DNA from: Gammaproteobacteria bacterium
GTDB lineage: Bacteria > Gemmatimonadota > Gemmatimonadetes > Longimicrobiales > Gaopeijiaceae
Assembly (NCBI GenBank): GCA_028820325.1
Contig: JAPPJO010000049.1
Span: 1 to 64,000, forward strand
Direction of reading: 5' to 3'
Length of the DNA stretch: 64,000 bases
Part shown: positions 1 through 64,000 of the stretch, piece after piece
Position numbering within the stretch: position 1 is the first letter of the stretch
How the letters are laid out: every line of letters begins with the position of its first letter
Notes under the pieces: model-generated
The model's database searches: none
Told to the model about the DNA's origin: nothing
The model's input: the letters and a program-made list of their open reading frames with translations, nothing else
Translations under genes and position numbers: made by a program

Positions 1-216
1 CCTGTCGCCGCGTAACCCGCTTCCGCGTCAGCTCCCACCGACGGATAGTCTAACCCGGAGCGCAAGCGGCGCGGTAGATGCGAGCCGCGCGCGTCCGGCT
101 TCCCCGAGGACGCCCCATCCAGCCATGGAGGCGCCCGGCCTCTCGTGTTTCGATTGAAGGTGCCATCGAGAAGCGCGGCCGCGACCGCGCGAACGGATCA
201 TCTCCAGGGAGGGGCA

Positions 217-609
217 ATGCGCAATTCAAGTGGGTTTTCTCTCATCGAGCTACTTCTCGTCACCCTGATCATCGGCATTCTGGCCACGATCGCGATTCCC
301 CGGCTGACGGCGGCGCGCGACCGGGCCTTCGTGGCGACAATGCAGGCGGATCTCAGGAACCTGGCCACCCAGCAGGAGATCCACTACGCCGACGAACTGA
401 CCTACTCGAACGACTTCGACGACCTCGAGTTCTCTTCCTCGGACCGGGTGACCGTCACCGTCACGGAAGCATCGGGTACCGGCTGGTCCGCAACCGCGGC
501 CCACGAGGCCTTTGAAGACGACGACGGGTGCTCGGTCTACTACGGCGACGCGACGGCGACCACGCTGGGGAGTCCGGGGGGACCCGGGGAGATCGCCTGC
601 ACCCGATAG
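217..609 (+). CDS. Type IV pilin-like prepilin (major or minor pilin)
   Basis: A 130-residue protein beginning MRNSSGFSLIELLLV, the class III signal of type IV pilins: a short leader ending in Gly, then Phe-x-x-x-Glu (F7, E11) and about 20 hydrophobic residues. Prepilin peptidase would cut after Gly6 and methylate Phe7; Glu5 of the mature protein is present. The rest is a short globular domain with two cysteines near the C-terminus (in CSVYYG and IACTR) that could form the usual D-loop disulfide. The start at 217 is chosen over longer in-frame starts because a strong ribosome site (GGGAGGGG) sits just upstream and the leader then has normal length. No other pilus gene is visible, so whether it is a major pilin, minor pilin or pseudopilin is open. 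Confidence 0.85.
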   Translation: MRNSSGFSLIELLLVTLIIGILATIAIPRLTAARDRAFVATMQADLRNLATQQEIHYADELTYSNDFDDLEFSSSDRVTVTVTEASGTGWSATAAHEAFEDDDGCSVYYGDATATTLGSPGGPGEIACTR

Positions 610-615
610 GCGATC

Positions 616-1101
616 CTACCGAACGGTGAAGCGAACCGTGTCGATCACCCAGGGTTGCAGCGGCACGTGCAAGCCGTCCGCCACGACCGCGATGATCGTG
701 TAGTCGCCCGGCTCCAGATCCGTCATCTCGTACTCGGTCTGGGCCAGACCGAAGTGGACGTAGCTGCCTTCGACCGCGGGGATAGGCTGGTCGGCGGGCG
801 TGAGGTCGGCGTTGATCAGCAGGTGATGATGCCCGGTGCCCGGGTCCATCACTCCCGCCTCGACGACCTCGAGGTTGTCGACCTCGAAGACCACCCGGAC
901 GGAGCTGCCGTCGACCGTTGCGCCGTCGGCGGGTTCGGTGATGTGGACCCTCATGGCGTCGTCCATGGCGGCCGCTTCTTCGGCCATCCCGCCCTCGTCC
1001 ATCGAGTCACCCGCATCTCCCCCGCCACCACAGCCCAGCGCGGCGAGAAGTGCGGCCAACGACCACGGGCTCCATCTGCGAGTTCCTGGCATGAGTACCA
1101 T
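616..1101 (-). CDS. DUF4399 domain lipoprotein
   Basis: About 161 residues. The N-terminus has a basic stretch, a hydrophobic segment (WSLAALLAALG) and a Cys followed by glycines, which fits a lipoprotein signal. After a low-complexity Met/Glu/Asp-rich spacer, the last ~110 residues carry DUF4399 hallmarks: ITEPADGATV, then GHHHLLINAD, HFGLAQTEYEM and a final beta-rich segment. The biochemical role of DUF4399 is not established; its His-rich GHHH motif suggests metal contact, which is inference. The start could be 1101 or the internal Met at 1092; neither has a strong ribosome site. It ends 6 bp from the pilin-like gene and is convergent with it. Confidence 0.75.
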   Translation of the reverse strand: MVLMPGTRRWSPWSLAALLAALGCGGGGDAGDSMDEGGMAEEAAAMDDAMRVHITEPADGATVDGSSVRVVFEVDNLEVVEAGVMDPGTGHHHLLINADLTPADQPIPAVEGSYVHFGLAQTEYEMTDLEPGDYTIIAVVADGLHVPLQPWVIDTVRFTVR

Positions 1102-1419
1102 CCGTGTTGGCGGGGAATGGTTGGCGGTTTCCGGGGCGGCCGACGCTCGGCCACCGTCCGTGCCAGTATTGATCCGCACCTTGCCGCCCGGCAAGACCCG
1201 GGAGGCCCGGACGGCCGGCGGACGATCATGCCGGACAGCCGTCCGGCGGGGCATCCGGAAAGGTGGAATGATCTTGCCGGGAGGGGCCAGGTCGCCCAAT
1301 CTGCTACTGTCCTCATTCGGCGATTCCAGGCCCCCGCAGCCATCGATGCGGTCGCGCGCCCGGCTTGCGCGCAGCCAGCATCCCGACATGCCGGCCACCA
1401 CAGCACCAGGAGATGACGC
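1102..1419. other. Intergenic region between divergent genes
   Basis: 318 bp between the divergent DUF4399 and DUF1554-like genes. It should hold both promoters, but I see no convincing -35/-10 pair, repeat or RNA structure. Confidence 0.5.
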
Positions 1420-2061
1420 ATGCGCAAGCTACTCCCGATCCTCGTCATGACGCTCGCCGCCGGCGCACAGGCCGCACACGCGCAGAGCGCGCAGATGAAC
1501 TTCTTCCTCACCAGCGCCGGTTCCGGCGACGGAGCCAATCTCGGCGGCCTGCAGGGAGCCGATCAGATCTGCCAGGATCGCGCCTACGCGGTGGGCGCCG
1601 GCGACCTGATCTGGCGCGCCTACCTGAGCACGACCGGCGAATCGGGGGAGAACGCCCGCGACCGCATCGGCGACGGCCCCTGGTACAACTACGCCGGCAC
1701 CATGGTCGCCCGCGACGTGGACGACCTCCACTCCGAGAGCAACCTGCTGGGCAAGGAGAACTCGCTCACCGAGCGCGGCGCTGAGGTGAACGGCCGCGGC
1801 GACTCGCCCAACATGCACGACATCATCACCGGTTCGACCATGGACGGCATGGCCTCCGGCGCGGACGGCGACACCACCTGCGAGAACTGGACCAGCAACG
1901 GCAGCGACGGCAGCGCGCTGGTCGGCCACCACGACCGCGTGGGCGGCGGGCAGAACCCCACTTCCTGGAACTCGGCGCACGCCTCGCGCGGCTGTGGCCA
2001 GGAGGACCTGCAGGGCACGGGCGGCAACGGCTTCTTCTACTGCTTCGGGATCGGCAGCTAA
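1420..2061 (+). CDS. Secreted endostatin/DUF1554-like protein
   Basis: 213 residues with a Sec signal peptide (MRKLLPILVMTLAAGAQAAHA, cleavage near AHAQ). The mature part starts NFFLTSAGSGDGANLGGLQGADQIC and later contains CENWTSNGSDGS and paired cysteines near the end. This matches the layout of the DUF1554/endostatin-like C-type-lectin-fold family (known from the Leptospira Len proteins): phenylalanine-threonine start, NLGG-GAD-C, and a late WTS element. Those relatives are surface proteins that bind host ligands; a binding role here is only inferred, and the ligand is unknown. The stop is 1 bp from the convergent HupE/UreJ-like gene. Confidence 0.65.
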   Translation: MRKLLPILVMTLAAGAQAAHAQSAQMNFFLTSAGSGDGANLGGLQGADQICQDRAYAVGAGDLIWRAYLSTTGESGENARDRIGDGPWYNYAGTMVARDVDDLHSESNLLGKENSLTERGAEVNGRGDSPNMHDIITGSTMDGMASGADGDTTCENWTSNGSDGSALVGHHDRVGGGQNPTSWNSAHASRGCGQEDLQGTGGNGFFYCFGIGS

Positions 2062-2062
2062 G

Positions 2063-3433
2063 CTAGCGCCGCGCGGCGGCGTCCTCTTCGGCGACCCCCT
2101 TTTCCTGCGGCCGCCGGATCCAGCCGATCACCAGCCAGGTGGCGCCCATCACCGCCAGCGTGAGCGCCACCAGCGCCAGGGTGCGCGCCAAGAGCCCGAG
2201 GTCGAAGACGGGCCAGCGGAACGTGTACTGGGTGAGCACGCCCCACCGTTCCGTCATCCAGTGCCACGCCGTGTGCGCCACCAGTGCGGAGAGCAGGATG
2301 TTGCCGATCTTCTCCCTGATCGCGAAGCGGTAGAGCAGCTCCAGCGCCGGCACGATGATCAGCAGTGCCGCGAGCTGACCCAGCTCCACCCCCACGTTGA
2401 ACGCCAGCAGCGAAGTCACCAGGTGCGACCCCGCGAACTGCATGGTTTCGCGCAGCGCGAACGAGAACCCGAAGCCGTGGGCAAGGCCGAAGGCGAACGT
2501 GATGATCCAGCGGGTTTTCACCTTGGTGCCCACGATGTTCTCGAGCGCCATGTAGACGATCGAGGCGGCGATGAGGGTCTCGACCAGCGGCGGGAACCAG
2601 AGGGTGTTGGGAGCGAAGTTGAAGGCGGAGGCCGCCAGCGTCACCGAGTGCGCGACGGTGAAGGCGGTGACGAGAATCACCAGCGAGCGGATCCTGCGCA
2701 GCGGCGCGACCAGGCAGAGCAGGAAGAGCAGGTGGTCGATGCCGTCCAGGATGTGCTGGAAGCCGAGCACCACGAAGCGCCACGCCGCCTGGTGCCAGCG
2801 GGGATCCAGGCGCACGACCCCGGGGTGGCCCGTGTACTGGTAGAGCCGCTCCGCGCCCTCCGCGGGCAGGAAGCGCAGGATCGTGTTCACCCGCAGCGCA
2901 AGCCGCTCCAGCCCGGGGTCCATCGAGAAATCGGAGTCGGCGGACGCGATGGGGTACTCAAGGAGGATGTCGAGAAGAGCCTGCTGCCAGACGAGTTGCG
3001 TCTCGGGGGCAAGCGGCGGGCCGGTGACGTGCGCCAGCGCTGCCTCGTAGCTGGTGAACGAGCGATCCGAAGGAATTGACACGAGCGCGGCCACGAGTTC
3101 GGGCGCGGGAAGCCGCTCCCCGTTCTCGAAGAGCTGCAGCGGCGTGCCGATCCAGAGCATCGCGCCCTGCCGGATCTCGTCCTCGGCCTCGGGAATGTCG
3201 AGATAGCCCGGTCCGAAGGTCGGGAAGACGATGTCCTGCATCGTGTTGAGCGGCACCCGCACCAGGAGCCGCAGGCGGTCGTCCTCGGGCTTCACGAACA
3301 TGCGCACGATGGCGTCGGCGGGAATGTCGTGAGGCACCGGAGCCCCTTCGAGCGGCGCGGATGGACGCGTCAGGCTTACCACCCCCGCGACGACGAGGGC
3401 GAGGCCGACGATGGCAAGGTGGGTTCTGCGCAT
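2063..3433 (-). CDS. HupE/UreJ-like membrane protein
   Basis: 456 residues. It begins with a signal/membrane segment (LAIVGLALVVAGVVSL), followed by an extracytoplasmic domain of about 200 residues and then a C-terminal half of about seven hydrophobic helices. The membrane part opens with GFQHILDGIDHLLFLL, the characteristic G-x-x-H-I-x-x-G-x-DH motif of the HupE/UreJ_2 family, and also has FAFGLAHGFGFSFAL. Family members are linked to nickel or other metal transport near hydrogenase or urease genes, but this long two-domain version is common in secretome-rich bacteria without those enzymes, and neither enzyme is in view. Histidines in the helices could bind metal. The start at 3433 is chosen because the upstream extension is not protein-like. 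Confidence 0.75.
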   Translation of the reverse strand: MRRTHLAIVGLALVVAGVVSLTRPSAPLEGAPVPHDIPADAIVRMFVKPEDDRLRLLVRVPLNTMQDIVFPTFGPGYLDIPEAEDEIRQGAMLWIGTPLQLFENGERLPAPELVAALVSIPSDRSFTSYEAALAHVTGPPLAPETQLVWQQALLDILLEYPIASADSDFSMDPGLERLALRVNTILRFLPAEGAERLYQYTGHPGVVRLDPRWHQAAWRFVVLGFQHILDGIDHLLFLLCLVAPLRRIRSLVILVTAFTVAHSVTLAASAFNFAPNTLWFPPLVETLIAASIVYMALENIVGTKVKTRWIITFAFGLAHGFGFSFALRETMQFAGSHLVTSLLAFNVGVELGQLAALLIIVPALELLYRFAIREKIGNILLSALVAHTAWHWMTERWGVLTQYTFRWPVFDLGLLARTLALVALTLAVMGATWLVIGWIRRPQEKGVAEEDAAARR

Positions 3434-3588
3434 GGGCTGCCGGGAAGCTGGGGCGCGCCGAAATCCTGGCCAGGCGCCGCAATCCGCTGCGACGCGACCG
3501 GAGGGGGAGGAATCGTAACCGCCGCGGCCTTCCGCGAACAAGCCGACCGCCGTGTGCCCGGGAATGTGCGCGCGCGGCATCAACGCCG

Positions 3589-3594
3589 TATACT
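3589..3594 (+). promoter_or_regulatory. Possible -10 element (TATACT) for the NHL-propeller gene
   Basis: TATACT matches the sigma-70 -10 consensus at five of six positions and lies 66 bp before the start codon of the propeller lipoprotein. The expected -35 position is weak. Confidence 0.35.
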
Positions 3595-3660
3595 GTCAGT
3601 CTGTCGCAGATCCCTCTTGGCGCTGGTGATCCAGCCTTTTTCGACAAAGGAGATGAAGGG

Positions 3661-4866
3661 ATGAGAAGAACACGCGATCTTCTTGCCGGAGCGATTCTCG
3701 TGGCCGTCGCAGCCGCCTGCGCGGACGCCGGCATGCAGACGGCCCAGATGTCGATGGACATGGACGGAGGCGACGGCATGGCGCCGATGTTCGAGGTCGA
3801 CCCCTTCTGGCCCAAGCCGCTCCCGAACCACTGGCTGCTCGGCGCCACCATCGGCGTGGCGGTCGACTCGCGAGACCACGTCTACATCGTGCACCGCAAC
3901 ACTCCGGACCAGTTCGCGGCGCGCACCGAGATCGGGCTGGCCCAGGACCCGCCGCTGAGCGAGTGCTGCCAGCCGGCTCCCCCTGTTCTCGAGTTCGACC
4001 CGGAGGGTAATCTGGTCAACGCCTGGGGCGGACCCACCGAAGACGGCGAGTACGAATGGCCCACCTCCAACCACGGGATCGTGGTCGACCACATGGACAA
4101 CGTCTGGATCGGCGGCAACGGCGGCCAGGACAACCACGTGGTGAAGTTCACCCGCGAGGGCGACTTCCTCATGCAGATCGGCCGCTCCGGCATGCGTGAG
4201 AACAGCATGGACACCGAGAACTTCGGCCGGGTCGCCAAGATCGCCTTCGACGCCGCGGCCAACGAGGCCTACATGGCCGACGGCTATCTGAACAAGCGGG
4301 TCGTCGTCGTCGACATGGACACCGGCGAGTTCAAGCGTTTCTGGGGCGCGTACGGCAACGAGCCGGACGACGAGTACGAGTTCATGCCCTACTCGCCGGA
4401 CATTCCGCCCGCCCAGCAGTTCCGCGGACCGGTGCACTGCGCCGATCCGTCGCGCGACGGGCTGGTCTACGTGTGCGACCGGGCCTCCGACCGCATCCAG
4501 GTATTCCAGACCGACGGCACCTATGTGGACGAGGTGTTCATCGCGCCCCAGACCCTGTCGCAGGGCTCCACCTGGGACGTCGCCTTCTCGCCCGACGCCG
4601 AGCAGACCTACATGTACGTCGCGGACGGCCAGAACATGAAGGTGTACGTGATCCTGCGTGAGACCATGGAGGTTCTGTACAGCTTCGGCGACGGCGGGCG
4701 GCAGCCCGGCCTGTTCTTCGCGGTGCACAGCATCGCCACCGACTCGCAGGGCAACATCTTCACCACCGAAACCTACGAGGGGAAGCGGGTGCAGAAGTTC
4801 GTCTACACGGGCATGGGTGAAGTGACCCGAATGAACATGGGTCCGGCCTGGCCCAGCGGCGGCTGA
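3661..4866 (+). CDS. NHL-repeat beta-propeller lipoprotein
   Basis: 401 residues with a lipoprotein-type signal (MRRTRDLLAGAILVAVAAAC). After a Met-rich spacer comes a propeller made of repeated blades of the NHL/peptidylglycine-lyase-like type: GVAVDSRDHVYIVHR, GIVVDHMDNVWIGGNG, KIAFDAAANEAYMADG, and SIATDSQGNIFTTETYEGKRVQKF. Such proteins usually act outside the cytoplasm as binding scaffolds or lyase/lactonase-like enzymes; no catalytic residues can be assigned. The start is supported by a strong AAAGGAGATGAAGGG ribosome site, although the frame is open further upstream. A strong terminator follows 24 bp downstream, so this looks monocistronic. Confidence 0.8.
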   Translation: MRRTRDLLAGAILVAVAAACADAGMQTAQMSMDMDGGDGMAPMFEVDPFWPKPLPNHWLLGATIGVAVDSRDHVYIVHRNTPDQFAARTEIGLAQDPPLSECCQPAPPVLEFDPEGNLVNAWGGPTEDGEYEWPTSNHGIVVDHMDNVWIGGNGGQDNHVVKFTREGDFLMQIGRSGMRENSMDTENFGRVAKIAFDAAANEAYMADGYLNKRVVVVDMDTGEFKRFWGAYGNEPDDEYEFMPYSPDIPPAQQFRGPVHCADPSRDGLVYVCDRASDRIQVFQTDGTYVDEVFIAPQTLSQGSTWDVAFSPDAEQTYMYVADGQNMKVYVILRETMEVLYSFGDGGRQPGLFFAVHSIATDSQGNIFTTETYEGKRVQKFVYTGMGEVTRMNMGPAWPSGG

Positions 4867-4890
4867 TCGTTGAATCTCTCAGCAGTTTCG

Positions 4891-4926
4891 GGGCCCCTTC
4901 GCCGCTCTCGCGGAGGGGCCCTTTTT
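4891..4926 (+). terminator. Rho-independent terminator
   Basis: Perfect 8-bp stem GGGCCCCT / AGGGGCCC at 4891-4898 and 4914-4921, followed by TTTTT. It ends the propeller transcript. Confidence 0.9.
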
Positions 4927-5093
4927 CGGGTCCGGTCCGCGCCACGACACGCTCGGGGATGTGGCGATGCAGCTCCCCAACATTCCTCGCCTTCGGCGTG
5001 TCCTTGAAATGGCGCGCGGCGGATGCCGCGGGGTCGGGGCCCAACTGTCCCGGCCAGGGCCTCACGATTCCTGAAATCCAGGACCTGAAATTC

Positions 5094-7466
5094 ATGTCGA
5101 AGATTAGCCGGGCAGTATACCTGGCGTTGGGTGCGGCGGTGGTGGCGTCTCCGGCGCTCGCGCAGGACCAGCAGCTTCAGAATCCTCCTGACGGAGGGGC
5201 CGCGGTGGTAGTGCTCGAGGCGGAAACCGTCCTTCCCGAGATGGACATCAGCCTGGACGGCCGGGTGGACGAAGCCAGCTGGGGTCGCGCGGTTCCGATC
5301 ACCGACTTCACGCAGCAGGAGCCGGTCGAGGGCGGAGTCCCCTCCCAGAGGACCGAAGTGCGGGTCCTCTTCGACGAGGAAAACATCTACATCAGCGCCA
5401 TCCTGTACGACGATCCGGAGGGCATTCTCGCCTACCAGATGCAGCGGGACGCGCCCCTGATGACCGACGACCGCTTCATGTGGATCCTGGACACCTTCAA
5501 CGACGGACGCACCGGGTATTTCTTCGAGATCAACGCCAACGGCCTCATGGGGGACGGCCTCATCACCGGTAGCGGCGGCGGGGGGCGTGGCGGAAGAGGT
5601 GGCGGCGGCGGTTTCGGCGGCGGCGGCATGAACAAGGCCTGGGACGGCATCTGGGAGGCGCGCACCTTCCGCCGGCCCGATGGCTGGTCCGCCGAGATCC
5701 AGATCCCCTTCCGCACCCTCAACTTCGACCCTGACGCCGACCACTGGGGCATCAATTTCCAGCGCACCATCCGCCGCAACAACGAGGAGATCCTGTGGCG
5801 CGGATGGCGGCGAACCGAGGGATTGAACAAGCCGATCTTCGCGGGCGACCTGGTTGGAATCAGCACGCAGGGAATCCAGCGCGGGTACGGGTTGGAGTTG
5901 CGGGGTTCCGGGATCGGGGCCTGGCGCAACGTCCCGACCGCCGCGGAACCGCGGGATTTTCATCAGGACATCAGCCTCGACATCGACTACAACATCACGC
6001 CCAGCCTGCGCGCCTCCGCGTCCATCAATACGGATTTCGCCGAGGTCGAGAGCGACGAGCGCCGGGTGAACCTGACCCGCTTTCCCCAGCGTTTCCGTGA
6101 GCGGCGCGCCTTCTTCCTGGAGGGCTCCGGAGTCTTCAGCTTCGCTCCGCGCAGCAACCCGCAGCCGTTCTTCTCCCGCCGCATCGGCCTGAACGCGGGG
6201 CAGGAGATACCCATCGAGTACGGAACCCGCATGACCGGCCAGGCGGGCAGCTACGAAATCGGGTTCTACCAGATCGGGACCGGGAACCACGAATACACGG
6301 ATACCCAGGGGATCCTGCAGGACTTCACGCGCGAGCAGTTCTCCGTGGCCCGCGTCAAGAGGCGCATTTTCGAGCAGTCGACCATCGGAGCGATCTACAC
6401 GCGGCGCGCAACGTCGGCCGCCAGCCCGCTGCAAGGCGAGTCGGGAGTGGCGCCGGGCGATCGCCACACGGCGGGTATGGACCTCGCCTTCAACACGCGC
6501 AACTTCCTGGGCAACAAGAACCTGGAACTCGAAGCGTTCTACGTCTGGAATTCGAATCCGGACCCGACGGTGGTCCGAACCACAACGGATCTGTCCGCGC
6601 ACGGATTTCGCCTGAACCTGCCCAACGACATCTGGTCCGGGCATGTCTCCTACCGACAGTTCGGAGACGACTACAGCCCCGCGGTCGGCTTCGTTCCCCG
6701 CAACGATTTCCGCCGGGTCGAGCCGCGCATCGGCTGGTCCCCCAGGCCGTCGTCCATCGACTGGATCCGGAGCCTGGACTTCTCCGTGCAGTTCCGGCAC
6801 CTGGAGGAGCTGGGCAGCGGGATCGTGGAAGAGCGGGAGTGGGACCTGAACCTGCTGGGCGTCCGGTTCGAGAGCGGGGACGGCTTCTCGGTGAACGCCA
6901 AGCGCGTCTACGAGTTCCTCGACTTCGGCTACGAGATCGTGGACGGGGTCGACATTCTGCCGGGCGACTACACCAACTGGGAGTATTCGATACGCGGCAA
7001 CACCGCCGGCCGGCGGCGGGTGTCCCTCTACGGATCCGTGACCACCGGAGGCTTCTGGGACGGGGACCGGACCCGCTACGGGGGGCGGGTCTCGTTCCGT
7101 CCCAACCCGGGCATCAACATTTCGACCAACATCGAATACAACGATGCGCAACTTCCGACCGGCGACTTCACCACCAGCCTGTACGAGCTGGAGACCGAGT
7201 GGAATCCGAGCCCCTGGATGAGCCTCACCAACCAGCTTCAGTACGACAGCCGGAGCGAGATCATCGGCCTGTTCGCGCGCCTGCGCTGGATCATCGAGCC
7301 CGGGAATGACGTCTACCTGGTGTACACGCACAACTGGCGTGACTGCTCCCTGTACGGAGCGGGTTCCGGATGCAGTGGGCTGGATTTCGACCCGCGCGCG
7401 GATCCCAGGTTCATGACCCTCTCGAGGGGCGGAGCCCTGAAGCTGAACTACACATTTCGACTGTGA
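5094..7466 (+). CDS. DUF5916 outer-membrane protein with N-terminal CBM9-like domain
   Basis: 790 residues with a Sec signal (SRAVYLALGAAVVASPALAQ). Residues ~45-230 form a carbohydrate-binding-module-9-like domain (MDISLDGRVDEASWGRA, TEVRVLFDEENIYISA, YFFEINANGLMGDG, WSAEIQIPFRTLNF). The remaining ~550 residues are amphipathic, aromatic-rich beta strands typical of DUF5916, predicted to be an outer-membrane barrel, ending with an aromatic/hydrophobic strand (LKLNYTFRL). Members are common in Bacteroidota and Gemmatimonadota; the substrate is not known. A Gly/Arg-rich loop at about residues 159-178 interrupts the first domain. The start at 5094 gives a proper signal peptide, though its ribosome site is weak. 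It is followed 50 bp later by a gamma-glutamyltransferase gene. Confidence 0.85.
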   Translation: MSKISRAVYLALGAAVVASPALAQDQQLQNPPDGGAAVVVLEAETVLPEMDISLDGRVDEASWGRAVPITDFTQQEPVEGGVPSQRTEVRVLFDEENIYISAILYDDPEGILAYQMQRDAPLMTDDRFMWILDTFNDGRTGYFFEINANGLMGDGLITGSGGGGRGGRGGGGGFGGGGMNKAWDGIWEARTFRRPDGWSAEIQIPFRTLNFDPDADHWGINFQRTIRRNNEEILWRGWRRTEGLNKPIFAGDLVGISTQGIQRGYGLELRGSGIGAWRNVPTAAEPRDFHQDISLDIDYNITPSLRASASINTDFAEVESDERRVNLTRFPQRFRERRAFFLEGSGVFSFAPRSNPQPFFSRRIGLNAGQEIPIEYGTRMTGQAGSYEIGFYQIGTGNHEYTDTQGILQDFTREQFSVARVKRRIFEQSTIGAIYTRRATSAASPLQGESGVAPGDRHTAGMDLAFNTRNFLGNKNLELEAFYVWNSNPDPTVVRTTTDLSAHGFRLNLPNDIWSGHVSYRQFGDDYSPAVGFVPRNDFRRVEPRIGWSPRPSSIDWIRSLDFSVQFRHLEELGSGIVEEREWDLNLLGVRFESGDGFSVNAKRVYEFLDFGYEIVDGVDILPGDYTNWEYSIRGNTAGRRRVSLYGSVTTGGFWDGDRTRYGGRVSFRPNPGINISTNIEYNDAQLPTGDFTTSLYELETEWNPSPWMSLTNQLQYDSRSEIIGLFARLRWIIEPGNDVYLVYTHNWRDCSLYGAGSGCSGLDFDPRADPRFMTLSRGGALKLNYTFRL

Positions 7467-7516
7467 TCGAGGGGCGCCCCCGGGCGCCCGCCCGCTTTTC
7501 GCCCGGAGGTTGATGC

Positions 7517-9274
7517 ATGCGGTATTCCCGTCCCGTCCGTAACTTCGCCGCTTTCGTCTGCCTGACCCTCGCGACCGCCTGCGCGCCACAGGGCGTGATG
7601 GAGCAGGCAGCGATGGAGGGCGGCGAGGTCCCGCTCCCCGTGACCGGCCGCTCGGTGGTCAACACCGAGATGGGGATCGTCGCGACCAACAACCCGCTGG
7701 CGTCGTCGGTGGGCGTGCAGATCCTCGAGCAGGGCGGAAACGCCATCGACGCGGCCATCGCGGCCAACTCGGCGCTCGCGCTCATGGATCCCACGTCGAA
7801 CGGAATCGGCGGCGACCTGTTCGCCATCATCTACCTGGCCGAGACCGAGGAGATCTTCGGGCTGAACGCCAGCGGCTGGTCGCCCGCGGCCCTCGACGCC
7901 CAGTACCTGAAGGAACTGGGGCACGAGAGCATGCCCCGCCGCGGCATCCACTCGGTCACCGTGCCGGGGGTGATCGCCGGCTGGGACGCCATGCGCGAGC
8001 GCTTCGGCAACCTCGACTTCGGCACCATCCTGGCGCCGGCCATCTGGTACGCCGAGAGCGGCTTTCCCATCCACGAGGTCACCGGGCGCATGTGGGCGGG
8101 GTCGGTCGACATGCACCAGCAGCACCCCAACAGCGCCCATACCTACCTGGTAGACGGCGAGCGGGCGCCCAAGGTGGGCGAAGTGTTCAAGAACCCCGAC
8201 TTCGCCAACACCCTGCGGCGCATCGTCGCTGATGGCCGCGACGGCTACTACAAGGGCCCCACCGCCGAGGCGATCATCGCCATCTCCGACGAGTTCGACG
8301 GCACCATGACGCTGGATGACCTGGCGGAGTACGAGCCCGAGTGGACGGAGACCATCTCCACCACCTACCGCGGGTGGACGGTGCACGAGATGCCCCCTAA
8401 CGGGCAGGGGATCGCCGCCCTCATGATGCTCGACATCATGGAGAATTATCCCCTCGGCGAGTACGGCTTCCACAGCCCCGAGGCCCTGCACGTCATGATC
8501 GAGTCCAAAAAGCTGGCCTACGCGGACATGATCACCTACGTCGGCGATCCGCGCTTCAGCAAGGTTCCGGTCGCCGGAATGCTCGACAAGGAGCGGGCCA
8601 GGGAGCGCGCCCAACTCATCGACATGAACCGGGCCATGTGCTCGGTCGAGCCGTCACGCTTCGTAGGGCTCGACAACGAGGACGGCGGAGACACGATCTA
8701 CCTGACCACGATCGACAAGGACGGCAACATCGTCTCCTACATCCAGAGCAACTACTCGGGCTTCGGCTCCGGGCTGGTGCCGCCGGGCACGGGCTTCATG
8801 CTCCACAACCGGGGCGCGCTGTTCACGCTGGACGAGAGCCACCCCAACGTGCTCGAAGGGCACAAGCGGCCGCTCAACACCATCATTCCGGGCCTGATGG
8901 TCAACAACGAGGGCGGCGAGCGGATCGGCTTCGGCATCATGGGCGGCTTCAACCAGCCGCAGGCGCACGCGCAGTTCATCGCCAACATCGTCGACTACGG
9001 GATGAACATTCAGCAGGCGCACGAGGCCGGCCGCTTCACCAAGGGCAGCTTCGACGGCTGCGACGTGAACATGGAGATGATGATCCCGGAGTGGGTGCGC
9101 GCGGAGCTGACCGCGCTCGGCCACGAGATCAGCGTGCGGCCTCCGCGGACCGGCGGCTTCGGCTACGGCCAGGCGGTCATGGGCGACGGCACCGGCGTGC
9201 ACTACGGCGCTTCGGAATCACGCCACGACGGCATGGCCATGCCCCAGGCCGCCCCGGTGTTCGCGAACCGGTAG
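7517..9274 (+). CDS. ggt: Gamma-glutamyltransferase-like lipoprotein
   Basis: 585 residues, normal length for the family. The lipoprotein signal ends at LATAC. Family signatures include GGNAIDAAIAANSALALMDPTSNGIGGDLF and GFNQPQAHAQ. Enzymes of this family self-cleave before a catalytic Thr; aligning TTHYSVVDKDGN of known enzymes with DTIYLTTIDKDGN here places it at Thr393. The predicted reaction is hydrolysis or transfer of gamma-glutamyl groups from glutathione and peptides, at the periplasmic face. The segment equivalent to the oxyanion-hole SS pair is not obvious to me, so strict substrate specificity is uncertain. A good ribosome site (CCGGAGGTTGATGC) supports the start. It probably shares a transcript with the DUF5916 gene and ends at a strong terminator. 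Confidence 0.88.
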   Translation: MRYSRPVRNFAAFVCLTLATACAPQGVMEQAAMEGGEVPLPVTGRSVVNTEMGIVATNNPLASSVGVQILEQGGNAIDAAIAANSALALMDPTSNGIGGDLFAIIYLAETEEIFGLNASGWSPAALDAQYLKELGHESMPRRGIHSVTVPGVIAGWDAMRERFGNLDFGTILAPAIWYAESGFPIHEVTGRMWAGSVDMHQQHPNSAHTYLVDGERAPKVGEVFKNPDFANTLRRIVADGRDGYYKGPTAEAIIAISDEFDGTMTLDDLAEYEPEWTETISTTYRGWTVHEMPPNGQGIAALMMLDIMENYPLGEYGFHSPEALHVMIESKKLAYADMITYVGDPRFSKVPVAGMLDKERARERAQLIDMNRAMCSVEPSRFVGLDNEDGGDTIYLTTIDKDGNIVSYIQSNYSGFGSGLVPPGTGFMLHNRGALFTLDESHPNVLEGHKRPLNTIIPGLMVNNEGGERIGFGIMGGFNQPQAHAQFIANIVDYGMNIQQAHEAGRFTKGSFDGCDVNMEMMIPEWVRAELTALGHEISVRPPRTGGFGYGQAVMGDGTGVHYGASESRHDGMAMPQAAPVFANR

Positions 9275-9293
9275 CCGACCCACCCGGCAAGAC

Positions 9294-9334
9294 AAGGCCG
9301 GCTTCCCCGTTCCACCGGGGGAGCCGGCCTTTTG
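9294..9334 (+). terminator. Rho-independent terminator
   Basis: Long hairpin: AAGGCCGGCTTCCCC at 9294-9308 pairs with GGGGAGCCGGCCTT ending at 9331, followed by TTTTG. It terminates the ggt transcript and may also serve the convergent TPR gene. Confidence 0.9.
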
Positions 9335-9385
9335 TCTTCTCGCCGTGGATCCGAGCGGATTACCGCCCGCGTTCCGCCGCGTCGG

Positions 9386-10987
9386 CTACCTGCTGCGGTT
9401 GCTGCTGTCGGTGCTCTCGAGGAAGCGGATGGCTTCCTGGTACCCGGGGAAGGAATCCCGGCCCACCCATACCTCGGAGACGAGCGTCTCGTAGGCCTCG
9501 GTGGCCCGCTCGAAATCGCCGGTCTCGATGCTCGCGCGCGCTACGCCGATCAGCGAACGAGGCCGCTTCGGCATGCGCAGCAGCGAGGTCTCGAACATGC
9601 CGGCGGCGGCCTCATGGTCGCCGAAACCGGTCAGGATCTCGCCGTACAGCTCGTGCACCGGCTTGATCGGGCTCGCCGAACCGCGCGGAGGCGCCATCGC
9701 CTCGACGGTCTCGACCGCCTCGTCCATCAGCGCGCGGGCACCGTCCTCGTTGCCACGGTCGGCTTCCAGCAGCGCCGCCACCTGCCTGTATATGATGCCG
9801 GCATAGCCGTCCGCGTCGGCGTCGTCGCTGAGCGCCTCCACCGCGGCCTCCAGCGCTGTGCGATCACCCGTGCGGGCCGCGCTCAGCCCGGTCGCCAGCA
9901 GCTCGTTGCCGTTCGACTCGTCGGTGATGGGAAGAATCGCCCACTCCTCGGTGTCTACGATGTAGCGGGTCTTCAGCAGAGACACGGCGCCGCGGGGACG
10001 GGCCTGTCCGGTCTCCTCCGAGGGACCGCCCTCTCCGAACTCGAGGAAGGTGCCCGAGGCCATCTTCTCGATGCGCTCGATCCAGAGGCGCGCCTTGTCG
10101 TAGTCGCCCAGCTGCAGGTCGCCGTACTGGCCCCAGTCCAGCGCGTGGGTCGCGTCGCCCATGGACTCGCCCGGCTGCCACAGCTCGCGGGCGGCGTCGT
10201 AGGCGGACTGGTTGTGTCCGGAGACGTAGTCCCACATCCCGTGCTGGATGAAGATGTGCGTCGGCATGTGTCGCGCATGCGACACCGCGGCCGCGATTTC
10301 CGCGAAGCGGTGGGCAGCCTCCAGCGCCAACGGAGCGTGGAGTGGGTCATCAAAGGAGTGGATGATGTAGTGAACCGCCCCAGGATGATCGTTGTTGTCC
10401 TTGAACAGCTTCAGCGCGATGGTGCCCGCGCGCACGTTCAGACGTCCGCTGAGGTCGCGGGTCGCCCCCACGGCGCTCAGCATGGAGAGGGCGTAGAAAG
10501 CGGCAACTTCGGGATCGTCCGGATAGTCGTCGTAGAGTTTCGCCATCGCTTCCATGTAGCCGATCCTGCGCTCGACATGCTCGCCCTCGCCCCAGAGGAT
10601 CTCCACCGCGTTCAGGAAGCCCTTCTCACGATCGGTGGGTGCCTTGGCGAGGCGCTCGGCGCGGGTGGGTGCCAGGCGCTCAAGTGCCTTGCGCGGCTCG
10701 GTGGCATCCATCTGCGAGTTGAGCGGATGGTTGTAGGCGAGCGATTCGCCCCAGTACGCCATGGCGAAGTCGGGATCGAGTTCCTGAGCTGCGTGGAACT
10801 GCTCTCTCGCCTGGAGCCAGCCGAAGCTGTGCAGGATCGCCACGCCTCGCAGGAAGTGATCCTGGACCTCACCGCTCGCGGATGTGGGGAAGTTGATGAC
10901 GCCCACACCCTCGAACTGGGCGCGAGCCTGACCTGCCGCCAGGGCGAGCATACAGACGGTCAACACTACGTTCCGTACCAGCTTCAT
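9386..10987 (-). CDS. Secreted tetratricopeptide-repeat protein
   Basis: 533 residues with a Sec signal (MKLVRNVVLTVCMLALAAGQARA). The mature protein is almost all helical repeats: FGWLQAREQFHAAQELDPDFAMAYWGESLA and later TPR-like units near residues 440-520. A conserved His-rich core (HPGAVHYIIHSFDDP, then HARHMPTHIFIQHGMWDYV) is typical of a family of exported TPR proteins from Gemmatimonadota, Bacteroidota and Acidobacteriota with no assigned activity; the histidines could bind metal. The start is supported by AGGAGGAGGAACCCG upstream. It is convergent with ggt across a shared terminator and divergent from the SDR gene. Confidence 0.8.
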   Translation of the reverse strand: MKLVRNVVLTVCMLALAAGQARAQFEGVGVINFPTSASGEVQDHFLRGVAILHSFGWLQAREQFHAAQELDPDFAMAYWGESLAYNHPLNSQMDATEPRKALERLAPTRAERLAKAPTDREKGFLNAVEILWGEGEHVERRIGYMEAMAKLYDDYPDDPEVAAFYALSMLSAVGATRDLSGRLNVRAGTIALKLFKDNNDHPGAVHYIIHSFDDPLHAPLALEAAHRFAEIAAAVSHARHMPTHIFIQHGMWDYVSGHNQSAYDAARELWQPGESMGDATHALDWGQYGDLQLGDYDKARLWIERIEKMASGTFLEFGEGGPSEETGQARPRGAVSLLKTRYIVDTEEWAILPITDESNGNELLATGLSAARTGDRTALEAAVEALSDDADADGYAGIIYRQVAALLEADRGNEDGARALMDEAVETVEAMAPPRGSASPIKPVHELYGEILTGFGDHEAAAGMFETSLLRMPKRPRSLIGVARASIETGDFERATEAYETLVSEVWVGRDSFPGYQEAIRFLESTDSSNRSR

Positions 10988-11055
10988 CGGGTTCCTCCTC
11001 CTGTGATGACTCTCCCCGGCCCGTTACCGCCCTGCTACCCGGGGGCGTGATTCAG

Positions 11056-11061
11056 TATAAT
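11056..11061 (+). promoter_or_regulatory. Possible -10 element (TATAAT) for the SDR gene
   Basis: A perfect TATAAT lies 42 bp before the SDR start codon. The corresponding -35 region (about 11033-11038, TGCTAC) is poor, so only the -10 is convincing. Confidence 0.4.
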
Positions 11062-11102
11062 GGGTTGGACTCGTCTTCACACGCAAAAAAGGAGGCTGCG
11101 CC

Positions 11103-11855
11103 GTGACCGCATCTCTCGCCGGGAGCGTCGCCATCGTTACCGGGGCATCGAGCGGGATCGGTCGGGCCACCGCGGTCGCGCTGGCCGGGGCGGGAGCCGC
11201 GGTGGTGGTGGCGGCGCGGCGCGCCGGCCGCCTGGACGAGGTGGTGGCGGGGATCCGCCGGGACGGGGGCCGCGCGCTGGCCGTGGCCACGGACGTGGCC
11301 GACCGTGAGGCCGTGTTCGCGCTGGCGGAGCGCGCGGCGGCGGAGTTCGGTCCGGCGGGCATCCTGGTGAACAACGCCGGCATCATGCCCACCTCGCCGC
11401 TGCGGGACCTCCACCTGGACGACTGGCTGCGCATGGTGGACGTAAACGTGAAGGGCGTGCTGCACTGCATCGCCGCCGCGCTTCCGGCCATGCTGGAGCG
11501 CCGCCGGGGTCACATCGTGAACGTGGGCTCGGTGGCGGGGCGGCGCCCCTTCCCGGGAGGCACCGTGTACGCGGCCACCAAGTTCGCCGTGCGCTGCATG
11601 TCGGCCGGGATGCAGCTGGAACTCTCGGCCGCGCACGGCATCCGGGTCACCGACATCCAGCCCGGCGTGGTCGCCACCGAGCTGATCGAGCGCATCCCGG
11701 ACCCGGAGATCCGGGAGGGGTTCGTCGAGCGCTGGCAGGACAAGAAGCCCATGGACCCCGAGGACGTGGCCGCGGCCATCCTCTACGTGGTCACGGCTCC
11801 GGCGCACGTCAACATCAACGAGATCCTGATGCGCCCGACCGACCAGCCGACCTGA
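11103..11855 (+). CDS. Short-chain dehydrogenase/reductase
   Basis: 250 residues, the classical SDR length. The Rossmann motif TGASSGIG is at residues 13-20, NNAG at 90-93, catalytic Ser143, Tyr156 and Lys160 (YAATK), and PGVVATEL after the active site. The RR pair at 39-40 after the second beta strand suggests NADP(H) preference. It is a cytoplasmic oxidoreductase whose substrate cannot be told from sequence; close relatives act on alcohols, ketones or amino-acid alcohols. It starts with GTG behind a good AAAAAAGGAGGC ribosome site. No operon partner is seen. Confidence 0.88.
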   Translation: MTASLAGSVAIVTGASSGIGRATAVALAGAGAAVVVAARRAGRLDEVVAGIRRDGGRALAVATDVADREAVFALAERAAAEFGPAGILVNNAGIMPTSPLRDLHLDDWLRMVDVNVKGVLHCIAAALPAMLERRRGHIVNVGSVAGRRPFPGGTVYAATKFAVRCMSAGMQLELSAAHGIRVTDIQPGVVATELIERIPDPEIREGFVERWQDKKPMDPEDVAAAILYVVTAPAHVNINEILMRPTDQPT

Positions 11856-11947
11856 CCGCGCCGGCGGCGGAGCGAGGCCCACGGCCTCCGCGGACGGAAA
11901 GAGGCCCCGACTTCAGGAGGAGGCCCCGGACTGCAAAGATGCCCCCG

Positions 11948-12469
11948 CTACAGGAATAAGATCGCGAACGAGACCACGAACTGGTTCTTGATGTCTTCCA
12001 GTATCTCGTAGCGCACCTCGATCACCGTGTTTTCCGAGCGCATTCCCCCGACGGCGTTGAACCCACGGGTCTGCGTCGGATCCTCAAACGGATTCGCCCT
12101 GATGCTCTGCAGGTGCCAGCCCCCGCCGACGTAGCGAAAGAAGGGGATGGGCAGTAACGGGAGCGAAACGAGGGCGTTGACGTTCGTCTCCCAGTACCGG
12201 CACTGGTTGCAGTTGGGAAAGAACCAGTCGGCGGAGGCCGCCAGCCGGACCGGGAAGGCCGGCGCCCCGATCTCCACCCGGGGCCCCACGCCGATGGTTC
12301 CGCCCAGGACGTCGTTGGCGAAGGAAAGCTGTCCGCCGGCACGCAACTGGGCCGATGCCGGAGCGGGCGCGGAAGCCGCAGCCGCGACCCCGGCCAAAGC
12401 CAGGGCCGCGGCGACAACGGTCCGCCGGACCCACCCGGCCAGGCCGTAATCCGCGGACGCCGCCATCAT
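11948..12469 (-). CDS. Small outer-membrane beta-barrel-like protein
   Basis: 173 residues with a signal peptide (VVAAALALAGVAAAASAPAPASA). The mature part is a run of alternating polar/hydrophobic strands (QLSFANDVLGGTIGVGPRVEIG, VRLAASADWFF, FFRYVGGGWHLQ, NTVIEVRYEIL) ending in FVVSFAILFL, consistent with a small eight-strand barrel of the OmpX/OmpW-like kind. A CNQC pair sits in one loop. No specific family is recognised. Its start overlaps the stop of the upstream M14 peptidase gene as ATGA (start at 12469), so it is translationally coupled to it. Confidence 0.6.
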   Translation of the reverse strand: MMAASADYGLAGWVRRTVVAAALALAGVAAAASAPAPASAQLRAGGQLSFANDVLGGTIGVGPRVEIGAPAFPVRLAASADWFFPNCNQCRYWETNVNALVSLPLLPIPFFRYVGGGWHLQSIRANPFEDPTQTRGFNAVGGMRSENTVIEVRYEILEDIKNQFVVSFAILFL

Positions 12470-15246
12470 CCTCCACCCGCCATCATGCCGCCCGGCAGGG
12501 TGACTTCGCGGGCCGCCCCGTAGTGGATGCCGTTAAACAGGAACGGGAAGGTCCCGTGCGACTGGGCGCGGAAGGTGATCTTGGGACCGAACAGGAAAAG
12601 CTGTCCCTCGCCCAACCGCGCATCGGCGATCGAGACGCCGTCCTGAAGGTGATGCTGGCCCCAGGCCCATCCGCTGCGCAGCGGCGCATCGGTGTCGAAC
12701 CACCCCACCGGGGTGACTCCCGCCGCCGCGCCCTGCAGGCCGAACACGGGGCTCCGACTGAAGAGCACGTTGGCCCGCTCGCCGACGCCCGCGGCCAGCG
12801 GATGGGCGCCGTCCACGCGCAGGTCGAGCACCGAGCCGGGCACGTAATACTCCTCCGAGGCCAGCGGCTGGCCGTCGGCCCCCACCAGGTAGTCGCGCAC
12901 GGGCAGGCCCGCGTGGTACGCCAGCGCGGTCGAGCTGCCGATGGCCACCACCGTCCCCCCGGCGCGGATGAATTCGAGCACGGCCGGTGCCGTGGTCGCC
13001 GAGGTGAAGGCGCCGATGCGGCCCCGGAATTCGTCCGGAACGGTGGCCGCGAACTCGGGCAGCATGGTCCTGCCGGCATCCCGGCCGGGCATCGGGACCG
13101 CGCCGTCCTCGAGCACCAGCACGTCGAACCTGTCGATCAGGTTGCCCTGGTCGAGGTCGGGCGGGAAGACCACATCGAAGTCGAACTCGAAGTCCTCGAG
13201 GATCATGCGCGTCCAGCCCGACGGCATCGATCCGCCGTACACGTCGCCGAGCGCGATCCGCGGCGCGGTGAGCTCGAAGGCGCGGCCCGAGGGTGCGGAC
13301 TCCAGGCCAACGAAGTCGATGCCCAGCTCCGCCGCCATGGCCGCGACCGACGCCTCGTCCGCTCCCGCCCCGGACAGGAAGAAGGTTCCCGCCGGGTGCT
13401 CCGATCCGCCCGCCTGGAAGTCGTCGCGCAGCCAGTGCACGCTCCCGCCCGCCGCCAGCACGCGGTTGACCGCGACGAAGGCGTCGTTGGCGTCGTGGCC
13501 CACCAGGTAGCCGGCGGCACCGGCCGCTCCGGCGACCGTGCCCGAGGGAGGTTCGGCCAGCCACTCGATCTGCTCGAAGGGGCCGTCGAAGCCATCGAGG
13601 ATGCGGTCGAACTCGACACCCATCTGGTAGGCGAGGGTCCACCCCGCGTTGTCGTAGGGCGCGGTCGGGGGCGCGCCCGGGTAGGCGAAGTCGTTGGGGT
13701 GGTTCTGCGGCTCGAACATGTCGAGCACGTGGGGGCGGAACGCCTGGGCGGCCAGCACCACGTAGGAGTCGGCGGGATAGCTCGTTCCCCCCACCTCGAA
13801 GTCGGCAGTCGCGCGATGCACCTGCACCCCGCCCTTCAGCAGCGCGTTCACGAACTTGGTGGCCGTCGGGAAGTCCGGCTGGTCGGAGGGCAGGATGAAG
13901 CCGCGCGGATCGCGGTCGGCGGGATCCCTCAACAGCCGCTCGTAGTCGGCTAGCGAGCCAAAGCCCGTGACCGTCTCCCCGGCCTCGTCGATCTCGAAGG
14001 GCAGCACCGTCCAGTGGTCGCGGCTGCCGCGCTCGATGGAGTTGGTGCCCATCCGCCAGATGTTGAAGAGCAGGTGGTCCTTGTTGCGCGAGGCGAAGTC
14101 GAGCACCGCGAGATTGGCGGTCATCGAGTAGTCGACCGACTGGCGGAAGTGCCACAGGCCGGGCTCCACCGGCAGCGGCAGGTCGCCGTGGGGAAGCTGC
14201 CGCCGGGGGATGAAGGGAATCGCAATCGGCGTCGGGTTGCCGATGGTCTCGGTCAGCAGCCCGATCTGGTTCTTGAAGTACGGCGTAGTGCGCAGGCCGC
14301 CGTTCCACCAGGTCGAGTAGCTCGCCCCGCTGCGCATCGTCGTGCCCCCCTTCCCTTCCAGCACGAAGCGCTGGTGCATCGCCGAGCCGACCTGGTCGAG
14401 GCCGGTGAGGATGAGCGGATCCAGGTAGTGGTTGGGCGGATCGCGGAAGGGCGGCGCGAACATGACCGTCCCCAGCGGACCGGTCTGGTGGTGGTTGTAG
14501 ACGATGTGCGGGAACCACTCGCGCGCGATGATGCGGTTGATGTTGGTGCTCTCGGCGAGTGCCGACATGTAGAAGTCGCGGTTGTTGTCGTGGCCCGCGT
14601 ACTTGTTGTAGAGCACCGGGGCGCCGCCGGTGCTGCGCTCCTCGGGCGTCTCGATGCGCATGTACCAGTCGGCGAGCAGATCGTGGCCGTCCGGGTTGGC
14701 GTGCGCGACCAGCACGATCACGTCGTCCAAGATGCGCATGGTCTCCTCGTCGGTGGCGCTCACCAGGTGGTAGACCAGCTCCATCAACTGCTGCGCACCG
14801 AGCACTTCGGAGGCGTGCAGGCCGCCGTCGATCCAGATCACGGCCCTGCCCTCGGCCGCCATGGCCCGCGCATCGGCGTCCGAAACCCCCTCCGCCTGCG
14901 CCATCCGCTCCGCGATCTCCTTGTAGCGGGCCAGATTGGCGTGGTTGGCCGGGGAGGTGATGGTCGCCATCAACTGTTCGCGGCCCTCCTCGGTCTGACC
15001 GATGGACTCGAGGATCATGCGGTCCGACTCCGAAGCCAGCAGCTCCCAGTACTCGCTCAGGGCCACGTAGTTGGGGAGGACGTAGTCGGCCCCGATCTCG
15101 TGCCCGAATTGCTCCACCGGGGAGGTGACCCGGGTGGCGGTGGCCATCTCCCCGCAGGCCCACAGGACGGGCACGAGGACGAGGGTGACGAACGCCGGGA
15201 AGGCCCGGGCTCGGGAGAACAATGGATTCCGCTCGGTCATGCGCAT
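12466..15246 (-). CDS. M14-family zinc carboxypeptidase lipoprotein
   Basis: 926 residues. Lipoprotein signal ends at VLWAC (Cys31). Residues ~50-350 form the M14 catalytic domain: zinc ligands His144 and Glu147 in GGLHASE, NNRDF at 221-225 (the Asn-Arg pair that binds the substrate carboxylate), and NHHQTG at 251-256 near the third zinc ligand. The remaining ~550 residues have no recognised catalytic motif and look like non-catalytic beta-rich and glutamine-amidotransferase-like folds (TVVAIGSSTALAYHAGLPVRDYL). The large size is typical of exported M14 proteins of secretome-rich bacteria that trim peptides. The start follows AAGAGGATGTTCCC. It lies in the minus-strand run that includes an M3 oligopeptidase, consistent with peptide use. 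Confidence 0.85.
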   Translation of the reverse strand: MRMTERNPLFSRARAFPAFVTLVLVPVLWACGEMATATRVTSPVEQFGHEIGADYVLPNYVALSEYWELLASESDRMILESIGQTEEGREQLMATITSPANHANLARYKEIAERMAQAEGVSDADARAMAAEGRAVIWIDGGLHASEVLGAQQLMELVYHLVSATDEETMRILDDVIVLVAHANPDGHDLLADWYMRIETPEERSTGGAPVLYNKYAGHDNNRDFYMSALAESTNINRIIAREWFPHIVYNHHQTGPLGTVMFAPPFRDPPNHYLDPLILTGLDQVGSAMHQRFVLEGKGGTTMRSGASYSTWWNGGLRTTPYFKNQIGLLTETIGNPTPIAIPFIPRRQLPHGDLPLPVEPGLWHFRQSVDYSMTANLAVLDFASRNKDHLLFNIWRMGTNSIERGSRDHWTVLPFEIDEAGETVTGFGSLADYERLLRDPADRDPRGFILPSDQPDFPTATKFVNALLKGGVQVHRATADFEVGGTSYPADSYVVLAAQAFRPHVLDMFEPQNHPNDFAYPGAPPTAPYDNAGWTLAYQMGVEFDRILDGFDGPFEQIEWLAEPPSGTVAGAAGAAGYLVGHDANDAFVAVNRVLAAGGSVHWLRDDFQAGGSEHPAGTFFLSGAGADEASVAAMAAELGIDFVGLESAPSGRAFELTAPRIALGDVYGGSMPSGWTRMILEDFEFDFDVVFPPDLDQGNLIDRFDVLVLEDGAVPMPGRDAGRTMLPEFAATVPDEFRGRIGAFTSATTAPAVLEFIRAGGTVVAIGSSTALAYHAGLPVRDYLVGADGQPLASEEYYVPGSVLDLRVDGAHPLAAGVGERANVLFSRSPVFGLQGAAAGVTPVGWFDTDAPLRSGWAWGQHHLQDGVSIADARLGEGQLFLFGPKITFRAQSHGTFPFLFNGIHYGAAREVTLPGGMMAGGG

Positions 15247-15326
15247 GGGAACATCCTCTTCTATGGAAGCGCCAGGGCCAGTTGCCCCTGGCTCAGGTGT
15301 GATTCTCGCACTCAGGGTTCTTGCGA

Positions 15327-16517
15327 TCAGGGCAGCTCCATCCTCCAGAACGCGATGCCGCCGGCCTGCTGTCCCACCTCCACATCTCCCACGCGGGAGA
15401 AGTCGGAGAGGTCGAACACGTCCACCTTGCCCGGCTCGGCGCCCACCCCCTCGGAACTCACGAAGGCGTAGCGCGAGTCCGGCGACACTTCCACGCCGTG
15501 CGTGACCGTGGTCGTGGTGGGCACGCGCGCGAGGCTTTCGCCAGTGCGGAGGTCGAAGAACTCCACCCCCGCCCCCTGCTTGAGCGTCGCGACCAGCAGG
15601 CGGCCGTCGGGCGTGATCGCGAGGTTGTAGGGACCGGTGCCGGCCTGCAGCACGCGGGTCAGCTCCCAGCTCTGGCGGTCCAGATGCAGAATGCGGCTGC
15701 CGGCGTTGCAGGCGACGTAGAGGCTGAGTCCGTCGGGCGAGGGCTGCACCCAGGTGGGCGAGCATTGAGCGCCCGCCATCGCTCCGGCGCCCATCACGCT
15801 CATCCCGCTCATGCCGCCCGCCATGCGAGCGCTCCCGCCTTCCGCATCGAGAGGGCCCTCGCGCCCGGGCGCGACCGAGAACCTGCGCGCCACCTCGAAG
15901 GTGCGTGTGTCGATCTCGACCACCTGCTCGTCCATCATGCAGTTGGAGTAGAGAAACAGCCCGTCCGGCGCCATGCGCGCGCCGTGCGGCATGGTGCAGG
16001 TCTCGATCTGCTCCACCTCGACCAGGTCGGGCGTGTAGACCACCGAGACCGTGGATGGCACGTGCTCGCCGTGCAGGTTGAAGTTGACCACGAAGGCGTA
16101 GAGCCCGTCCGGGGTGAGGTCGATGGTCGCCGGGAAGTAGCCCAGCAGGATGGGCTCCGCCACGACCGTGTCCGCGCCCGCCTCGAACTTCCACAGCTTC
16201 CCGTCCGGAAAGCCGTGCCCGGTAGTCATGTACAGGTGGCGGCCGTCGGGCGAGATGCGGAGCCCGTGGGGCCCCTCGGTTTCGGTGGGGATCTCGCCCA
16301 CCATGGTGGTCTGCTCCAGGGTGAGCGCGCCGTCGAAGCGGATGCGGTGGATCAGGTCGGCCGACTCCGCGCCCACGTAGAGCCAGTACACCGCGCCCGG
16401 GTCGACCGCGCGCGCCATCGGGCCGCCGCCCGCGTCCGTGCCGGCTCCGGACCCGGAGACGCACCCGGCAGAGAGCAGCAGCAGCGCCGCGGCGCCTGCA
16501 CGTGGTATCGACAACAT
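15327..16517 (-). CDS. YncE-like beta-propeller lipoprotein
   Basis: 396 residues with a lipoprotein signal (AGAAALLLLSAGC, Cys19). The mature protein is a seven-bladed YVTN/YncE-type propeller: HGLRISPDGRHLYMTT, TIDLTPDGLYAFVVN, GARMAPDGLFLYSN, QPSPDGLSLYVACN, NLAITPDGRLLVATL, GVEVSPDSRYAFVSS. A Met/Gly-rich insertion (MAGGMSGMSVMGAGAMAG) lies between blades; Met-rich stretches of this kind can bind copper, but that is speculation. Function is probably periplasmic binding or scaffolding. The start follows AAGGAGAGAGCG. It sits between peptidase genes on the same strand with 80-86 bp gaps. Confidence 0.8.
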   Translation of the reverse strand: MLSIPRAGAAALLLLSAGCVSGSGAGTDAGGGPMARAVDPGAVYWLYVGAESADLIHRIRFDGALTLEQTTMVGEIPTETEGPHGLRISPDGRHLYMTTGHGFPDGKLWKFEAGADTVVAEPILLGYFPATIDLTPDGLYAFVVNFNLHGEHVPSTVSVVYTPDLVEVEQIETCTMPHGARMAPDGLFLYSNCMMDEQVVEIDTRTFEVARRFSVAPGREGPLDAEGGSARMAGGMSGMSVMGAGAMAGAQCSPTWVQPSPDGLSLYVACNAGSRILHLDRQSWELTRVLQAGTGPYNLAITPDGRLLVATLKQGAGVEFFDLRTGESLARVPTTTTVTHGVEVSPDSRYAFVSSEGVGAEPGKVDVFDLSDFSRVGDVEVGQQAGGIAFWRMELP

Positions 16518-16603
16518 CGCTCTCTCCTTGTTGCGGGCCGGCGCCACGCTCGTGTGCAGCGTCAAACGCCCTGCCCCAACGGCCGTCTGCCGGCGCCAAC
16601 CCC

Positions 16604-18655
16604 TCACGTTGCCGCCCGGCCCTCGTCCAACTCCCCCAGATTGCGCCTCAGCAGTGCGTCCGGATCCGGGTCCCGCCCCATGAAGGCGCGGAACATCTCG
16701 TCCGGTTCGCGGCTGTCCCCCTGCGCCAGGATGGTGCCCATGAAAGCCGCGCCCGTCTCCCGGGAGAGGACCCCTTCCCTGCGGAACCTCCCGAAGGCAT
16801 CCGCCTCCAGCACCTCGGACCACATGTAGCTGTAGTAGGCCGAGGCGTAGCCACCCGCAAACAGGTGGCTGAAGGTGGTGAGGATGTGGCTCCTGGCGAA
16901 GCTCTCTTCCGGAGCGAACGGCCTCATGACCTCTTCCGCGTACGACATCAACTCCCGTGTGCCATCGTACTCCCGATGAAGCCGCAGGTCGAGGGTCGCG
17001 AACCCCAACTGCCTCATCTGCGCCTGGCCGCCCATGAAGCGGCGCGCCGCCAGCATGCGCCGGTACAGGTCGTCGGGCAGGGGCTCCCCCGTCTCGTGGT
17101 GCCCGGAGAAGATGGACAGCGCCTCGCGCTCCCAGGTCCAGTTTTCCATGATCTGCGAGGGCACTTCCACCCAGTCCCAGGGCACGTGCATCCCCGAGCG
17201 GGAAGGCAGCGGCACCCGCGAGGTGCAGTGGTGCAGGAGATGCCCGAACTCGTGAAAGATGGTCTGGACGCTGCGGTGCGTGAGCAGGGCCGGCCTGCCC
17301 GGCACGGGCGGGGCGAAGTTGCCGGCCATCATGCCGGTGTGGGGAACGAAGTCCCCGTCCGGCTGCGGACCTCCGGTGGTCAGCGTCGCCATCCACGCCC
17401 CCTGGCGCTTGCCGGTGCGCGGGAACCAGTCGGTGTGGAACGACCCAAGGCGGGTGCCGTCCTCCGCGGTGAGGTGATAGGAGCGCACGTCCTCGTGCCA
17501 GACGTCCCTGGCCGGCACCTCCTCGACCCGCACGCCGAACACCCGCTCCACGATCTCGAACAGGCCGGCGAGGACCCGGTCGAGGGGAAACCAGGGGCGG
17601 GTGACCTCGTCGTCGAACCGGAAGCGCTCGCGCCGGAGCGCCTCCGCCACGTATGCCAGGTCCCAGGGCTTCAGCGGCCCGAGCCCCATGCGCGCGGCCT
17701 TTTCCCGGATCATCGCCAGATCGCGCTGCCAGTACGGAAGCGTGCGCTCGCGCAGGTCGCTGACGAAGTCGAAGGCGCGGGTTCCGGTGCGCGCCATGGC
17801 ATCGTCCAGGCGATAGTCGGAGAAGTCCCCGTAGCCGAGCAGGCCCGCGAGTTCGCGTCTCAACTCCAGGATGCGCGCGATGACCGGGCGGTTGTCGAGT
17901 TCGCCGTCCCGGCAGCGTCCCACATAGGCCCGGTGGAGTTGCCGGCGCAGCTCGCGGTCGTGGGCGTACTTGAGCACGGGTTCGAAGGACGGGAAATCCA
18001 GCGTCAGCAGCCAACCTTCCAGGTCTTCCGTCCGGGCCTTGTGGCGGGCCAGCTCGAGGGCGGTGCCCGGGATCCCGTCGAGTCGCGGGCGCTCGTCCTC
18101 GGGGATGTGCAGCCGGAACGCTTCCGTGGCGTCGAGAACGTTTTCCGAGAAGCGCCGCTCCAGCCGCGACAGCTCGACCCGGATCTCCTCGACGCGGGCG
18201 CGGGCCTCGTCGCCCAGATCGGCCCCGGCGGAGCGGAACTGGTGCATCATCCTGTCGAGGTTGCGGCGGCGGAGCGGGCCGAGCGCTTCCGCCTCGGGGG
18301 TGCCGGAGAATGCCCGCACCGCCGCCCACAGGCCGCGGTGCAGCGGGAGCCGCGACCAGAAGGCCGCGATCTCGGGCAGCACCGCGTTGTAGGCGTCCCT
18401 CAGCTCCGGAGTTTCAGCGACGGCGAGCAGAACCGTGACCGGCGCCAGCTCTTCCTCCACCTGCTGAACGATGTCGTCGAGGCGCTGGATGGTATTGTCG
18501 TAGCTCGCGGGCGGCCCGCCGCTCCCGGCGAGGTCGTCGATCTCCGCCTGCGCGCGTTCCAGCACGGCGCGCACCGACGGCGCCAGACCGGACGCCGTGA
18601 TGCCCGCAAATGTGGGCGGCGACCCGGCAGCTGGCGGCGTGACGGCGTCCGGCAT
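16604..18655 (-). CDS. prlC: M3-family oligopeptidase (oligopeptidase A-like)
   Basis: 683 residues, standard for the M3A thimet oligopeptidase/PrlC family. The zinc motif HEFGH is at residues 468-472 (TIFHEFGHLLHH), with the family's downstream GMHVPWDWVEVPSQIMENW, which supplies the third zinc ligand Glu. FAGGYASAYYSYMWSEV near the C-terminus is also an M3 signature. There is no signal peptide, so it acts in the cytoplasm, cutting short peptides after import. It starts 2 bp after the stop of the nicotinamidase-like gene and is likely translationally linked. The symbol is given by family; dcp-type dipeptidase is the alternative. Confidence 0.85.
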   Translation of the reverse strand: MPDAVTPPAAGSPPTFAGITASGLAPSVRAVLERAQAEIDDLAGSGGPPASYDNTIQRLDDIVQQVEEELAPVTVLLAVAETPELRDAYNAVLPEIAAFWSRLPLHRGLWAAVRAFSGTPEAEALGPLRRRNLDRMMHQFRSAGADLGDEARARVEEIRVELSRLERRFSENVLDATEAFRLHIPEDERPRLDGIPGTALELARHKARTEDLEGWLLTLDFPSFEPVLKYAHDRELRRQLHRAYVGRCRDGELDNRPVIARILELRRELAGLLGYGDFSDYRLDDAMARTGTRAFDFVSDLRERTLPYWQRDLAMIREKAARMGLGPLKPWDLAYVAEALRRERFRFDDEVTRPWFPLDRVLAGLFEIVERVFGVRVEEVPARDVWHEDVRSYHLTAEDGTRLGSFHTDWFPRTGKRQGAWMATLTTGGPQPDGDFVPHTGMMAGNFAPPVPGRPALLTHRSVQTIFHEFGHLLHHCTSRVPLPSRSGMHVPWDWVEVPSQIMENWTWEREALSIFSGHHETGEPLPDDLYRRMLAARRFMGGQAQMRQLGFATLDLRLHREYDGTRELMSYAEEVMRPFAPEESFARSHILTTFSHLFAGGYASAYYSYMWSEVLEADAFGRFRREGVLSRETGAAFMGTILAQGDSREPDEMFRAFMGRDPDPDALLRRNLGELDEGRAAT

Positions 18656-18657
18656 CG

Positions 18658-19428
18658 TTACCGGCCGGCCCCGGGCTGCCGGTCACCCGTCGGCGAGGGC
18701 GCGGATAATCGGCGGGCTCCCACGCCACCGGACTCGGTCTCGCCGCGCGGAAGGTCGGCCACCTCGATGACCTGCCCCTTCCTCCGCCAGCGCGCCAGGG
18801 TGTCCTCCTCCGCCTCGAGCCCGAGACCCCACATGGCGTCCCGGATGGCGGTGACCCGGTGGCCGCGCGCCTGGAGGCCGTCGATCGCCTGGGTCACGCA
18901 CACGTCGCGCGCCACCCCGGCCACGAAGAACTCCACCGGATCGAGCGTGCGCGCGATCGACTCCACGAAGAGGTCGGCCCCCCGATTGCCCTCAAAGACG
19001 TCGAAGCGGTCCTTGCGGATGAGCACCGGCCGGGGACGGCGGCGCCAGCGCGCCACCAGCGCGTGCACCTCGACAGGCGTCGCGTGCACCTGCAGCACGA
19101 GACAGTCGGAGGAGGCGAGCGAGGGAATGATCTCTGCGCCGAGGCGCTCCGCGGGATCCGTTGACCGACCCATGCAGTGGGGCGGGTAGGTGCCCTTCCC
19201 CGGATCCGGGTTCTTCGCATCGATCTCGGCGTCGTCGTAGCCGTGCCAGTCCCCCGTATACACCACCAGGCCGGCGTGGGCATGCATCCATTCGACGGCC
19301 TCCATCAGCCGGGGCTCGGCCGTCACCGCTCCGGGATCGCCTTCGTCGAACAGGTCGCGCACGTACAGTCGCCCGTCCGGCTCCATGAAGTCCCGCTGCA
19401 CATCCACCACCCATCCGATGCGTGTCAT
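18658..19428 (-). CDS. Nicotinamidase-like isochorismatase-family hydrolase
   Basis: 256 residues. Family residues are in order: Asp in VVDVQRDF near the N-terminus, GDWHGYDD (metal-binding Asp/His), TYPPHC, Lys in LIRKDRFDVF, and nucleophile Cys177 in GVARDVCVTQA. Together these fit nicotinamidase/PncA, which converts nicotinamide to nicotinate. The gene directly follows a nicotinate phosphoribosyltransferase-like gene (23 bp gap), which strengthens the assignment to the pyridine-nucleotide salvage route (nicotinamide to nicotinate to NaMN). The C-terminal ~35 residues are a basic low-complexity extension. The start at 19428 is the first ATG in a frame that stays open upstream. Confidence 0.75.
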   Translation of the reverse strand: MTRIGWVVDVQRDFMEPDGRLYVRDLFDEGDPGAVTAEPRLMEAVEWMHAHAGLVVYTGDWHGYDDAEIDAKNPDPGKGTYPPHCMGRSTDPAERLGAEIIPSLASSDCLVLQVHATPVEVHALVARWRRRPRPVLIRKDRFDVFEGNRGADLFVESIARTLDPVEFFVAGVARDVCVTQAIDGLQARGHRVTAIRDAMWGLGLEAEEDTLARWRRKGQVIEVADLPRGETESGGVGARRLSAPSPTGDRQPGAGR

Positions 19429-19451
19429 TCGGGTCCGCCCCGTGATGAAGG

Positions 19452-20585
19452 TTACGCCACCCGCTCGAGCGACGGGTTGGGCCGATAGCGCCGTCCCGCC
19501 TTGGCGACCGCTTTGCCGCCCACCTTCACGACATCCGCCGTGAAGTTGACCTGGCCCCGGATCAGGGACGAGCCCACCCCAAAGGCGTCCACCGGAACCC
19601 CATCCGTGCGGAAGCGGCGGATCCGGGCGCCGTCGAATCCTCCCGAGACGACGATGCGCACATGGCCGAAGCCGCCCTGGTCGAGGGCTTCCCGCACCTT
19701 GTGCACGAGCCACCGGTTCACGCCCCGAAGCTCGCTTTCGCGCGCGCCGCCCGCCTCCGCTTCCCGCGCGAGGGACCGGTCGACCATGTTCTCCGCGGTG
19801 TCCAGGCGGACGGCGTAGAGCTTCTCGCCCAGCGCGCGGGCCACCTTCAGCGCCGTCCGCACGCAGTCGTTGTCGAAGTCCACCAGCGAAACGACCCGCA
19901 CGGAATCCGGCACCCGGCGGGCGAGCGCCGCCGTGGCGGCGACCGTGTCCCCCGAGTACGCCGCGATCAGCGAGTGCGGCAGCGTGCCCTCCCCCATGCC
20001 GCCCCACCACGCCCCCTGCGCGTCGGTGGAGACGCCGGCCGCCCCGGCCACATGCGCCGCCCAGCCGTCCGCCTTCTGTACCGCCCAGTGGTCGTGGCGC
20101 GCGGCGAAGTACAGCACCGGCGCCGGCCAGGCCGCCTCGACCGCCCGACGGGTTCCCGTGGCGACCCGCGTGCCCCGAGCCAGCGCGCCCAGGTAGAGGG
20201 TCTCCAGGTGCGCGAAGGCCGGGTAGGGCCCCCGGATGAGCATGACCGTCTCGCCGGGAGCCGCCCGGTCGCCGTCGCCCAGCGACCACACCTCCAGGTC
20301 TTCCCACCGGTACCCCTCCGCCAGGCACAGCCTGAGAATCGCCACCGCCTCGTCGGTACCCGCCAACAGAACATCCTTCTTCTGGAAGACCTGCATGGTC
20401 ACCGAGGGCGCCCGCGCCTCGGCCTCGAGCACCCGGCGGGCCCAGTTGAAGTACTGGTCGGTGTAGTGCCCGGCCCGCATCGCAGCCGCAGGCAGGCCGA
20501 AGACCTCGGGAGCCAGCCGTTCCGCCCTGCGGCGCGGCGCGGGGGGGGCTGGGGAATCGGCGGGGACGGGCCCTTTACGGCTCAT
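19452..20585 (-). CDS. pncB: Nicotinate phosphoribosyltransferase-like protein
   Basis: 377 residues with the PRTase-like fold of the NAPRTase family: MRAGHYTDQYFNWAR near the N-terminus, LYLGALARGTRVATGTRRAVEAA, FAARHDHWAVQKADGWAAHVAGAAGVSTDAQG, LVDFDNDC, and the phosphate/ribose motif VSGGFDGARIRRFRTDGVPVDAFGVGSSL. The enzyme would make nicotinate mononucleotide from nicotinate and PRPP. It is shorter than PncB of Escherichia coli (about 400) but normal for the archaeal/actinobacterial-type branch. It is first in the minus-strand run and divergent from the CNNM gene by 63 bp, so its promoter lies in that short gap. Confidence 0.8.
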   Translation of the reverse strand: MSRKGPVPADSPAPPAPRRRAERLAPEVFGLPAAAMRAGHYTDQYFNWARRVLEAEARAPSVTMQVFQKKDVLLAGTDEAVAILRLCLAEGYRWEDLEVWSLGDGDRAAPGETVMLIRGPYPAFAHLETLYLGALARGTRVATGTRRAVEAAWPAPVLYFAARHDHWAVQKADGWAAHVAGAAGVSTDAQGAWWGGMGEGTLPHSLIAAYSGDTVAATAALARRVPDSVRVVSLVDFDNDCVRTALKVARALGEKLYAVRLDTAENMVDRSLAREAEAGGARESELRGVNRWLVHKVREALDQGGFGHVRIVVSGGFDGARIRRFRTDGVPVDAFGVGSSLIRGQVNFTADVVKVGGKAVAKAGRRYRPNPSLERVA

Positions 20586-20648
20586 TCCTGAATCTCGGTC
20601 CGGTGCGCGTCAAAGGGAAGGCGGCGCGCGCGGCGCGCGGGGGAGGGT

Positions 20649-21902
20649 TTGCACCTGTCCGCGCAAGATGCGATCATCGGTACGATGACGATCCTCATCG
20701 TGACCATGATCGCCACGCTCGCCGTCTCGGGGCTCTGTTCGATTCTGGAGGCGGTACTCCTCTCCATCGACACGAGTTTCGTCGAGATGCAGCGCGCGGA
20801 GGGACGACGCTCCGGTCGCCTTCTGCATGAGCTGAAGAGCCACATCGACCAACCGATCGCGGCCATCCTCACGCTCAACACCGTGGCCCACACCGCGGGC
20901 GCCGCGTTCGCGGGGTCGCTGGCCTACGAACTCTTCGGCAGCGCGTGGGTGGCCGGCTTCTCGGCCGTCTTCACCTTCGCCATCCTGGTCTTCTCCGAGA
21001 TCATTCCCAAGACCGCCGGAGCCCGCTTCTGCAAGCAGCTCGCCCCCTCGTCCGCCTACGTCCTCAAGGCGCTGACCTTCACCATGACACCCGTGCTCGT
21101 GCCTCTCTACTGGGTGCAGAGGCTGATGCAGGGATCGGGGAACGGCCCGGACATCAGCCGCGAGGAAATCGAAGTGATGGCGCGGATGGCGTGGACCACC
21201 GGAACCCTGGCGGAGGACGAGTGGCAGGTGGTGTCCAACGTCATGCGCCTGGGCGACGTCCCGGTGGGCGAGGTCATGACGCCGCGCACCGACATCGTGG
21301 CGATCGATGCGGGCGCCACCGTGGAAGAGGCCAAGCAGGTCATGCTCGACCACGGCCACCTGCGGCTCCCGGTGCACACCGGAACCCTCGACAGGATCGT
21401 GGGCGTGCTGGTGGCGCGCGACCTGTGGCGGGCCGACCAGAAGGGGGTGACCGAGATCCGCGATCTGCCCCGCGCGCCGGTCTTCGCCCCCGTCTCGCGG
21501 CCCGTTCAGGAGCTCATTCCGGAGCTCCAGGACAAGGGCGCCAAAATGGCGATCGTCCTCGATGAATTCGGCGGCACCGCGGGGCTGGCGACCTTCGAGG
21601 ACCTCATCGAGGAGATCGTGGGGGAGATCCGGGACGAGCACGAGGCGCACGAACCCGCCGAATTCCAGCGCCTGGCCGACGGAAGCGTCCGGATCTGGGG
21701 AGGCGTCTCGGTGCGGGAAGCCAACCAGCGGCTGCGCCTGGAGCTGCCCTCGGACCTGTCCGACACCGTCGGCGGCTACGTTTTCGGGAGCCTGCACCGG
21801 GTGCCCCGGCCGGGCGACGAAGTGGGGGTGGATGGCGGGCGGTTGCGGGTCGCGCGCATGCGTGGCCGCCGCGTGGAATTTGTCGTATTTCTCCCGGACT
21901 AA
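20649..21902 (+). CDS. CNNM/CorC-like transporter with CBS pair
   Basis: 417 residues. Residues ~10-150 hold a DUF21/CNNM membrane domain of three to four helices (ILIVTMIATLAVSGLCSILEAVLLSI; FSAVFTFAILVFSEIIPKTAGA). A CBS pair follows (VGEVMTPRTDIVAIDAGATVEEAKQVMLDHGHLRLPVH; LVARDLW; MAIVLDEFGGTAGLATFEDLIEEIVGEI), then a CorC_HlyC C-terminal domain (LADGSVRIWGGVSVREANQRL). Family members take part in magnesium/cobalt efflux; this is the full architecture. The start is uncertain: TTG at 20649 close to GGGAGGG, or the ATG at 20685, which lacks a ribosome site. Confidence 0.85.
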   Translation: MHLSAQDAIIGTMTILIVTMIATLAVSGLCSILEAVLLSIDTSFVEMQRAEGRRSGRLLHELKSHIDQPIAAILTLNTVAHTAGAAFAGSLAYELFGSAWVAGFSAVFTFAILVFSEIIPKTAGARFCKQLAPSSAYVLKALTFTMTPVLVPLYWVQRLMQGSGNGPDISREEIEVMARMAWTTGTLAEDEWQVVSNVMRLGDVPVGEVMTPRTDIVAIDAGATVEEAKQVMLDHGHLRLPVHTGTLDRIVGVLVARDLWRADQKGVTEIRDLPRAPVFAPVSRPVQELIPELQDKGAKMAIVLDEFGGTAGLATFEDLIEEIVGEIRDEHEAHEPAEFQRLADGSVRIWGGVSVREANQRLRLELPSDLSDTVGGYVFGSLHRVPRPGDEVGVDGGRLRVARMRGRRVEFVVFLPD

Positions 21903-21955
21903 TGTCGCATTCCGGGAGGACACGCGGTGATGACGGGATCGCCGCGCAGGGAAGG

Positions 21956-21984
21956 TTGACAGGCTCGCAAGCCGTTGATAACGT
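21956..21984 (+). promoter_or_regulatory. Sigma-70-type promoter upstream of glnA
   Basis: Perfect -35 TTGACA (21956-21961), 17-bp spacer, -10 TAACGT (21979-21984). Transcription would start near 21991, giving glnA a leader of about 200 nt. Confidence 0.55.
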
Positions 21985-22057
21985 CCCTCGTGCTGAACAT
22001 GGTTGACCCGCTCAGGATCGCCCCATGAGGGCCGTCGTCCCCGGGCGGAGTTGTCTC

Positions 22058-22107
22058 CGGCCAGGACCCGGACGAAGTGTCTCCGGGAACCTGGCCGCTT
22101 CTCTTTT
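22058..22107 (+). terminator. Strong hairpin plus T-rich tract in the glnA leader (attenuator or terminator)
   Basis: CGGCCAGG (22058-22065) pairs perfectly with CCTGGCCG (22090-22097), and inside it CCCGGA (22067-22072) pairs with TCCGGG (22082-22087), giving a 14-bp stem with a small bulge and a 9-nt loop. CTTCTCTTTT follows at once. It could terminate the upstream CNNM transcript or, as it lies downstream of the predicted glnA promoter, control glnA by attenuation. Confidence 0.55.
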
Positions 22108-22191
22108 GCAGACTTTCCGTCGGCTTGATCTGATTCCCGGGGCGCGCGGTCCGCGTCCCGGACCCCTTTCCCAACTCAGCGGAGCGTGACC

Positions 22192-23607
22192 ATGGACCGG
22201 AACGAGTACCTGTACGCAGCGGAAGAATGTCGAGACGAGATGGAGGAGTACATCGACGAGATGGGCAGCCGGAACGGGCTGTCCCTCACGAGCACCGACG
22301 ACGTCACGAAGTACGTGAAGGAGCATGGCGTCAGCTCGATTCGTCTCTGGTTCTCCGACATCCTGGGCAACCTCAAGTCCTTCTCGATCACCCCCAAGGA
22401 GCTGGCCGGCGCCTTCGAGGAGGGAATGGGCTTCGACGGCTCCTCCATTCAGGGCTACAAGCGGATCCAGGAAAGCGACATGGTCGCGTTCCCGGTGCCG
22501 GACACGGCCCAGGTGCTGCCCTTCCGCTCCGGCGGGGGACGGTCGATGCGCATGATGGCCCAGATCCGCAACCCCGACGGATCGGCGTACGACGGCGATC
22601 CCCGCAACATCCTGATCCGCACGCTGGGCCGGCTCGAGGATCACGACTGCACGAACATGTACGTCGGCCCGGAGGCGGAGTACTTCTACTTCAAGCACGA
22701 GAGAGGTACCGAGCTTCTCGACGACGCCGGGTACTTCGACATCAACCCGGTCGACATCGGCGACGACATCCGGGAAGTCACGGTGTGCGCGCTCGAGGCG
22801 ATGGGCATTCAGATCGAGTACCACCACCACGAAGTCGGACCGTCGCAGCACGAAATCGACATCCGTTACAAGGATGCGCTGCAGATGGCGGACAGCCTCC
22901 AGACCTACAAGTACCTGGTCAAGGAGATCGCGCGCCGCTGCGGGGCGTTCGCAACCTTCATGCCCAAGCCCCTCGCGGGAGAGAACGGGAGCGGCATGCA
23001 TACCCACCTGTCGCTCTTCAAGGGCGGCCAGAACGCCTTCTACGACGGCACCGACGAGCACCATCTGAGCGCCATGGCCAAGCACTTCATCGCCGGGGTG
23101 CTGAAGCACTCGCGCGAGATGGCGCTGGTCACCAACCCGACCCACAACTCCTACCGGCGCCTGGTGCCCGGCTACGAAGCGCCCGTCTACATCGCCTGGG
23201 CCGAGCGCAACCGGTCGGCGGCCATCCGCATCCCGATGTACAAGCCCGGCAAGGAGGTCGCTACCCGCATCGAGGTGCGCTTCCCGGATCCCACCTGCAA
23301 CCCCTACCTGGCCTTCTCGGTGATGCTCGCCGCCGGCCTCGAGGGCGTGGAGAACGCGCTGCCCTGCCCGGATCCGGTGACGGTGGACATCTACCATCTA
23401 TCCGCGAAGTGGCGGGAGCAGATGGGCATCGACGCCCTGCCCCACGACCTGTTCGAAGCCGCGCGCGTCGGCCAGTTCAGCGACTTCCTCAAGGACGCCC
23501 TGGGCGAGGACGTGCACCGCAAGCTCATCGAGACCAAGATGGAGGAGGCGGACGTCTTCCGCCTGCACGTCTCGCAGCTCGACCTGAAGAAGCACCTGGT
23601 GCTGTAG
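22192..23607 (+). CDS. glnA: Glutamine synthetase type I
   Basis: 471 residues. Type I signatures are all present: SDILGNLKSFSI and GMGFDGSSIQGY (beta-grasp), VGPEAEYFYF (metal-binding Glu), HEVGPSQHEID (ATP/metal), MPKPLAGENGSGMHTHLSLF (glutamate site), NPTHNSYRRLVPGYEAPVYIAW, and RIEVRFPDPTCNPYLAF. It forms a dodecamer that makes glutamine from glutamate, ammonium and ATP. The C-terminal region (DIYHLSAKWREQMGIDALP) resembles the GSI-alpha form, and no adenylylation-loop Tyr is evident, so feedback or transcriptional control is likelier than adenylylation. The ATG at 22192 is preferred over GTG 22186 because GGAG sits 7 bp upstream of it. Confidence 0.93.
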   Translation: MDRNEYLYAAEECRDEMEEYIDEMGSRNGLSLTSTDDVTKYVKEHGVSSIRLWFSDILGNLKSFSITPKELAGAFEEGMGFDGSSIQGYKRIQESDMVAFPVPDTAQVLPFRSGGGRSMRMMAQIRNPDGSAYDGDPRNILIRTLGRLEDHDCTNMYVGPEAEYFYFKHERGTELLDDAGYFDINPVDIGDDIREVTVCALEAMGIQIEYHHHEVGPSQHEIDIRYKDALQMADSLQTYKYLVKEIARRCGAFATFMPKPLAGENGSGMHTHLSLFKGGQNAFYDGTDEHHLSAMAKHFIAGVLKHSREMALVTNPTHNSYRRLVPGYEAPVYIAWAERNRSAAIRIPMYKPGKEVATRIEVRFPDPTCNPYLAFSVMLAAGLEGVENALPCPDPVTVDIYHLSAKWREQMGIDALPHDLFEAARVGQFSDFLKDALGEDVHRKLIETKMEEADVFRLHVSQLDLKKHLVL

Positions 23608-23666
23608 AGCGACTGGGCTGCCCGCGAAGCCGGACTGGCAATCCGGGCAGGAAAGAAGCCGGGTAT

Positions 23667-23716
23667 CGACCCCCGGTGGTCACGGGTCCGGACGGACCCT
23701 CAGCCGCCGGGGGTCG
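23667..23716. terminator. Bidirectional terminator-like inverted repeats between glnA and lspA
   Basis: CGACCCCCGGTGG (23667-23679) pairs with CCGCCGGGGGTCG (23704-23716) with one mismatch, and between them GGGTCC (23684-23689) pairs perfectly with GGACCC (23694-23699). The outer right arm includes the lspA stop codon. No long T-run follows, so function is inferred from structure and the convergent context. Confidence 0.5.
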
Positions 23717-24290
23717 TTTCCGTGGTGGCGGAGGCGTCCTCCGACCTGGCCGGAAGGCCCGGCTCCGGCTCGGCGGAGCCGGGCTCTTCCGGGCCGGCCG
23801 CGGTCTCGCGTGCGCGCGTGCGCTCTTCGCGCCAGAACGAGATGCCGAGCAGGACCGCGCCGCAGGTGATCGCGGAATCGGCCACGTTGAAGATCGGCCA
23901 GTGCATGAAGCCCAGGTCGATCGGACCGATGAAATCCACCACCCCGCGATCCCAGCGCACCCGGTCCACCAGGTTGCCGAGCGCGCCGGAGAGGATGAGC
24001 GCGATCGACACCACCTTCACCCGGTCCCCGCTCTCGCTCTGGATGAAGAGCACGGCCAGCAGCCCCATGGCCAGGATCGTCACCGGAATGAAGAACCAGC
24101 GCGGATCGTTGCCGATGGAGATGCCGAAGGCCGCCCCCCGGTTGAAGGCCAGGGTCAGCGGAACGAGGCCGTCGAGGATCTCCATCCGGCGTCCGCCGCC
24201 GAGGGCGGTCAGCGCCCAGCGCTTGGTGATGACGTCGAGCAGGAGAACCGCCGGAAGAATGGCGGCGAGAATGCGGAGTTTGATGTTCAC
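23700..24290 (-). CDS. lspA: Prolipoprotein signal peptidase (signal peptidase II)
   Basis: 196 residues. It has four membrane helices and both catalytic aspartates: Asp119 in GNLVDRVRWDRGVVDF and Asp138 in FNVADSA. It cuts prolipoproteins before the lipid-modified Cys in the cytoplasmic membrane, in line with the many lipoproteins in this window. An unusual feature is a hydrophilic, acidic C-terminal tail of about 40 residues (rich in Glu, Pro, Ala, Thr) after the last helix; typical LspA proteins end soon after it. The gene is 20 bp before the tmRNA 3' end on the same strand... transcription order is ssrA first, then lspA. Confidence 0.9.
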   Translation of the reverse strand: MNIKLRILAAILPAVLLLDVITKRWALTALGGGRRMEILDGLVPLTLAFNRGAAFGISIGNDPRWFFIPVTILAMGLLAVLFIQSESGDRVKVVSIALILSGALGNLVDRVRWDRGVVDFIGPIDLGFMHWPIFNVADSAITCGAVLLGISFWREERTRARETAAGPEEPGSAEPEPGLPARSEDASATTETTPGG

Positions 24291-24310
24291 GTGCCTGGGA
24301 AGGTGGGGGA

Positions 24311-24663
24311 TGGAGGCGGCGGGAGTCGAACCCGCGTCCGCGAGTGGGTCCGGCGAAGCTTCTACGTGCGTAGATCGCTGTTGGGCTTCATCGGGTGAGC
24401 GGCCAGCGACCCGCCGGCTCCCCGACTAGCCGTCGAATGTCTCACCCGCGGTGCGACGGCATCGCCGCGGGCCAGCCCAACTTGTCGACGCCTCGGAGGC
24501 CTGCCTTGGGCGGGCCGGCCAGGAGACGGGCTGTGAGAAAACTCAGGCAGCCAGTGCCATGTGATTGTTGGCAATTGTGTTGATTCCGGGTTTTTTACGA
24601 GGCTTCCCGGACCTCGGCACGCTACCCCGCGTTCACCAAACACGTCGAAGCCGTTACGCCCCC
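24311..24663 (-). ncRNA. ssrA: Transfer-messenger RNA (tmRNA), one-piece
   Basis: 353 nt. The 5' end GGGGGCGTAACGGCTTCGACG (20-nt core shown in part) at 24663 and the 3' end GGTTCGACTCCCGCCGCCTCCA at 24311 are the classic tRNA-like halves: GGGGGCG pairs with CGCCTCC with one G-U, and the T-arm GCGGGTTCGACTCCCGC is intact. The CCA end is not encoded. The open reading frame for the proteolysis tag is at 24572-24543, most simply read ANNHMALAA then TGA; the ALAA end is the standard ClpXP degradation signal. tmRNA with SmpB frees stalled ribosomes. Its transcript reads away from dusB and towards lspA. Confidence 0.9.
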
Positions 24664-24746
24664 GTACGGTCCGGTGCAGACGGCTCAAAGTCCGTTGCAC
24701 GTTCTCCTTTGCTCTTGTGGTCGCCGATTGCTCGCGTCCGCCGCGC

Positions 24747-25742
24747 TCAGGCGGCGCTCGCAAGCTCGCGTTCAAGATAGCACTTCAGCACTTCCCGTGT
24801 TTCCTCGAGGGTGGTCAGGCTGAAGAGCCGGGTGCGGAGCTGGCGCCCGTTGGGCAGCCCCTTCGTGTACCACCCCATGTGCTTGCGGAATTCGATGACC
24901 GCCTTCTTGTGATTCCGCTCGAAGTCCACCGCGTTCTGCGCGTGCTCGAGGCAGACGGCCAGGCGCTCGGCGGGGTCCGGGAGCGGGGGCAGGCTCCGGC
25001 CGTCGAGGGCGGCGCGGGCTCCCGCGAACACCCACGGGCTCCCGTGGGAAGCACGCGCGATCATGACCCCGGCGCACCCGGTCTCCTCCTGCATGCGGCG
25101 CGCGTCTTCCCCGGTCTTGATGTCGCCGTTGCCCACGACCGGGACGTCCAGCGCATCGACCAGGGCCGCGATCTCGTGCCAGCGCGCGTGGCCGGAATAC
25201 ATGTCCGCCCTGGTGCGCGGATGCAGCGTGACCACGGCCGCGCCCGCGTCCTGGCAGCGCAGGCCGATGGTGACCGGATCGCGCGTCTTCTCGTCGAAGC
25301 CGCTCCGGATCTTGGTCGTGACGGGCAGCGGCGTCGCGCGCACCACCGCGCGCACGATGCGCTCGACCAGCCCCAGATCGCGCAGGCAGCCCGAGCCGCC
25401 ATTGCGCTTCACGACCTTCTTTACCGGGCACCCGAAATTGATGTCGACGAAGTCGGGCCGGTACACGTCCGAAACCAGCGCCGCAGCCTCCGCCATCCTC
25501 TCGGGGCGGGCGCCGAAGATCTGCACCCCGATGGGCCGCTCCTCCTCCTCGAAACGCAGGTACGCGCGCGTGCGCTCGTTCCCATGGCAGATGCCCTCCG
25601 CACTCACGAACTCCGTCACCACCACGTCCGCGCCGAAACGCCGGCACAGTCGCCGGAAGGGCGACTCGCTCACTCCGGCCTGGGGCGCGAGGAAGAGAGG
25701 GACGTAGCCGCCGGGGGCTTCGGGAAGGTAGGGGAATCTCAT
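24747..25742 (-). CDS. dusB: tRNA-dihydrouridine synthase
   Basis: 331 residues, TIM-barrel FMN enzyme. Signatures: LAPQAGVSESPFR at the start, VDINFGCPVKKVVKRNGGSGCL with catalytic Cys105, TTKIRSGFD, TLHPRTRADMYSGHARW, VVGNGDIKTGEDA (FMN phosphate), and GVMIARASHGSPWVFA. It reduces uridines in the tRNA D-loop using NADPH. The HPRT-R-x-MYSG and GNGDI motifs match the DusB subgroup. The start at 25742 follows from the conserved N-terminus. It lies upstream of ssrA on the same strand with an 83-bp gap. Confidence 0.9.
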   Translation of the reverse strand: MRFPYLPEAPGGYVPLFLAPQAGVSESPFRRLCRRFGADVVVTEFVSAEGICHGNERTRAYLRFEEEERPIGVQIFGARPERMAEAAALVSDVYRPDFVDINFGCPVKKVVKRNGGSGCLRDLGLVERIVRAVVRATPLPVTTKIRSGFDEKTRDPVTIGLRCQDAGAAVVTLHPRTRADMYSGHARWHEIAALVDALDVPVVGNGDIKTGEDARRMQEETGCAGVMIARASHGSPWVFAGARAALDGRSLPPLPDPAERLAVCLEHAQNAVDFERNHKKAVIEFRKHMGWYTKGLPNGRQLRTRLFSLTTLEETREVLKCYLERELASAA

Positions 25743-25762
25743 GGACGCAAAGATATCACTTC

Positions 25763-25830
25763 GGCGTGGCCTGTGTGCAAAGCGCGGCGGTGGCCCGTGC
25801 AGCAAAGCGCGGCGTGGCCGGTGCGGAAGC
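25763..25830 (+). repeat. Three imperfect tandem copies of a ~24-bp unit
   Basis: Copies start at 25763 (GGCGTGGCCTGTGTGCAAAG), 25786 (GGCGGTGGCCCGTGCAGCAA) and 25811 (GGCGTGGCCGGTGCGGAAGC); the first two end in AAAGCGC. They lie in the 288-bp gap between divergent dusB and the ammonium transporter gene. Confidence 0.6.
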
Positions 25831-26030
25831 CAGCTTCGGGGCCCTGCCGGGATGATCCTGCGGGCAGCTTGCGGAACGGGAAACCGACACAGATAATGAC
25901 GCATTCCATGATGGATCGGTCGTGAAGCGATGGGCGCCGGCCATATCAGTCGGCAAATGCGACGTTTTCGTTGATGGATGCGACAAAACCGGGCCGACCG
26001 CGACACAACCATATCACCACCGGAGAAACC

Positions 26031-27443
26031 ATGCGCTCTCGTCCACTCAGCACAACCACCCTCACCCTTCGAACCCGGATCGGTCGCATAGGGGCACTCG
26101 CCGGCCTGTTCGCGGCCGTCCTCCTGCTCGTTCCCGCGCCCGCCTTCGCGCAGGAGTCCGGAGCGGATATGAGCTACGTCCTCAACACCTTCTCGTTCCT
26201 GATCTGGGGCGCGCTCGTGATGTGGATGTGCGCCGGCTTCACGATGCTGGAATCCGGTACCGTGCGGTCCAAGAACGCATCGATGATCTGTCTCAAGAAC
26301 ATCGGCATCTACGCGATCGCCGGACTCACCTACTACTTCGTCGGCTACGGCCTGATGTATGTCGACGTGAGCGGCTTCATCGGGTCCATCGACCTGTTCT
26401 ACGGCCCGTCGGCGGACGAGATCGCGCTGCTCGGAGGCGACGAGAGCGCGCTGCCCGCCGTGGTCGAAAACGGCTACGCGGTCACCTCGGACTGGTTCTT
26501 CCAGATGGTCTTCGTGGCGACCACGGCCTCGATCGTCTCCGGGGCGCTCGCGGAGCGCGTCAACATGTGGGCCTTCTTCGCCTTCACCGCGATACTGACG
26601 GCCTTCATCTACCCGGTCATCGGCTCCTGGCACTGGGGCGGTGGCTGGCTCGCCGAGAGGGGCTTCCAGGACTTCGCCGGGTCAACTCTGGTGCACTCCA
26701 CCGGGGGCTGGGCCGCGCTGGCCGGCGCCCTGGTGGTGGGGCCGCGCTGGGGCAGGTTCCGCAAGGACGGCACGGTCAAGGTCATGTCGCCCTCCAATAT
26801 CCCTGCCGTCACCCTGGGCGTGTTCATCCTCTGGCTGGGCTGGTTCGGCTTCAACGGCGGTTCGCAGCTCGCCCTCGACGGCGCGGTCAACGCCCTGGCC
26901 ATGAGCAACATCCTGGTGAACACCAACCTGGCGGCCGCCGCCGGCGTGGTCACCGCGCTCGCGGTCTCCCGGCCCATTCTCGGCCGGATCGACCTGTTCG
27001 CGGGCCTGAACGGCGCCCTCGCGGGCCTGGTCGCCATCACGGCGGGGCCCGACATCGTCGACGCCCGCTGGGCCGTCTTCATCGGCGCCGTCGGCGCGGT
27101 CGTGTGCACCCTGGGTCTCAAGTTCCTGGAGCAGCGGCGGATCGACGACGTGGTCGGCGCCGTCCCCGCGCACCTCTTCGCGGGCGTCTGGGGCACGCTG
27201 GCCACCTCGATCGCCGCCGGAGCCAACCTGGGCGTTCAGTTGCTCGGCGTCGTGAGCGTGGGGGCGTTCGTCTTCGGGGTCTCCTTCGTGGTGTGGACGA
27301 TCCTTGAGAAGACCATGGGCGTCCGCGTGTCGCGCACCGTGGAGGAGCTGGGACAGGATGCCGCCGAACTGGGGCTGGAAGCCTATCCCGAGTTCGTGCT
27401 CATGGTGGATCCGGACGAGGGTCAGGACTACCGCGATCCCTAG
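26031..27443 (+). CDS. amt: Ammonium transporter (Amt family)
   Basis: 470 residues with a cleavable signal (FAAVLLLVPAPAFAQ) and then 11 membrane helices typical of Amt/AmtB. Signatures: WGALVMWMCAGFTMLESGTVRSKNASMICLKN at helix 1, ASIVSGALAERVNMWAFF, GGWAALAGALVVGPRWGRF (with the conserved HSTGG entrance), and AHLFAGVWGTLA. It conducts ammonium/ammonia inward. The C-terminal tail is longer than usual and acidic. The start at 26031 has CCGGAGAAACC upstream; an upstream Met at 25971 would disrupt the signal. Only 33 bp separate it from an ATP-grasp ligase gene; no glnK/PII gene is visible next to it. Confidence 0.9.
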   Translation: MRSRPLSTTTLTLRTRIGRIGALAGLFAAVLLLVPAPAFAQESGADMSYVLNTFSFLIWGALVMWMCAGFTMLESGTVRSKNASMICLKNIGIYAIAGLTYYFVGYGLMYVDVSGFIGSIDLFYGPSADEIALLGGDESALPAVVENGYAVTSDWFFQMVFVATTASIVSGALAERVNMWAFFAFTAILTAFIYPVIGSWHWGGGWLAERGFQDFAGSTLVHSTGGWAALAGALVVGPRWGRFRKDGTVKVMSPSNIPAVTLGVFILWLGWFGFNGGSQLALDGAVNALAMSNILVNTNLAAAAGVVTALAVSRPILGRIDLFAGLNGALAGLVAITAGPDIVDARWAVFIGAVGAVVCTLGLKFLEQRRIDDVVGAVPAHLFAGVWGTLATSIAAGANLGVQLLGVVSVGAFVFGVSFVVWTILEKTMGVRVSRTVEELGQDAAELGLEAYPEFVLMVDPDEGQDYRDP

Positions 27444-27476
27444 CCCACGTACGGCCAACAGGAGCACAACGGAACC

Positions 27477-28997
27477 TTGACTGCGTCCCGGCACGCATCC
27501 TTCGACCGCGCGTACCCTGACGTGTCCCAGCCCGGAGTGGCCGGGTCGGGGGGGTTCGCGCGCTACGAGATCGACGCACGCTTCTACGACGAGATGTTCC
27601 GCGAAGACGGCAGCCTGCGCGGCGTATCGCGGCGTCTGGGCACGGCTCTTTCACGGGCGTCGCCGGAGGATCTGGCGCAGCTTCAGGAAGGCGTTGCGCG
27701 CCGCTTCATCCACGAGGGGATCACCTTTACCGTCATCGGCGCGGACGAGGCCTCGGAGCAGATCATCCCCATCGACTGCGTTCCCCGTCTGCTCACGGCC
27801 GACGAATGGGACCACATCGACCGGGGCCTCAGGCAGCGGCTGACCGCGCTCAACCTCTTCCTCAGGGACATCTACCACGACGGCCGGTCGCTGCGTGACG
27901 GGATCGTGCCTCCCGACCTGGTGCTGGGGTGTCCCCAGTACCGCGTCGAGATGCGGGGCCTGCAGGTTCCCAACGACATCTACGTCTCGGTCTGCGGCAC
28001 CGATGTGGTGCGAACCCATGCGGGCTTCGCGGTGCTCGAGGACAATCTGCGGGTTCCCTCCGGGGTCTCGTACATGCTGGCCTGCCGCGTCGCCATGAAA
28101 CAGGCGTTTCCGCGGCTGTACCGGGCGCACAACGTGCGCGAGATCGCCCGCTATCCCGAACAGCTCTACGCCACCCTGGCATCGCTGGGATCCTGGGCGG
28201 GCACGCCCCGGGTGGCGGTGCTCTCCCCGGGCCGCTACAACTCCGCCTACTACGAGCACGCCTTCCTGGCCGGGGAGATGGGCGCCGACCTGGTGGAGGG
28301 GCGGGACCTGGTGGTGCACGACGGCATCGTGTACGCCCGCACCGTCACGGGGCTCAGGCGCATAGACGTCATCTACCGGCGCGTGGACGACGACTTCCTG
28401 GATCCGGTCACCTTCCGCTCCGACTCGCTGCTGGGGGTTCCAGGCCTCTTCCACGCGTACCGGGCGGGCAACGTGGTGATCGCCAACGCCCCGGGCACCG
28501 GCGTCGCCGACGACAAGGCGGTCTACGCCTACGTGCCGGACCTCATTCGCTACTTCCTCGACGAAGAGCCCATCCTGGCCAACGTCGAAACCCACCTGTG
28601 CCGCACGCGCGAGGGGCTCGCATACACCCTGGACAACCTCGAGCGGCTGGTGGTCAAGGAGGTGGGCGGATCGGGCGGATACGGAATGCTGGTCGGACCG
28701 CATTCCACGGCCGCCGAGCGCGACAGGTACGCGGCCCGCCTGCGCAGCCACCCGGACAACTTCATTTCCCAGCCGGTGCTCGATCTGTCGAGGGCGATGT
28801 GCTTCGTGGAAGGCAATCTGGAACCGCGCCACGTGGATGTCCGCCCGTTCGTGCTGCGGGGCCGCTCCGACACCTGGATCGCTCCCGGCGGCCTCTGCCG
28901 GGTGGCGCTCCGGAGGGGCGGGCTGGTGGTGAACTCCAGCCAGGGCGGGGGCTGCAAGGACCTCTGGGTTCTGCGTGACGGCCAGGTGCCCGACTGA
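27477..28997 (+). CDS. Circularly permuted ATP-grasp protein (DUF404/DUF407)
   Basis: 506 residues starting at TTG. Typical family features: ARYEIDARFYDEMF near the N-terminus, PIDCVPRLLTADEWDHIDRGLRQRLTALNLFLRDIYH, EDNLRVPSGVSYMLACR, VEGRDLVVHDGIVYARTVTGLRRIDVIYRRVDDDFLDP, and VKEVGGSGGYGMLVGPHS (ATP-binding). It is a predicted amide-bond ligase of the circularly permuted ATP-grasp type 2 class. Its next two genes are an alpha-E protein and a transglutaminase, the known conserved trio; the trio is predicted to make or modify a peptide, but its product is unknown. The stop overlaps the next start (TGATG). Confidence 0.85.
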   Translation: MTASRHASFDRAYPDVSQPGVAGSGGFARYEIDARFYDEMFREDGSLRGVSRRLGTALSRASPEDLAQLQEGVARRFIHEGITFTVIGADEASEQIIPIDCVPRLLTADEWDHIDRGLRQRLTALNLFLRDIYHDGRSLRDGIVPPDLVLGCPQYRVEMRGLQVPNDIYVSVCGTDVVRTHAGFAVLEDNLRVPSGVSYMLACRVAMKQAFPRLYRAHNVREIARYPEQLYATLASLGSWAGTPRVAVLSPGRYNSAYYEHAFLAGEMGADLVEGRDLVVHDGIVYARTVTGLRRIDVIYRRVDDDFLDPVTFRSDSLLGVPGLFHAYRAGNVVIANAPGTGVADDKAVYAYVPDLIRYFLDEEPILANVETHLCRTREGLAYTLDNLERLVVKEVGGSGGYGMLVGPHSTAAERDRYAARLRSHPDNFISQPVLDLSRAMCFVEGNLEPRHVDVRPFVLRGRSDTWIAPGGLCRVALRRGGLVVNSSQGGGCKDLWVLRDGQVPD

Positions 28998-29974
28998 TGC
29001 TCGCCCGGGCCGCAGCGGACTTCTACTGGATGGGGCGCTACTTCGAGCGTGCCGAGCACACCGCCCGGCTGCTCCGGTATCAGCTTGCGCGCCTCGTCGA
29101 CACTCCCGCCGGCGAGCTGGCGGTGGGCTGGAGGGTGATCTACCGTGCCCTCGGACAGTCGGCGCCCATCACCCCCACCGTCACCGACGAAGCCGAATCG
29201 TTCCTGCTCGCCGACGCCTATACGCTCGCCGCGAGCCTGGTCGAGGAGACCACCAACCCCGACTCCATCATCCGCTGCTGGACCACGGCGCGGGACAACG
29301 CCAAGCAGCTCCGGCCCTGGCTCCCGGTCCGGGTCTGGACCTGTCTCAACCAGGGCTTCTTCTGGCTTCGCGACTGCGACTTCCCCGCCGCCTGGGCAAC
29401 CGGACCGGCTGCGCTGGCGGGCGAGGCGATCGACCGGCTGCGGCTGCTGGCGGGGGTGGTGGAAGCCCGCATGCCCCGCGACGACGCATGGCGCTTCCTG
29501 GAGCTCGGACAATTCGTCGAACGTCTTCAGCACCAGGCGGCCCTGCTGGACGCCTGGGACCGCATCGGCCAGGCTCCCGGCGACGCGCCCTCGCTGTCGT
29601 GGGCGGGGCTCCTGCGGGTCTGCGCGGCCCATGAGTTCTACTGCCGCACCCACTCCATGGTGATCCGCCGGGGACCGGCGCTGGCGTTTCTGGCCCGCAA
29701 CCCGGAGTTGCCCCAGTCGCTGTGCTTCGCGGTGCATCGCATCGAGCGGCTTCTTGCGGGCATCGACCCGAGGGGCGCGCGCTATCCCCTGGCGGCTCCC
29801 CACCGCATGGTGCTGCGCCTGTCCGCAACCGTGGAAACGGACCCCGCAAGCGAGAACGATGCCGAAGGGGATGGAGGGTCGTTCGAGGCGCTGCTGAAGG
29901 ACAGCCGGGCGCTCCACGGCATCACCGTGTCGACGTACTTCGACTACCCCGTGGAAGCCGGGCTGCCGTCGTGA
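28997..29974 (+). CDS. Alpha-E domain protein (DUF403)
   Basis: 325 residues, almost all alpha-helical. It starts MLARAAADFYWMGRYFERAEHTARLL, the standard opening of the alpha-E family, and has PDSIIRCWTTARDNAKQLR and RAHEFY-like helical motifs further on. The family is found almost only next to circularly permuted ATP-grasp and transglutaminase genes, and has been predicted to be a partner or scaffold in peptide synthesis; no activity is shown. The start overlaps the upstream stop and the end overlaps the next start (GTGA), so all three are translationally coupled. Confidence 0.85.
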   Translation: MLARAAADFYWMGRYFERAEHTARLLRYQLARLVDTPAGELAVGWRVIYRALGQSAPITPTVTDEAESFLLADAYTLAASLVEETTNPDSIIRCWTTARDNAKQLRPWLPVRVWTCLNQGFFWLRDCDFPAAWATGPAALAGEAIDRLRLLAGVVEARMPRDDAWRFLELGQFVERLQHQAALLDAWDRIGQAPGDAPSLSWAGLLRVCAAHEFYCRTHSMVIRRGPALAFLARNPELPQSLCFAVHRIERLLAGIDPRGARYPLAAPHRMVLRLSATVETDPASENDAEGDGGSFEALLKDSRALHGITVSTYFDYPVEAGLPS

Positions 29975-30843
29975 GCGCGCGCTACCGCATCCGGCACGAG
30001 CTCGAGTTCCGCTACGACGCTCCGGTGCGCGGATCCGTCATGACCCTCTTCCTGTCTCCGGTCCGGGATCGCCGCCAGCAACTGCGCAGCTTCTCCATCG
30101 AAACCGACCCCGGCGGAGCCGTGTTCGAGTTCAGGGGGCCCTTCGGAAACCGCGGCCACTTCTTCGACCGGCCGGGCCACCACCGCGCACTCCGGATCGT
30201 CGCCCGCTCCCGCGTGGAGGTCTCGCCCCCCGAAGCGGTTCCCGGCGACCCGGGACCTGGCTCGTGGGAGGCGCTCGCGTCCGAGATCCGGGCGCCGGAG
30301 CTCTGGCTCATGCTGCAGCCGAGCCGCTTCGCGCAGCCGTCGTCCGCGGCCCTGGGACAATTCGTGTCGGCGCGCGGCATCGAGAAGAGAGACGATGTCA
30401 TGGGGAGCATTCGCGCCCTGCTGGCGCGAATCTACGAGGCCTTCGAGTTCTCACCCGGCATCACCGCGGCCGACTCGCCCATCGAGCACATTCTGGAGAC
30501 CGGCCGGGGCGTGTGTCAGGACTATGCCCACGTCATGATCTCCGTCCTTCGCGGCTGGGGAGTCCCCACCCGCTACGTCTCGGGTTATCTCGGGCCCCAC
30601 GGCGATCTGACTTCAACCAACGAAAGCCATGCCTGGGTGGAATGCTGGTTGCCCGGGTCGGGATGGCGCGGTTTCGATCCCGCCAACAACTGCGACTGCG
30701 ATGAGCGCCATGTGCGCGCCGCGGTAGGCAGGGACTACGCCGACGTACCCCCGGTGCGGGGCGTCTTTCGCGGATCCGCCAACTCGGCCCTCGCCGCGCG
30801 CGTGGAGGTGGTCCGGGACGGGCAGGACGGGATGGAGCAGTGA
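29971..30843 (+). CDS. Transglutaminase-like cysteine protease/peptidase
   Basis: 290 residues with the bacterial transglutaminase N-terminal beta domain (YRIRHELEFRYDAPVRGSVM) followed by the core. The catalytic triad is visible: Cys182 in GRGVCQDYAHV, His220 in NESHAWVECW and Asp236 in GFDPANNC. The late motif NCDCDERHVRAAVGRDYADVPPVRGVFRG is typical of this family. It probably cleaves or transfers a peptide made by the ATP-grasp ligase; no signal peptide is seen. It begins with GTG at 29971, overlapping the alpha-E stop. Confidence 0.87.
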   Translation: MSARYRIRHELEFRYDAPVRGSVMTLFLSPVRDRRQQLRSFSIETDPGGAVFEFRGPFGNRGHFFDRPGHHRALRIVARSRVEVSPPEAVPGDPGPGSWEALASEIRAPELWLMLQPSRFAQPSSAALGQFVSARGIEKRDDVMGSIRALLARIYEAFEFSPGITAADSPIEHILETGRGVCQDYAHVMISVLRGWGVPTRYVSGYLGPHGDLTSTNESHAWVECWLPGSGWRGFDPANNCDCDERHVRAAVGRDYADVPPVRGVFRGSANSALAARVEVVRDGQDGMEQ

Positions 30844-30884
30844 GGAATTCAACCAGCGACCATAAATGTCATCAAGGGGGAAAT

Positions 30885-31646
30885 ATGTTTGCGACCCGTA
30901 GCGCACGCGTCCTGTTCTCGACGCTCACCATTGCCCTGATTCTCTCGTTTGCAGGCCCGGTTCAGGGCCAGTCCGCCTCCATCGGCGCCGATGTCGTCAG
31001 CCGCTACGTCTGGCGCGGCACCGACTTCGGGGAATCGATGTCCGTGCAGCCCGCGCTGACCCTCGGTTTCGGAGGCCTGGAGGGGGGCGTCTGGGGCTCC
31101 ACTTCCATCTCCGCCTCCGGAGCCGGCGCCAACGAGGTCGACCTCTGGGCCACGTATACCGTTGCGGCCTCGAACGGCTCTTCGTTCTCGTTCGGGTTCA
31201 CGGACTACTACTTCCCGGCCCCCGCGGCCGACGGCTTCTTCGTCACGGATGCCCACATACTCGAGTTGTCGGCTTCCTTCACCGGGCCGGAGAGCTTCCC
31301 GCTGACGCTCTTTGCCGGAAGGATGTCGCGGAACGACCACGACAATTCCCTGTACCTGGAAGCCAGCGTTCCCGTGTCGGCCTTCGAGGACGTCGAGATG
31401 AGCCTGACGGCGGGGATGGTGGCCGGCGAAAGCCAGTTCTACGGGACCGAGGGAACCGCGTTCGTGAATCTGGGCGTATCGGCCAGCAAGGATCTGGTCA
31501 TCACCGATGACTTTGCGGTGCCCGTGACCGTCTCGTATATCGTCAACGCGAACCGCCTCGAACGGGACATGGATCACCACGGGGAGCCTCTCGGGGCGGA
31601 TCCCGACCGCGCGTTTCTCGTCTTCGGTTTCAGCCTGTCGCCGTAG
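30885..31646 (+). CDS. TorF-like putative porin (TIGR02001-type)
   Basis: 253 residues with a signal peptide (STLTIALILSFAGPVQG). The mature part starts QSASIGADVVSRYVWRGTDFGESMSVQPALTLGF, the typical opening of TorF-type outer-membrane proteins, and consists of amphipathic beta strands ending AFLVFGFSLSP. It likely forms an outer-membrane channel. The start is set by AAGGGGGAAAT before the ATG at 30885. It follows the transglutaminase gene by 41 bp on the same strand, and so may be part of the transcript from amt. Confidence 0.65.
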   Translation: MFATRSARVLFSTLTIALILSFAGPVQGQSASIGADVVSRYVWRGTDFGESMSVQPALTLGFGGLEGGVWGSTSISASGAGANEVDLWATYTVAASNGSSFSFGFTDYYFPAPAADGFFVTDAHILELSASFTGPESFPLTLFAGRMSRNDHDNSLYLEASVPVSAFEDVEMSLTAGMVAGESQFYGTEGTAFVNLGVSASKDLVITDDFAVPVTVSYIVNANRLERDMDHHGEPLGADPDRAFLVFGFSLSP

Positions 31647-31703
31647 GCGGACGGGACGCGTCACTCCAGCAAAGCGCAAAGGGCCGGAGACACCGGGACT
31701 CAG

Positions 31704-32393
31704 GTGGGCAACGGACGAAGTGTAGCGGGCATCGTTCTCGCAGCCGGTTCTTCGACCCGCATGGGTCGGAACAAGCTTCTGCTTGAGGTGGCGGGCGAGG
31801 CGCTGGTCCGGCGCGCGGTGCGGATCTCGAGGGAGGCCGGTCTGGACCCGGTGGTGGTGGTCACGGGGCACGCGCGCGAGCGGATCGAGCGGGAGATCGC
31901 GGATCTCGACTGTACGCCTGTATTCAACGCCAACCACCGTGCGGGCATCCAGACCTCGGCGGCTTCGGGTGTCGCCGGGGTCGCGGGCGCGTGCGACGCC
32001 GCCGTGATCATGCTCGCAGACATGCCGTTCGTGACCGCGCGCATGCTGCGCACGCTGGTGGAGCGCTACACTGCGGAAGGGCCGCCGCTGGTGGTGTCCC
32101 GATACGGCGGCGAGGTGAACGCGCCCCCGATGCTCTACGACCGGGTGCTCTTCCCCGAGGTGACCCGCATGCGCGCCGGGTGCGGGCGGGAGGTGGTGCG
32201 CCGCCACTACGACCGGGCCGTGCAGGTCGAGTGGCCGGCGGGCCGGTTGCGCGACCTCGACCGCCCGGAAGACTACGCGGCCGTGGTCGAGGAACTCGCG
32301 CGCGCCGAGGGGGGCGCCAGGGAGGAGGGGGGCGCGGGGGCGGCGGCGGACGCGGAGGCGGCGGCGGGCCCTACCCCGGGTGAGCGAAATTGA
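31704..32393 (+). CDS. mocA: Molybdenum cofactor cytidylyltransferase-like (MocA family)
   Basis: 229 residues, starting at GTG. Nucleotidyltransferase signature GIVLAAGSSTRMGRNKLLLEVAG, then VVVVTGHARERIE, NANHRAGIQTSAASG, ADMPFVTARMLRTLVERY and a C-terminal DLDRPEDYAAV. MocA/CoxI-type enzymes turn molybdopterin into the cytosine dinucleotide cofactor needed by xanthine oxidase-family enzymes such as CO dehydrogenase. Its position at the head of the cox cluster, with stop overlapping the XdhC start (TTGA), supports that. The last ~25 residues are a low-complexity Ala/Gly/Glu tail. Confidence 0.8.
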   Translation: MGNGRSVAGIVLAAGSSTRMGRNKLLLEVAGEALVRRAVRISREAGLDPVVVVTGHARERIEREIADLDCTPVFNANHRAGIQTSAASGVAGVAGACDAAVIMLADMPFVTARMLRTLVERYTAEGPPLVVSRYGGEVNAPPMLYDRVLFPEVTRMRAGCGREVVRRHYDRAVQVEWPAGRLRDLDRPEDYAAVVEELARAEGGAREEGGAGAAADAEAAAGPTPGERN

Positions 32394-33538
32394 CCGGCGA
32401 CCTGCTGCGCCTGGCGGCCCGAATGGAACGCGAGCGGCGCCCGTTCGCGCTGGCCACCGTGGTAAGGAGCGAGCGCCCCACCTCCGGCAAGCCGGGCAAC
32501 GCGGCGCTGATCGACCCCGAGGGAACCATGCACGGATGGATCGGCGGGAGCTGCACCCGCTCGGAGGTGATCCGGCATGCCCTGGAGGCGCTCCGACTGG
32601 GGGAGCCCCGGCTGCTGGCATTCGGGGCCGACGAGGAGCGGCCCGACGATCTGGTGAGGGTATCCATGTCCTGCGCGAGCGGAGGAAAAGTGGAAGTGCA
32701 CATCAACCCCGTGTTGCCGGCGCCCGTCCTGCTGGTGGCGGGTGACTCGCCCGTGGCGCTCGCCCTGCTCAGGCTGGGGGGCGCGATGGGGTACCGGACG
32801 GTAGCGACCGCGTCCGCCAATGAGGCCATCAGCGAGGAACTGGCCGACATCGCCGACGAGCGCGCCAAGAACCTCGCCGGCTGGGTGGGGATGCTCGCGT
32901 CCCGTTCTCCCGGAACGCGGTTTTTCGCGGTGGTGGCCACCATGGGCCGCGAGGACGAGCGGACGCTCGCGTCGCTCGCAGGCGCCGCGCCCGACTACCT
33001 GGGCGTGGTGGCGTCCCCGCGGCGGATGCGGAGCGTGCGCGCGGTGCTGTCGGGTCTCGGGCTCGGCGATGACGCGATCGGCCGCATCCGCGGGCCCGCC
33101 GGCCTCGACCTGGGCGCCGAGCAGCCCGAAGAGATCGCGGTGAGCATTCTGGCGGAGATCGTGGGGGAGAGCCGGCGGGCGAGCGGGGGTGGGGCGGCCG
33201 GATCGGGCGGCGCGGGCGGCGCACCGAAAAACGTTGCGCGTTCGGATGTGGAGAGCGGTGACACGGGCACTACCGCGACGGATGCTTCGGGCCGCGCACC
33301 AGAAAACGTTGCGCGCTCGGATCTGGCCGGCGGTGGCGGCGCGTCCGGCGACTCCGACGCGACCTCCGCGGCCGCCTGGGCTACCGACCCCGTGTGCGGG
33401 ATGACGGTGCCGGTCGCAGGGTCCCCCTCGGCAGTCCACGACGGCAAGACCCTCCACTTCTGCTGCGAGGGCTGCCGCGGCCTCTTCGAGTCGACCCCGG
33501 AGGTTTTCGCCTCCAACCCCGCGACGGGTCCGGCGTGA
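32390..33538 (+). CDS. XdhC/CoxF-like maturation factor with C-terminal YHS domain
   Basis: 382 residues. Residues 1-250 are an XdhC/CoxI protein: FALATVVRSERPTSGKPGNAALIDPEG, MHGWIGGSCTRSEVIRHAL, VSMSCASGGKVEVHINP, then a NAD-binding-like segment ending APDYLGVVASPRRMRSVRAVLSGLGL. XdhC-type factors bind and protect sulfurated molybdenum cofactor for insertion. A ~60-residue Gly/Ser/Ala linker with a duplicated APxNVARSD element follows, then a YHS metal-binding domain at ~335-382 (TDPVCGMTVPV, then FCCEGCRGLFESTPEVFASNP). YHS domains commonly bind copper or other soft metals. The start is TTG at 32390, overlapping mocA; the stop overlaps the MoxR-like ATPase start. Confidence 0.82.
   Translation: MTGDLLRLAARMERERRPFALATVVRSERPTSGKPGNAALIDPEGTMHGWIGGSCTRSEVIRHALEALRLGEPRLLAFGADEERPDDLVRVSMSCASGGKVEVHINPVLPAPVLLVAGDSPVALALLRLGGAMGYRTVATASANEAISEELADIADERAKNLAGWVGMLASRSPGTRFFAVVATMGREDERTLASLAGAAPDYLGVVASPRRMRSVRAVLSGLGLGDDAIGRIRGPAGLDLGAEQPEEIAVSILAEIVGESRRASGGGAAGSGGAGGAPKNVARSDVESGDTGTTATDASGRAPENVARSDLAGGGGASGDSDATSAAAWATDPVCGMTVPVAGSPSAVHDGKTLHFCCEGCRGLFESTPEVFASNPATGPA
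33221..33322 (+). repeat. Direct repeat in the linker of the XdhC-YHS gene
   Basis: Two 27-bp copies (33221-33247 and 33296-33322), differing at three bases, each encoding APxNVARSD. They share GAAAAACGTT-like AT-rich sequence unlike the surrounding GC-rich linker. Confidence 0.7.
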
Positions 33539-34431
33539 GACCCGAGATCCGCGCGCTGCAGGAGGCGATGCGCCGGGCGGACTACATCGCCGAGCCATCC
33601 ATCGTCACCGCCGTCCACCTGGCGCGCGCGATGGAAAAGCCGCTTCTGGTCGAAGGCGACGCGGGGGTCGGCAAGACCGAGATCGCCAAGGTGATGGCCA
33701 CCCTAATGCAGACCGAGCTCATCCGGCTCCAGTGCTACGAGGGGCTCGACGTCAACACCGCGCTCTACGAGTGGAACTACCAGAAGCAGTTGCTCCGCCT
33801 GCGCATGGGGAGTGGTGAGGCGGAGGACGCCCCCGACACCCGCGACGACCACCTTGAAGGCGTCATCTTCGGGCGCCGCTACCTGCTCGAGCGGCCGCTG
33901 CTGCGCGCCATCACGCGCGACACGCCCCCCGTGCTGCTCATCGACGAAATCGACCGGGCCGACGAGGGGTTCGAGGCCTTCCTGCTCGAGGTGCTCTCCG
34001 ACTTCCAGGTGACCATCCCCGAACTGGGCACCATCCGCGCAACCCACCGGCCGCTCGTCGTGCTCACCTCGAACCGGAGCCGCGAGATCGGCGACGCACT
34101 GCGGCGGCGCTGCCTCTACCTCTACATCGAGCACCCGACCTTCGGCAAGGAGGTCGAAATCATCCGCGCCAAGGTGCCTGGGATATCCGACGCGCTCGCC
34201 GCCCAGATCACGCACGTCGTGCAGGGGCTGCGCGCGCGGCGTCTCATGAAGCCCCCCGGCGTGGCCGAAACGCTCGACTGGGCGCGCGCCCTGGTCACGC
34301 TGCATCAGGATCACCTCGACGCCGAGATCGTCTCCGAGACGCTGGGCTGCCTCGTGAAGGATCGGCACGACATCAGCCTGCTCCACGCGGAGGACGTCGA
34401 GACCCTGCTTGCGGGCGCCGGGGCCGGCTGA
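33535..34431 (+). CDS. coxD: MoxR/CoxD-like AAA+ ATPase
   Basis: 298 residues, GTG start overlapping the XdhC stop. AAA+ motifs: Walker A GDAGVGKTE, Walker B VLLIDEIDRADEGFEAFLLE, sensor-1 VVLTSNRSREIGDALRRRCLYLYIEHP. The opening segment ADYIAEPSIVTAVHLARAMEKPLLVEG matches CoxD-type MoxR ATPases. CoxD uses ATP to help mature the Mo-Cu active site, with CoxE. The length and absence of a membrane segment match cytoplasmic CoxD. Confidence 0.85.
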   Translation: MRPEIRALQEAMRRADYIAEPSIVTAVHLARAMEKPLLVEGDAGVGKTEIAKVMATLMQTELIRLQCYEGLDVNTALYEWNYQKQLLRLRMGSGEAEDAPDTRDDHLEGVIFGRRYLLERPLLRAITRDTPPVLLIDEIDRADEGFEAFLLEVLSDFQVTIPELGTIRATHRPLVVLTSNRSREIGDALRRRCLYLYIEHPTFGKEVEIIRAKVPGISDALAAQITHVVQGLRARRLMKPPGVAETLDWARALVTLHQDHLDAEIVSETLGCLVKDRHDISLLHAEDVETLLAGAGAG

Positions 34432-34468
34432 TGCGCGCGGCCGCGCCAGCTCGCCAAGGGCTCCGCTG

Positions 34469-35638
34469 ATGCCCGCCGCGGCCCCGGCCCCGGAGCGAGA
34501 ACTCGTCGCCCATCTGGCTCGCTTCTCCGGCGAACTTCGCCACGCCGGCGTGCCCGTCGGCCTCCGCGATGAGATCGACGGCACCGCGGCCCTCCGCTTC
34601 GTCGACATCGGCGACCCGGAAGAGGTGCGGCTGGCACTCCGCAGCGCGCTCAGGATCCCGCGCCGCTGGTGGGCGGAGTTCGACCGCCTGTTCGACGAGA
34701 GCTGGCGCCGCGCCGCCCTCCCCCGCCCCGCCCACGCCCGGAACGCCCCCCGCACCCCCCGCCGCTGGCGAGGCGACGAGAACACCGAGGCGCCGCTGGC
34801 GCGGATCCGCCGCGAACTGGACGAACGGACCGGCCGGGGCGACGCGGAGGCGCCCGACGCCGACGGCGACCTCCCCGGCTACAGCCCGCGCGCGCTCCTG
34901 CGCAAGAAGGTCTTCGACGAGTGCACCCCGGACGATCTCCGCGACATGGAGCGTCTGCTCGAACGCCTCGCGCGCCGCATCGCCACCCGGCCGAGCCGCC
35001 GGCTGGTGCCATCGGAGCGCGGGCCGGTGGTGGACGTGCGCCGGAGTTTCCGCCGCTCGCTGGCCCACGGCGGCGAACTGGTCGAGCTGGCGCGCCGCGC
35101 GCGGGCGGTCGAGCTCCCCAGCCTGGTAGTCCTGTGCGACACCAGCGGGTCGATGGACGCCTGCTCGCGCTTCCTGCTCGCCTTCGTCTTCGCGCTGCGC
35201 AAGGTCACGCGCCGCACCGAGATCTTCGCCTTCAACACCTCGCTCACGCGCCTCACCCCGTGGCTCCGGACGGGCGACGTGGCCGGCACCCTGGAGCGGC
35301 TCGCCCGCAACGTGCGTGACTGGTCCGGCGGGACCCGCATCGGCGAGTGCCTGCTCGCCTTCGTCGACCACCACCTGCGGCACACCGTGCGAAGCGATAC
35401 CACGGTGTTGATCCTGAGCGACGGGCTCGACCGGGGCGACACGGAGTCGCTCGAGACGGCCCTGCTGGCCATCCGCCGGCGCGCCCGCCGGATCATCTGG
35501 CTCAACCCGCTCATGGGCGACCCGCGCTACCGTCCGGAGGCGAAGGGCATGCAGGCGGCGCTGCCGCACGTGGACCGCCTCGTGCCCGCCCACAACCTGG
35601 AGGCGCTGGAAGCCATCCTGCCGATGATCGAGCGCTAG
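34469..35638 (+). CDS. coxE: CoxE-like von Willebrand A domain protein
   Basis: 389 residues. N-terminal helical half, then a VWA domain with the MIDAS metal-site motif DTSGSMD in SLVVLCDTSGSMDACSRFL, and a later conserved WSGGTRIGECL plus ILSDGLDRGD. This is the CoxE family, the adaptor for the CoxD ATPase in CO dehydrogenase copper/cofactor loading. The ATG at 34469 is preferred because AAGGG sits upstream; the frame also has a TTG at 34409 inside the coxD stop region. Confidence 0.87.
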   Translation: MPAAAPAPERELVAHLARFSGELRHAGVPVGLRDEIDGTAALRFVDIGDPEEVRLALRSALRIPRRWWAEFDRLFDESWRRAALPRPAHARNAPRTPRRWRGDENTEAPLARIRRELDERTGRGDAEAPDADGDLPGYSPRALLRKKVFDECTPDDLRDMERLLERLARRIATRPSRRLVPSERGPVVDVRRSFRRSLAHGGELVELARRARAVELPSLVVLCDTSGSMDACSRFLLAFVFALRKVTRRTEIFAFNTSLTRLTPWLRTGDVAGTLERLARNVRDWSGGTRIGECLLAFVDHHLRHTVRSDTTVLILSDGLDRGDTESLETALLAIRRRARRIIWLNPLMGDPRYRPEAKGMQAALPHVDRLVPAHNLEALEAILPMIER

Positions 35639-35715
35639 ACGATGCGCGACGATCCCGGAATCGCGAGACTAACGGAAATGACCGAGTAACCGGAATAACC
35701 GGAGAAATAACCCGC

Positions 35716-36159
35716 ATGAAAATCCAGGACGGCTTCACCATCGACGCGCCCGCGGCCGACGTCTGGGCGCTGCTCTCCGACCCCGACCAGGTCGCGGACC
35801 TGCTCCCCGGCGCGAAGATGGGCGACATGATCGACGACAACACCTACTCGGGCGGGATGTTCGTGAAGGTCGGACCCCTCGCGGTGGCATACGACGGGAC
35901 CGTATCCTTCCAGTTGGACGAGAGCGAGCGGTCCGTGCAGGTGCGCGCCCGCGGCCGGGGCAAGCGCGGCATGGGCACCGCCGAGATGACCATGACCAGC
36001 CAAGTGGTCGCGCACGGCGACGCGCGCACCGAGGTGACGATCGATTCCGATGTCGTTGTGACCGGAATTCTGGCCCAGATGGGACGCGGCATGATCCAGG
36101 TCGTGTCGAAGAAGATGCTACAGGAGTTTGTGGGAAACCTCACCAAAGCACTTGCCTGA
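35716..36159 (+). CDS. coxG: CoxG-like SRPBCC protein
   Basis: 147 residues. SRPBCC/START-like fold: MKIQDGFTIDAPAADVWALLSDPDQVADLLPGA, then VKVGPLAVAYDGTVSFQLDESERSVQVRARGRG, and the amphipathic C-terminal helix (LAQMGRGMIQVVSKKMLQEFVGNLTKAL). CoxG proteins bind a hydrophobic ligand or tether CO dehydrogenase to the membrane/quinone pool. It sits between coxE and coxM on the same strand. Confidence 0.8.
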   Translation: MKIQDGFTIDAPAADVWALLSDPDQVADLLPGAKMGDMIDDNTYSGGMFVKVGPLAVAYDGTVSFQLDESERSVQVRARGRGKRGMGTAEMTMTSQVVAHGDARTEVTIDSDVVVTGILAQMGRGMIQVVSKKMLQEFVGNLTKALA

Positions 36160-36181
36160 ACCGGCAGAGGAGAGCTGAGAC

Positions 36182-37048
36182 ATGATTCCCCCGCAGTTCG
36201 ACTATCACGCCCCCGGCTCGCTGGACGAGGCGCTGGGGCTGCTCGGCTCCCTCGACGACCCGAAGGTGATGTCGGGCGGACAGAGCCTGCTGCCGATGCT
36301 GAAGCTGCGCCTGGCGTCGCCGGCGAACATCGTGGACATCGGCCGCATTCCGGGCCTCGACACGCTCGCGGAAGAGGACGGTTTCCTGCGCATCGGCGCG
36401 CTGGTCACCGAGACACAACTGGAGCAGTCGGCAGTGGTGGCGGAGCGCTATCCCATCCTGCTCGACACCGCGAAGGTGATCGCCGACCCGCTGGTGCGGA
36501 ACCGCGCCACCATCTGCGGCAACATCGCGCACGGCGACCCCGCCAACGACCATCCCGCGACCATGCTGGCGCTCGGCGCCCAGGTGGTGGCCACGGGACC
36601 GGACGGCGCGCGCACCATCGACATCGGCGAGTTCTTCTTCGGGCTCTTCATGACGGCGCTCGGAGAGGATGAGATCCTGACCGAAATCCGCATCCCGGCG
36701 CCCGCCCCCAACAGCGGCGGCGCCTACGTCAAGCTCGAGCGCAAGGTGGGCGACTACGCCGTGGCCGGATCCGCCGTTCAGCTCTCGCTGGCCGACGACG
36801 GTACCGTGGCGAGCGCGGGCATCGGGCTCACCAACCTGGGCATCGCCCCCATCCGCGCGACCGCCGCGGAGGACGCGCTCAAGGGCGCGGCTCCCACCGA
36901 CGACGTCATCGCCGCCGCCTCCCAGGCCGCCGCCGACGCCACCGAGCCCATCCCCGACCGGCGCGGTTCCATCGAATACAAGCAGAACATGGCCCGCGTG
37001 CTCACCGCCCGTGCCATCCGCAGGGCGCTCGCGCGCGCAGGAGGATAA
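36182..37048 (+). CDS. coxM: CO dehydrogenase medium (FAD) subunit
   Basis: 288 residues, standard CoxM length. FAD motifs: [16 protein letters not shown] and [28 protein letters not shown]. The C-terminal CO_deh_flav_C part is [23 protein letters not shown]. It transfers electrons from the iron-sulfur subunit to the acceptor. A GAGGAGAGC ribosome site precedes the ATG; coxS starts 4 bp after its stop. Confidence 0.92.
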
Positions 37049-37052
37049 AGCG

Positions 37053-37532
37053 ATGGCCACACACAACATCAACGTCACCGTGAACGGCGAGGCCCACGCG
37101 GCCGCCGTCGACTCGCGGCTTCTGCTCGTGCACCTGATCCGCGACGACCTCGCGCTCACCGGCACCCACATCGGCTGCGACACCACGCACTGCGGCGCGT
37201 GCACCGTGCTGATGGGCGGCGTGCCCGTGAAGTCGTGCACCGTGCTGGCCGTCCAGGCCGACGGGGCCGAGATCGGCACCGTGGAAGGGCTCGCGGGCGC
37301 CGACGGCATGACCCCGCTGCAGGAGGGCTTCCAGGAGGAGCACGGCCTCCAGTGCGGCTTCTGCACCCCCGGCATGCTCATGACCGGGACCGCGCTGCTC
37401 GAAAGCAATCCGAACCCCAGCGAAGCCGAGATCCGCGAGGCCATCTCCGGGAATCTCTGCCGCTGCACCGGATACGTGAACATCGTCAAGGCGGTCGAGT
37501 ACGCCGCCGCGAAGACGGGGGAGGGCGACTGA
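37053..37532 (+). CDS. coxS: CO dehydrogenase small (iron-sulfur) subunit
   Basis: 159 residues. First [2Fe-2S] plant-type site: [16 protein letters not shown]...SC; second site: [12 protein letters not shown] and [14 protein letters not shown]. It links the Mo-Cu centre of CoxL to FAD in CoxM. AGGAGGA precedes the ATG; the stop overlaps the coxL start (TGATG). Confidence 0.93.
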
Positions 37533-39898
37533 TGGCACCGAGAACATCCGCCAAGATCTGCGGCATGGGCCACTCCATGAAGCGCAAGGAGGACCCGCGC
37601 TTCCTGCAGGGCAAGGGCAACTACATCGACGACTTCACGCTGCCGGGGATGCTGTGGCTGGACATCGTCCGGAGCCCCATCGCCTACGGCAAGATCAAGA
37701 ACATCGACTCCTCGAAGGCGCTCGAGATTCCCGGCGTGCTCGCGGTGCTCACGGGCAAGGACCTGGAGGCGTACGGTCTGCACTGGATGCCGACCCTCAT
37801 GTCGGACACCCAGATGGTGCTCCCCACGGACACCGTGATGTACCAGGCGCAGGAGGTGGCCGGGGTGATCGCCACCTCGCGCTACGCGGCCGCCGACGGC
37901 GTGGCCGCGGTCGAGGTCGACTACGAGCCCATGAAGCCGGTCATCGACCCCTTCAAGGCGCTCGAGGACGACGCGCCCGTGCTCCGCACCGACAAGGAAG
38001 GCAAGACCGACAACCACATCTGGCACTGGGAGGCGGGCGACAAGGAGGCCACGGACCGGATCTTCGAAGAAGCCGATGTCGTGGTGCGCGAGAAGATGCA
38101 TGTGCCGCGCATCCACGTGGCGTCCATCGAGACCTGCGGCTGCCTCGCCGACTTCAACCCGGTCGAGGGGCACCTGACCGTCTACATGACCACCCAGGCG
38201 CCGCACGCCATCCGCACCGTGCTCGCGCTGGTGGCGGGCCACGTGGGGCTCTCCGAGGAGAAGATCCGCGTGGTGAGCCCCGACATCGGGGGCGGCTTCG
38301 GCGGCAAGGTCCCGGTGTACCCAGGCTACGTCGTCGCCATCGCGGCGTCGGTGGTGCTGGGCAAGCCGGTGAAGTGGATCGAGGACCGGATGGAGAACCT
38401 CCAGGCCGACTCGTTCGCGCGCGACTATCACATGGACGCCGAGATCGCGGCCAACGCCGACGGCAAGATCCGGGCGCTGCGCATCAAGACGATCGCGGAC
38501 CATGGGTACTCCGACGCCCAGGCCGCGCCGTCGAAGTGGCCGGCGGGCCTCTTCTCGATCTGCACCGGGTCCTACGACATGGAGCAGGCGTACGCCGAGG
38601 TCGACGCGGTCTACACCAACAAGCCGCCGGGAGGCGTCGCGTACCGCTGCTCGTTCCGCGTGACCGAGGCCGTGCACTGCATGGAGCGGGTGGTCGACAC
38701 GCTCGCGCACAAGGTCGGCAAGGATCCGGCGCAATTGCGCGAGGAGAACTTCATTCCCAAGGAGGCCTTCCCCTACCAGTCCCCGCTCGGCTGGGAGTAT
38801 GACAGCGGCGACTACCAGGCCGCGATGGACAAGGCGAAGGAGATGATCGGCTACGACGAGCTGCGCGCCGAGCAGGCCGAGAAGCGCGCGCGCGGCGAGC
38901 TGATGGGGATCGGCGTGTGCAGCTTCACCGAGGTGCTGGGCGCTGGCCCGTCCAAGGACTTCGACATCCTCGGCATCAAGATGTTCGACTCCGCCGAGGT
39001 GCGCGTGCACCCCACGGGGAAGGCGATCGCCCGCTTCGGCACCAAGTCGCAGGGCCAGGGCCACGAGACCACCTACGCGCAGATCATCGCCGAGGAGCTG
39101 GGCCTCCCGGCCGCGCACGTGCAGGTGGAGGAGGGCGACACCGACACCGCCCCCTACGGGCTGGGCACGTACGCCAGCCGCTCGACCCCGACCGCGGGCG
39201 CCGCGGGCGCGATGGCCGCCCGCCAGATCCGCGACAAGGCCGCGAAGATCGCCGCGCACCTGCTCGAGGTGAGCGAAGAGGACCTGGACTGGGAGCCCGG
39301 CACCTTCTCGGTGAAGGGCGCGCCCGACAAGTCGGTGTCCATCCAGGACTGCGCCTTCGCCGCCTACACCAACATGCCCGCGGGGATGGAGCCCGGGCTG
39401 GAGGCAACCAACTACTACGACCCGCCCAACCTCACCTTCCCCTTCGGCACCTACATCTGCGTCGTGGACATCGAACGCGGCACGGGCGAGGTGACCGTGC
39501 GGCGATTCGTGGCGGTGGATGACTGCGGGAACATCATCAACCCGATGATCGTCCAGGGCCAGATCCATGGGGGGCTGACCCAGGGGATCGGACCTGCGCT
39601 GTATGAGGAGATTCCTTACGACGAAGACGGCAACAACCTGGCCGGCTCGTTCATGGACTACCTGGTGCCGACCGCGGTGGAGACGCCGGCGTGGGAGACG
39701 GGGCATACGGTGACGCCCTCGCCGCATCATCCGCTGGGGGCGAAGGGGGTTGGGGAGTCGGCTACGGTGGGGGCGCCGCCGGCGATTGCGAATGCGGTGG
39801 TGGATGCGCTGGCGCACCTAGGGGTGACGCATGTGGAGATTCCGATCAGACCCGACCGTGTGTGGGAGATTCTGAGGGAGAGGGGGGTGGCGAAGTGA
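37532..39898 (+). CDS. coxL: Form I carbon monoxide dehydrogenase large subunit
   Basis: 788 residues. It holds the form I active-site motif AYRCSFR at residues 370-376, whose Cys373 binds copper in the Mo-Cu cluster (equivalent to Cys388 of Oligotropha CoxL). Other MCD-binding motifs: GGGFGGKVPV, SQGQGHETT, and GVGESATVGAPPAI with the catalytic Glu near the C-terminus. Form II enzymes have AYRGAGR instead, so this is a genuine aerobic CO oxidiser, which feeds electrons from CO to respiration, often as a survival energy source. It is last in the operon and overlaps coxS. Confidence 0.95.
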   Translation: MAPRTSAKICGMGHSMKRKEDPRFLQGKGNYIDDFTLPGMLWLDIVRSPIAYGKIKNIDSSKALEIPGVLAVLTGKDLEAYGLHWMPTLMSDTQMVLPTDTVMYQAQEVAGVIATSRYAAADGVAAVEVDYEPMKPVIDPFKALEDDAPVLRTDKEGKTDNHIWHWEAGDKEATDRIFEEADVVVREKMHVPRIHVASIETCGCLADFNPVEGHLTVYMTTQAPHAIRTVLALVAGHVGLSEEKIRVVSPDIGGGFGGKVPVYPGYVVAIAASVVLGKPVKWIEDRMENLQADSFARDYHMDAEIAANADGKIRALRIKTIADHGYSDAQAAPSKWPAGLFSICTGSYDMEQAYAEVDAVYTNKPPGGVAYRCSFRVTEAVHCMERVVDTLAHKVGKDPAQLREENFIPKEAFPYQSPLGWEYDSGDYQAAMDKAKEMIGYDELRAEQAEKRARGELMGIGVCSFTEVLGAGPSKDFDILGIKMFDSAEVRVHPTGKAIARFGTKSQGQGHETTYAQIIAEELGLPAAHVQVEEGDTDTAPYGLGTYASRSTPTAGAAGAMAARQIRDKAAKIAAHLLEVSEEDLDWEPGTFSVKGAPDKSVSIQDCAFAAYTNMPAGMEPGLEATNYYDPPNLTFPFGTYICVVDIERGTGEVTVRRFVAVDDCGNIINPMIVQGQIHGGLTQGIGPALYEEIPYDEDGNNLAGSFMDYLVPTAVETPAWETGHTVTPSPHHPLGAKGVGESATVGAPPAIANAVVDALAHLGVTHVEIPIRPDRVWEILRERGVAK

Positions 39899-40279
39899 GG
39901 GGGGAATGCGTGCCCGTACCCGATATCTCCTCGCGCAGTCCTCAGCGACGAACGTGGAGCCGCCGTCTTCGCTGTCACGGTCGCGAGCAAAGGACCGAAA
40001 CGCCGCTGGCCGGAAATGCGGCCGCCCCTGTGCTTTCCCTGAGGCTCATCCCTTCCGGCCTTCGAGTAGTCGCATCGGAAATCCAAGCTGCCCGCCAGCC
40101 ACCAATCTCTGAAATGCCCGACACCCTTAACGTAGTATCCGTCGCACATTTCGCTTTGCCAAGAACCCTCAACCGCCAGATGCGACCTCCGTCTCCGTCC
40201 CTTTGTCGCGTTACGTTTGTATCCAGTCCTCGCTAGCCTTCCAGCATTTCGTCACCAATAGGAACAATGGAGACTTTCC
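39899..40279. other. Transition zone, no gene
   Basis: 381 bp between coxL and the metallophosphoesterase-STAND gene. No protein-like frame is seen on either strand. Composition shifts from the GC-rich cox operon to the AT-richer accessory gene. It should hold the promoter of the following gene, but no clear -35/-10 pair is visible. Confidence 0.5.
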
Positions 40280-43200
40280 GTGACCTTCGCTGTTGTTCAT
40301 CTAACTGACTTCCACATCCGGTCGAATACCGATCCAATCCTTGCCCGTACTCCCTTGCTCGCGAGAGCTATTGCCTCTCGCACTCAAACTTGTAGCGGAA
40401 TCCTCCTCGCCGTCTCGGGGGATCTGTCATACTCCGGCGTTGAAGACGAACTACTAGACGCATTCTCTCTCGTCCAGCAACTCCAGCAGCTTCTAACGGA
40501 GGCAACCGCCGCGGATGTTTACATCTCTGCCATCCCGGGCAACCACGATTGCGATTTTTCCGACCCGACTACTATTCGCCAAACATTGCTCAACGCCGTG
40601 AATGGAGACGAAGAAGCGCTACAGGATGACGTACTTGTCGCGATAACTCAACCTCTTGCCAGTTTCTTCGAGCAACGCGACGCATGGTGCCCGCCAACCG
40701 TCGTCGATTCCCCAATCGCCTGGCATTACAATTTTCCAGTCCGCGACAAATCCATCTTGGTGATGTGCCTAAACACCGCGTGGTGTTCTTCTCGTAACGA
40801 GATTCAGGGAAGCCTGTTCGTACCCCAATCCCATTTCCCCGCCCAGCCCCCGGGGTCGCATGATCTCGTGATCGCCATGCTTCACCATCCCTACAACTGG
40901 ATGAAGTCTGGCAACGCCCGCCTTCTGACTGCTCATATCGAGCAACACGCCGACATTGTCATCACCGGCCATGAACATGTTCCCGACCACCGTCTGATAT
41001 CTAAGATCACTGGCGAACGGGTCCAGTACATCGAGGGCATCGCCCTCCAGGCCTCCGACACCAACTCCACTGGTTTCAATCTCATCACAATCGACCTCGC
41101 ACATCGCACCCAGCAATTGTGGACCCTAATTTGGGACCGCGATACTAATTGTTACATACCTGACACTCTCAGCCCTCCTATGACCGACATGCAGGTCAAT
41201 CGAGCGAGAAAGCGCAAACATTTCGTATTTACCGACGATTTTCTCCGCTTCTTGGACGATCTTGGCCTCCAGGTACAACATCCCGTCGCTGGCACCTTGA
41301 TACGGTCTGACGTCTTCACTTATCCTCACGTTCGGAAGATCCAACTTCGCGAAACCGCCTCCGGGAATCTGATCGGCGCCGAAGCCATGCCGTCCCACCT
41401 GGCCGACGAGCGCATTGTCTTGATCACCGGTGACGATGCGTCAGGCAAAACGACCCTCGCCAAGCAATTAGTTGTCGATCTGCTCGCGTCCGATGTTGTT
41501 CCCGTCTACATGTCCGGCCGTGACCGCGCCCATCGCACCATCCAATCCCCTGACGACGTCGTTCACGCCGTCTCGACAATTGTCTCACGTCAGTACGGCA
41601 GCACCAAGGTTGATGCCTATCACCAGCTCGACGTTGATCAACGGGCCATCATCGTCGATGATTACGACAAACTATCTGACGGCCACATCGCCGTTGACGA
41701 TCTGATCTCGTGCCTGACCGACATCTTCGGTCGCGTATATCTTTTCGCGGATGCGATGTCTCAAGAACTCAAGAGCATTGACGACGACCGTCGCCGGATT
41801 CTCTTGGAAGATCGCGAAGACGCGGCTCACTTTCGGATCCAACCTCTTGGCTTCCAACGACGTGCAGAGTTGGTTGAACGATGGGTGGCTCTCAAGGACA
41901 GCCATATTGACGCCGCCGCGCTCGTTAAGGAGATTGAACAACGAACGCGTACGATCAATACTGTGATTGGCCACAATTTAATACCCTCGTATCCGGTTTA
42001 CATTCTAGGTATTTTGCAGGCGAGCGACAGCGTCGGCCCCGTCGATCTCCGAGCCAGTATCAACGCCCACTATTACGAGCTGTTCATCAAGAACGCACTG
42101 GCACTAACTTCTGACAAGATCGCCTATTCAATCAAGACGTCATTCCTCGCCCGTCTAGCATATGAGATACTTCGTTCGGAAGATATGGGTATATCCGAAG
42201 AGCGATTCCGTGAGCTATATATGACGTTTACGACAAAATACGAGCTGCCGATCACCTTTGAACAGCTGGTCAAGATGTTGAAGGATAGCCGATTGCTGAT
42301 AGGGTTTCAGGGACGAGTCGAATTTAGATACGATTATTGCTTTTACTATTTTGCGGCTCTTCACATAACTAAAAACTTGCAGCAGGATTGGGCAAAGAAA
42401 TGCGTCGCCCACCTAGCGGACACGATATATGAGGAGAGAAACGCCAACATTTTTCTATTTCTCGCCCATTTATCGGAGAATTCAGTTATTCTCGACGAAA
42501 TGCTACGGTGTGCGCGAGAGATATGTAAGGGAAGCCCCGTCGCTGCCCTAAATCGCGCGGAGCTCCAGTTCCTAGAAGGAGACAGATCGGACTTGGCCAA
42601 GGCCGAGTTTCGGGATGTTGGGGATATTCGAGAACTACGTCGACGCGTTCTTGAACAGAAGGATCGAGAGGTGTTGGATGGAGTGGACACCGACGAAGGA
42701 GGTGAACTCGAATACGGGGATGAGTATGCTGTTGGGCAGGAGAAAATTCGTGAACTAGGCGCGGCGTTTAGAACTACTCAAATTCTCGGACAGGTACTGA
42801 AGAACTTCCCGGCGTCGATTGACGCTTCGAGAAAACGGGAGATCGCTCGGGCGGCTTATGAGGTGGCGCTGCGAGCGTTAACGGAGATTCTGACGCTCCT
42901 GAAGGGCAACTATGAGCCGATCGTTGTTGATTTTATGGCGCAACAGATGGGAGGGAGATGGCCAGGTGGGTACGGAGAAGCACTTCGAAATGCGCAACGA
43001 TCCGTTGCCGGGTTGACGCGTTTGGTGTCGTATAGCGCGGTGAGACGCATCGTGGATGCGTTGGGTGATCCGAACTGGATTCATCCAAGTCCGACTATTC
43101 AGCGCGTAGCGGATGAATTGGATTCTCCTGTCTCGGAGCTGACGGTGTTCGGTATGCGGTTGGATTATGGAGACGGATTTCCAAAACAACACTTGCGGCG

Positions 43201-43453
43201 AATAGATGATGCGCTCGAGGATAATCCAATTGCTCATGGAGTGCTTCAGTATCTTGTCATTAGACACATGCATCTGTTTGTTATGGATTATGAAGAACGT
43301 CAGAGCGCATGTGGCATTCTCGGAATCAATTACAGGAACTTGCGAATCAAGGCGTTGGACCCCCGAAGAAAATTGATCGAGAAGGGAAAGAAGAAGAAAT
43401 CCAAGAAGAAGAAGAGGGGGAGGAGAAAGCGGAAGGGTAGGAAGCGACGTTAG
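40280..43453 (+). CDS. Metallophosphoesterase-STAND NTPase protein with basic C-terminal tail
   Basis: 1057 residues. Residues 1-290 form a calcineurin-like metallophosphoesterase with every metal motif: D10/H12 in LTDFHI, GD at 47-48, GNHD at 87-90, H202/H203 in LHHPYNW, and GHEH at 230-233. Residues ~340-650 are a STAND/NACHT-like P-loop ATPase: Walker A GDDASGKT at 384-391, Walker B IIVDD at 457-461 and later winged-helix-like helices (EFRYDYCFYYFAALHI). The C-terminal third is helical and ends in a ~26-residue Lys/Arg tail. The start is GTG with GGAGA upstream. Composition is AT-rich for this genome (42181-42240 has 23 G/C of 60), a sign of transfer. Such effector-sensor layout is typical of antiphage STAND proteins; the effector would be a phosphodiesterase or nuclease. 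Function is inferred. Confidence 0.75.
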   Translation: MTFAVVHLTDFHIRSNTDPILARTPLLARAIASRTQTCSGILLAVSGDLSYSGVEDELLDAFSLVQQLQQLLTEATAADVYISAIPGNHDCDFSDPTTIRQTLLNAVNGDEEALQDDVLVAITQPLASFFEQRDAWCPPTVVDSPIAWHYNFPVRDKSILVMCLNTAWCSSRNEIQGSLFVPQSHFPAQPPGSHDLVIAMLHHPYNWMKSGNARLLTAHIEQHADIVITGHEHVPDHRLISKITGERVQYIEGIALQASDTNSTGFNLITIDLAHRTQQLWTLIWDRDTNCYIPDTLSPPMTDMQVNRARKRKHFVFTDDFLRFLDDLGLQVQHPVAGTLIRSDVFTYPHVRKIQLRETASGNLIGAEAMPSHLADERIVLITGDDASGKTTLAKQLVVDLLASDVVPVYMSGRDRAHRTIQSPDDVVHAVSTIVSRQYGSTKVDAYHQLDVDQRAIIVDDYDKLSDGHIAVDDLISCLTDIFGRVYLFADAMSQELKSIDDDRRRILLEDREDAAHFRIQPLGFQRRAELVERWVALKDSHIDAAALVKEIEQRTRTINTVIGHNLIPSYPVYILGILQASDSVGPVDLRASINAHYYELFIKNALALTSDKIAYSIKTSFLARLAYEILRSEDMGISEERFRELYMTFTTKYELPITFEQLVKMLKDSRLLIGFQGRVEFRYDYCFYYFAALHITKNLQQDWAKKCVAHLADTIYEERNANIFLFLAHLSENSVILDEMLRCAREICKGSPVAALNRAELQFLEGDRSDLAKAEFRDVGDIRELRRRVLEQKDREVLDGVDTDEGGELEYGDEYAVGQEKIRELGAAFRTTQILGQVLKNFPASIDASRKREIARAAYEVALRALTEILTLLKGNYEPIVVDFMAQQMGGRWPGGYGEALRNAQRSVAGLTRLVSYSAVRRIVDALGDPNWIHPSPTIQRVADELDSPVSELTVFGMRLDYGDGFPKQHLRRIDDALEDNPIAHGVLQYLVIRHMHLFVMDYEERQSACGILGINYRNLRIKALDPRRKLIEKGKKKKSKKKKRGRRKRKGRKRR

Positions 43454-43527
43454 GGGCGGGACGAAGAACGGTGGCAGGAAGAACCGTCACGGGCGAATGC
43501 CCGCATCCGGCTCTCAGTTGGTGCATG

Positions 43528-45330
43528 TCAGCGATGGCGAACGCCGATTCTGCCAGCCGGATCGCTGATTGCGGGCGATGCCCGAACCCTCGCACCGCCG
43601 CCGGCCGTTCCATTGATGCTGGCTTCCTGGGAGGCTAGCGACTCATGCAGAAGGGAGTCGAGTAGGCTACTGCGTATGCCATCGGCACCACGGACCTCGG
43701 CCTCCAACTGGTCGCACAGCGCCATGAGGGCATCGACCTTGGCGACGATGCGGCGCTGCTCGGCGAGGGGCGGCAGGCCGATGCTCATCGCCAACAGGAT
43801 GGATTGGTTCAGGTTCCGCATTGTTGTGCCGACGGAAGAACCTTGGAGGTATTCCCGAACATCGGGTGATCCGATGAGCATGGCGAGGTAATCTGCGCAA
43901 ACGCTGTCCGAAAGACGGAGGATCAAGCTTCCCGTCCCACAGAGCCAGCCATCCTCGTCCTCAGCCACTACCGCACATCGTCCCATTTCACCCCGGCGGC
44001 CCATCACGATGTCCCCAGCACGGAGCTTGAAGTTGGCAAGTCTCTCCAAGGTGTCGGTCCCGACGGCCATCTTTTCCACCGGCACGATCTTCCCATTGCG
44101 TATTGAAGCGGGGTTGACGACGGGTGTCCCGCCCATCTTGTAGTCGCTCTTGTGGAGTGAGCTGCCGAACGGTCCGGTCTGCAATCCAACCACGACATCC
44201 GACAACCTTGCGGCTATCCACCCACTTGGTAGTCCGACGGCGGCCGCGGGAGGCGACAGCGATCCTGTGAGTATTCGTTTTCTGATCTTGCGAGCCTTCA
44301 ACAGCCGCGCCTTCTTTGCCGCGATCTGCTTCAGCAACTCCGAGGCCGGCTCATCCGCCGAGTCCTGCTTTACGAGCTTCCCCCCCACGGCGAGGCGGAG
44401 GATGGTCTGCCGCAGGTGCTTGACCTGATCGGCGCGCGCGGTCAGCGCGGGAAGGGCATGGACGGCAAACCGCGCGTGACCCCGAAATGCCGCTGCGTCG
44501 GTGGCGGGAGCGGTCAGGCGGGCCAAGCTGGCGTTGGTGAGCCGGTCGCGGGTGTCCTCGCGCGCGGCGTGGGCTTCGTCCAACCGGTCGCAGAGGGCGA
44601 AAAGCTCGTCTACCTTCGCAACAATGCGGCGCTGCTCGGCGAGCGGCGGGAGCGGGAATGGCGCGACGACGGCATCCTTGGTGCGCAGTCGTGGCATCTT
44701 CGTCCCTTGCCCAAGCCGCGTGACGTAGTCCACGAAATCAGGGCGACGCAGTGCGAGTGCGCAGTATTCCGAAGACAGTTGAAGATACGGACGGATGGCT
44801 ACGATTTCGGTTGTCGAGTAGCCCGTCTCATCAGCGACAATCACTTTATTCAGGTAGGGGCGGAGCTTTCCGTAGAGAACATCGCCAGGTAAGAACCGTG
44901 ACTTGGTACTCTTCGACTCGCGCTCACTCGTTCGCACGCGGTTCAAGAGACGACCCGTTCCTTTCTCGATGTCTCGCAGCTCCAGGAGCCAAGCTGACGT
45001 GTCGAGCGCCTTTGGATCACACTTCGTTCCGGCATCGTAATGAAACACGGCCCCCAATGAGGCCCAACACCATGTGCGAGGCAAATCGAATGGTGCGGGA
45101 GCCATCTGCGGATGAACAGCCTTCTTCCTGCGCGTCCTGGCTGCGTTTGTCCGCCGCGCCTTTTCGGCAGCGATCCGCTTCAGCAGTTTCGACGCCGGTT
45201 CATCCGCCGGATCCTGTTCCACCAGCTTTCCCCGCACGGCTAGATCAAGCACGAACCGGCGCATGCGGTCGATGGCGTCCGGCGCGTCCACCACGCGGTC
45301 GTAGAGTACGAGGAGCCGCTCGGCGTTCAT
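43528..45330 (-). CDS. hsdS: Type I restriction-modification specificity subunit
   Basis: 600 residues with two target-recognition domains and two conserved coiled-coil repeats. Repeat one: LPPLAEQRRIVAKVDELFALCDRL; repeat two: LPPLAEQRRIVAKVDALMALCDQL. The N-terminal halves are also duplicated (LAVRGKLVEQDPADEPASKLLKRI and LAVGGKLVKQDSADEPASELLKQI). Each recognition domain reads half of a bipartite DNA target for the HsdM/HsdR complex. The start (45330) overlaps the stop of the HsdM C-terminal ORF as ATGA. It is convergent with the STAND gene. Confidence 0.9.
   Translation of the reverse strand: MNAERLLVLYDRVVDAPDAIDRMRRFVLDLAVRGKLVEQDPADEPASKLLKRIAAEKARRTNAARTRRKKAVHPQMAPAPFDLPRTWCWASLGAVFHYDAGTKCDPKALDTSAWLLELRDIEKGTGRLLNRVRTSERESKSTKSRFLPGDVLYGKLRPYLNKVIVADETGYSTTEIVAIRPYLQLSSEYCALALRRPDFVDYVTRLGQGTKMPRLRTKDAVVAPFPLPPLAEQRRIVAKVDELFALCDRLDEAHAAREDTRDRLTNASLARLTAPATDAAAFRGHARFAVHALPALTARADQVKHLRQTILRLAVGGKLVKQDSADEPASELLKQIAAKKARLLKARKIRKRILTGSLSPPAAAVGLPSGWIAARLSDVVVGLQTGPFGSSLHKSDYKMGGTPVVNPASIRNGKIVPVEKMAVGTDTLERLANFKLRAGDIVMGRRGEMGRCAVVAEDEDGWLCGTGSLILRLSDSVCADYLAMLIGSPDVREYLQGSSVGTTMRNLNQSILLAMSIGLPPLAEQRRIVAKVDALMALCDQLEAEVRGADGIRSSLLDSLLHESLASQEASINGTAGGGARVRASPAISDPAGRIGVRHR
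43741..44651 (-). repeat. Direct repeat inside hsdS
   Basis: The segments around 43741-43775 and 44617-44651 are nearly identical and encode the two copies of LAEQRRIVAKVD. They could recombine to swap or remove a recognition domain. Confidence 0.6.
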
Positions 45331-45605
45331 CGAAGTAGCGCGTCGGCAAGGATCTCCTTCAACTGGTCTCGAACCGAGACCACCTCGGCTTCGGCACTGT
45401 TCAGTCTCACCAGAAGCGCCTCGGGATCGCCTAGATCCGCTTCCACGGTATGAGGATTCTTGATGTCGAGGTTGTAGCCGCGCGCCTTGACCTCGTCGGC
45501 GGTAACCCTCCAAGCGCGGCCACCCTCCTCTCGGCCCTCGCGCTCTGCTCCGCCCCACCACTCGGCGCAGTCGTTGAGATGCTCCACCCGAATCGGCCGT
45601 GTCAT
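45327..45605 (-). CDS. C-terminal fragment of HsdM as a separate ORF
   Basis: 92 residues: MTRPIRVEHLNDCAEWW, then RAWRVTADEVKARGYNLDIKNPH. This is the normal C-terminal end of type I N6-adenine methylases (the NYNLDIKNPH element), not a protein of its own. Its ATG overlaps the stop of the main hsdM frame (ATGA at 45605-45602), and a one-base insertion would join them. It could be made by coupled translation and assemble with HsdM, or mark a broken gene or sequencing error. Its stop overlaps hsdS. Confidence 0.8.
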   Translation of the reverse strand: MTRPIRVEHLNDCAEWWGGAEREGREEGGRAWRVTADEVKARGYNLDIKNPHTVEADLGDPEALLVRLNSAEAEVVSVRDQLKEILADALLR

Positions 45606-46777
45606 GGAATACGCCTCTGACCCTCCGGCACGAGATGCTCCCAGAACCAGACTTCCCTCGTCGGTTCCCCTTTTTCGAAGAAAAGCAGGTTCGTCCCGAT
45701 CGAGGCGTAGGGGCGGAACACGGAGTTGGGCAGGCGCACGATGGTGTGGAGGTTGCACTCCTCCATCAGGTGCTGTTTCAGTCGGGTCTTGACGCCCTCG
45801 CCAAACAGGGAGCCATCGGGAAGGACCACTGCGGCCCGGCCTCCCGGCTTGAGTAGTCGGATGATGAGTGCCAAGAACAGATCCGCCGTCTCGCGCGTCC
45901 GGAAGTGCGGCGGAAAGTTCGCCTCGATGCCGTCCGCCTCCTTGCCGCCGAACGGCGGATTGGTGAGCACGATATCCACGCGATCATCGCGCCCCCACGA
46001 GACGTAGGGTCGGGCCAACGTGTTGTCGTGTCTCAGGAACGACGGGTCCTCGATTCCGTGCAGCAGCATGTTGGTGACGGCGAGCATGTGCGGCAGCGGC
46101 TTCTTCTCAACCGCGCGCAGGGAGGCCTGCATCTGCGCCCGGTCCTCCGGGCGCTTCACATGATGGTCGATCATGTGGCGGATGGCGCAGGTCAGAAACC
46201 CTCCAGTGCCGCACGCCGGATCGAGAACGGTCTCACCCGGCTTGGGGTCGATCATCCGAGCCATGAACGAGGTTACGGCGCGCGGCGTGTAGTATTCGCC
46301 CGCGTTGCCGGCCGATTGCAGGTCGTTGAGCATCTGTTCGTAGATGTCGCCGAAGTGCTGCCGGTCGGCGAGGTTGTTGAAGTCGATCCCATTGATCTTG
46401 TTGATGATCTGCCGCAGCAGCTGGCCCGACTTCATGTAGTTGTAGGCGTCAGCGAACACATCACGCACGACAGTCGCGCGAGGGCCGGACCGGGCCGGGA
46501 GTTCCTTGAGGCGGGGAAAGAGGTCGCCGTTGACGAAATCGAGGAGATCATCACCCGTGATGCCCTCCGGATCGGCGGCCCAGTTCCGCCACCGCAAAGG
46601 GGGCGGGACCGGCGAGCGGTAGCCGTCCGTGAAGGTCTCGAGTTCCTGGTCCTGGTCGTCGATGATCTTGAGGAAGAACATCCAGCACAATTGGCTCATG
46701 CGTTGGGCGTCGCCATCGACGCCCACATCCTGGCGCATGATGTTCTGAATGGACTTGACGAGCGTGCCGACGGCCAT
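45602..46777 (-). CDS. hsdM: Type I restriction-modification methyltransferase, frameshifted
   Basis: 391 residues. It has the N-terminal HsdM helical domain (GTLVKSIQNIMRQDVGVDGDAQRMSQLCWMFF), the SAM motif DPACGTGGF at 186-194 and catalytic NPPFGG at 273-278. It stops at VPEGQRRIP, where relatives run on through a Y-S/T-K/M-T-x-P stretch to about 480-520 residues. That missing part lies in the next frame directly after the stop (the 92-residue ORF at 45327-45605). It methylates adenine in the HsdS target. It starts 3 bp after hsdR. Confidence 0.87.
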   Translation of the reverse strand: MAVGTLVKSIQNIMRQDVGVDGDAQRMSQLCWMFFLKIIDDQDQELETFTDGYRSPVPPPLRWRNWAADPEGITGDDLLDFVNGDLFPRLKELPARSGPRATVVRDVFADAYNYMKSGQLLRQIINKINGIDFNNLADRQHFGDIYEQMLNDLQSAGNAGEYYTPRAVTSFMARMIDPKPGETVLDPACGTGGFLTCAIRHMIDHHVKRPEDRAQMQASLRAVEKKPLPHMLAVTNMLLHGIEDPSFLRHDNTLARPYVSWGRDDRVDIVLTNPPFGGKEADGIEANFPPHFRTRETADLFLALIIRLLKPGGRAAVVLPDGSLFGEGVKTRLKQHLMEECNLHTIVRLPNSVFRPYASIGTNLLFFEKGEPTREVWFWEHLVPEGQRRIP

Positions 46778-46780
46778 CTC

Positions 46781-49141
46781 TCAGGCGCTCTCCCGGTAGA
46801 GTTCGGATTGAAGATGGTGGACGGCCCGCTCGAAGCCCGGTTTGCCACCGAAGGCGCGAACAAGTTCGAGCGGCGTGCCAAGGCTGTCGAGCGGCGGTAT
46901 CCGGAGCACTTTCGCGTCGTCCAGATTGAGGACGCCCTCGTCGGCGTACTTGTCGAGCAGCGCATCGAGCACCGCACGGGCTTTACCCGCGTACTTGGTG
47001 AACACGCCCCGTTTCCTAACGTTCGCGGCCCGCTCGCGGCGGGTCAGCGGTGGGGCGTCGAAAGCGACATGACAGATGAGATCGAAGGGGTCGAGATCGT
47101 TCCCCAGCTCCTCGACGATCACGTCCAACCGAAGGCCCTCGGACTCCATCTCGTCGATGATCGCCTGCTTGCGCTCCTCGCCGTTCCAACGATTCAGGAA
47201 GTCATCAAGGCCTGCGAAACGCTTCCGCAGCGCCCGGCGTGTGAAGTCGCGGAGCGTTTCCGTGATGAGTTTGCCCTTCCCGTCGAGATACTCGACCCGC
47301 TCGGCGACAACGGTGGCTTCGATGCCATCGACATAGATCTTCTCCTGCGGGCCGGTCTTCGGAGGGAGTGGTCGAGGCGGATCGGGGCCATCAATGATCT
47401 CGCCGTTGCCGGGTCCGTTCGGCCCATTCGGTGGCGGATCGGGCGGGAGAACGGGATCGTTTGGTCCGGGCTCGTAGATCTGCTCCGGCTCGCCGTCGAA
47501 TCCGGGATCCGCAAAAAGACTGGAGGCCTTCCGGAAGTCGATGAGCGTGAAGTAGAACTTTCCCGTGTCCTCGTGCACGCGGGTGCCCCGGCCGACGATC
47601 TGCTTGAACTCGGTCATCGTTCCGACCACCCGGTCGATCACGATCAGTCGGCACGTTTGGACATCCACGCCGGTCGATAGCAGCCGCGACGTGGTGACGA
47701 GGACTGGGTAGGGCGATTCCGGGTCGATGAAGTTCCCGAGTTGGTTCTTTCCGGTCTCGTCTTCGCCCGTGATCCGCATGACGTACCGAGCGTTCCGTTG
47801 GACGAGATCCGCATTCTCGTTGACCAGTGCTTGGCGCATCCGGGCGGCGTGCTCCTGATCGACGCAGAAGATGATGGCTTTCTGGAAGCGGTCGCCGCTC
47901 TCCCGCAGGAACGCCGTGATCTTCTCCGCAACTGCCTTGGTGCGACCGTCGATGACCAGCGTGCGGTCGAACTCTCTGACGGTGTAGTTGCGATCATCCA
48001 CCGGCTTGCCATCGCGGGCAAGCTGGCCCTTTGTGGGACGCCAGCCTTCGATGTCCCGGTCGATGTGAACCTTGACCACCTTGTAGGGCGCGAGAAATCC
48101 ATCGCTGATTCCCTGCTTCAGGGAGTAGGAGAACACGGGTTTCCCGAAGTAGGCGATGTTCGAGACGTACTTGGTCTCCTTCGGCGTGGCGGTGAGCCCG
48201 ATCTGCGTCGCGGCGGAGAAGTACTTGAGGATCTCACGCCACGCTGAATCGGCTGCGGCACTGCCCCGGTGGCACTCGTCGATCACGATCAGGTCGAAGA
48301 AGCCGGGCGAGAGCTTCTTGTCGGCCTTCTGGTGCTCCTCGGGCCCGGTGATCGCTTGATAGAGGCCGAGGTAGACCTCGTAGGAGGTGTCGATGCGGCG
48401 CGACAGTTTGGTCATCGCGCCCCCGAACGGCCGGAAGTCGTTCGCCATCGTCTGGTCGACGAGGACGTTCCGGTCGGCAAGGAACAGGATGCGCTTCTTA
48501 CGTCCTGCCTTCCACAGCCGCCAGATGATCTGGAAAGCGGTGAACGTCTTGCCCGTGCCCGTGGCCATGACCAGCAAGATGCGGTTCTGCCCCTTGGCGA
48601 TGGCCTCGACGGCCGCGTTCACGGCGTTGACCTGGTAGTAGCGCGGTGTCTTGCCGCCGCCGTCCTCGAAGTAGTCCTGTAGTACGGTGTCCTCGGCTTC
48701 CGGCGTAAGTCCCTTCCAGGTCCGGTAGCGCTCCCACAGATGGTCCGGCGATGGAAAACCATCGAGCGTCAAGTTGGTCTCAATGGGGTTGCTGCCTCCC
48801 GTGCGGTCGTGGAATACGAAGCCGTCGCCGTTCGAGGAGAACGCGAAGGGGATGTGCAGCGTCTCAGCGTAGTCCAGCGCCTGCTGCATGCCGTCGCCGA
48901 CGCCGTGGTTGTTATCCTTGGCCTCGATCACCGCGACCGGGATGTTCGGCTTGACGGAGAGGATGTAGTCGGCCCGTTTCCGCCTGCGGCGCGTCACCAG
49001 CTTGCCGCGCACCACGATGCGGCCAGCAGTGAACGTTACCTCCTCGCGAAGCTGTGACATCTCGTCCCATCCGGCCCCGCGGAGGGCGGGAGTGATGAAC
49101 TTCGTGCAGATGTCGCGTTCCGAGAGGCCTCGCTTGTCCAT
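46781..49141 (-). CDS. hsdR: Type I restriction enzyme motor/endonuclease subunit
   Basis: 786 residues. N-terminal PD-(D/E)XK nuclease: DYILSVKPNIPVAVIEAKDNNHG. SF2 helicase motor: ATGTGKTFTAFQIIWRL (motif I), IDECHRGSA (II), GLTATPKET (III), ITRSRLLSTGVD-like VTTSRLLSTGVDVQTC, and QIVGRGTRVHEDTGKFYFTLIDF (VI). A Pro/Gly-rich hinge (residues ~555-590) leads to the EcoEI-type C-terminal domain. It translocates and cuts unmethylated DNA. The nuclease and motor motifs look intact. Gene order R-M-S on the minus strand. Confidence 0.92.
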   Translation of the reverse strand: MDKRGLSERDICTKFITPALRGAGWDEMSQLREEVTFTAGRIVVRGKLVTRRRRKRADYILSVKPNIPVAVIEAKDNNHGVGDGMQQALDYAETLHIPFAFSSNGDGFVFHDRTGGSNPIETNLTLDGFPSPDHLWERYRTWKGLTPEAEDTVLQDYFEDGGGKTPRYYQVNAVNAAVEAIAKGQNRILLVMATGTGKTFTAFQIIWRLWKAGRKKRILFLADRNVLVDQTMANDFRPFGGAMTKLSRRIDTSYEVYLGLYQAITGPEEHQKADKKLSPGFFDLIVIDECHRGSAAADSAWREILKYFSAATQIGLTATPKETKYVSNIAYFGKPVFSYSLKQGISDGFLAPYKVVKVHIDRDIEGWRPTKGQLARDGKPVDDRNYTVREFDRTLVIDGRTKAVAEKITAFLRESGDRFQKAIIFCVDQEHAARMRQALVNENADLVQRNARYVMRITGEDETGKNQLGNFIDPESPYPVLVTTSRLLSTGVDVQTCRLIVIDRVVGTMTEFKQIVGRGTRVHEDTGKFYFTLIDFRKASSLFADPGFDGEPEQIYEPGPNDPVLPPDPPPNGPNGPGNGEIIDGPDPPRPLPPKTGPQEKIYVDGIEATVVAERVEYLDGKGKLITETLRDFTRRALRKRFAGLDDFLNRWNGEERKQAIIDEMESEGLRLDVIVEELGNDLDPFDLICHVAFDAPPLTRRERAANVRKRGVFTKYAGKARAVLDALLDKYADEGVLNLDDAKVLRIPPLDSLGTPLELVRAFGGKPGFERAVHHLQSELYRESA

Positions 49142-49367
49142 TCCGCTCAGCAGTCTTCCGTTCCGTTCGGTGTCACCTTCCGTTCCTCCGTCTCCTAGCC
49201 CGTCTCAGCGGCCTCGATCGGCTTCAGTCGCTGGTATTGCTCCACCGCGAGACCCACTCGGCTAGTGGCCGGCTGATTCTTGGCCAATCGGCCGTCGCAC
49301 GCAAGCCGGACGGTACCCAAGTGGGGTTCATGGGGAGTTCTACAGAGAGCGCCTTCCGAGCCGCTGG

Positions 49368-50340
49368 CTAGTCCGGCATCGGAAGCGCCTTGACTCGAGG
49401 CGCGAGGATGGCGTGGAGCGCTTCCACCCTGGCAAGGAGCCAGCGGTACTGCTCGATACGCTGGTCAGGATCCCCAAAGTCGGTCGCGAGACGCCAGTAG
49501 ACCCTCCGCTGCTGGACACCGGTGGGATTGTACCATTCCAGCGCTTCATCGAACTCGTGCTCTTTCTCGATTACCTGTCGGTCGACGTGCAGCAGATCGA
49601 AGTAGTGATCGCTTTCTTGAACCGGTGATTTGTAGTTCCGCCCTCAGTTCGTGACCGCCAGCCTCCGTCCATGTGGACATGACACCGTACAGGAAGAAGC
49701 CGCCCCGTCCGACTCCGGCCACTCCCAGCCAGCTCTGAGGCCGAGGCGCGTGAGTCTTGGTTACGATCTTGCCCTTTCGGGAGACGAACTCCGCGAAGCC
49801 CTCCCAGAAGCGAAGTTGAATCCGTTGGGTGTCCGTCAGCGCTCCCTTATCCACACCCTCCTTCGTCCAGTCGTTCGGCCTGGTGACGACGTTGAGCTTC
49901 GGCGCCGGTGCCGATTCCCCGATTCGCCAAAGCTCGATCTCCAGACCGAAGAACCGAGTACCGGTTTCGGACACTTCGTTGAGCCAGTCCAGCGCGGCTC
50001 GGTGCTGATCCGTGAATGTTCTGGCGACCCACACCACCACCCGGGCGTTGAAATGGGAGGCATAGGTCAGAAGTTTGCCCAGGTGGTCGTGATCCGTCTG
50101 GCCCAGCTGATTCTCCACCACCACCATGGTCTGGTCGCTCGGATCCCGGCAGAGGACATCGGCCGAATACGGACCCACCTTTTCCTCTCGCGCTACAAAC
50201 TCCAAGGACATTCCCAAGGCGTCAGCTAGGATCCCCAGGTTTTCCTGCTCTGCCAGCCAAGGAGTGAAGTCCTTCTCTTCATTTGGCCAAACCTCGCGCA
50301 GTGCAACAGGTTCTAGGCGGCCAAGGTTGGTCTTACCCAT
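49368..50340 (-). pseudogene. DUF4268 nuclease-like gene with a frameshift
   Basis: The first ~240 codons give a DUF4268-type protein: NLGRLEPVALREVWPNEEKDFTPWLAEQENL, then a PD-(D/E)XK-like core (YSADVLCRDPSDQTMVVVENQLGQTDHDHLGKLLTYAS), and the DUF4268 domain (GVMSTWTEAGGHELRAELQITG). At about 49620 the frame is lost and the written ORF runs on as nonsense to 49546. The true C-terminus continues in the +1-shifted frame: SDHYFDLLHVDRQVIEKEHEF, EALEWYNP, and RIEQYRWLLARVEALHAILAP, to a TAG at 49368-49370. Total length (~323 residues) then equals the family norm. DUF4268 proteins are linked to nuclease/defence roles. It could be an inactive gene, a recoding site or a sequencing error. Confidence 0.75.
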
Positions 50341-50468
50341 GTGCGCTCATCCCTCCGGTCCGGTGCCTTCTCCAGCCAACCTGTCGGATGACTACCGTTC
50401 TACAACAGTTGGGTTTCTGGCGGGTGTCCTCGGTGGCCACCGGGGCACCCGCATTTCCCTGTTCGGCG

Positions 50469-53213
50469 TTAGTGCCAAGCCTCTCGGCTTGGAATCCCAC
50501 GGCTGAACAGCATCTCCAGCCCGGTCGAGCGGCTGACCGAATCCGTCGCATCCGCAGCGGCTTGAGTCGAGGGTGGTGGATCGCGCAGGAACCCCCTCAC
50601 CTGCCCAGTTCGCCGGTCGCGCAGAATCGTCATGGGCATGTCGGTGTCTCTGTCCAGCGTGAACGATCCTACGGGCCCGGCGAGGGTGATACTGCCAAGA
50701 TCGCCCTCCCACGCGTCCTGCCTGGGCAACACGAACGCGAAGCTGGAGCCACCATCGCCATCGGAGATCTCAGGCATGTCGAAGGTGAAGGAGAACAACT
50801 CAGTCCCATCGGCTCCAGCCCGGCCGCTGATGCGGTACGCGCCTCCAGCGGTGGGCAGCGCGGGTTGCGCATCAACCAGGAAGGTGGGCTCAAGAAACGG
50901 CACTCCGTCGGCGTCGGTTCCTCCCCACAGGAGGATGGACTTGGTTGCAGTAGCAGAGGGGGCAGACGCCGTCACCGCATCAATCGTGGTGCTCGGGCGG
51001 TTGTAGAGCGCCTTCGTGAAATGGTAGTCGCTGATCCAGGTTGGACCGCAATAAGACATCAAATCCTTGTGGGAAGGGGGCACGACCGTGCCGCTACCGA
51101 AGTCGTAGCCCCGAGCGCCGATCTTTCCGTCAGGGTAGGGATACCCAGCGTCGAGCCCCCCGGCACCTCTACCGCATGCCGCGTGGCCCAAGCTCAGGTT
51201 GTGGCCGAGCTCGTGCGCAATCGTGTGCGGATTGGCTGAGGAGACGCTCTCCTTGCCGCCGAGCAACGCGACTCCAGAAGAGTATCCCGAATACCCCGGG
51301 GGCAGGATGCCCATGTAGTATCTGGACCTGACCCCCTCCTCGCCCGATTCCATGGAGCGAATGGCAATCGTCTCGCGAAGCAGGCTTTGGGCGTCGCTAC
51401 TTGAACTCAGGACGGGCTCATGGGCGGTCACCCTGATGTCACCAATCGGCAACAACGTTCGGGCGGGTCGGAGCGTCTCGTGATTCTCAGGATCGGCCGC
51501 GATGGCCCTGATCAGTTCCACCCTCGAGGAATCGTGGGTCTCGGTCCATACAAACGGGATGAGCCTAAGGTCGAAGAGGGCCATGTCATGTACCTCGACG
51601 GGCAAGCGCCCCGTCTCAGGAATCCGTGTTGCCGCCAGAAGCTCCGAATCAAGTGTCCCGTCGGGATCGATCTCGATCACCATTTCGAGGCCGGGTTGGA
51701 TGATGTCACCCGGAATCTCAGCGTTGGCAGACTTGGCAAAGGAGTCCTCATCCACCCGCATGGGGATTGGCTCGGACTTGCCCGGAATGTACATCACGAA
51801 GGTCTTGCGACCTTCATGGAAGAAGTGGGCTTCGACACTTGGAATGCCTACGTCGGTGATCTGCGTCGCGGTGGGAAACACACGTAGCATCGCTCTCTTT
51901 CCCGCGACCAGCGGGACGGGGAACTCCCGGGACTGGATGGCTTGTACGAGGTACGCGGACGAGTTTCCGTTAGTGCAGGGCTTGATCCTGCTTGACTCAC
52001 GTGCCCGCAGCCATCTACGAAAGCCAGGATCTGCTGGGGCGCACAGACCTGTGCCCCCGGCCATGAGCGTCTGAAGCCAGCGTATCTCGGTGATCTCGAC
52101 CGGCAGAGGTCCGGCCATTCCCGGGTTGTCGGTGAGGACCAGATGGCGCAGGTCTGACATCCCGCTCAGATTAGCGGGCACCGGCCCGGACAGATCGTTG
52201 TCCTCAAGCCACAGGGTCTCCAGTTTGGTGAGGCTGCCGAGTTCGGGCGGAATCGGACCCTTCAGATCGTTCGCTTGGATATACAGGGTATGCAGGTTGC
52301 CGAGGTTGCCCAACTCGGGAGGAAGCGGACTGGAGAAGTGGTTCTCCTGAAGCCAAAGCCTCCTGAGGCTGGCGAGGTTGCCGAGTTCAGGCGGGATTGG
52401 GCCGGTCATTCCGTTGAGAAACAAGTCTGTCAGGCTCGACAGATTGCCCAACTCGGATGGGATCGAGTCAGTCAGCCGGCCGAGCCGCAACTCTCTCAGG
52501 TTGGCAAGGTTGCTGATTTCGGACGGGATCGAATCCCAAAAGCCACTCAGGCGCAAACGCGTCAGGTTCGACAGGCGTCCAAGTTCGGGGGGAATTGGGC
52601 CGTCCGAGAGATCGTTTCCTACGAGGTCCAGCCACGTCAAGCGTGACAGGTTGCCAAGCTCGGGTGGAATCCGGCCTGACAGGCCCCTCAGGGACAAGTC
52701 CGTCAGATTGGCGAGGTTGCCGAGTTCAGCCGGGATTGGGCTGGAGAGGCCGTTGAGCCACAACTCTGTCAGGTTGGCGAGGTTGCCAAGCTCGGGTGGA
52801 ATCGGGCCGCCCGAAAGATCGTTTGCACGGATGCGTAGCTGTGTCAGGTGCGATAGGTCGCCCAGTTCTGGTGGGATGGAGCCAGAGAGGTTGTTCCAGC
52901 CGATGCGCAGCCTCTGGACCCGGCCTTGCTCATCGGTCTTAACGCCGTACCACTCCCCGAGAGGGGCATCCGTCAACCAATTGGTGCTGTTGGCCCAGTT
53001 CGGCCCGTCCGTGGCGTGATAGAAGATCTCCAGGATTTCACGATCAGTGAGTTGGACCGTCGCACCCAACGCCGCCTGTTCATGGGTCTCCGGTGTGACC
53101 GCAAGGGTCGTTGCGCCTTCCGGAGGCAGGGTCGGGTCGTACTCTCCTTTGCACCCCGCGACCAGCAGTCCCAAGGACGCGAGGAACACAATGAGGAGAG
53201 TGGGACGGGACAT
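50469..53213 (-). CDS. Leucine-rich-repeat lipoprotein with metzincin-like protease domain
   Basis: 914 residues. Lipoprotein signal ends at LGLLVAGC. Residues ~55-95 form a repeat-capping segment (EIFYHATDGPNWANSTNWL), followed by about 12 plant-type LRRs (xIPPELGNLxxLTxLxL) to residue ~400. The second half contains HELGHNLSLGH at residues 667-677, a metzincin zinc motif in which the usual Gly is Ser, followed by a Met-turn-like DLMSYCG. Thus it is likely an anchored extracellular metalloprotease with a protein-binding repeat domain. It is distinct from the defence genes on either side. The substrate is unknown. Confidence 0.82.
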   Translation of the reverse strand: MSRPTLLIVFLASLGLLVAGCKGEYDPTLPPEGATTLAVTPETHEQAALGATVQLTDREILEIFYHATDGPNWANSTNWLTDAPLGEWYGVKTDEQGRVQRLRIGWNNLSGSIPPELGDLSHLTQLRIRANDLSGGPIPPELGNLANLTELWLNGLSSPIPAELGNLANLTDLSLRGLSGRIPPELGNLSRLTWLDLVGNDLSDGPIPPELGRLSNLTRLRLSGFWDSIPSEISNLANLRELRLGRLTDSIPSELGNLSSLTDLFLNGMTGPIPPELGNLASLRRLWLQENHFSSPLPPELGNLGNLHTLYIQANDLKGPIPPELGSLTKLETLWLEDNDLSGPVPANLSGMSDLRHLVLTDNPGMAGPLPVEITEIRWLQTLMAGGTGLCAPADPGFRRWLRARESSRIKPCTNGNSSAYLVQAIQSREFPVPLVAGKRAMLRVFPTATQITDVGIPSVEAHFFHEGRKTFVMYIPGKSEPIPMRVDEDSFAKSANAEIPGDIIQPGLEMVIEIDPDGTLDSELLAATRIPETGRLPVEVHDMALFDLRLIPFVWTETHDSSRVELIRAIAADPENHETLRPARTLLPIGDIRVTAHEPVLSSSSDAQSLLRETIAIRSMESGEEGVRSRYYMGILPPGYSGYSSGVALLGGKESVSSANPHTIAHELGHNLSLGHAACGRGAGGLDAGYPYPDGKIGARGYDFGSGTVVPPSHKDLMSYCGPTWISDYHFTKALYNRPSTTIDAVTASAPSATATKSILLWGGTDADGVPFLEPTFLVDAQPALPTAGGAYRISGRAGADGTELFSFTFDMPEISDGDGGSSFAFVLPRQDAWEGDLGSITLAGPVGSFTLDRDTDMPMTILRDRRTGQVRGFLRDPPPSTQAAADATDSVSRSTGLEMLFSRGIPSREAWH

Positions 53214-53674
53214 GGCCGGCCTCTCGGCGCATTATTGGGTCCAGCGACCCGATCCCGCAGCACCGGTCCCGGACCTGCGTTGTGCTTGGCAGGATCCAAT
53301 GCTAGGCGTTGCGTTTGCGTTACGCTAGAGTCGCCCGGAGAACGTCAGAGCGATATCAAGAGGATTTGCAAGTCGCGCACAGCTCGGAATTGTGTAGCTC
53401 CGGGCGTTTGGGGTGTCCGATCCGCCCTTCTCACCTGAATCAGGAGATTATTTCGTAATCCAACCTCAAACTGCCGCACGGCAGGACCTTGCGTTGCGCC
53501 GGAGCAAGCCCGTCGCCTACCCTGCGTGGAAGGGCGGAGGTCAACTCCACACAGTGGGATGTTCAAGATCCGGGGGTCAGATCCTCCACCGACCGGCGAC
53601 GATTGCCCGAACTCTCGCCATAGGCGCGTCAACGCGATGTGGAGCAGGAGTCTCTCCGCTCTTCATCCCGGCAT
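53214..53674. other. Gene-free stretch between LRR-protease and HD-protein genes
   Basis: 461 bp. Only short frames without protein-like character on either strand. No repeat, hairpin or tRNA recognised. Confidence 0.5.
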
Positions 53675-54247
53675 TCAGGTAGACTCCGCCGTCCAACATG
53701 GCCACTGCGTCCGCCAAGGTTTATCCTTTCCGCCGTCTGCCGAGGCAGCGTCCGCCGCCCTCGTTGGATGCCTCGCCACCGGTGACGATCCGTCAAGCGG
53801 TCGTTCCTCGTCGTTGTCGAATTCATCCAGCTGGCCGAGCCGCTCGAGTGATTTCGCGTACTTCGGCCGGAGGTGTTCCGGACAGTTCTGGCAAGGCCTC
53901 AGGTTATCGGTCAAATCGGCCCGCTTCACCCAAACCGCGATCCGGTTCTCGGACGTTGCAATCCGCTCGATATAGGTGTCATAGGGATCCGAGGCCTTCC
54001 GCGTGAGCAGGTTGAGAGCTTGGAGCTCTTCCACGGTCAGCCTCGCGCGCACCGCGTCGATCGACCCTCCATCCTCGACCACGTCATGCAGGACAGCGAC
54101 CACCCGCGCGTCATCTGGAACGTTCTCCATCACGCGGAGCGGGTGCCGGACAAAGACCTCGCCGTCCTGGTCGGTTTCACCTCGGTGGTTGTCGAGCGCG
54201 ACCTGGATGGCGTCCTCGAGAAGCCCGGATCGATCGCTTTTCGTCAT
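53675..54247 (-). CDS. HD-domain protein related to RelA/SpoT-type (p)ppGpp hydrolases
   Basis: 190 residues from ATG 54247 (the frame is open further). The core fits the small alarmone-hydrolase type: LEDAIQVALDNHRGETDQDGEVFVRHPLRVM, VVAVLHDVVEDGGSID (HD plus ED), and VWVKRADLTDNLRP (the K-x-AD-x-x-x-NL metal/substrate element). No synthetase or TGS domain. It could hydrolyse a hyperphosphorylated nucleotide. The last ~45 residues are Ala/Glu/Asp-rich and carry no recognised domain. No partner synthetase is seen nearby. Confidence 0.7.
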   Translation of the reverse strand: MTKSDRSGLLEDAIQVALDNHRGETDQDGEVFVRHPLRVMENVPDDARVVAVLHDVVEDGGSIDAVRARLTVEELQALNLLTRKASDPYDTYIERIATSENRIAVWVKRADLTDNLRPCQNCPEHLRPKYAKSLERLGQLDEFDNDEERPLDGSSPVARHPTRAADAASADGGKDKPWRTQWPCWTAEST

Positions 54248-54387
54248 CACGCCCCTGCTGCAGAGTAAGCCATAAGCCAAACGACGGCACCGAACGTCCA
54301 TCCAGCCCGCCATTGCGGTGGGCGCTCACCAGAATGGTCGAGACCGGATCGGGCTGGATTACCCGCGTCAGGAGCCGCGCCGCCGGT

Positions 54388-55032
54388 TCAGTCTGCGCGT
54401 CGAGGCGTGAGTCCGGCGGCAATCGCCGCCCCGCCCCTGGCCGTGAACACTCCCAGTGTCAATCCGGCGACTCCCAGGAAAGCGGCGAAACCGACCGGGC
54501 TCTGGAGCCCCCCCACGAGCTCCGCGGCCAAACTGCCGGCGGGTAGTCCGGCGCCGAATCCGGCGACGCACAAGACTATCCACCGGCGAGCCATCGGCGC
54601 CGCGGGACGAAGCGTCAGCCACTGCGCCGCGCCCAGCCCCAGGCCGGCGAATGCCCCGACGAACGTCAACCCGCCGAGTCGGCCGAGCATGTCGAGCGCC
54701 TGCAGGCGCATTGGCTCGTCGGCCAATGCCTGGCCGAGCATCTCGACCAACACGATGCCGATGGTCATGCCGATACCGAGGCCGATACCCGAGGTCGCGA
54801 CCCATGACGCGCCCAACCGCGGGTTCCTTCCCAGGGCCAGCCACTGGGCGGCGCCGAACATCGAGCCGGCCAACGCCAGGATGACGGGCGTCACCAACAT
54901 CATGCCCACGACCGCCTCGACCGGTGCTGCCAGGCCCAAGCCGACGGCCAGCCCGCCCGCCAGGCCGAGCCCGCAGAGAACGGTCCAGCGCACCCCGAAT
55001 CCGCTTGCAGCACCCCTGATATCTTCGATCAT
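54388..55032 (-). CDS. Hydrophobic membrane protein with internal repeat
   Basis: 214 residues, mostly Gly/Ala/Leu-rich membrane helices, about six. Two halves resemble each other: SMFGAAQWLALGRNPRLGASW and AGLGLGAAQWLTLRP...ARRW, so the protein is probably an internal duplication of a three-helix unit. No family or activity is recognised. A good GGGAGGTG ribosome site precedes the ATG at 55032. Confidence 0.7.
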   Translation of the reverse strand: MIEDIRGAASGFGVRWTVLCGLGLAGGLAVGLGLAAPVEAVVGMMLVTPVILALAGSMFGAAQWLALGRNPRLGASWVATSGIGLGIGMTIGIVLVEMLGQALADEPMRLQALDMLGRLGGLTFVGAFAGLGLGAAQWLTLRPAAPMARRWIVLCVAGFGAGLPAGSLAAELVGGLQSPVGFAAFLGVAGLTLGVFTARGGAAIAAGLTPRRAD

Positions 55033-55425
55033 CGCACACCTCCCATTCGGCCACCGTCGGTTGGGTCGACGTTCCGGCCCGTTGCTGGCTGTCAGTTGTC
55101 CTACCGGCGGGAACGGCAAACCGTGCCAACCGGCACGGTATTACTCTTGTTTGATGCCAAGGAGACTCTTTCCTCGTTTCCGGGTGGTTGGGTCGTCAGC
55201 GGCCGTAGATTCATGCGCGCCGGCCCGGCATCCTCACTGCCGTAGTTCCGCCCGAACAACCCGACGTAGATGTCGCGGGGCGTACTTCAGGTAGGTTTCG
55301 ATCCTTCGGAAGTCCCGGTCGAGAAACGCGGCCATCTTGCGCAGCGCAACGTCTGGGCAACCGATGGGGCGGCGAGAGGCATCGAAGGAATTGCCTTGGT
55401 CGAAGACATCGGTCCGCTTTCAACC
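55033..55425. other. Intergenic region with a DUF4062-like remnant
   Basis: 393 bp between divergent genes. On the minus strand, 55274-55227 reads DIYVGLFGRNYGSEDA, the signature of DUF4062-associated N-terminal domains (D-x-Y-x-G-L-F-G-x-x-YG). Just upstream, in a different frame, is FLDRDFRRIETYLKYAPR. Neither is part of a complete gene, so this is a decayed remnant. Confidence 0.4.
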
Positions 55426-56529
55426 ATGAGGACTCAACGAACCATGATCGACCCGGATTCCCGTGGCTACGCCCGGGCCAGGCCCTTGTCGCTGCTGGTT
55501 GCCGCGTTACTCTCGTTCAACTGCGACCAGGAGCCGCAAACCGCGACCGGCCTGCAATGCGGTCCCCATCCTGCAGACGTCGCCACACGGAACTTCGCAG
55601 GCGCGTTCACCCAGCTTGAGCCTCTGGTGTTCGGCGCTACCGGCCCCACCGCCGTGCTGTCCATCAGGACGCTGAGTGTTTCGCCGTCCGGCCAACTCCT
55701 TCTGACAGACAGCCGCAGTCTCGACCTGAAGGTTGCCGACAGCGAAGGGCGTATCGTCCAGGTGATCGGGGGTGAAGGCGAGGGTCCTGGCGAGTTCACG
55801 GCTCTCATGGGTGCCGTATTCCTGTCGGACGACCGGATCCTGACCCTTGATGCCGGCAGAGTGCTCGCGACGCTCTTCGACACGACGGGCGAGGTCCTGA
55901 GTACGTTCCCGCTAGGCGACCAACTGGACCCAAGAACTGTGGTGGCCATTGATGAATCCGCCTTTCTCATCGGAGGGATGGTCACCACGCCGGGGGAAGG
56001 GAATGACATGGCCAGGATCTATTCCCTTGACGGAACCAGCTCGGAATCGTTCCTTCCCGCCGACCAACTCCTCTTCGATACCCGGATGATCGTCGATGGT
56101 GTTTGGGCGGTCTCCTTACCGGGCGGCTCGCTGGCCCTGGGGCTCGATGTGACACCCGCCGTTCATCTGTTCTCCGAGACCGGCGCTCACATCTGCACGC
56201 AGGCGTCGGAGCCGCCTCTATGGTCGCAGTTGCTGCCGCGCGACGAGCCGGTTGCCATGGATCAGGCAACGCGCGAATGGATCGAACGAGCGACCATGAC
56301 CATCGGCGCCGCGTACGTCGGGGGCAGTGTGTACAGACAGTACAGGAGTTCGGGAGAAAACGGCGTGTCGTTGCTTGCCGAGTATGATGCCGATCTGAAT
56401 CTGCGGAACGTCTACACCGCGGTTCCGGGCCGCCTGGTCGGGGGCGATGACGAAACGCTGTTCTTTCTTGGCGGCGAGTCGGTAGATGAGACACGAGTTT
56501 CGAGATTTCGAGCCAGATGGAACCGGTGA
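55426..56529 (+). CDS. 6-bladed beta-propeller lipoprotein (copy 1)
   Basis: 367 residues from ATG 55426 (or 55444). Lipoprotein-like signal: LSLLVAALLSFNC. The mature part is a 6-bladed propeller common in Bacteroidota/Gemmatimonadota exported proteins: LSVSPSGQLLLTDSRSLDLKVAD, then GGEGEGPGEFTAL, a hallmark loop also present in the 59973-61142 gene (REGEGPGEFENV). The frame is open upstream; this start is chosen for the signal. Binding partner unknown. Confidence 0.75.
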   Translation: MRTQRTMIDPDSRGYARARPLSLLVAALLSFNCDQEPQTATGLQCGPHPADVATRNFAGAFTQLEPLVFGATGPTAVLSIRTLSVSPSGQLLLTDSRSLDLKVADSEGRIVQVIGGEGEGPGEFTALMGAVFLSDDRILTLDAGRVLATLFDTTGEVLSTFPLGDQLDPRTVVAIDESAFLIGGMVTTPGEGNDMARIYSLDGTSSESFLPADQLLFDTRMIVDGVWAVSLPGGSLALGLDVTPAVHLFSETGAHICTQASEPPLWSQLLPRDEPVAMDQATREWIERATMTIGAAYVGGSVYRQYRSSGENGVSLLAEYDADLNLRNVYTAVPGRLVGGDDETLFFLGGESVDETRVSRFRARWNR

Positions 56530-56541
56530 GGAACTGCTGCG

Positions 56542-57726
56542 TCATCCATCCCCCCTACCTCCCCACCCCTCAATCTCCCGCCGAACTCTCGCCACCTGAT
56601 CGGCAAGCTCGTCTCTCGACGGCAGATACAGCTGGTACTTCGACGCGTAGATGTTGGCGTCCTCGGGGAGCGTCAGCTCAACCACGGCGTCGTTTGTCCG
56701 GTCGCAGAGCAGGATCCCGACGGTCGGCAGCTCGTCATCGGTCTTCACGTAGCGGTCGAAGTAGGTCACGTACATCTGCATCTGGCCGAGATCCTGATGG
56801 GTCAGCTTCCCGGTCTTGAGGTCGATCAGCACGTAGCAGCGCAGCAGGCGGTTGTAGAATACGAGATCGACGAAGAAGTGACTGTCATCGAAGCTGAAGC
56901 GCTTCTGGCGCGCCTCGAACAGGAAGCCCTTGCCAAGCTCCAGCAGGAACTGTTGGAGCCGGTCGATGATGGCGATCTCCAGGTCGCTCTCGGAATACGC
57001 AGGCGTCTCCTCCAGACCGAGGAACTCCAGCACCACCGGATCCTTGATCAGGTCCGACGCCTTTTCGACGACCTGTCCCTCGCGGGCGAGACGGCGAACC
57101 TCGTGCTTGTCGCGGCTGAGCGCGAGCCGCTCGTACAGGGAGCTGTCCAGCTGCCGTTTGAGTTCGCGGACGCTCCAGCCGTTGTCCGCGGCCTCGATCT
57201 CGTAGAAACGGCGGGCTTCGGGGTCGGTTACCGACAGCAGGGTGACGTAGTGGGACCAGCCGAGCGGGAACCGCTGCAGAAGGAGGACGGGCACTGAAGC
57301 CCCTGACTCCTCGCCATGCGAAACGGGCAATTCGGAAAACAGTGTCTGCCGAATCTTCTCGGTGACGGAAACGGAAAACGCCGTCCGCCGCTTCTCGAAC
57401 TCCGGCACGACCTCCTTGAACTCCACGTAGAAACGCCGGAACTGCCTCAGGTATCGCACGGAGAACCCCCGTCCGATCCTCTCCTGCAGCGCCGCCGAGA
57501 GCTTCCTGAGCGCCTGCGCGCCGTACTCGGCCCGGTCTGCGCCCCTCTGCTCGTACTCCACGATGTACCATCCGAACAGCCAATTCCGCACGACCAGCGA
57601 GCGATCCACGGCGCGGGCAGCCGAACGCCGCGTCTCCTCATGCGTGTGCCGACACAACTCGACGAGGCGTTCGAAGTCGAATGGCTGTGAGAGCAGCAGG
57701 AGATGCCTGTCGTCCTTTCGATCCAA
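56542..57726 (-). CDS. DUF1016/YhcG-family PD-(D/E)XK nuclease
   Basis: 394 residues. N-terminal DUF1016 domain: VVRNWLFGWYIVEYEQRGADRAEYGAQALRKLSAALQERIGRGFSVRYLRQFRRFY. C-terminal nuclease: IIDRLQQFLLELGKGFLFEARQKRF, FVDLVFYNRLLRCYVLIDLKTGKLTHQDLGQM (D-x(n)-D-x-K), and YLPSRDELADQV at the end. Family members are DNA-processing nucleases linked to mobile elements and defence. It starts at TTG 57726; no better start is seen. The length equals the family norm and all motifs look intact. Confidence 0.9.
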   Translation of the reverse strand: MDRKDDRHLLLLSQPFDFERLVELCRHTHEETRRSAARAVDRSLVVRNWLFGWYIVEYEQRGADRAEYGAQALRKLSAALQERIGRGFSVRYLRQFRRFYVEFKEVVPEFEKRRTAFSVSVTEKIRQTLFSELPVSHGEESGASVPVLLLQRFPLGWSHYVTLLSVTDPEARRFYEIEAADNGWSVRELKRQLDSSLYERLALSRDKHEVRRLAREGQVVEKASDLIKDPVVLEFLGLEETPAYSESDLEIAIIDRLQQFLLELGKGFLFEARQKRFSFDDSHFFVDLVFYNRLLRCYVLIDLKTGKLTHQDLGQMQMYVTYFDRYVKTDDELPTVGILLCDRTNDAVVELTLPEDANIYASKYQLYLPSRDELADQVARVRREIEGWGGRGDG

Positions 57727-58098
57727 TCCGGACTCCGGCCAGGGGGGCTCGCTTGGCGGCAGAGCGGCATCGTGCGAGGCTGTGAGCCCGGTGCCGCCGG
57801 TAAGTATCGGATCGCTGGCTGGGCGAATACATGGCGGTATGAGACGGATTGCTCAGGCCGTCGAAATCAGGCTGTTGCGTTACCGCGGCGAGGGACCCTG
57901 GAGCGGCCCAACTTGGGTGGGCGACCTCTTTCACCGGTCGGAATCAGGACGCTTCCGCCTGGTCTCGTGGAGAGCAGCCTTCCCCGTCGGCTCCGCTGCG
58001 GTTCCCGGAACGATCCGCAGCTAGTGGTGAATGGTCGAAGGCGGGACGATCCGTGCGTGCTATTGGATCAGGCAAACCTAGAACGTGGGGAGGTGGTG
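57727..58098. other. Gene-free stretch
   Basis: 372 bp between divergent genes. A frame at about 57839-58023 has moderately protein-like residues (MRRIAQAVEIRLLRYRGEG) but no recognisable family; I call nothing here. Confidence 0.4.
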
Positions 58099-58329
58099 GT
58101 GGGCAAATTCGAGCGCAGTCTGGATGAGTTGTTCGACCGGGGAGCGCGGGAGGGCGCCCGGCAGGTTCTGGGCCAACTGGCGACCCGAAGATTCGGTGAG
58201 GAGACGGCCGGGCGTTTGTCCAAGCTGTTTGCGGAGTTCTCCGACTCCGAAGACATCGACAAGGTGAGCGGCGCGTCGCTGGAATGCCGTACCGGCGAAG
58301 AGTTCATCGAGCGGGTGCGGGCGGCGTGA
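58099..58329 (+). CDS. Small ORF, DUF4351-like tail
   Basis: 76 residues from GTG with GGGGAGG just upstream: MGKFERSLDELFDRGAREGA, then RRFGEETAGRLSKLFAEFSDSEDIDKV. The R-R-F-G helical element resembles the DUF4351 tail found at the end of Rpn-type PD-(D/E)XK proteins, but the nuclease part is absent. It is coupled to the next gene by a GTGA overlap. It could be a real small partner or the leftover of a larger gene. Confidence 0.5.
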   Translation: MGKFERSLDELFDRGAREGARQVLGQLATRRFGEETAGRLSKLFAEFSDSEDIDKVSGASLECRTGEEFIERVRAA

Positions 58330-59039
58330 GCCAACTGTCGCATCGGGTGACCACGATCAAGACGAATCGATCTCTGGTCTCGGCTCGCTGGGACACGGAG
58401 TATCGCCAGGGCCGATACGCCGACGAGCCTCCCCTCCCCTTCACGGCAGAGATCCTCGCCACGCTGCGCGCCAGCTCGCTCGCCGAGAGTAAGGGGCTCT
58501 ACATAGGGTGCGGAAACGGTCGCAACTACCTTCCGCTCGCGAGGTCGGGACTGCGGCTCTTCGGTCTCGATCTTTCGGCCGAAGCGCTTCGCCAACTGGC
58601 CGCCCGAGAGTCTGCGAAGCCCGCGCGACTGATCTGCGCCGACTTCCGGGAGTTCGCCAGCCAGCACCGCTTCGGCTACGTGATCGCCATTCAGGTGCTT
58701 CAGCATGGCGTAGCTGCCGACGTGTCCAAGTACTTTTCGCGAGTCAGGTCGCTGCTGTCCCTCGGTGGCCTCTTCTTCCTTCGCGTCAATGCCGCGTCGA
58801 CTCAGGTGCGGTGGCCGCACACCGTCATCGAACGGAATGAACTTGGCGGGTTCACGGTCTTGTACGAAGCCGGTCCCAAGCGCGGTCTCCCCGTCCACTT
58901 CTATGCGCGCGACGAACTATTGGCCTTGACCCGCGATGGTTTTGCTCTCCTGGCTGAACCTCGTGAGGACGTTGCGGTGCGCACGCCCCCGGAAGCGGGC
59001 CGCTGGGTCCAGTGGGAGGCAATCTGGAAGCGGACATGA
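58326..59039 (+). CDS. Class I SAM-dependent methyltransferase
   Basis: 237 residues, GTG start overlapping the previous stop. SAM motif I LYIGCGNGRNYLPLARSG, motif II GLDLSAEAL, motif IV VIAIQVLQHGVAAD. The fold resembles tellurite-resistance/TehB-like small-molecule methyltransferases. Substrate unknown. It starts WDTEYRQGRYADEPPLPF, a segment often seen in this family. Confidence 0.75.
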   Translation: MSQLSHRVTTIKTNRSLVSARWDTEYRQGRYADEPPLPFTAEILATLRASSLAESKGLYIGCGNGRNYLPLARSGLRLFGLDLSAEALRQLAARESAKPARLICADFREFASQHRFGYVIAIQVLQHGVAADVSKYFSRVRSLLSLGGLFFLRVNAASTQVRWPHTVIERNELGGFTVLYEAGPKRGLPVHFYARDELLALTRDGFALLAEPREDVAVRTPPEAGRWVQWEAIWKRT

Positions 59040-59126
59040 CAAGTCACCGTTTCGCTTTGCCCGACATTCCGCATGAACGCCGTGTCCACGCCTCGTCCGC
59101 CGCGCTGACTCGTCGCACCTTCCTCC

Positions 59127-59278
59127 GGATACGGGCAGGTCGCCGACGTTCTGGCGGATGGCTTGGACATCCGGTTCCTGGAAGCGGTGACGGAGGTCGA
59201 CTACGGGGGGACGGACATCGTCCTGACGACGGCCGCCGGTGCGACCTTCGAGGCCACCCGAGTCATGGTAATGGTCGT
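59127..59278 (+). pseudogene. Remnant of a flavin amine oxidase gene
   Basis: Frame reads GYGQVADVLADGLDIRF, then TEVDYGGTDIVLTTAAGATFEATRVMV: the middle part of a flavin amine oxidase (LxxGLDIxxxxxVxxVxY). Just upstream, in another frame, is ALTRRTFLR, a twin-arginine-like start. N- and C-terminal domains are missing. Confidence 0.45.
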
Positions 59279-59337
59279 GTCGACATCCGCGTGGCATCGA
59301 CCATGCTCGGGCGACTGTCGAGGCAGCGGAGTCGGAG

Positions 59338-59868
59338 GTGCTTCGTCGAGGAATCGGACGGCACACGGCCGTTGCCCTGAGCTACAAGTGCATGGCGCAG
59401 GCTGAGATCGGTCTTGCCGACGAAGCGCTCGATAGTTGCCGCCAACTGGAAGACATCGCCCGCCTCTGGACGAACGACAGCGAAGAGTTCCTTGGAGTGC
59501 CCTGGGTCGCGTGGCTCAAGTGTCGCATCGCCGGCGCGAGGGCTCTGGCTTTGGCGGTTCGAGCCGAACATCGAGCCTCGATCGGGCAGTTCCGGGTCGC
59601 CTACGCTGCCTCCCCGTCAGACCACGAAGCGACGATACACGAAATGCTACGCCTGGTGCCGGCATTGGTCGGAGCCGGAATCTCGCCCCGTGATCTGCTG
59701 GCTGTCTTCGCCGACGATACCGCCAGGTCCGCCGACCTTTGGCCTCTCGTCGTCGCCCTTGAGGAACACGCAGGCAATCAGATTCGTGCCCCACGGCAGG
59801 TCAAGGAGGTTGCGGCCGACATCCGTGGCCGGTTCATCGAGGCGGCGGAGCGAATGGGGACAACGTGA
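59338..59868 (+). CDS. Uncharacterised helical (TPR-like) protein, possibly 5'-truncated
   Basis: 176 residues from GTG (an ATG lies at 59392). Helical with TPR-like first unit (ALSYKCMAQAEIGLADEALDSCRQLEDIA) and WPLVVALEEHAGNQIRAPRQVKEVAADIRGRFIEAAE at the end. No family is recognised. Because the DNA just before is a gene remnant, it may be the surviving C-terminal part of a larger protein. It ends GTGA before the next frame. Confidence 0.5.
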   Translation: MLRRGIGRHTAVALSYKCMAQAEIGLADEALDSCRQLEDIARLWTNDSEEFLGVPWVAWLKCRIAGARALALAVRAEHRASIGQFRVAYAASPSDHEATIHEMLRLVPALVGAGISPRDLLAVFADDTARSADLWPLVVALEEHAGNQIRAPRQVKEVAADIRGRFIEAAERMGTT

Positions 59869-59972
59869 CTCGAAAGCGTCTCGGCAGTCCAGCGCGTCCG
59901 AGTTGTGGCCCGGACCCCTGCGCCTTACGATTGGCAACTTCCCAGGTCTTCCGAGCACGCGGAGTCGTCGCA

Positions 59973-61142
59973 ATGAGGTTTCTCGTTCTGGCAGCCGCCT
60001 TGTCGGCACTGGCACTGGCCACGGCAAGTCAGTTCATCGGCGCGCAGTCCATTCAGTCGCGACCCGCCGCTGAAGTGCGCCTGTCGGCCGATCCAGTGCT
60101 GTCTGTCGGGATGCTCGACGGGCCTGACGAATACCTCTTCGGCGAAATCAACGCTGGCTCGCTGCTCGCCGATGGCAGCTTGGTAGTGTCCGACCGGATG
60201 AACTTCCGTATCCAGCGTTTCGGCGCGGACGGCGAACATCTGTGGAGCCGCGGCCGCGAAGGCGAAGGTCCAGGGGAATTCGAGAACGTCCAGATCGTCC
60301 ACGGGTGCGTGAGCGCGGACCGGATCGTCGTCTACGACATCTGGACCCAACGAGTCTCCGTGTTCAACGACGAAGGGGATCTCGTCGACGACTACCGTCT
60401 GTTGTACAACGGACTGCCGATCCGGCGGTTTGGGTGCGCACCGAACGGGCGCCTGGGCTTCACGGGAGACAGCGACCAAACCATCGAGGGCCTCGCGTCC
60501 GAAGAACTCTACCGTCAGTTGATGACGCTTGGCTGGGTGGAGTTGGGCGACACTGCCGCCACCACGGTGCGCCAGCGGATCCCGGGCTCGGAAAGGAGAT
60601 ATCTCGGAGCCGGGAGCGCCATGCCCGGAAGCATCTGGGAGCACAGCGTAGCGATTACTGCGGCCAATGAGGGCATCTGGCTTGGAAGCAGCGAGGACTA
60701 CGAGGTGGAACTGATTGGGTGGACGGGCGAGACGATTCGGCGGATCCGCTGGCAGGGGCCGGATCTGAACGTGACGCAGAGGGATGTCGACCGATACCGT
60801 GACGCGCTTGAGGGAAGCTACCGGCGTGGCGGCAATCCCGACTGGCGCGCACGCTTCGAGCGCCGGTGGGCATGGGAAAGCGAGAACGTGCCCGATGTCT
60901 TTCCCGCTTACGACAGACTCATGATCGGAGACGACGGCGTACTATGGGTGCACGACTACGTTCGCCCGGGAGAGCCAAGTGAGTGGTTCGCCTTCGCCGC
61001 GGATGGCACATGGATCCGTACGCTCGTGCTGCCTCCCCGCACGCTCCTGCTGGACATCGGCCGGGACTGGGCGCTGGTACGAACACTGGATGACGTGGAT
61101 GTCCAGCGGGTCGCGGTGCACGCGTTCGTGGAGAATCGGTAA
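59973..61142 (+). CDS. 6-bladed beta-propeller secreted protein (copy 2)
   Basis: 389 residues with a signal peptide (RFLVLAAALSALALATASQFIGA). Propeller blades: AGSLLADGSLVVSDRMNFRIQRFGADGEHLWSRGREGEGPGEFENV, then DRIVVYDIWTQRVSVFNDEGDLV, and LMIGDDGVLWVHDYVRPGEPSEWFAFAADGTW. Related in family and layout to the 55426 gene but clearly diverged. A longer frame begins at GTG 59865; the signal peptide supports 59973. Confidence 0.75.
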   Translation: MRFLVLAAALSALALATASQFIGAQSIQSRPAAEVRLSADPVLSVGMLDGPDEYLFGEINAGSLLADGSLVVSDRMNFRIQRFGADGEHLWSRGREGEGPGEFENVQIVHGCVSADRIVVYDIWTQRVSVFNDEGDLVDDYRLLYNGLPIRRFGCAPNGRLGFTGDSDQTIEGLASEELYRQLMTLGWVELGDTAATTVRQRIPGSERRYLGAGSAMPGSIWEHSVAITAANEGIWLGSSEDYEVELIGWTGETIRRIRWQGPDLNVTQRDVDRYRDALEGSYRRGGNPDWRARFERRWAWESENVPDVFPAYDRLMIGDDGVLWVHDYVRPGEPSEWFAFAADGTWIRTLVLPPRTLLLDIGRDWALVRTLDDVDVQRVAVHAFVENR

Positions 61143-61169
61143 CCTGAAGTGAGTGAAGGGAGGGGCGTG

Positions 61170-61472
61170 ATGGGGAATCACAACGCAGGGTACGCCATAG
61201 CGGACACCGCGGTCGCCCTCGGCGCAGTTCGCGCCAGGACGGGGCTGACCGCCCGGGAGATCCTGGACATCGTCAGCACGCCCTACCGGCACGTTGACGT
61301 GTCGTTCAGCGGTGATGACGCCAACCCCAATTCTCCGTTCGGCAAGCTGGTCACCGAGGCCTTCGCGCCAGATGGGGCAGCACCCGAGGGGCTCGACCTC
61401 AAGACGGACGAAGGCTACGACTGGTGGGACGAGCACTGCTGGTTGCCGTTCCGCTGCCGCTTCCCGTTCTGA
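61170..61472 (+). CDS. Small protein with aromatic, Cys-containing C-terminus
   Basis: 100 residues. The N-terminal half is helical (TAVALGAVRARTGLTAREILDIV); the end is aromatic and ends GYDWWDEHCWLPFRCRFPF, with two cysteines. It has a strong ribosome site (AGGGAGGGGC) and starts at ATG 61170. No known family. The leader/core-like layout recalls peptide natural-product precursors, but no modifying enzyme is certain nearby. 28 bp separate it from the propeller gene. Confidence 0.5.
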   Translation: MGNHNAGYAIADTAVALGAVRARTGLTAREILDIVSTPYRHVDVSFSGDDANPNSPFGKLVTEAFAPDGAAPEGLDLKTDEGYDWWDEHCWLPFRCRFPF

Positions 61473-61690
61473 TGGTGGCCGTGATTCGGTAGGCATGGGC
61501 GCATACCGTTCCGCTTGTCGATGACCACGATGCACGCCGGGATCCTGGTGCCGTAGAAACAGGTCCATCCATCGCCCAAGCGCAGACGAAATCAACGATC
61601 CGATCACCACCGAATGACGGACGCGGTGGGATACACGTTCGGAGGTCGGAGGGCGACCTTCTGACGAAACCACCAACCCCTAGTGATCCG

Positions 61691-62332
61691 ATGAGTTGGC
61701 TACGATCCGGCAAATGGCTGACCAGCGTCAGCGGCGGCGCGATCGCCTTCCCCATCGCGGTGCTGGTACACGAACTCGGGCACTTCGCGGCGTTCGTCGC
61801 GTTCCGATTCCCCGATCCGGTCCTGCGGTACGGCTCTGCCAGCTGGTCCGGTTCCGGGGAGTTCGGCAGGCTCGTGCGGGCGGGGGACGTGGAGGCGGCG
61901 GCGGCGATCGTTCAACCGTGGCAGGTGGCGGTCGGCGTGGCCGCGGGAGTGATCGTCACCTACCTGACGGTCATCGCCTGCGTGCTTGCGGTCCGCCGTT
62001 TCGGCCCAGGCCCGCTCTCAGTGGTTCTCGGAGTCGGGCTCGTGACCCCGCTGCGCTGGCTGGGAGCGATTCCGATCCTGGTCTCGAAGCTCCGCGGTCG
62101 GCTGCCGTTCCCATCGAACACGGACGAGGGTTGGTTGGCGGCCCTCACGGGGATCCCCGAGACCCTTCTCCTTCTGCTCGGTCTCACCTGTCTCGTGCTG
62201 GGATACTGGTTCCTCGTAACAGCGATTCCCCGAGGCCGGAGGATCCGGATCGTCGTCCCGACGCTGGTGGGCAGCGTGGCCGTGGGTGGTCCTTTATGGG
62301 TCCTGTGGCTGGGGCCGCTGATTCTTCCGTGA
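61691..62332 (+). CDS. Membrane protein with HExxH, M50-like
   Basis: 213 residues, about five membrane helices. First helix contains HELGH at residues 27-31 (FPIAVLVHELGHFAAFVAF), the zinc motif of site-2-type M50 proteases and their inactive relatives. The distal M50 motif (NxxPxxxxDG) is not seen; TPLRWLGAIPIL is the nearest. It may cleave a membrane or exported substrate. No ribosome site of note. Confidence 0.6.
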   Translation: MSWLRSGKWLTSVSGGAIAFPIAVLVHELGHFAAFVAFRFPDPVLRYGSASWSGSGEFGRLVRAGDVEAAAAIVQPWQVAVGVAAGVIVTYLTVIACVLAVRRFGPGPLSVVLGVGLVTPLRWLGAIPILVSKLRGRLPFPSNTDEGWLAALTGIPETLLLLLGLTCLVLGYWFLVTAIPRGRRIRIVVPTLVGSVAVGGPLWVLWLGPLILP

Positions 62333-62394
62333 AGCCACCCCATCCAGACGTCCGAGCGGGTGCGGACGGCCCGAGTGCCATGCAACCGACGCCG

Positions 62395-62613
62395 TCACTC
62401 GAATTCCGAACGGGACAGCCCGGACTGCCTGATGATCGATCTCAGCGTGCCGGTGCGTAACTCGCGGTGATCCGGGATCGGCACAGTGACGGTTCCCGTC
62501 TCTTCGAGTTTCTGCATCACGATATGGCTGCCTCGTCGTCGGACCTCGAGGAAGCCGTGAGAAGCAAGAATCCGGCAGACATCGCGACCGGAAAGAACAC
62601 GCAGCCTACCCAA
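62395..62613 (-). CDS. hicA: HicA-like toxin (mRNA interferase)
   Basis: 72 residues, TTG start. LSGRDVCRILASHGFLEVRRRGSHIVMQ has the dsRBD-like HicA fold with the catalytic His in GSH, and HRELRTGTLRSIIRQSGLS follows. HicA cuts mRNA. Its start overlaps the hicB stop by 8 bp. Confidence 0.85.
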   Translation of the reverse strand: MGRLRVLSGRDVCRILASHGFLEVRRRGSHIVMQKLEETGTVTVPIPDHRELRTGTLRSIIRQSGLSRSEFE

Positions 62614-62827
62614 CCGCGACCTCGACCTGGGTCACATAGACTTCGCTGCGCCAGCGTCTTTCGATCTCTTCGGGGGACGCCGTTTCGAGGAAGAGCGTGA
62701 TTGCTTCCTGGAGATTCGCGCGCGCCTCGGCCACGGAGTCTCCCTGGCTGGCAACATCCACCTCCGGGCATAAAGCTACGTACCCGTTGCCTTCACGTTC
62801 GACGATCGCCGTCAAGTGCCTCTTCAT
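62606..62827 (-). CDS. hicB: HicB-like antitoxin
   Basis: 73 residues. MKRHLTAIVEREGNGYVALCPEVDVASQGDSVAEARANLQEAITLFLE is the HicB partial RNase-H-like fold that blocks HicA. It precedes hicA, the reverse of the Escherichia coli order. Strong GGGAGATTTGAG ribosome site. It lacks the DNA-binding tail of longer HicB forms. Confidence 0.85.
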   Translation of the reverse strand: MKRHLTAIVEREGNGYVALCPEVDVASQGDSVAEARANLQEAITLFLETASPEEIERRWRSEVYVTQVEVAVG

Positions 62828-63006
62828 CTCAAATCTCCCTTCAAGCTGTCCCGGCTGCAGCGGGTCTTGTAACCCGTCGAAGGTGGGGGGGTTCGCAGAT
62901 TCCAGCAACCGGACCGCCATGGCCCCAGAGTGCTGTTGCTCTGGATACGGCATTGCCGCACCTTATGCTCTTCGTGACTCGTTGCCGCGATCAAGAAGGA
63001 GGAGCG

Positions 63007-63318
63007 ATGCCGATGACTAGCCAGCGAACCGATTTGGGACACGAGCTGGAGGGAGCCCTCGGCGAAGTGCTCGCCCATGTGCGTGGCACCAGACCCCTTC
63101 CCTGCCGAATCGTCGACGACCCGGCCCCCGAGCACATCCTGGCGCTGCGCAAGCGGATGAAGCTGAGCCGCCAGAGGTTCGCCGACAGTTTCGGCCTCCA
63201 TGTACGGGCCGTTCAGGAATGGGAACAGGGACGGCGGGTGCCCGACCGCGCAGCCCGCGTCCTGCTCACGGTCATCGACCGCGAGCCCGAAGCAGTTTTG
63301 CGGGCTCTCGGCGGGTGA
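63007..63318 (+). CDS. XRE-family regulator (HigA/NadS-like)
   Basis: 103 residues with a strong AAGGAGGAGCG ribosome site. A helix-turn-helix spans ~50-95: ILALRKRMKLSRQRFADSFGLHVRAVQEWEQGRRVPD. Family members are antitoxins to RelE/HigB-type toxins; the toxin usually lies directly upstream, but here only ~180 bp separate it from divergent hicB, so no partner is evident. Confidence 0.8.
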   Translation: MPMTSQRTDLGHELEGALGEVLAHVRGTRPLPCRIVDDPAPEHILALRKRMKLSRQRFADSFGLHVRAVQEWEQGRRVPDRAARVLLTVIDREPEAVLRALGG

Positions 63319-63627
63319 GTGATTCGCACCAAAGGCCAACCGTGGATCGCCTTGGCTGAGACCGCTGACCGGCCGCGCTTGTCCCCCAAACCGGTTTCCG
63401 ACATCTTCCCTCGCCATGATCCACGCAACCGACATCCGATCCCCCCGCGCTCGCGGAGCGACCTGCCCCTGTAGGTGCTCGTGTCCATGTTCCGCCTGGA
63501 TCCGGGTGTGTTGACGCGCTGAGTCCCGAGCTCAAGCCGCTTCCGAGCCGCCCCGGTCAGCCGATCCGGGCGGTTTTTTCGTGCTCCCGATCCGCCGTTC
63601 GACCCTGCCCAAACCTCAGAGAGAACC
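63319..63627. other. Intergenic region before the ATP-grasp gene
   Basis: 309 bp. No protein-like frame. It holds the terminator-like hairpin at 63548-63579. Confidence 0.5.
63548..63579 (+). terminator. Rho-independent terminator (or leader attenuator)
   Basis: CCGCCCCGG (63548-63556) pairs with CCGGGCGG (63566-63573) with one bulged C, followed by TTTTTT. It lies 230 bp after the XRE gene and 48 bp before the ATP-grasp gene. Confidence 0.75.
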
Positions 63628-64000
63628 ATGATCAGCCCTGTGCTACCGACAATAAATATCCTCTACGAGAATATTGTTTGGATCCCGCCACTCCAGGAGG
63701 CCCTCGAGAGCGAAGGCTTCCGCGTCCGCCTCGTGCACGTGAACGAGGGGATCGTCGACCCGTCGGCGCCTCCTCCAGAGGGCATCTGGATGAACCGCAT
63801 CAGCCCGTCCTCGCACACCCGGGGTCACGTCCACACGGTGGAGCTGGCTCGCCAGCTCCTGTTCTGGCTGGAGTCCCACGGCCGTCGAGTGATCAACGGG
63901 CTGGGCGCCTTCGAGCTGGAGATGAGCAAGCTTCGCCAGGACCTCGTCCTGCGGCGACACGGGATCAGGACGCCGCGGACGGTGCTGGCCGTCGGGAAGG
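63628..64000 (+). CDS. ATP-grasp ligase (RimK/glutamate ligase-like), 3' end outside window
   Basis: First ~124 residues only; the gene runs past the window. ILYENIVWIPPLQEALESEG, then WMNRISPSSHTRGHVHTVE, INGLGAFELEMSKLRQDLVLRRHGIRTPRTVLAVG. This is the N-terminal domain of RimK-type ATP-grasp ligases, which join amino acids to a carboxylate. The ATP-binding core is not in view. Confidence 0.75.
   Translation, partial: MISPVLPTINILYENIVWIPPLQEALESEGFRVRLVHVNEGIVDPSAPPPEGIWMNRISPSSHTRGHVHTVELARQLLFWLESHGRRVINGLGAFELEMSKLRQDLVLRRHGIRTPRTVLAVGK

What the first reader, a model, noticed from the sequence alone, without database searches (positions are those of the whole stretch)
40280..43453. 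Metallophosphoesterase-STAND NTPase with Lys/Arg tail: candidate antiphage protein
A complete metallophosphoesterase active site is fused to a P-loop STAND-like ATPase and a helical C-terminal sensor-like region ending in about 20 Lys/Arg of the last 26 residues. It is AT-rich, single-gene, and beside a type I RM operon. Effector-NTPase-sensor is the layout of bacterial immune STAND proteins, but the tail and the exact combination are not something I can match to a named system.
Basis: partly seen in the sequence, partly recalled or inferred. Interest (0 to 1): 0.75.

Follow-up and report, generated by a model that had tools for sequence, protein, structure and literature searches.

The report
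DS-8 anti-phage immune protein
This is a bacterial immune protein of a recently described kind (DS-8) that joins a phosphate-bond-cutting enzyme to an NLR-like switch; it is a new member of that known family, with an unusual positively charged tail seen only in this species.

Summary
In detail: window 40280-43453 (+) is one 1057-codon, GTG-started gene with an intact metallophosphoesterase site, a P-loop (K390), a helical C-terminus and 19 Lys/Arg in the last 26 residues. But it has a name. It matches NCBIfam NF053861 "DS8_antiphage" over the whole model, above cut-off (814 vs 790 bits), and PADLOC PDC-S60. DS-8 is a single-protein system that protects E. coli from phage; metallophosphatase or NACHT mutations abolish protection (PMC13092281). 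The predicted structure fits: SMPDL3A/class III phosphodiesterase-like effector, NLRC4/NLRP3-like NACHT, helical C-terminal domain. Relatives carry a TIR domain on the same NTPase-sensor half. The gene lies just past a sharp boundary: upstream DNA is collinear in five of five congeners, while in six of six homology breaks at the end of the preceding gene; two of the five whose downstream genes were scanned gave strong hits to other defence families. The Lys/Arg tail is outside the family model and absent from 18 of 18 relatives. New member of a known kind; substrate and trigger unknown.

The parts
40280..43453 (+). DS-8 family gene, 1057 aa plus stop, GTG start
   Evidence: ORF; NF053861 814.3 bits vs cut-off 790, residues 7-1016 = model 1-994; PDC-S60
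40280..41179 (+). Metallophosphoesterase effector domain, residues 1 to about 300 (D10/H12 at 40307-40315, D48, N88-H89, H202/H203, H231/H233)
   Evidence: Pfam Metallophos above gathering score; invariant residues; structural match to YydB model, Lmo2642, SMPDL3A, Rv0805
41309..41899 (+). NACHT/STAND nucleotide-binding domain and HD1, about residues 344-540; P-loop K390 at 41447-41449; likely Walker B D460/D461
   Evidence: nSTAND3 above gathering; Foldseek to NLRC4, NLRP3, NAIP5, Avs5, Avs4; G389-K390 invariant; exact limits approximate
42077..42529 (+). Winged-helix and HD2 part of the NACHT module, about residues 600-750
   Evidence: nSTAND_NTPase4 638-692 above gathering; model of 600-1030 aligns to NLRC4 (Z 12.4, rmsd 5.3, 188 aligned), NLRP9 (Z 12.0, rmsd 3.2, 170 aligned), NLRP3 (Z 10.8, rmsd 2.8, 158 aligned); exact limits approximate
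42719..43327 (+). C-terminal helical domain, residues 814-1016, presumed trigger sensor
   Evidence: helices at block pLDDT mostly 74-96; no confident fold match; sensor role inferred
43328..43450 (+). Species-specific C-terminal stretch, residues 1017-1057, ending in the Lys/Arg-rich tail, encoded by a purine-rich tract
   Evidence: 19 K/R of last 26, two longest pure purine/pyrimidine runs of the window; 4-8 K/R of last 26 in 18 relatives; low pLDDT at 1021-1044 and 1050-1057
43528..49141 (-). Neighbouring type I restriction genes hsdS, hsdM (frameshifted), hsdR; context, not part of DS-8
49546..50340 (-). PDC-S11 candidate defence gene; context
   Evidence: PADLOC PDC-S11 E 1.1e-89

Best explanation
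The gene is a DS-8 protein: a single-protein, NLR-like anti-phage alarm. Most likely it idles as a nucleotide-bound monomer; a phage product bound by the C-terminal helical domain lets the NACHT ATPase exchange nucleotide and oligomerise; this activates or clusters the N-terminal metallophosphoesterase, which cuts a phosphodiester-containing molecule (a nucleotide or nucleotide signal more likely than a nucleic acid) and stops phage growth, probably by halting the infected cell. Shown for the family by others: phage protection, and the need for both catalytic domains. Shown here: membership, intact residues, layout. Inferred: trigger, oligomerisation, substrate, cell fate. The Lys/Arg tail is a species-specific addition, at most modifying localisation or nucleic-acid contact.
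For: Full-length equivalog match above curated cut-off; PDC-S60 over residues 316-1019 (232 bits) and 5-699 (99.7 bits). DS-8 protects E. coli, and metallophosphatase or NACHT mutants lose protection (passages of PMC13092281). Metal-site and P-loop motifs kept in 14 of 14 metallophosphoesterase rows, this one included. Predicted structure: effector like Lmo2642 Z 20.9, SMPDL3A Z 20.5, Rv0805 Z 19.2; centre like NLRC4/NLRP3. The same NTPase-sensor half carries TIR domains elsewhere, as expected of an exchangeable effector. More defence-type neighbours than in control stretches and a variable site with other defence genes in congeners.
Against: The score clears the cut-off by only 24 bits. Identity to other members examined is about 21-33%. 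Neither phage trigger nor substrate is known, and no solved relative was found by sequence. The phage-tested E. coli DS-8 sequence was not held, so identity to it was not measured. That DS-8 halts the infected cell was not stated in the passages read. In 4 of 7 neighbour loci none of the genes tested singly gave a defence hit. The NLR match of residues 600-940 is at Z 10-12, a range in which helical models can score by common arrangement alone.
Confidence: 0.85

Rival explanations
1. The metallophosphoesterase is a nuclease (Mre11-like use of the fold), and the Lys/Arg tail holds it on DNA or RNA, so activation degrades phage or host nucleic acid.
For: Same fold family: Mre11 chains appear at Z 15.8-16.1; strongly basic tail.
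Against: Phosphodiesterase and acid-phosphatase chains match better (Z 19-21); the tail is absent in 18 of 18 relatives, so it is not needed by the family; the DS-8 authors write of a cyclic nucleotide, by homology to SMPDL3A.
Confidence: 0.15
2. The gene is a DS-8 relic that no longer works here: the tail comes from a simple-sequence expansion at the 3' end, and its neighbour hsdM is already broken.
For: Tail encoded by the longest purine runs of the window, low pLDDT; hsdM frameshift.
Against: The whole 1057-codon frame is open and identical in a second genome of the species; the catalytic motifs are intact.
Confidence: 0.08
3. A non-defence nucleotide-signalling STAND ATPase.
For: Calcineurin-type phosphoesterases also serve ordinary signalling (recalled).
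Against: Match to a phage-tested equivalog; sporadic occurrence, 3 of 395 phylum genomes over cut-off, two of them of one species; low G+C and location at a variable site.
Confidence: 0.03

Closest known systems
DS-8 (DefensePredictor; NCBIfam NF053861 DS8_antiphage)
   Same: Metallophosphatase plus NACHT in one protein, whole model matched above cut-off, single gene, catalytic residues kept
   Different: Extra C-terminal stretch of 41 residues beyond the model with a Lys/Arg-rich end; low identity to other members examined; no phage test
PADLOC PDC-S60
   Same: Both models match; one over the NTPase-sensor half, the other over effector plus NTPase
   Different: A candidate class in that library; no paper naming it was found in the library searched
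TIR-bearing relatives, and the TIR-NLR of P4 satellites (PMC9122126, passages)
   Same: Plasmid and genome relatives share the NTPase and C-terminal domain; TIR-NLR shares the effector-STAND-sensor logic
   Different: Effector is TIR; the P4 TIR-NLR is described with TPR repeats and was not aligned to this protein here
Avs4/Avs5 and eukaryotic NLRs (NLRC4, NLRP3)
   Same: NACHT/STAND core by predicted fold
   Different: Different effector and sensor; no Avs model among the PADLOC matches listed
SMPDL3A and class III cyclic-nucleotide phosphodiesterases (Rv0805, Lmo2642)
   Same: Fold of the effector domain
   Different: 11-17% identity in the aligned rows; the solved chains are the phosphoesterase without a STAND NTPase (recalled)

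Membership tests
DS-8 | Score above the curated NF053861 cut-off over the full model | tested here: met
   814.3 vs 790 bits, model 1-994
DS-8 | N-terminal metallophosphatase with catalytic metal ligands | tested here: met
   Pfam, invariant residues, fold match incl. SMPDL3A
DS-8 | NACHT P-loop NTPase with intact Walker A lysine | tested here: met
   K390, NLR fold matches
DS-8 | Single-gene system | tested here: met
   381 bases from the upstream gene, convergent with hsdS downstream; transcription itself not measured
DS-8 | Phage protection lost in catalytic mutants | not testable with these tools
   Known for E. coli DS-8 from PMC13092281
PDC-S60 (PADLOC) | Match to PADLOC models | tested here: met
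   PDLC05050 E 3.7e-69, PDLC05051 E 3.2e-29
STAND/NACHT NTPases | Curated family score | tested here: met
   nSTAND3 and nSTAND_NTPase4 pass; PF05729 NACHT itself 23.4 vs 26.7, below
Avs (AVAST) | Match to Avs models | tested here: inconclusive
   No Avs model among the six PADLOC families listed at E up to 1; fold resemblance of the NTPase only
STAND NLR-like immune proteins | Oligomerisation on trigger binding | not testable with these tools
   inference from fold

The most novel reading that the evidence does not exclude
The Lys/Arg tail is a functional, species-specific module that gives this DS-8 a new target or location (nucleic acid or ribosome contact, or membrane), turning a family thought to cut a soluble nucleotide into one acting on a bound substrate.
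Probability: 0.12. Interest if true: 0.5.

Novelty: new member of a known kind. Interest (0 to 1): 0.32.

Why it matters
It extends DS-8, whose substrate and trigger are unknown, to a lineage about 21-33% identical to the members examined, which sharpens which residues matter. The TIR-bearing relatives show that effectors are exchanged on this chassis, so the sensor could be studied with a readout that is already understood (NAD loss) while the phosphoesterase substrate is still unknown. The site after the xanthine dehydrogenase-type gene looks like a defence hotspot in this genus.

Tried and rejected
Housekeeping family: rejected, the best curated match is an anti-phage equivalog. Solved relative by sequence: none at E up to 1. 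The genome-contig scan confirmed 10 relatives among 71 pattern matches and reaches close relatives only. Tail homologues: the tail DNA was found only in the two genomes of this species among 11 genus genomes, and a KKKK-x-KKKK codon pattern likewise. Fold of residues 814-1016: Foldseek gave no match at E 0.001 for the 600-1030 model, and the better VIA rows lie mainly on the NACHT part; no claim of a new fold is made. YydB/YydD, the top VIA row (an integrative model): three papers were found, seen in the listing only. Number of effector swaps: two trees. The first (18 rows) had included effector residues in five rows by a flaw in my domain cutting; it was redone with clean cuts and one more row (19 rows: 14 metallophosphoesterase, 5 TIR). 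Both need two changes of label, with the near-identical pair L006/L007 inside the TIR rows, but well-supported branches force only one, so the number is open. Neighbour test: families, not genes, were counted in the large scans (156 versus 6); only the first 25 of the 156 were shown and these are overlapping methylase, HsdR and HsdS profiles; the third HsdR-matching flank gene was not located. PDC-S31 turned up both beside a relative (L004) and in the control, so it counts for little; the other control hits were SspA, DndA, mad2 and mad3, one protein each. Rows left out of the tail count: L008 (contig end), L050 (489-aa ORF), L054 (split), partial matches L012 and L016-L042, and repeat copies L011, L014, L015, L055-L057, L072, L077. 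L045-L048 were fetched and not used.

Full report
What is there. The gene at 40280-43453 on the + strand is an open frame of 1057 codons starting at GTG. Its G+C is 52.4% against 68.0% in the preceding xanthine dehydrogenase-type gene and 59-63% in the five genes that follow. Pfam places Metallophos at residues 5-235, nSTAND3 at 372-424 and nSTAND_NTPase4 at 638-692, all above gathering score; NACHT (378-537) is just below. In an alignment with nine full-length relatives at 21-26% identity, D10, H12, D48, N88-H89-D90, H202, H203, H231, H233 and G389-K390 are invariant; the DxH, GD, GNHD, HHP, GHEH and P-loop motifs are found in 14 of 14 metallophosphoesterase rows, this one included. This is the ligand set of a two-metal phosphoesterase (motif meaning recalled, not from a call).

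What it is. NCBIfam NF053861, DS8_antiphage, matches residues 7-1016 over all 994 model positions with 814.3 bits; the curated cut-off is 790. PADLOC's PDC-S60 matches with both its models. DS-8 was described in the DefensePredictor paper (PMC13092281; abstract and opening, outline, passages and figure legends seen): a single protein with a metallophosphatase and a NACHT domain that protects E. coli from phage; [quoted passage not shown] the authors liken the effector to human SMPDL3A and leave the substrate open. Its taxonomic and phage heat maps are figures and were not seen. Two earlier comparative papers, seen as passages, had predicted calcineurin-type phosphoesterases as effectors of conflict systems, one of them as cyclic-nucleotide cleavers (PMC7159879; PMC8195603).

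Structure. An AlphaFold2 model from ten sequences has mean pLDDT 75.0 and pTM 0.67. VIA-align 2 puts the first 300 or so residues on the YydB integrative model (Z 27.4, rmsd 3.1, 294 aligned), Lmo2642 (Z 20.9, 3.2, 249), SMPDL3A (Z 20.5, 3.3, 264), purple acid phosphatases (up to Z 19.8) and Rv0805 (Z 19.2, 2.9, 218). Foldseek's best matches for the rest are NLRC4, NLRP3, NAIP5 and NLRP9, with Avs5 and Avs4 further down. A second model of residues 600-1030 (pLDDT 83.4) aligns to NLRC4 (Z 12.4, rmsd 5.3, 188 aligned) and NLRP9 (Z 12.0, 3.2, 170); at least 19 of the first 23 rows name NLR-family chains. Helical models can reach such Z by common arrangement alone, so this is support, not proof, for a winged-helix/HD2 region. 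The last 200 residues are helical without a confident match; a sensor role is inference.

Relatives and effector exchange. By tblastn, 10 of 72,556 plasmid records match: 2 over at least 80% of the protein (one, H2, in two pieces), five (H3-H7) over the NTPase and C-terminal part only, with an annotated TIR domain, three only over the phosphoesterase. Among 369 genomes of the class of G406 (a genome chosen because it has the gene), 4 match at E 1e-60 or better, G406 included; 2 are over cut-off, and the other two begin with TIR-like sequence as judged by eye. A viral contig carries the same half behind a TIR domain (Pfam TIR_2), split into separate ORFs. So one NTPase-sensor chassis carries at least two effectors; a 19-row tree does not settle how often the swap happened. 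Over the cut-off are 3 of 395 genomes of the phylum, two of them of this species, and 2 of 348 in the class of G404, itself chosen for having the gene.

The tail. Residues 1017-1057 lie beyond the family model. The last 26 residues hold 19 Lys/Arg in this protein and 4-8 in 18 of 18 relatives, 13 with the phosphoesterase (two of them near-identical) and 5 with TIR. The DNA is purine-rich (68 of 80 bases) and holds the two longest pure purine/pyrimidine runs of the window. It occurs in both genomes of this species, whose copies of the gene are identical, and in none of nine congeners. A simple-sequence expansion at the gene's end is the plainest origin; a function is possible but unsupported.

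Neighbourhood. Downstream lie hsdS, hsdM and hsdR, a PDC-S11 gene and a leucine-rich-repeat protein. The hsdM ORF covers only model positions 1-390 of 569; its likely C-terminal part is in another frame, and the second genome is identical there. Flanking 7 relatives, 101 ORFs of at least 110 aa match 156 PADLOC families at E 1e-15 (at least three HsdR-type members); 120 ORFs from seven stretches elsewhere in the same genomes (six of 20 kb, one of 10 kb) match 6 families, one protein each. Of 20 flank ORFs tested singly, type I RM genes were found in L001 and L005 and a PDC-S31 gene in L004; none was found among those tested from L002, L003, L009 and L010.

A defence hotspot. The xanthine dehydrogenase-type gene before DS-8 is present in 11 of 11 genus genomes. 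All nine congeners outside the species were fetched: three end within or just after that gene (G002, G005, G006), six run on. In six of six the alignment to the window stops at 39901-39904, the end of the gene. Beyond it, five show no match or only short patches (three in all, 66-233 bases); the sixth, G009, shows none until window 55284 and then shuffled patches to 63312, which would make the inserted block here about 15 kb. Upstream, five of five congeners with sequence there align along nearly all of it (2.4 to 19.6 kb, as far as their contigs or the stretch fetched reach). Of ten proteins taken from five of the downstream stretches (six of them from G008), strong PADLOC hits were ThsB twice, PbeA and PbeC in G008 and PtuA-like in G003; G007 and G001 gave weak hits and the one protein tested of G004 none. 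The genes of G009 were not scanned.

How it works. Best reading: trigger binding by the C-terminal domain, ATP-dependent assembly through NACHT, activation of the phosphoesterase, and arrest of the infection. The effector's place among phosphodiesterases and the TIR alternatives on the same chassis favour a nucleotide substrate over nucleic acid, but this is inference. Membership is well supported; mechanism beyond the two required domains is not shown.

Novelty. A new member of a known kind. A search for SMPDL3A, bacterial, metallophosphatase and NACHT (five papers listed) and one for DS-8 with anti-phage (one paper) gave only the DefensePredictor paper as relevant, judged by the listings; PDC-S60 gave none. 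The library lacks most subscription journals and most preprints.

Noticed in passing
window 39904 to about 55284; L065-L069, L080-L084, L089: Sharp boundary after a conserved xanthine dehydrogenase-type gene: collinear upstream in five of five congeners, broken downstream in six of six, with Thoeris-like, PbeA/PbeC and Septu-like genes there in two.
   Followed up: partly
window 45330-46777 (-): hsdM is split by a frameshift between its catalytic part and its likely C-terminal part; the same state in a second genome of the species, so the type I RM may be inactive.
   Followed up: partly
window 50469-53213 (-): 914-aa protein with leucine-rich repeats and a weak reprolysin-type metallopeptidase match; its N-terminus looks like a lipoprotein signal by eye.
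   Followed up: no
window 33166-39019: All 33 differences between the two genomes of this species in 32879-51879 fall upstream of 39020 and in patches; further out there are 3 in 51880-64000 and 23 mismatches plus 9 gap positions in 12871-32878. The patches could be recombination tracts beside the island.
   Followed up: partly
L054:4525-7032: Viral contig with phage-like genes around a TIR plus DS-8-type NTPase-sensor gene split into three ORFs.
   Followed up: partly
G052:C130 (L017), G094:C2 (L016): Other phylum genomes have a DS-8-like phosphoesterase match in open frames of 1552 and 595 aa without a match to the DS-8 NTPase half; possible further fusions.
   Followed up: no
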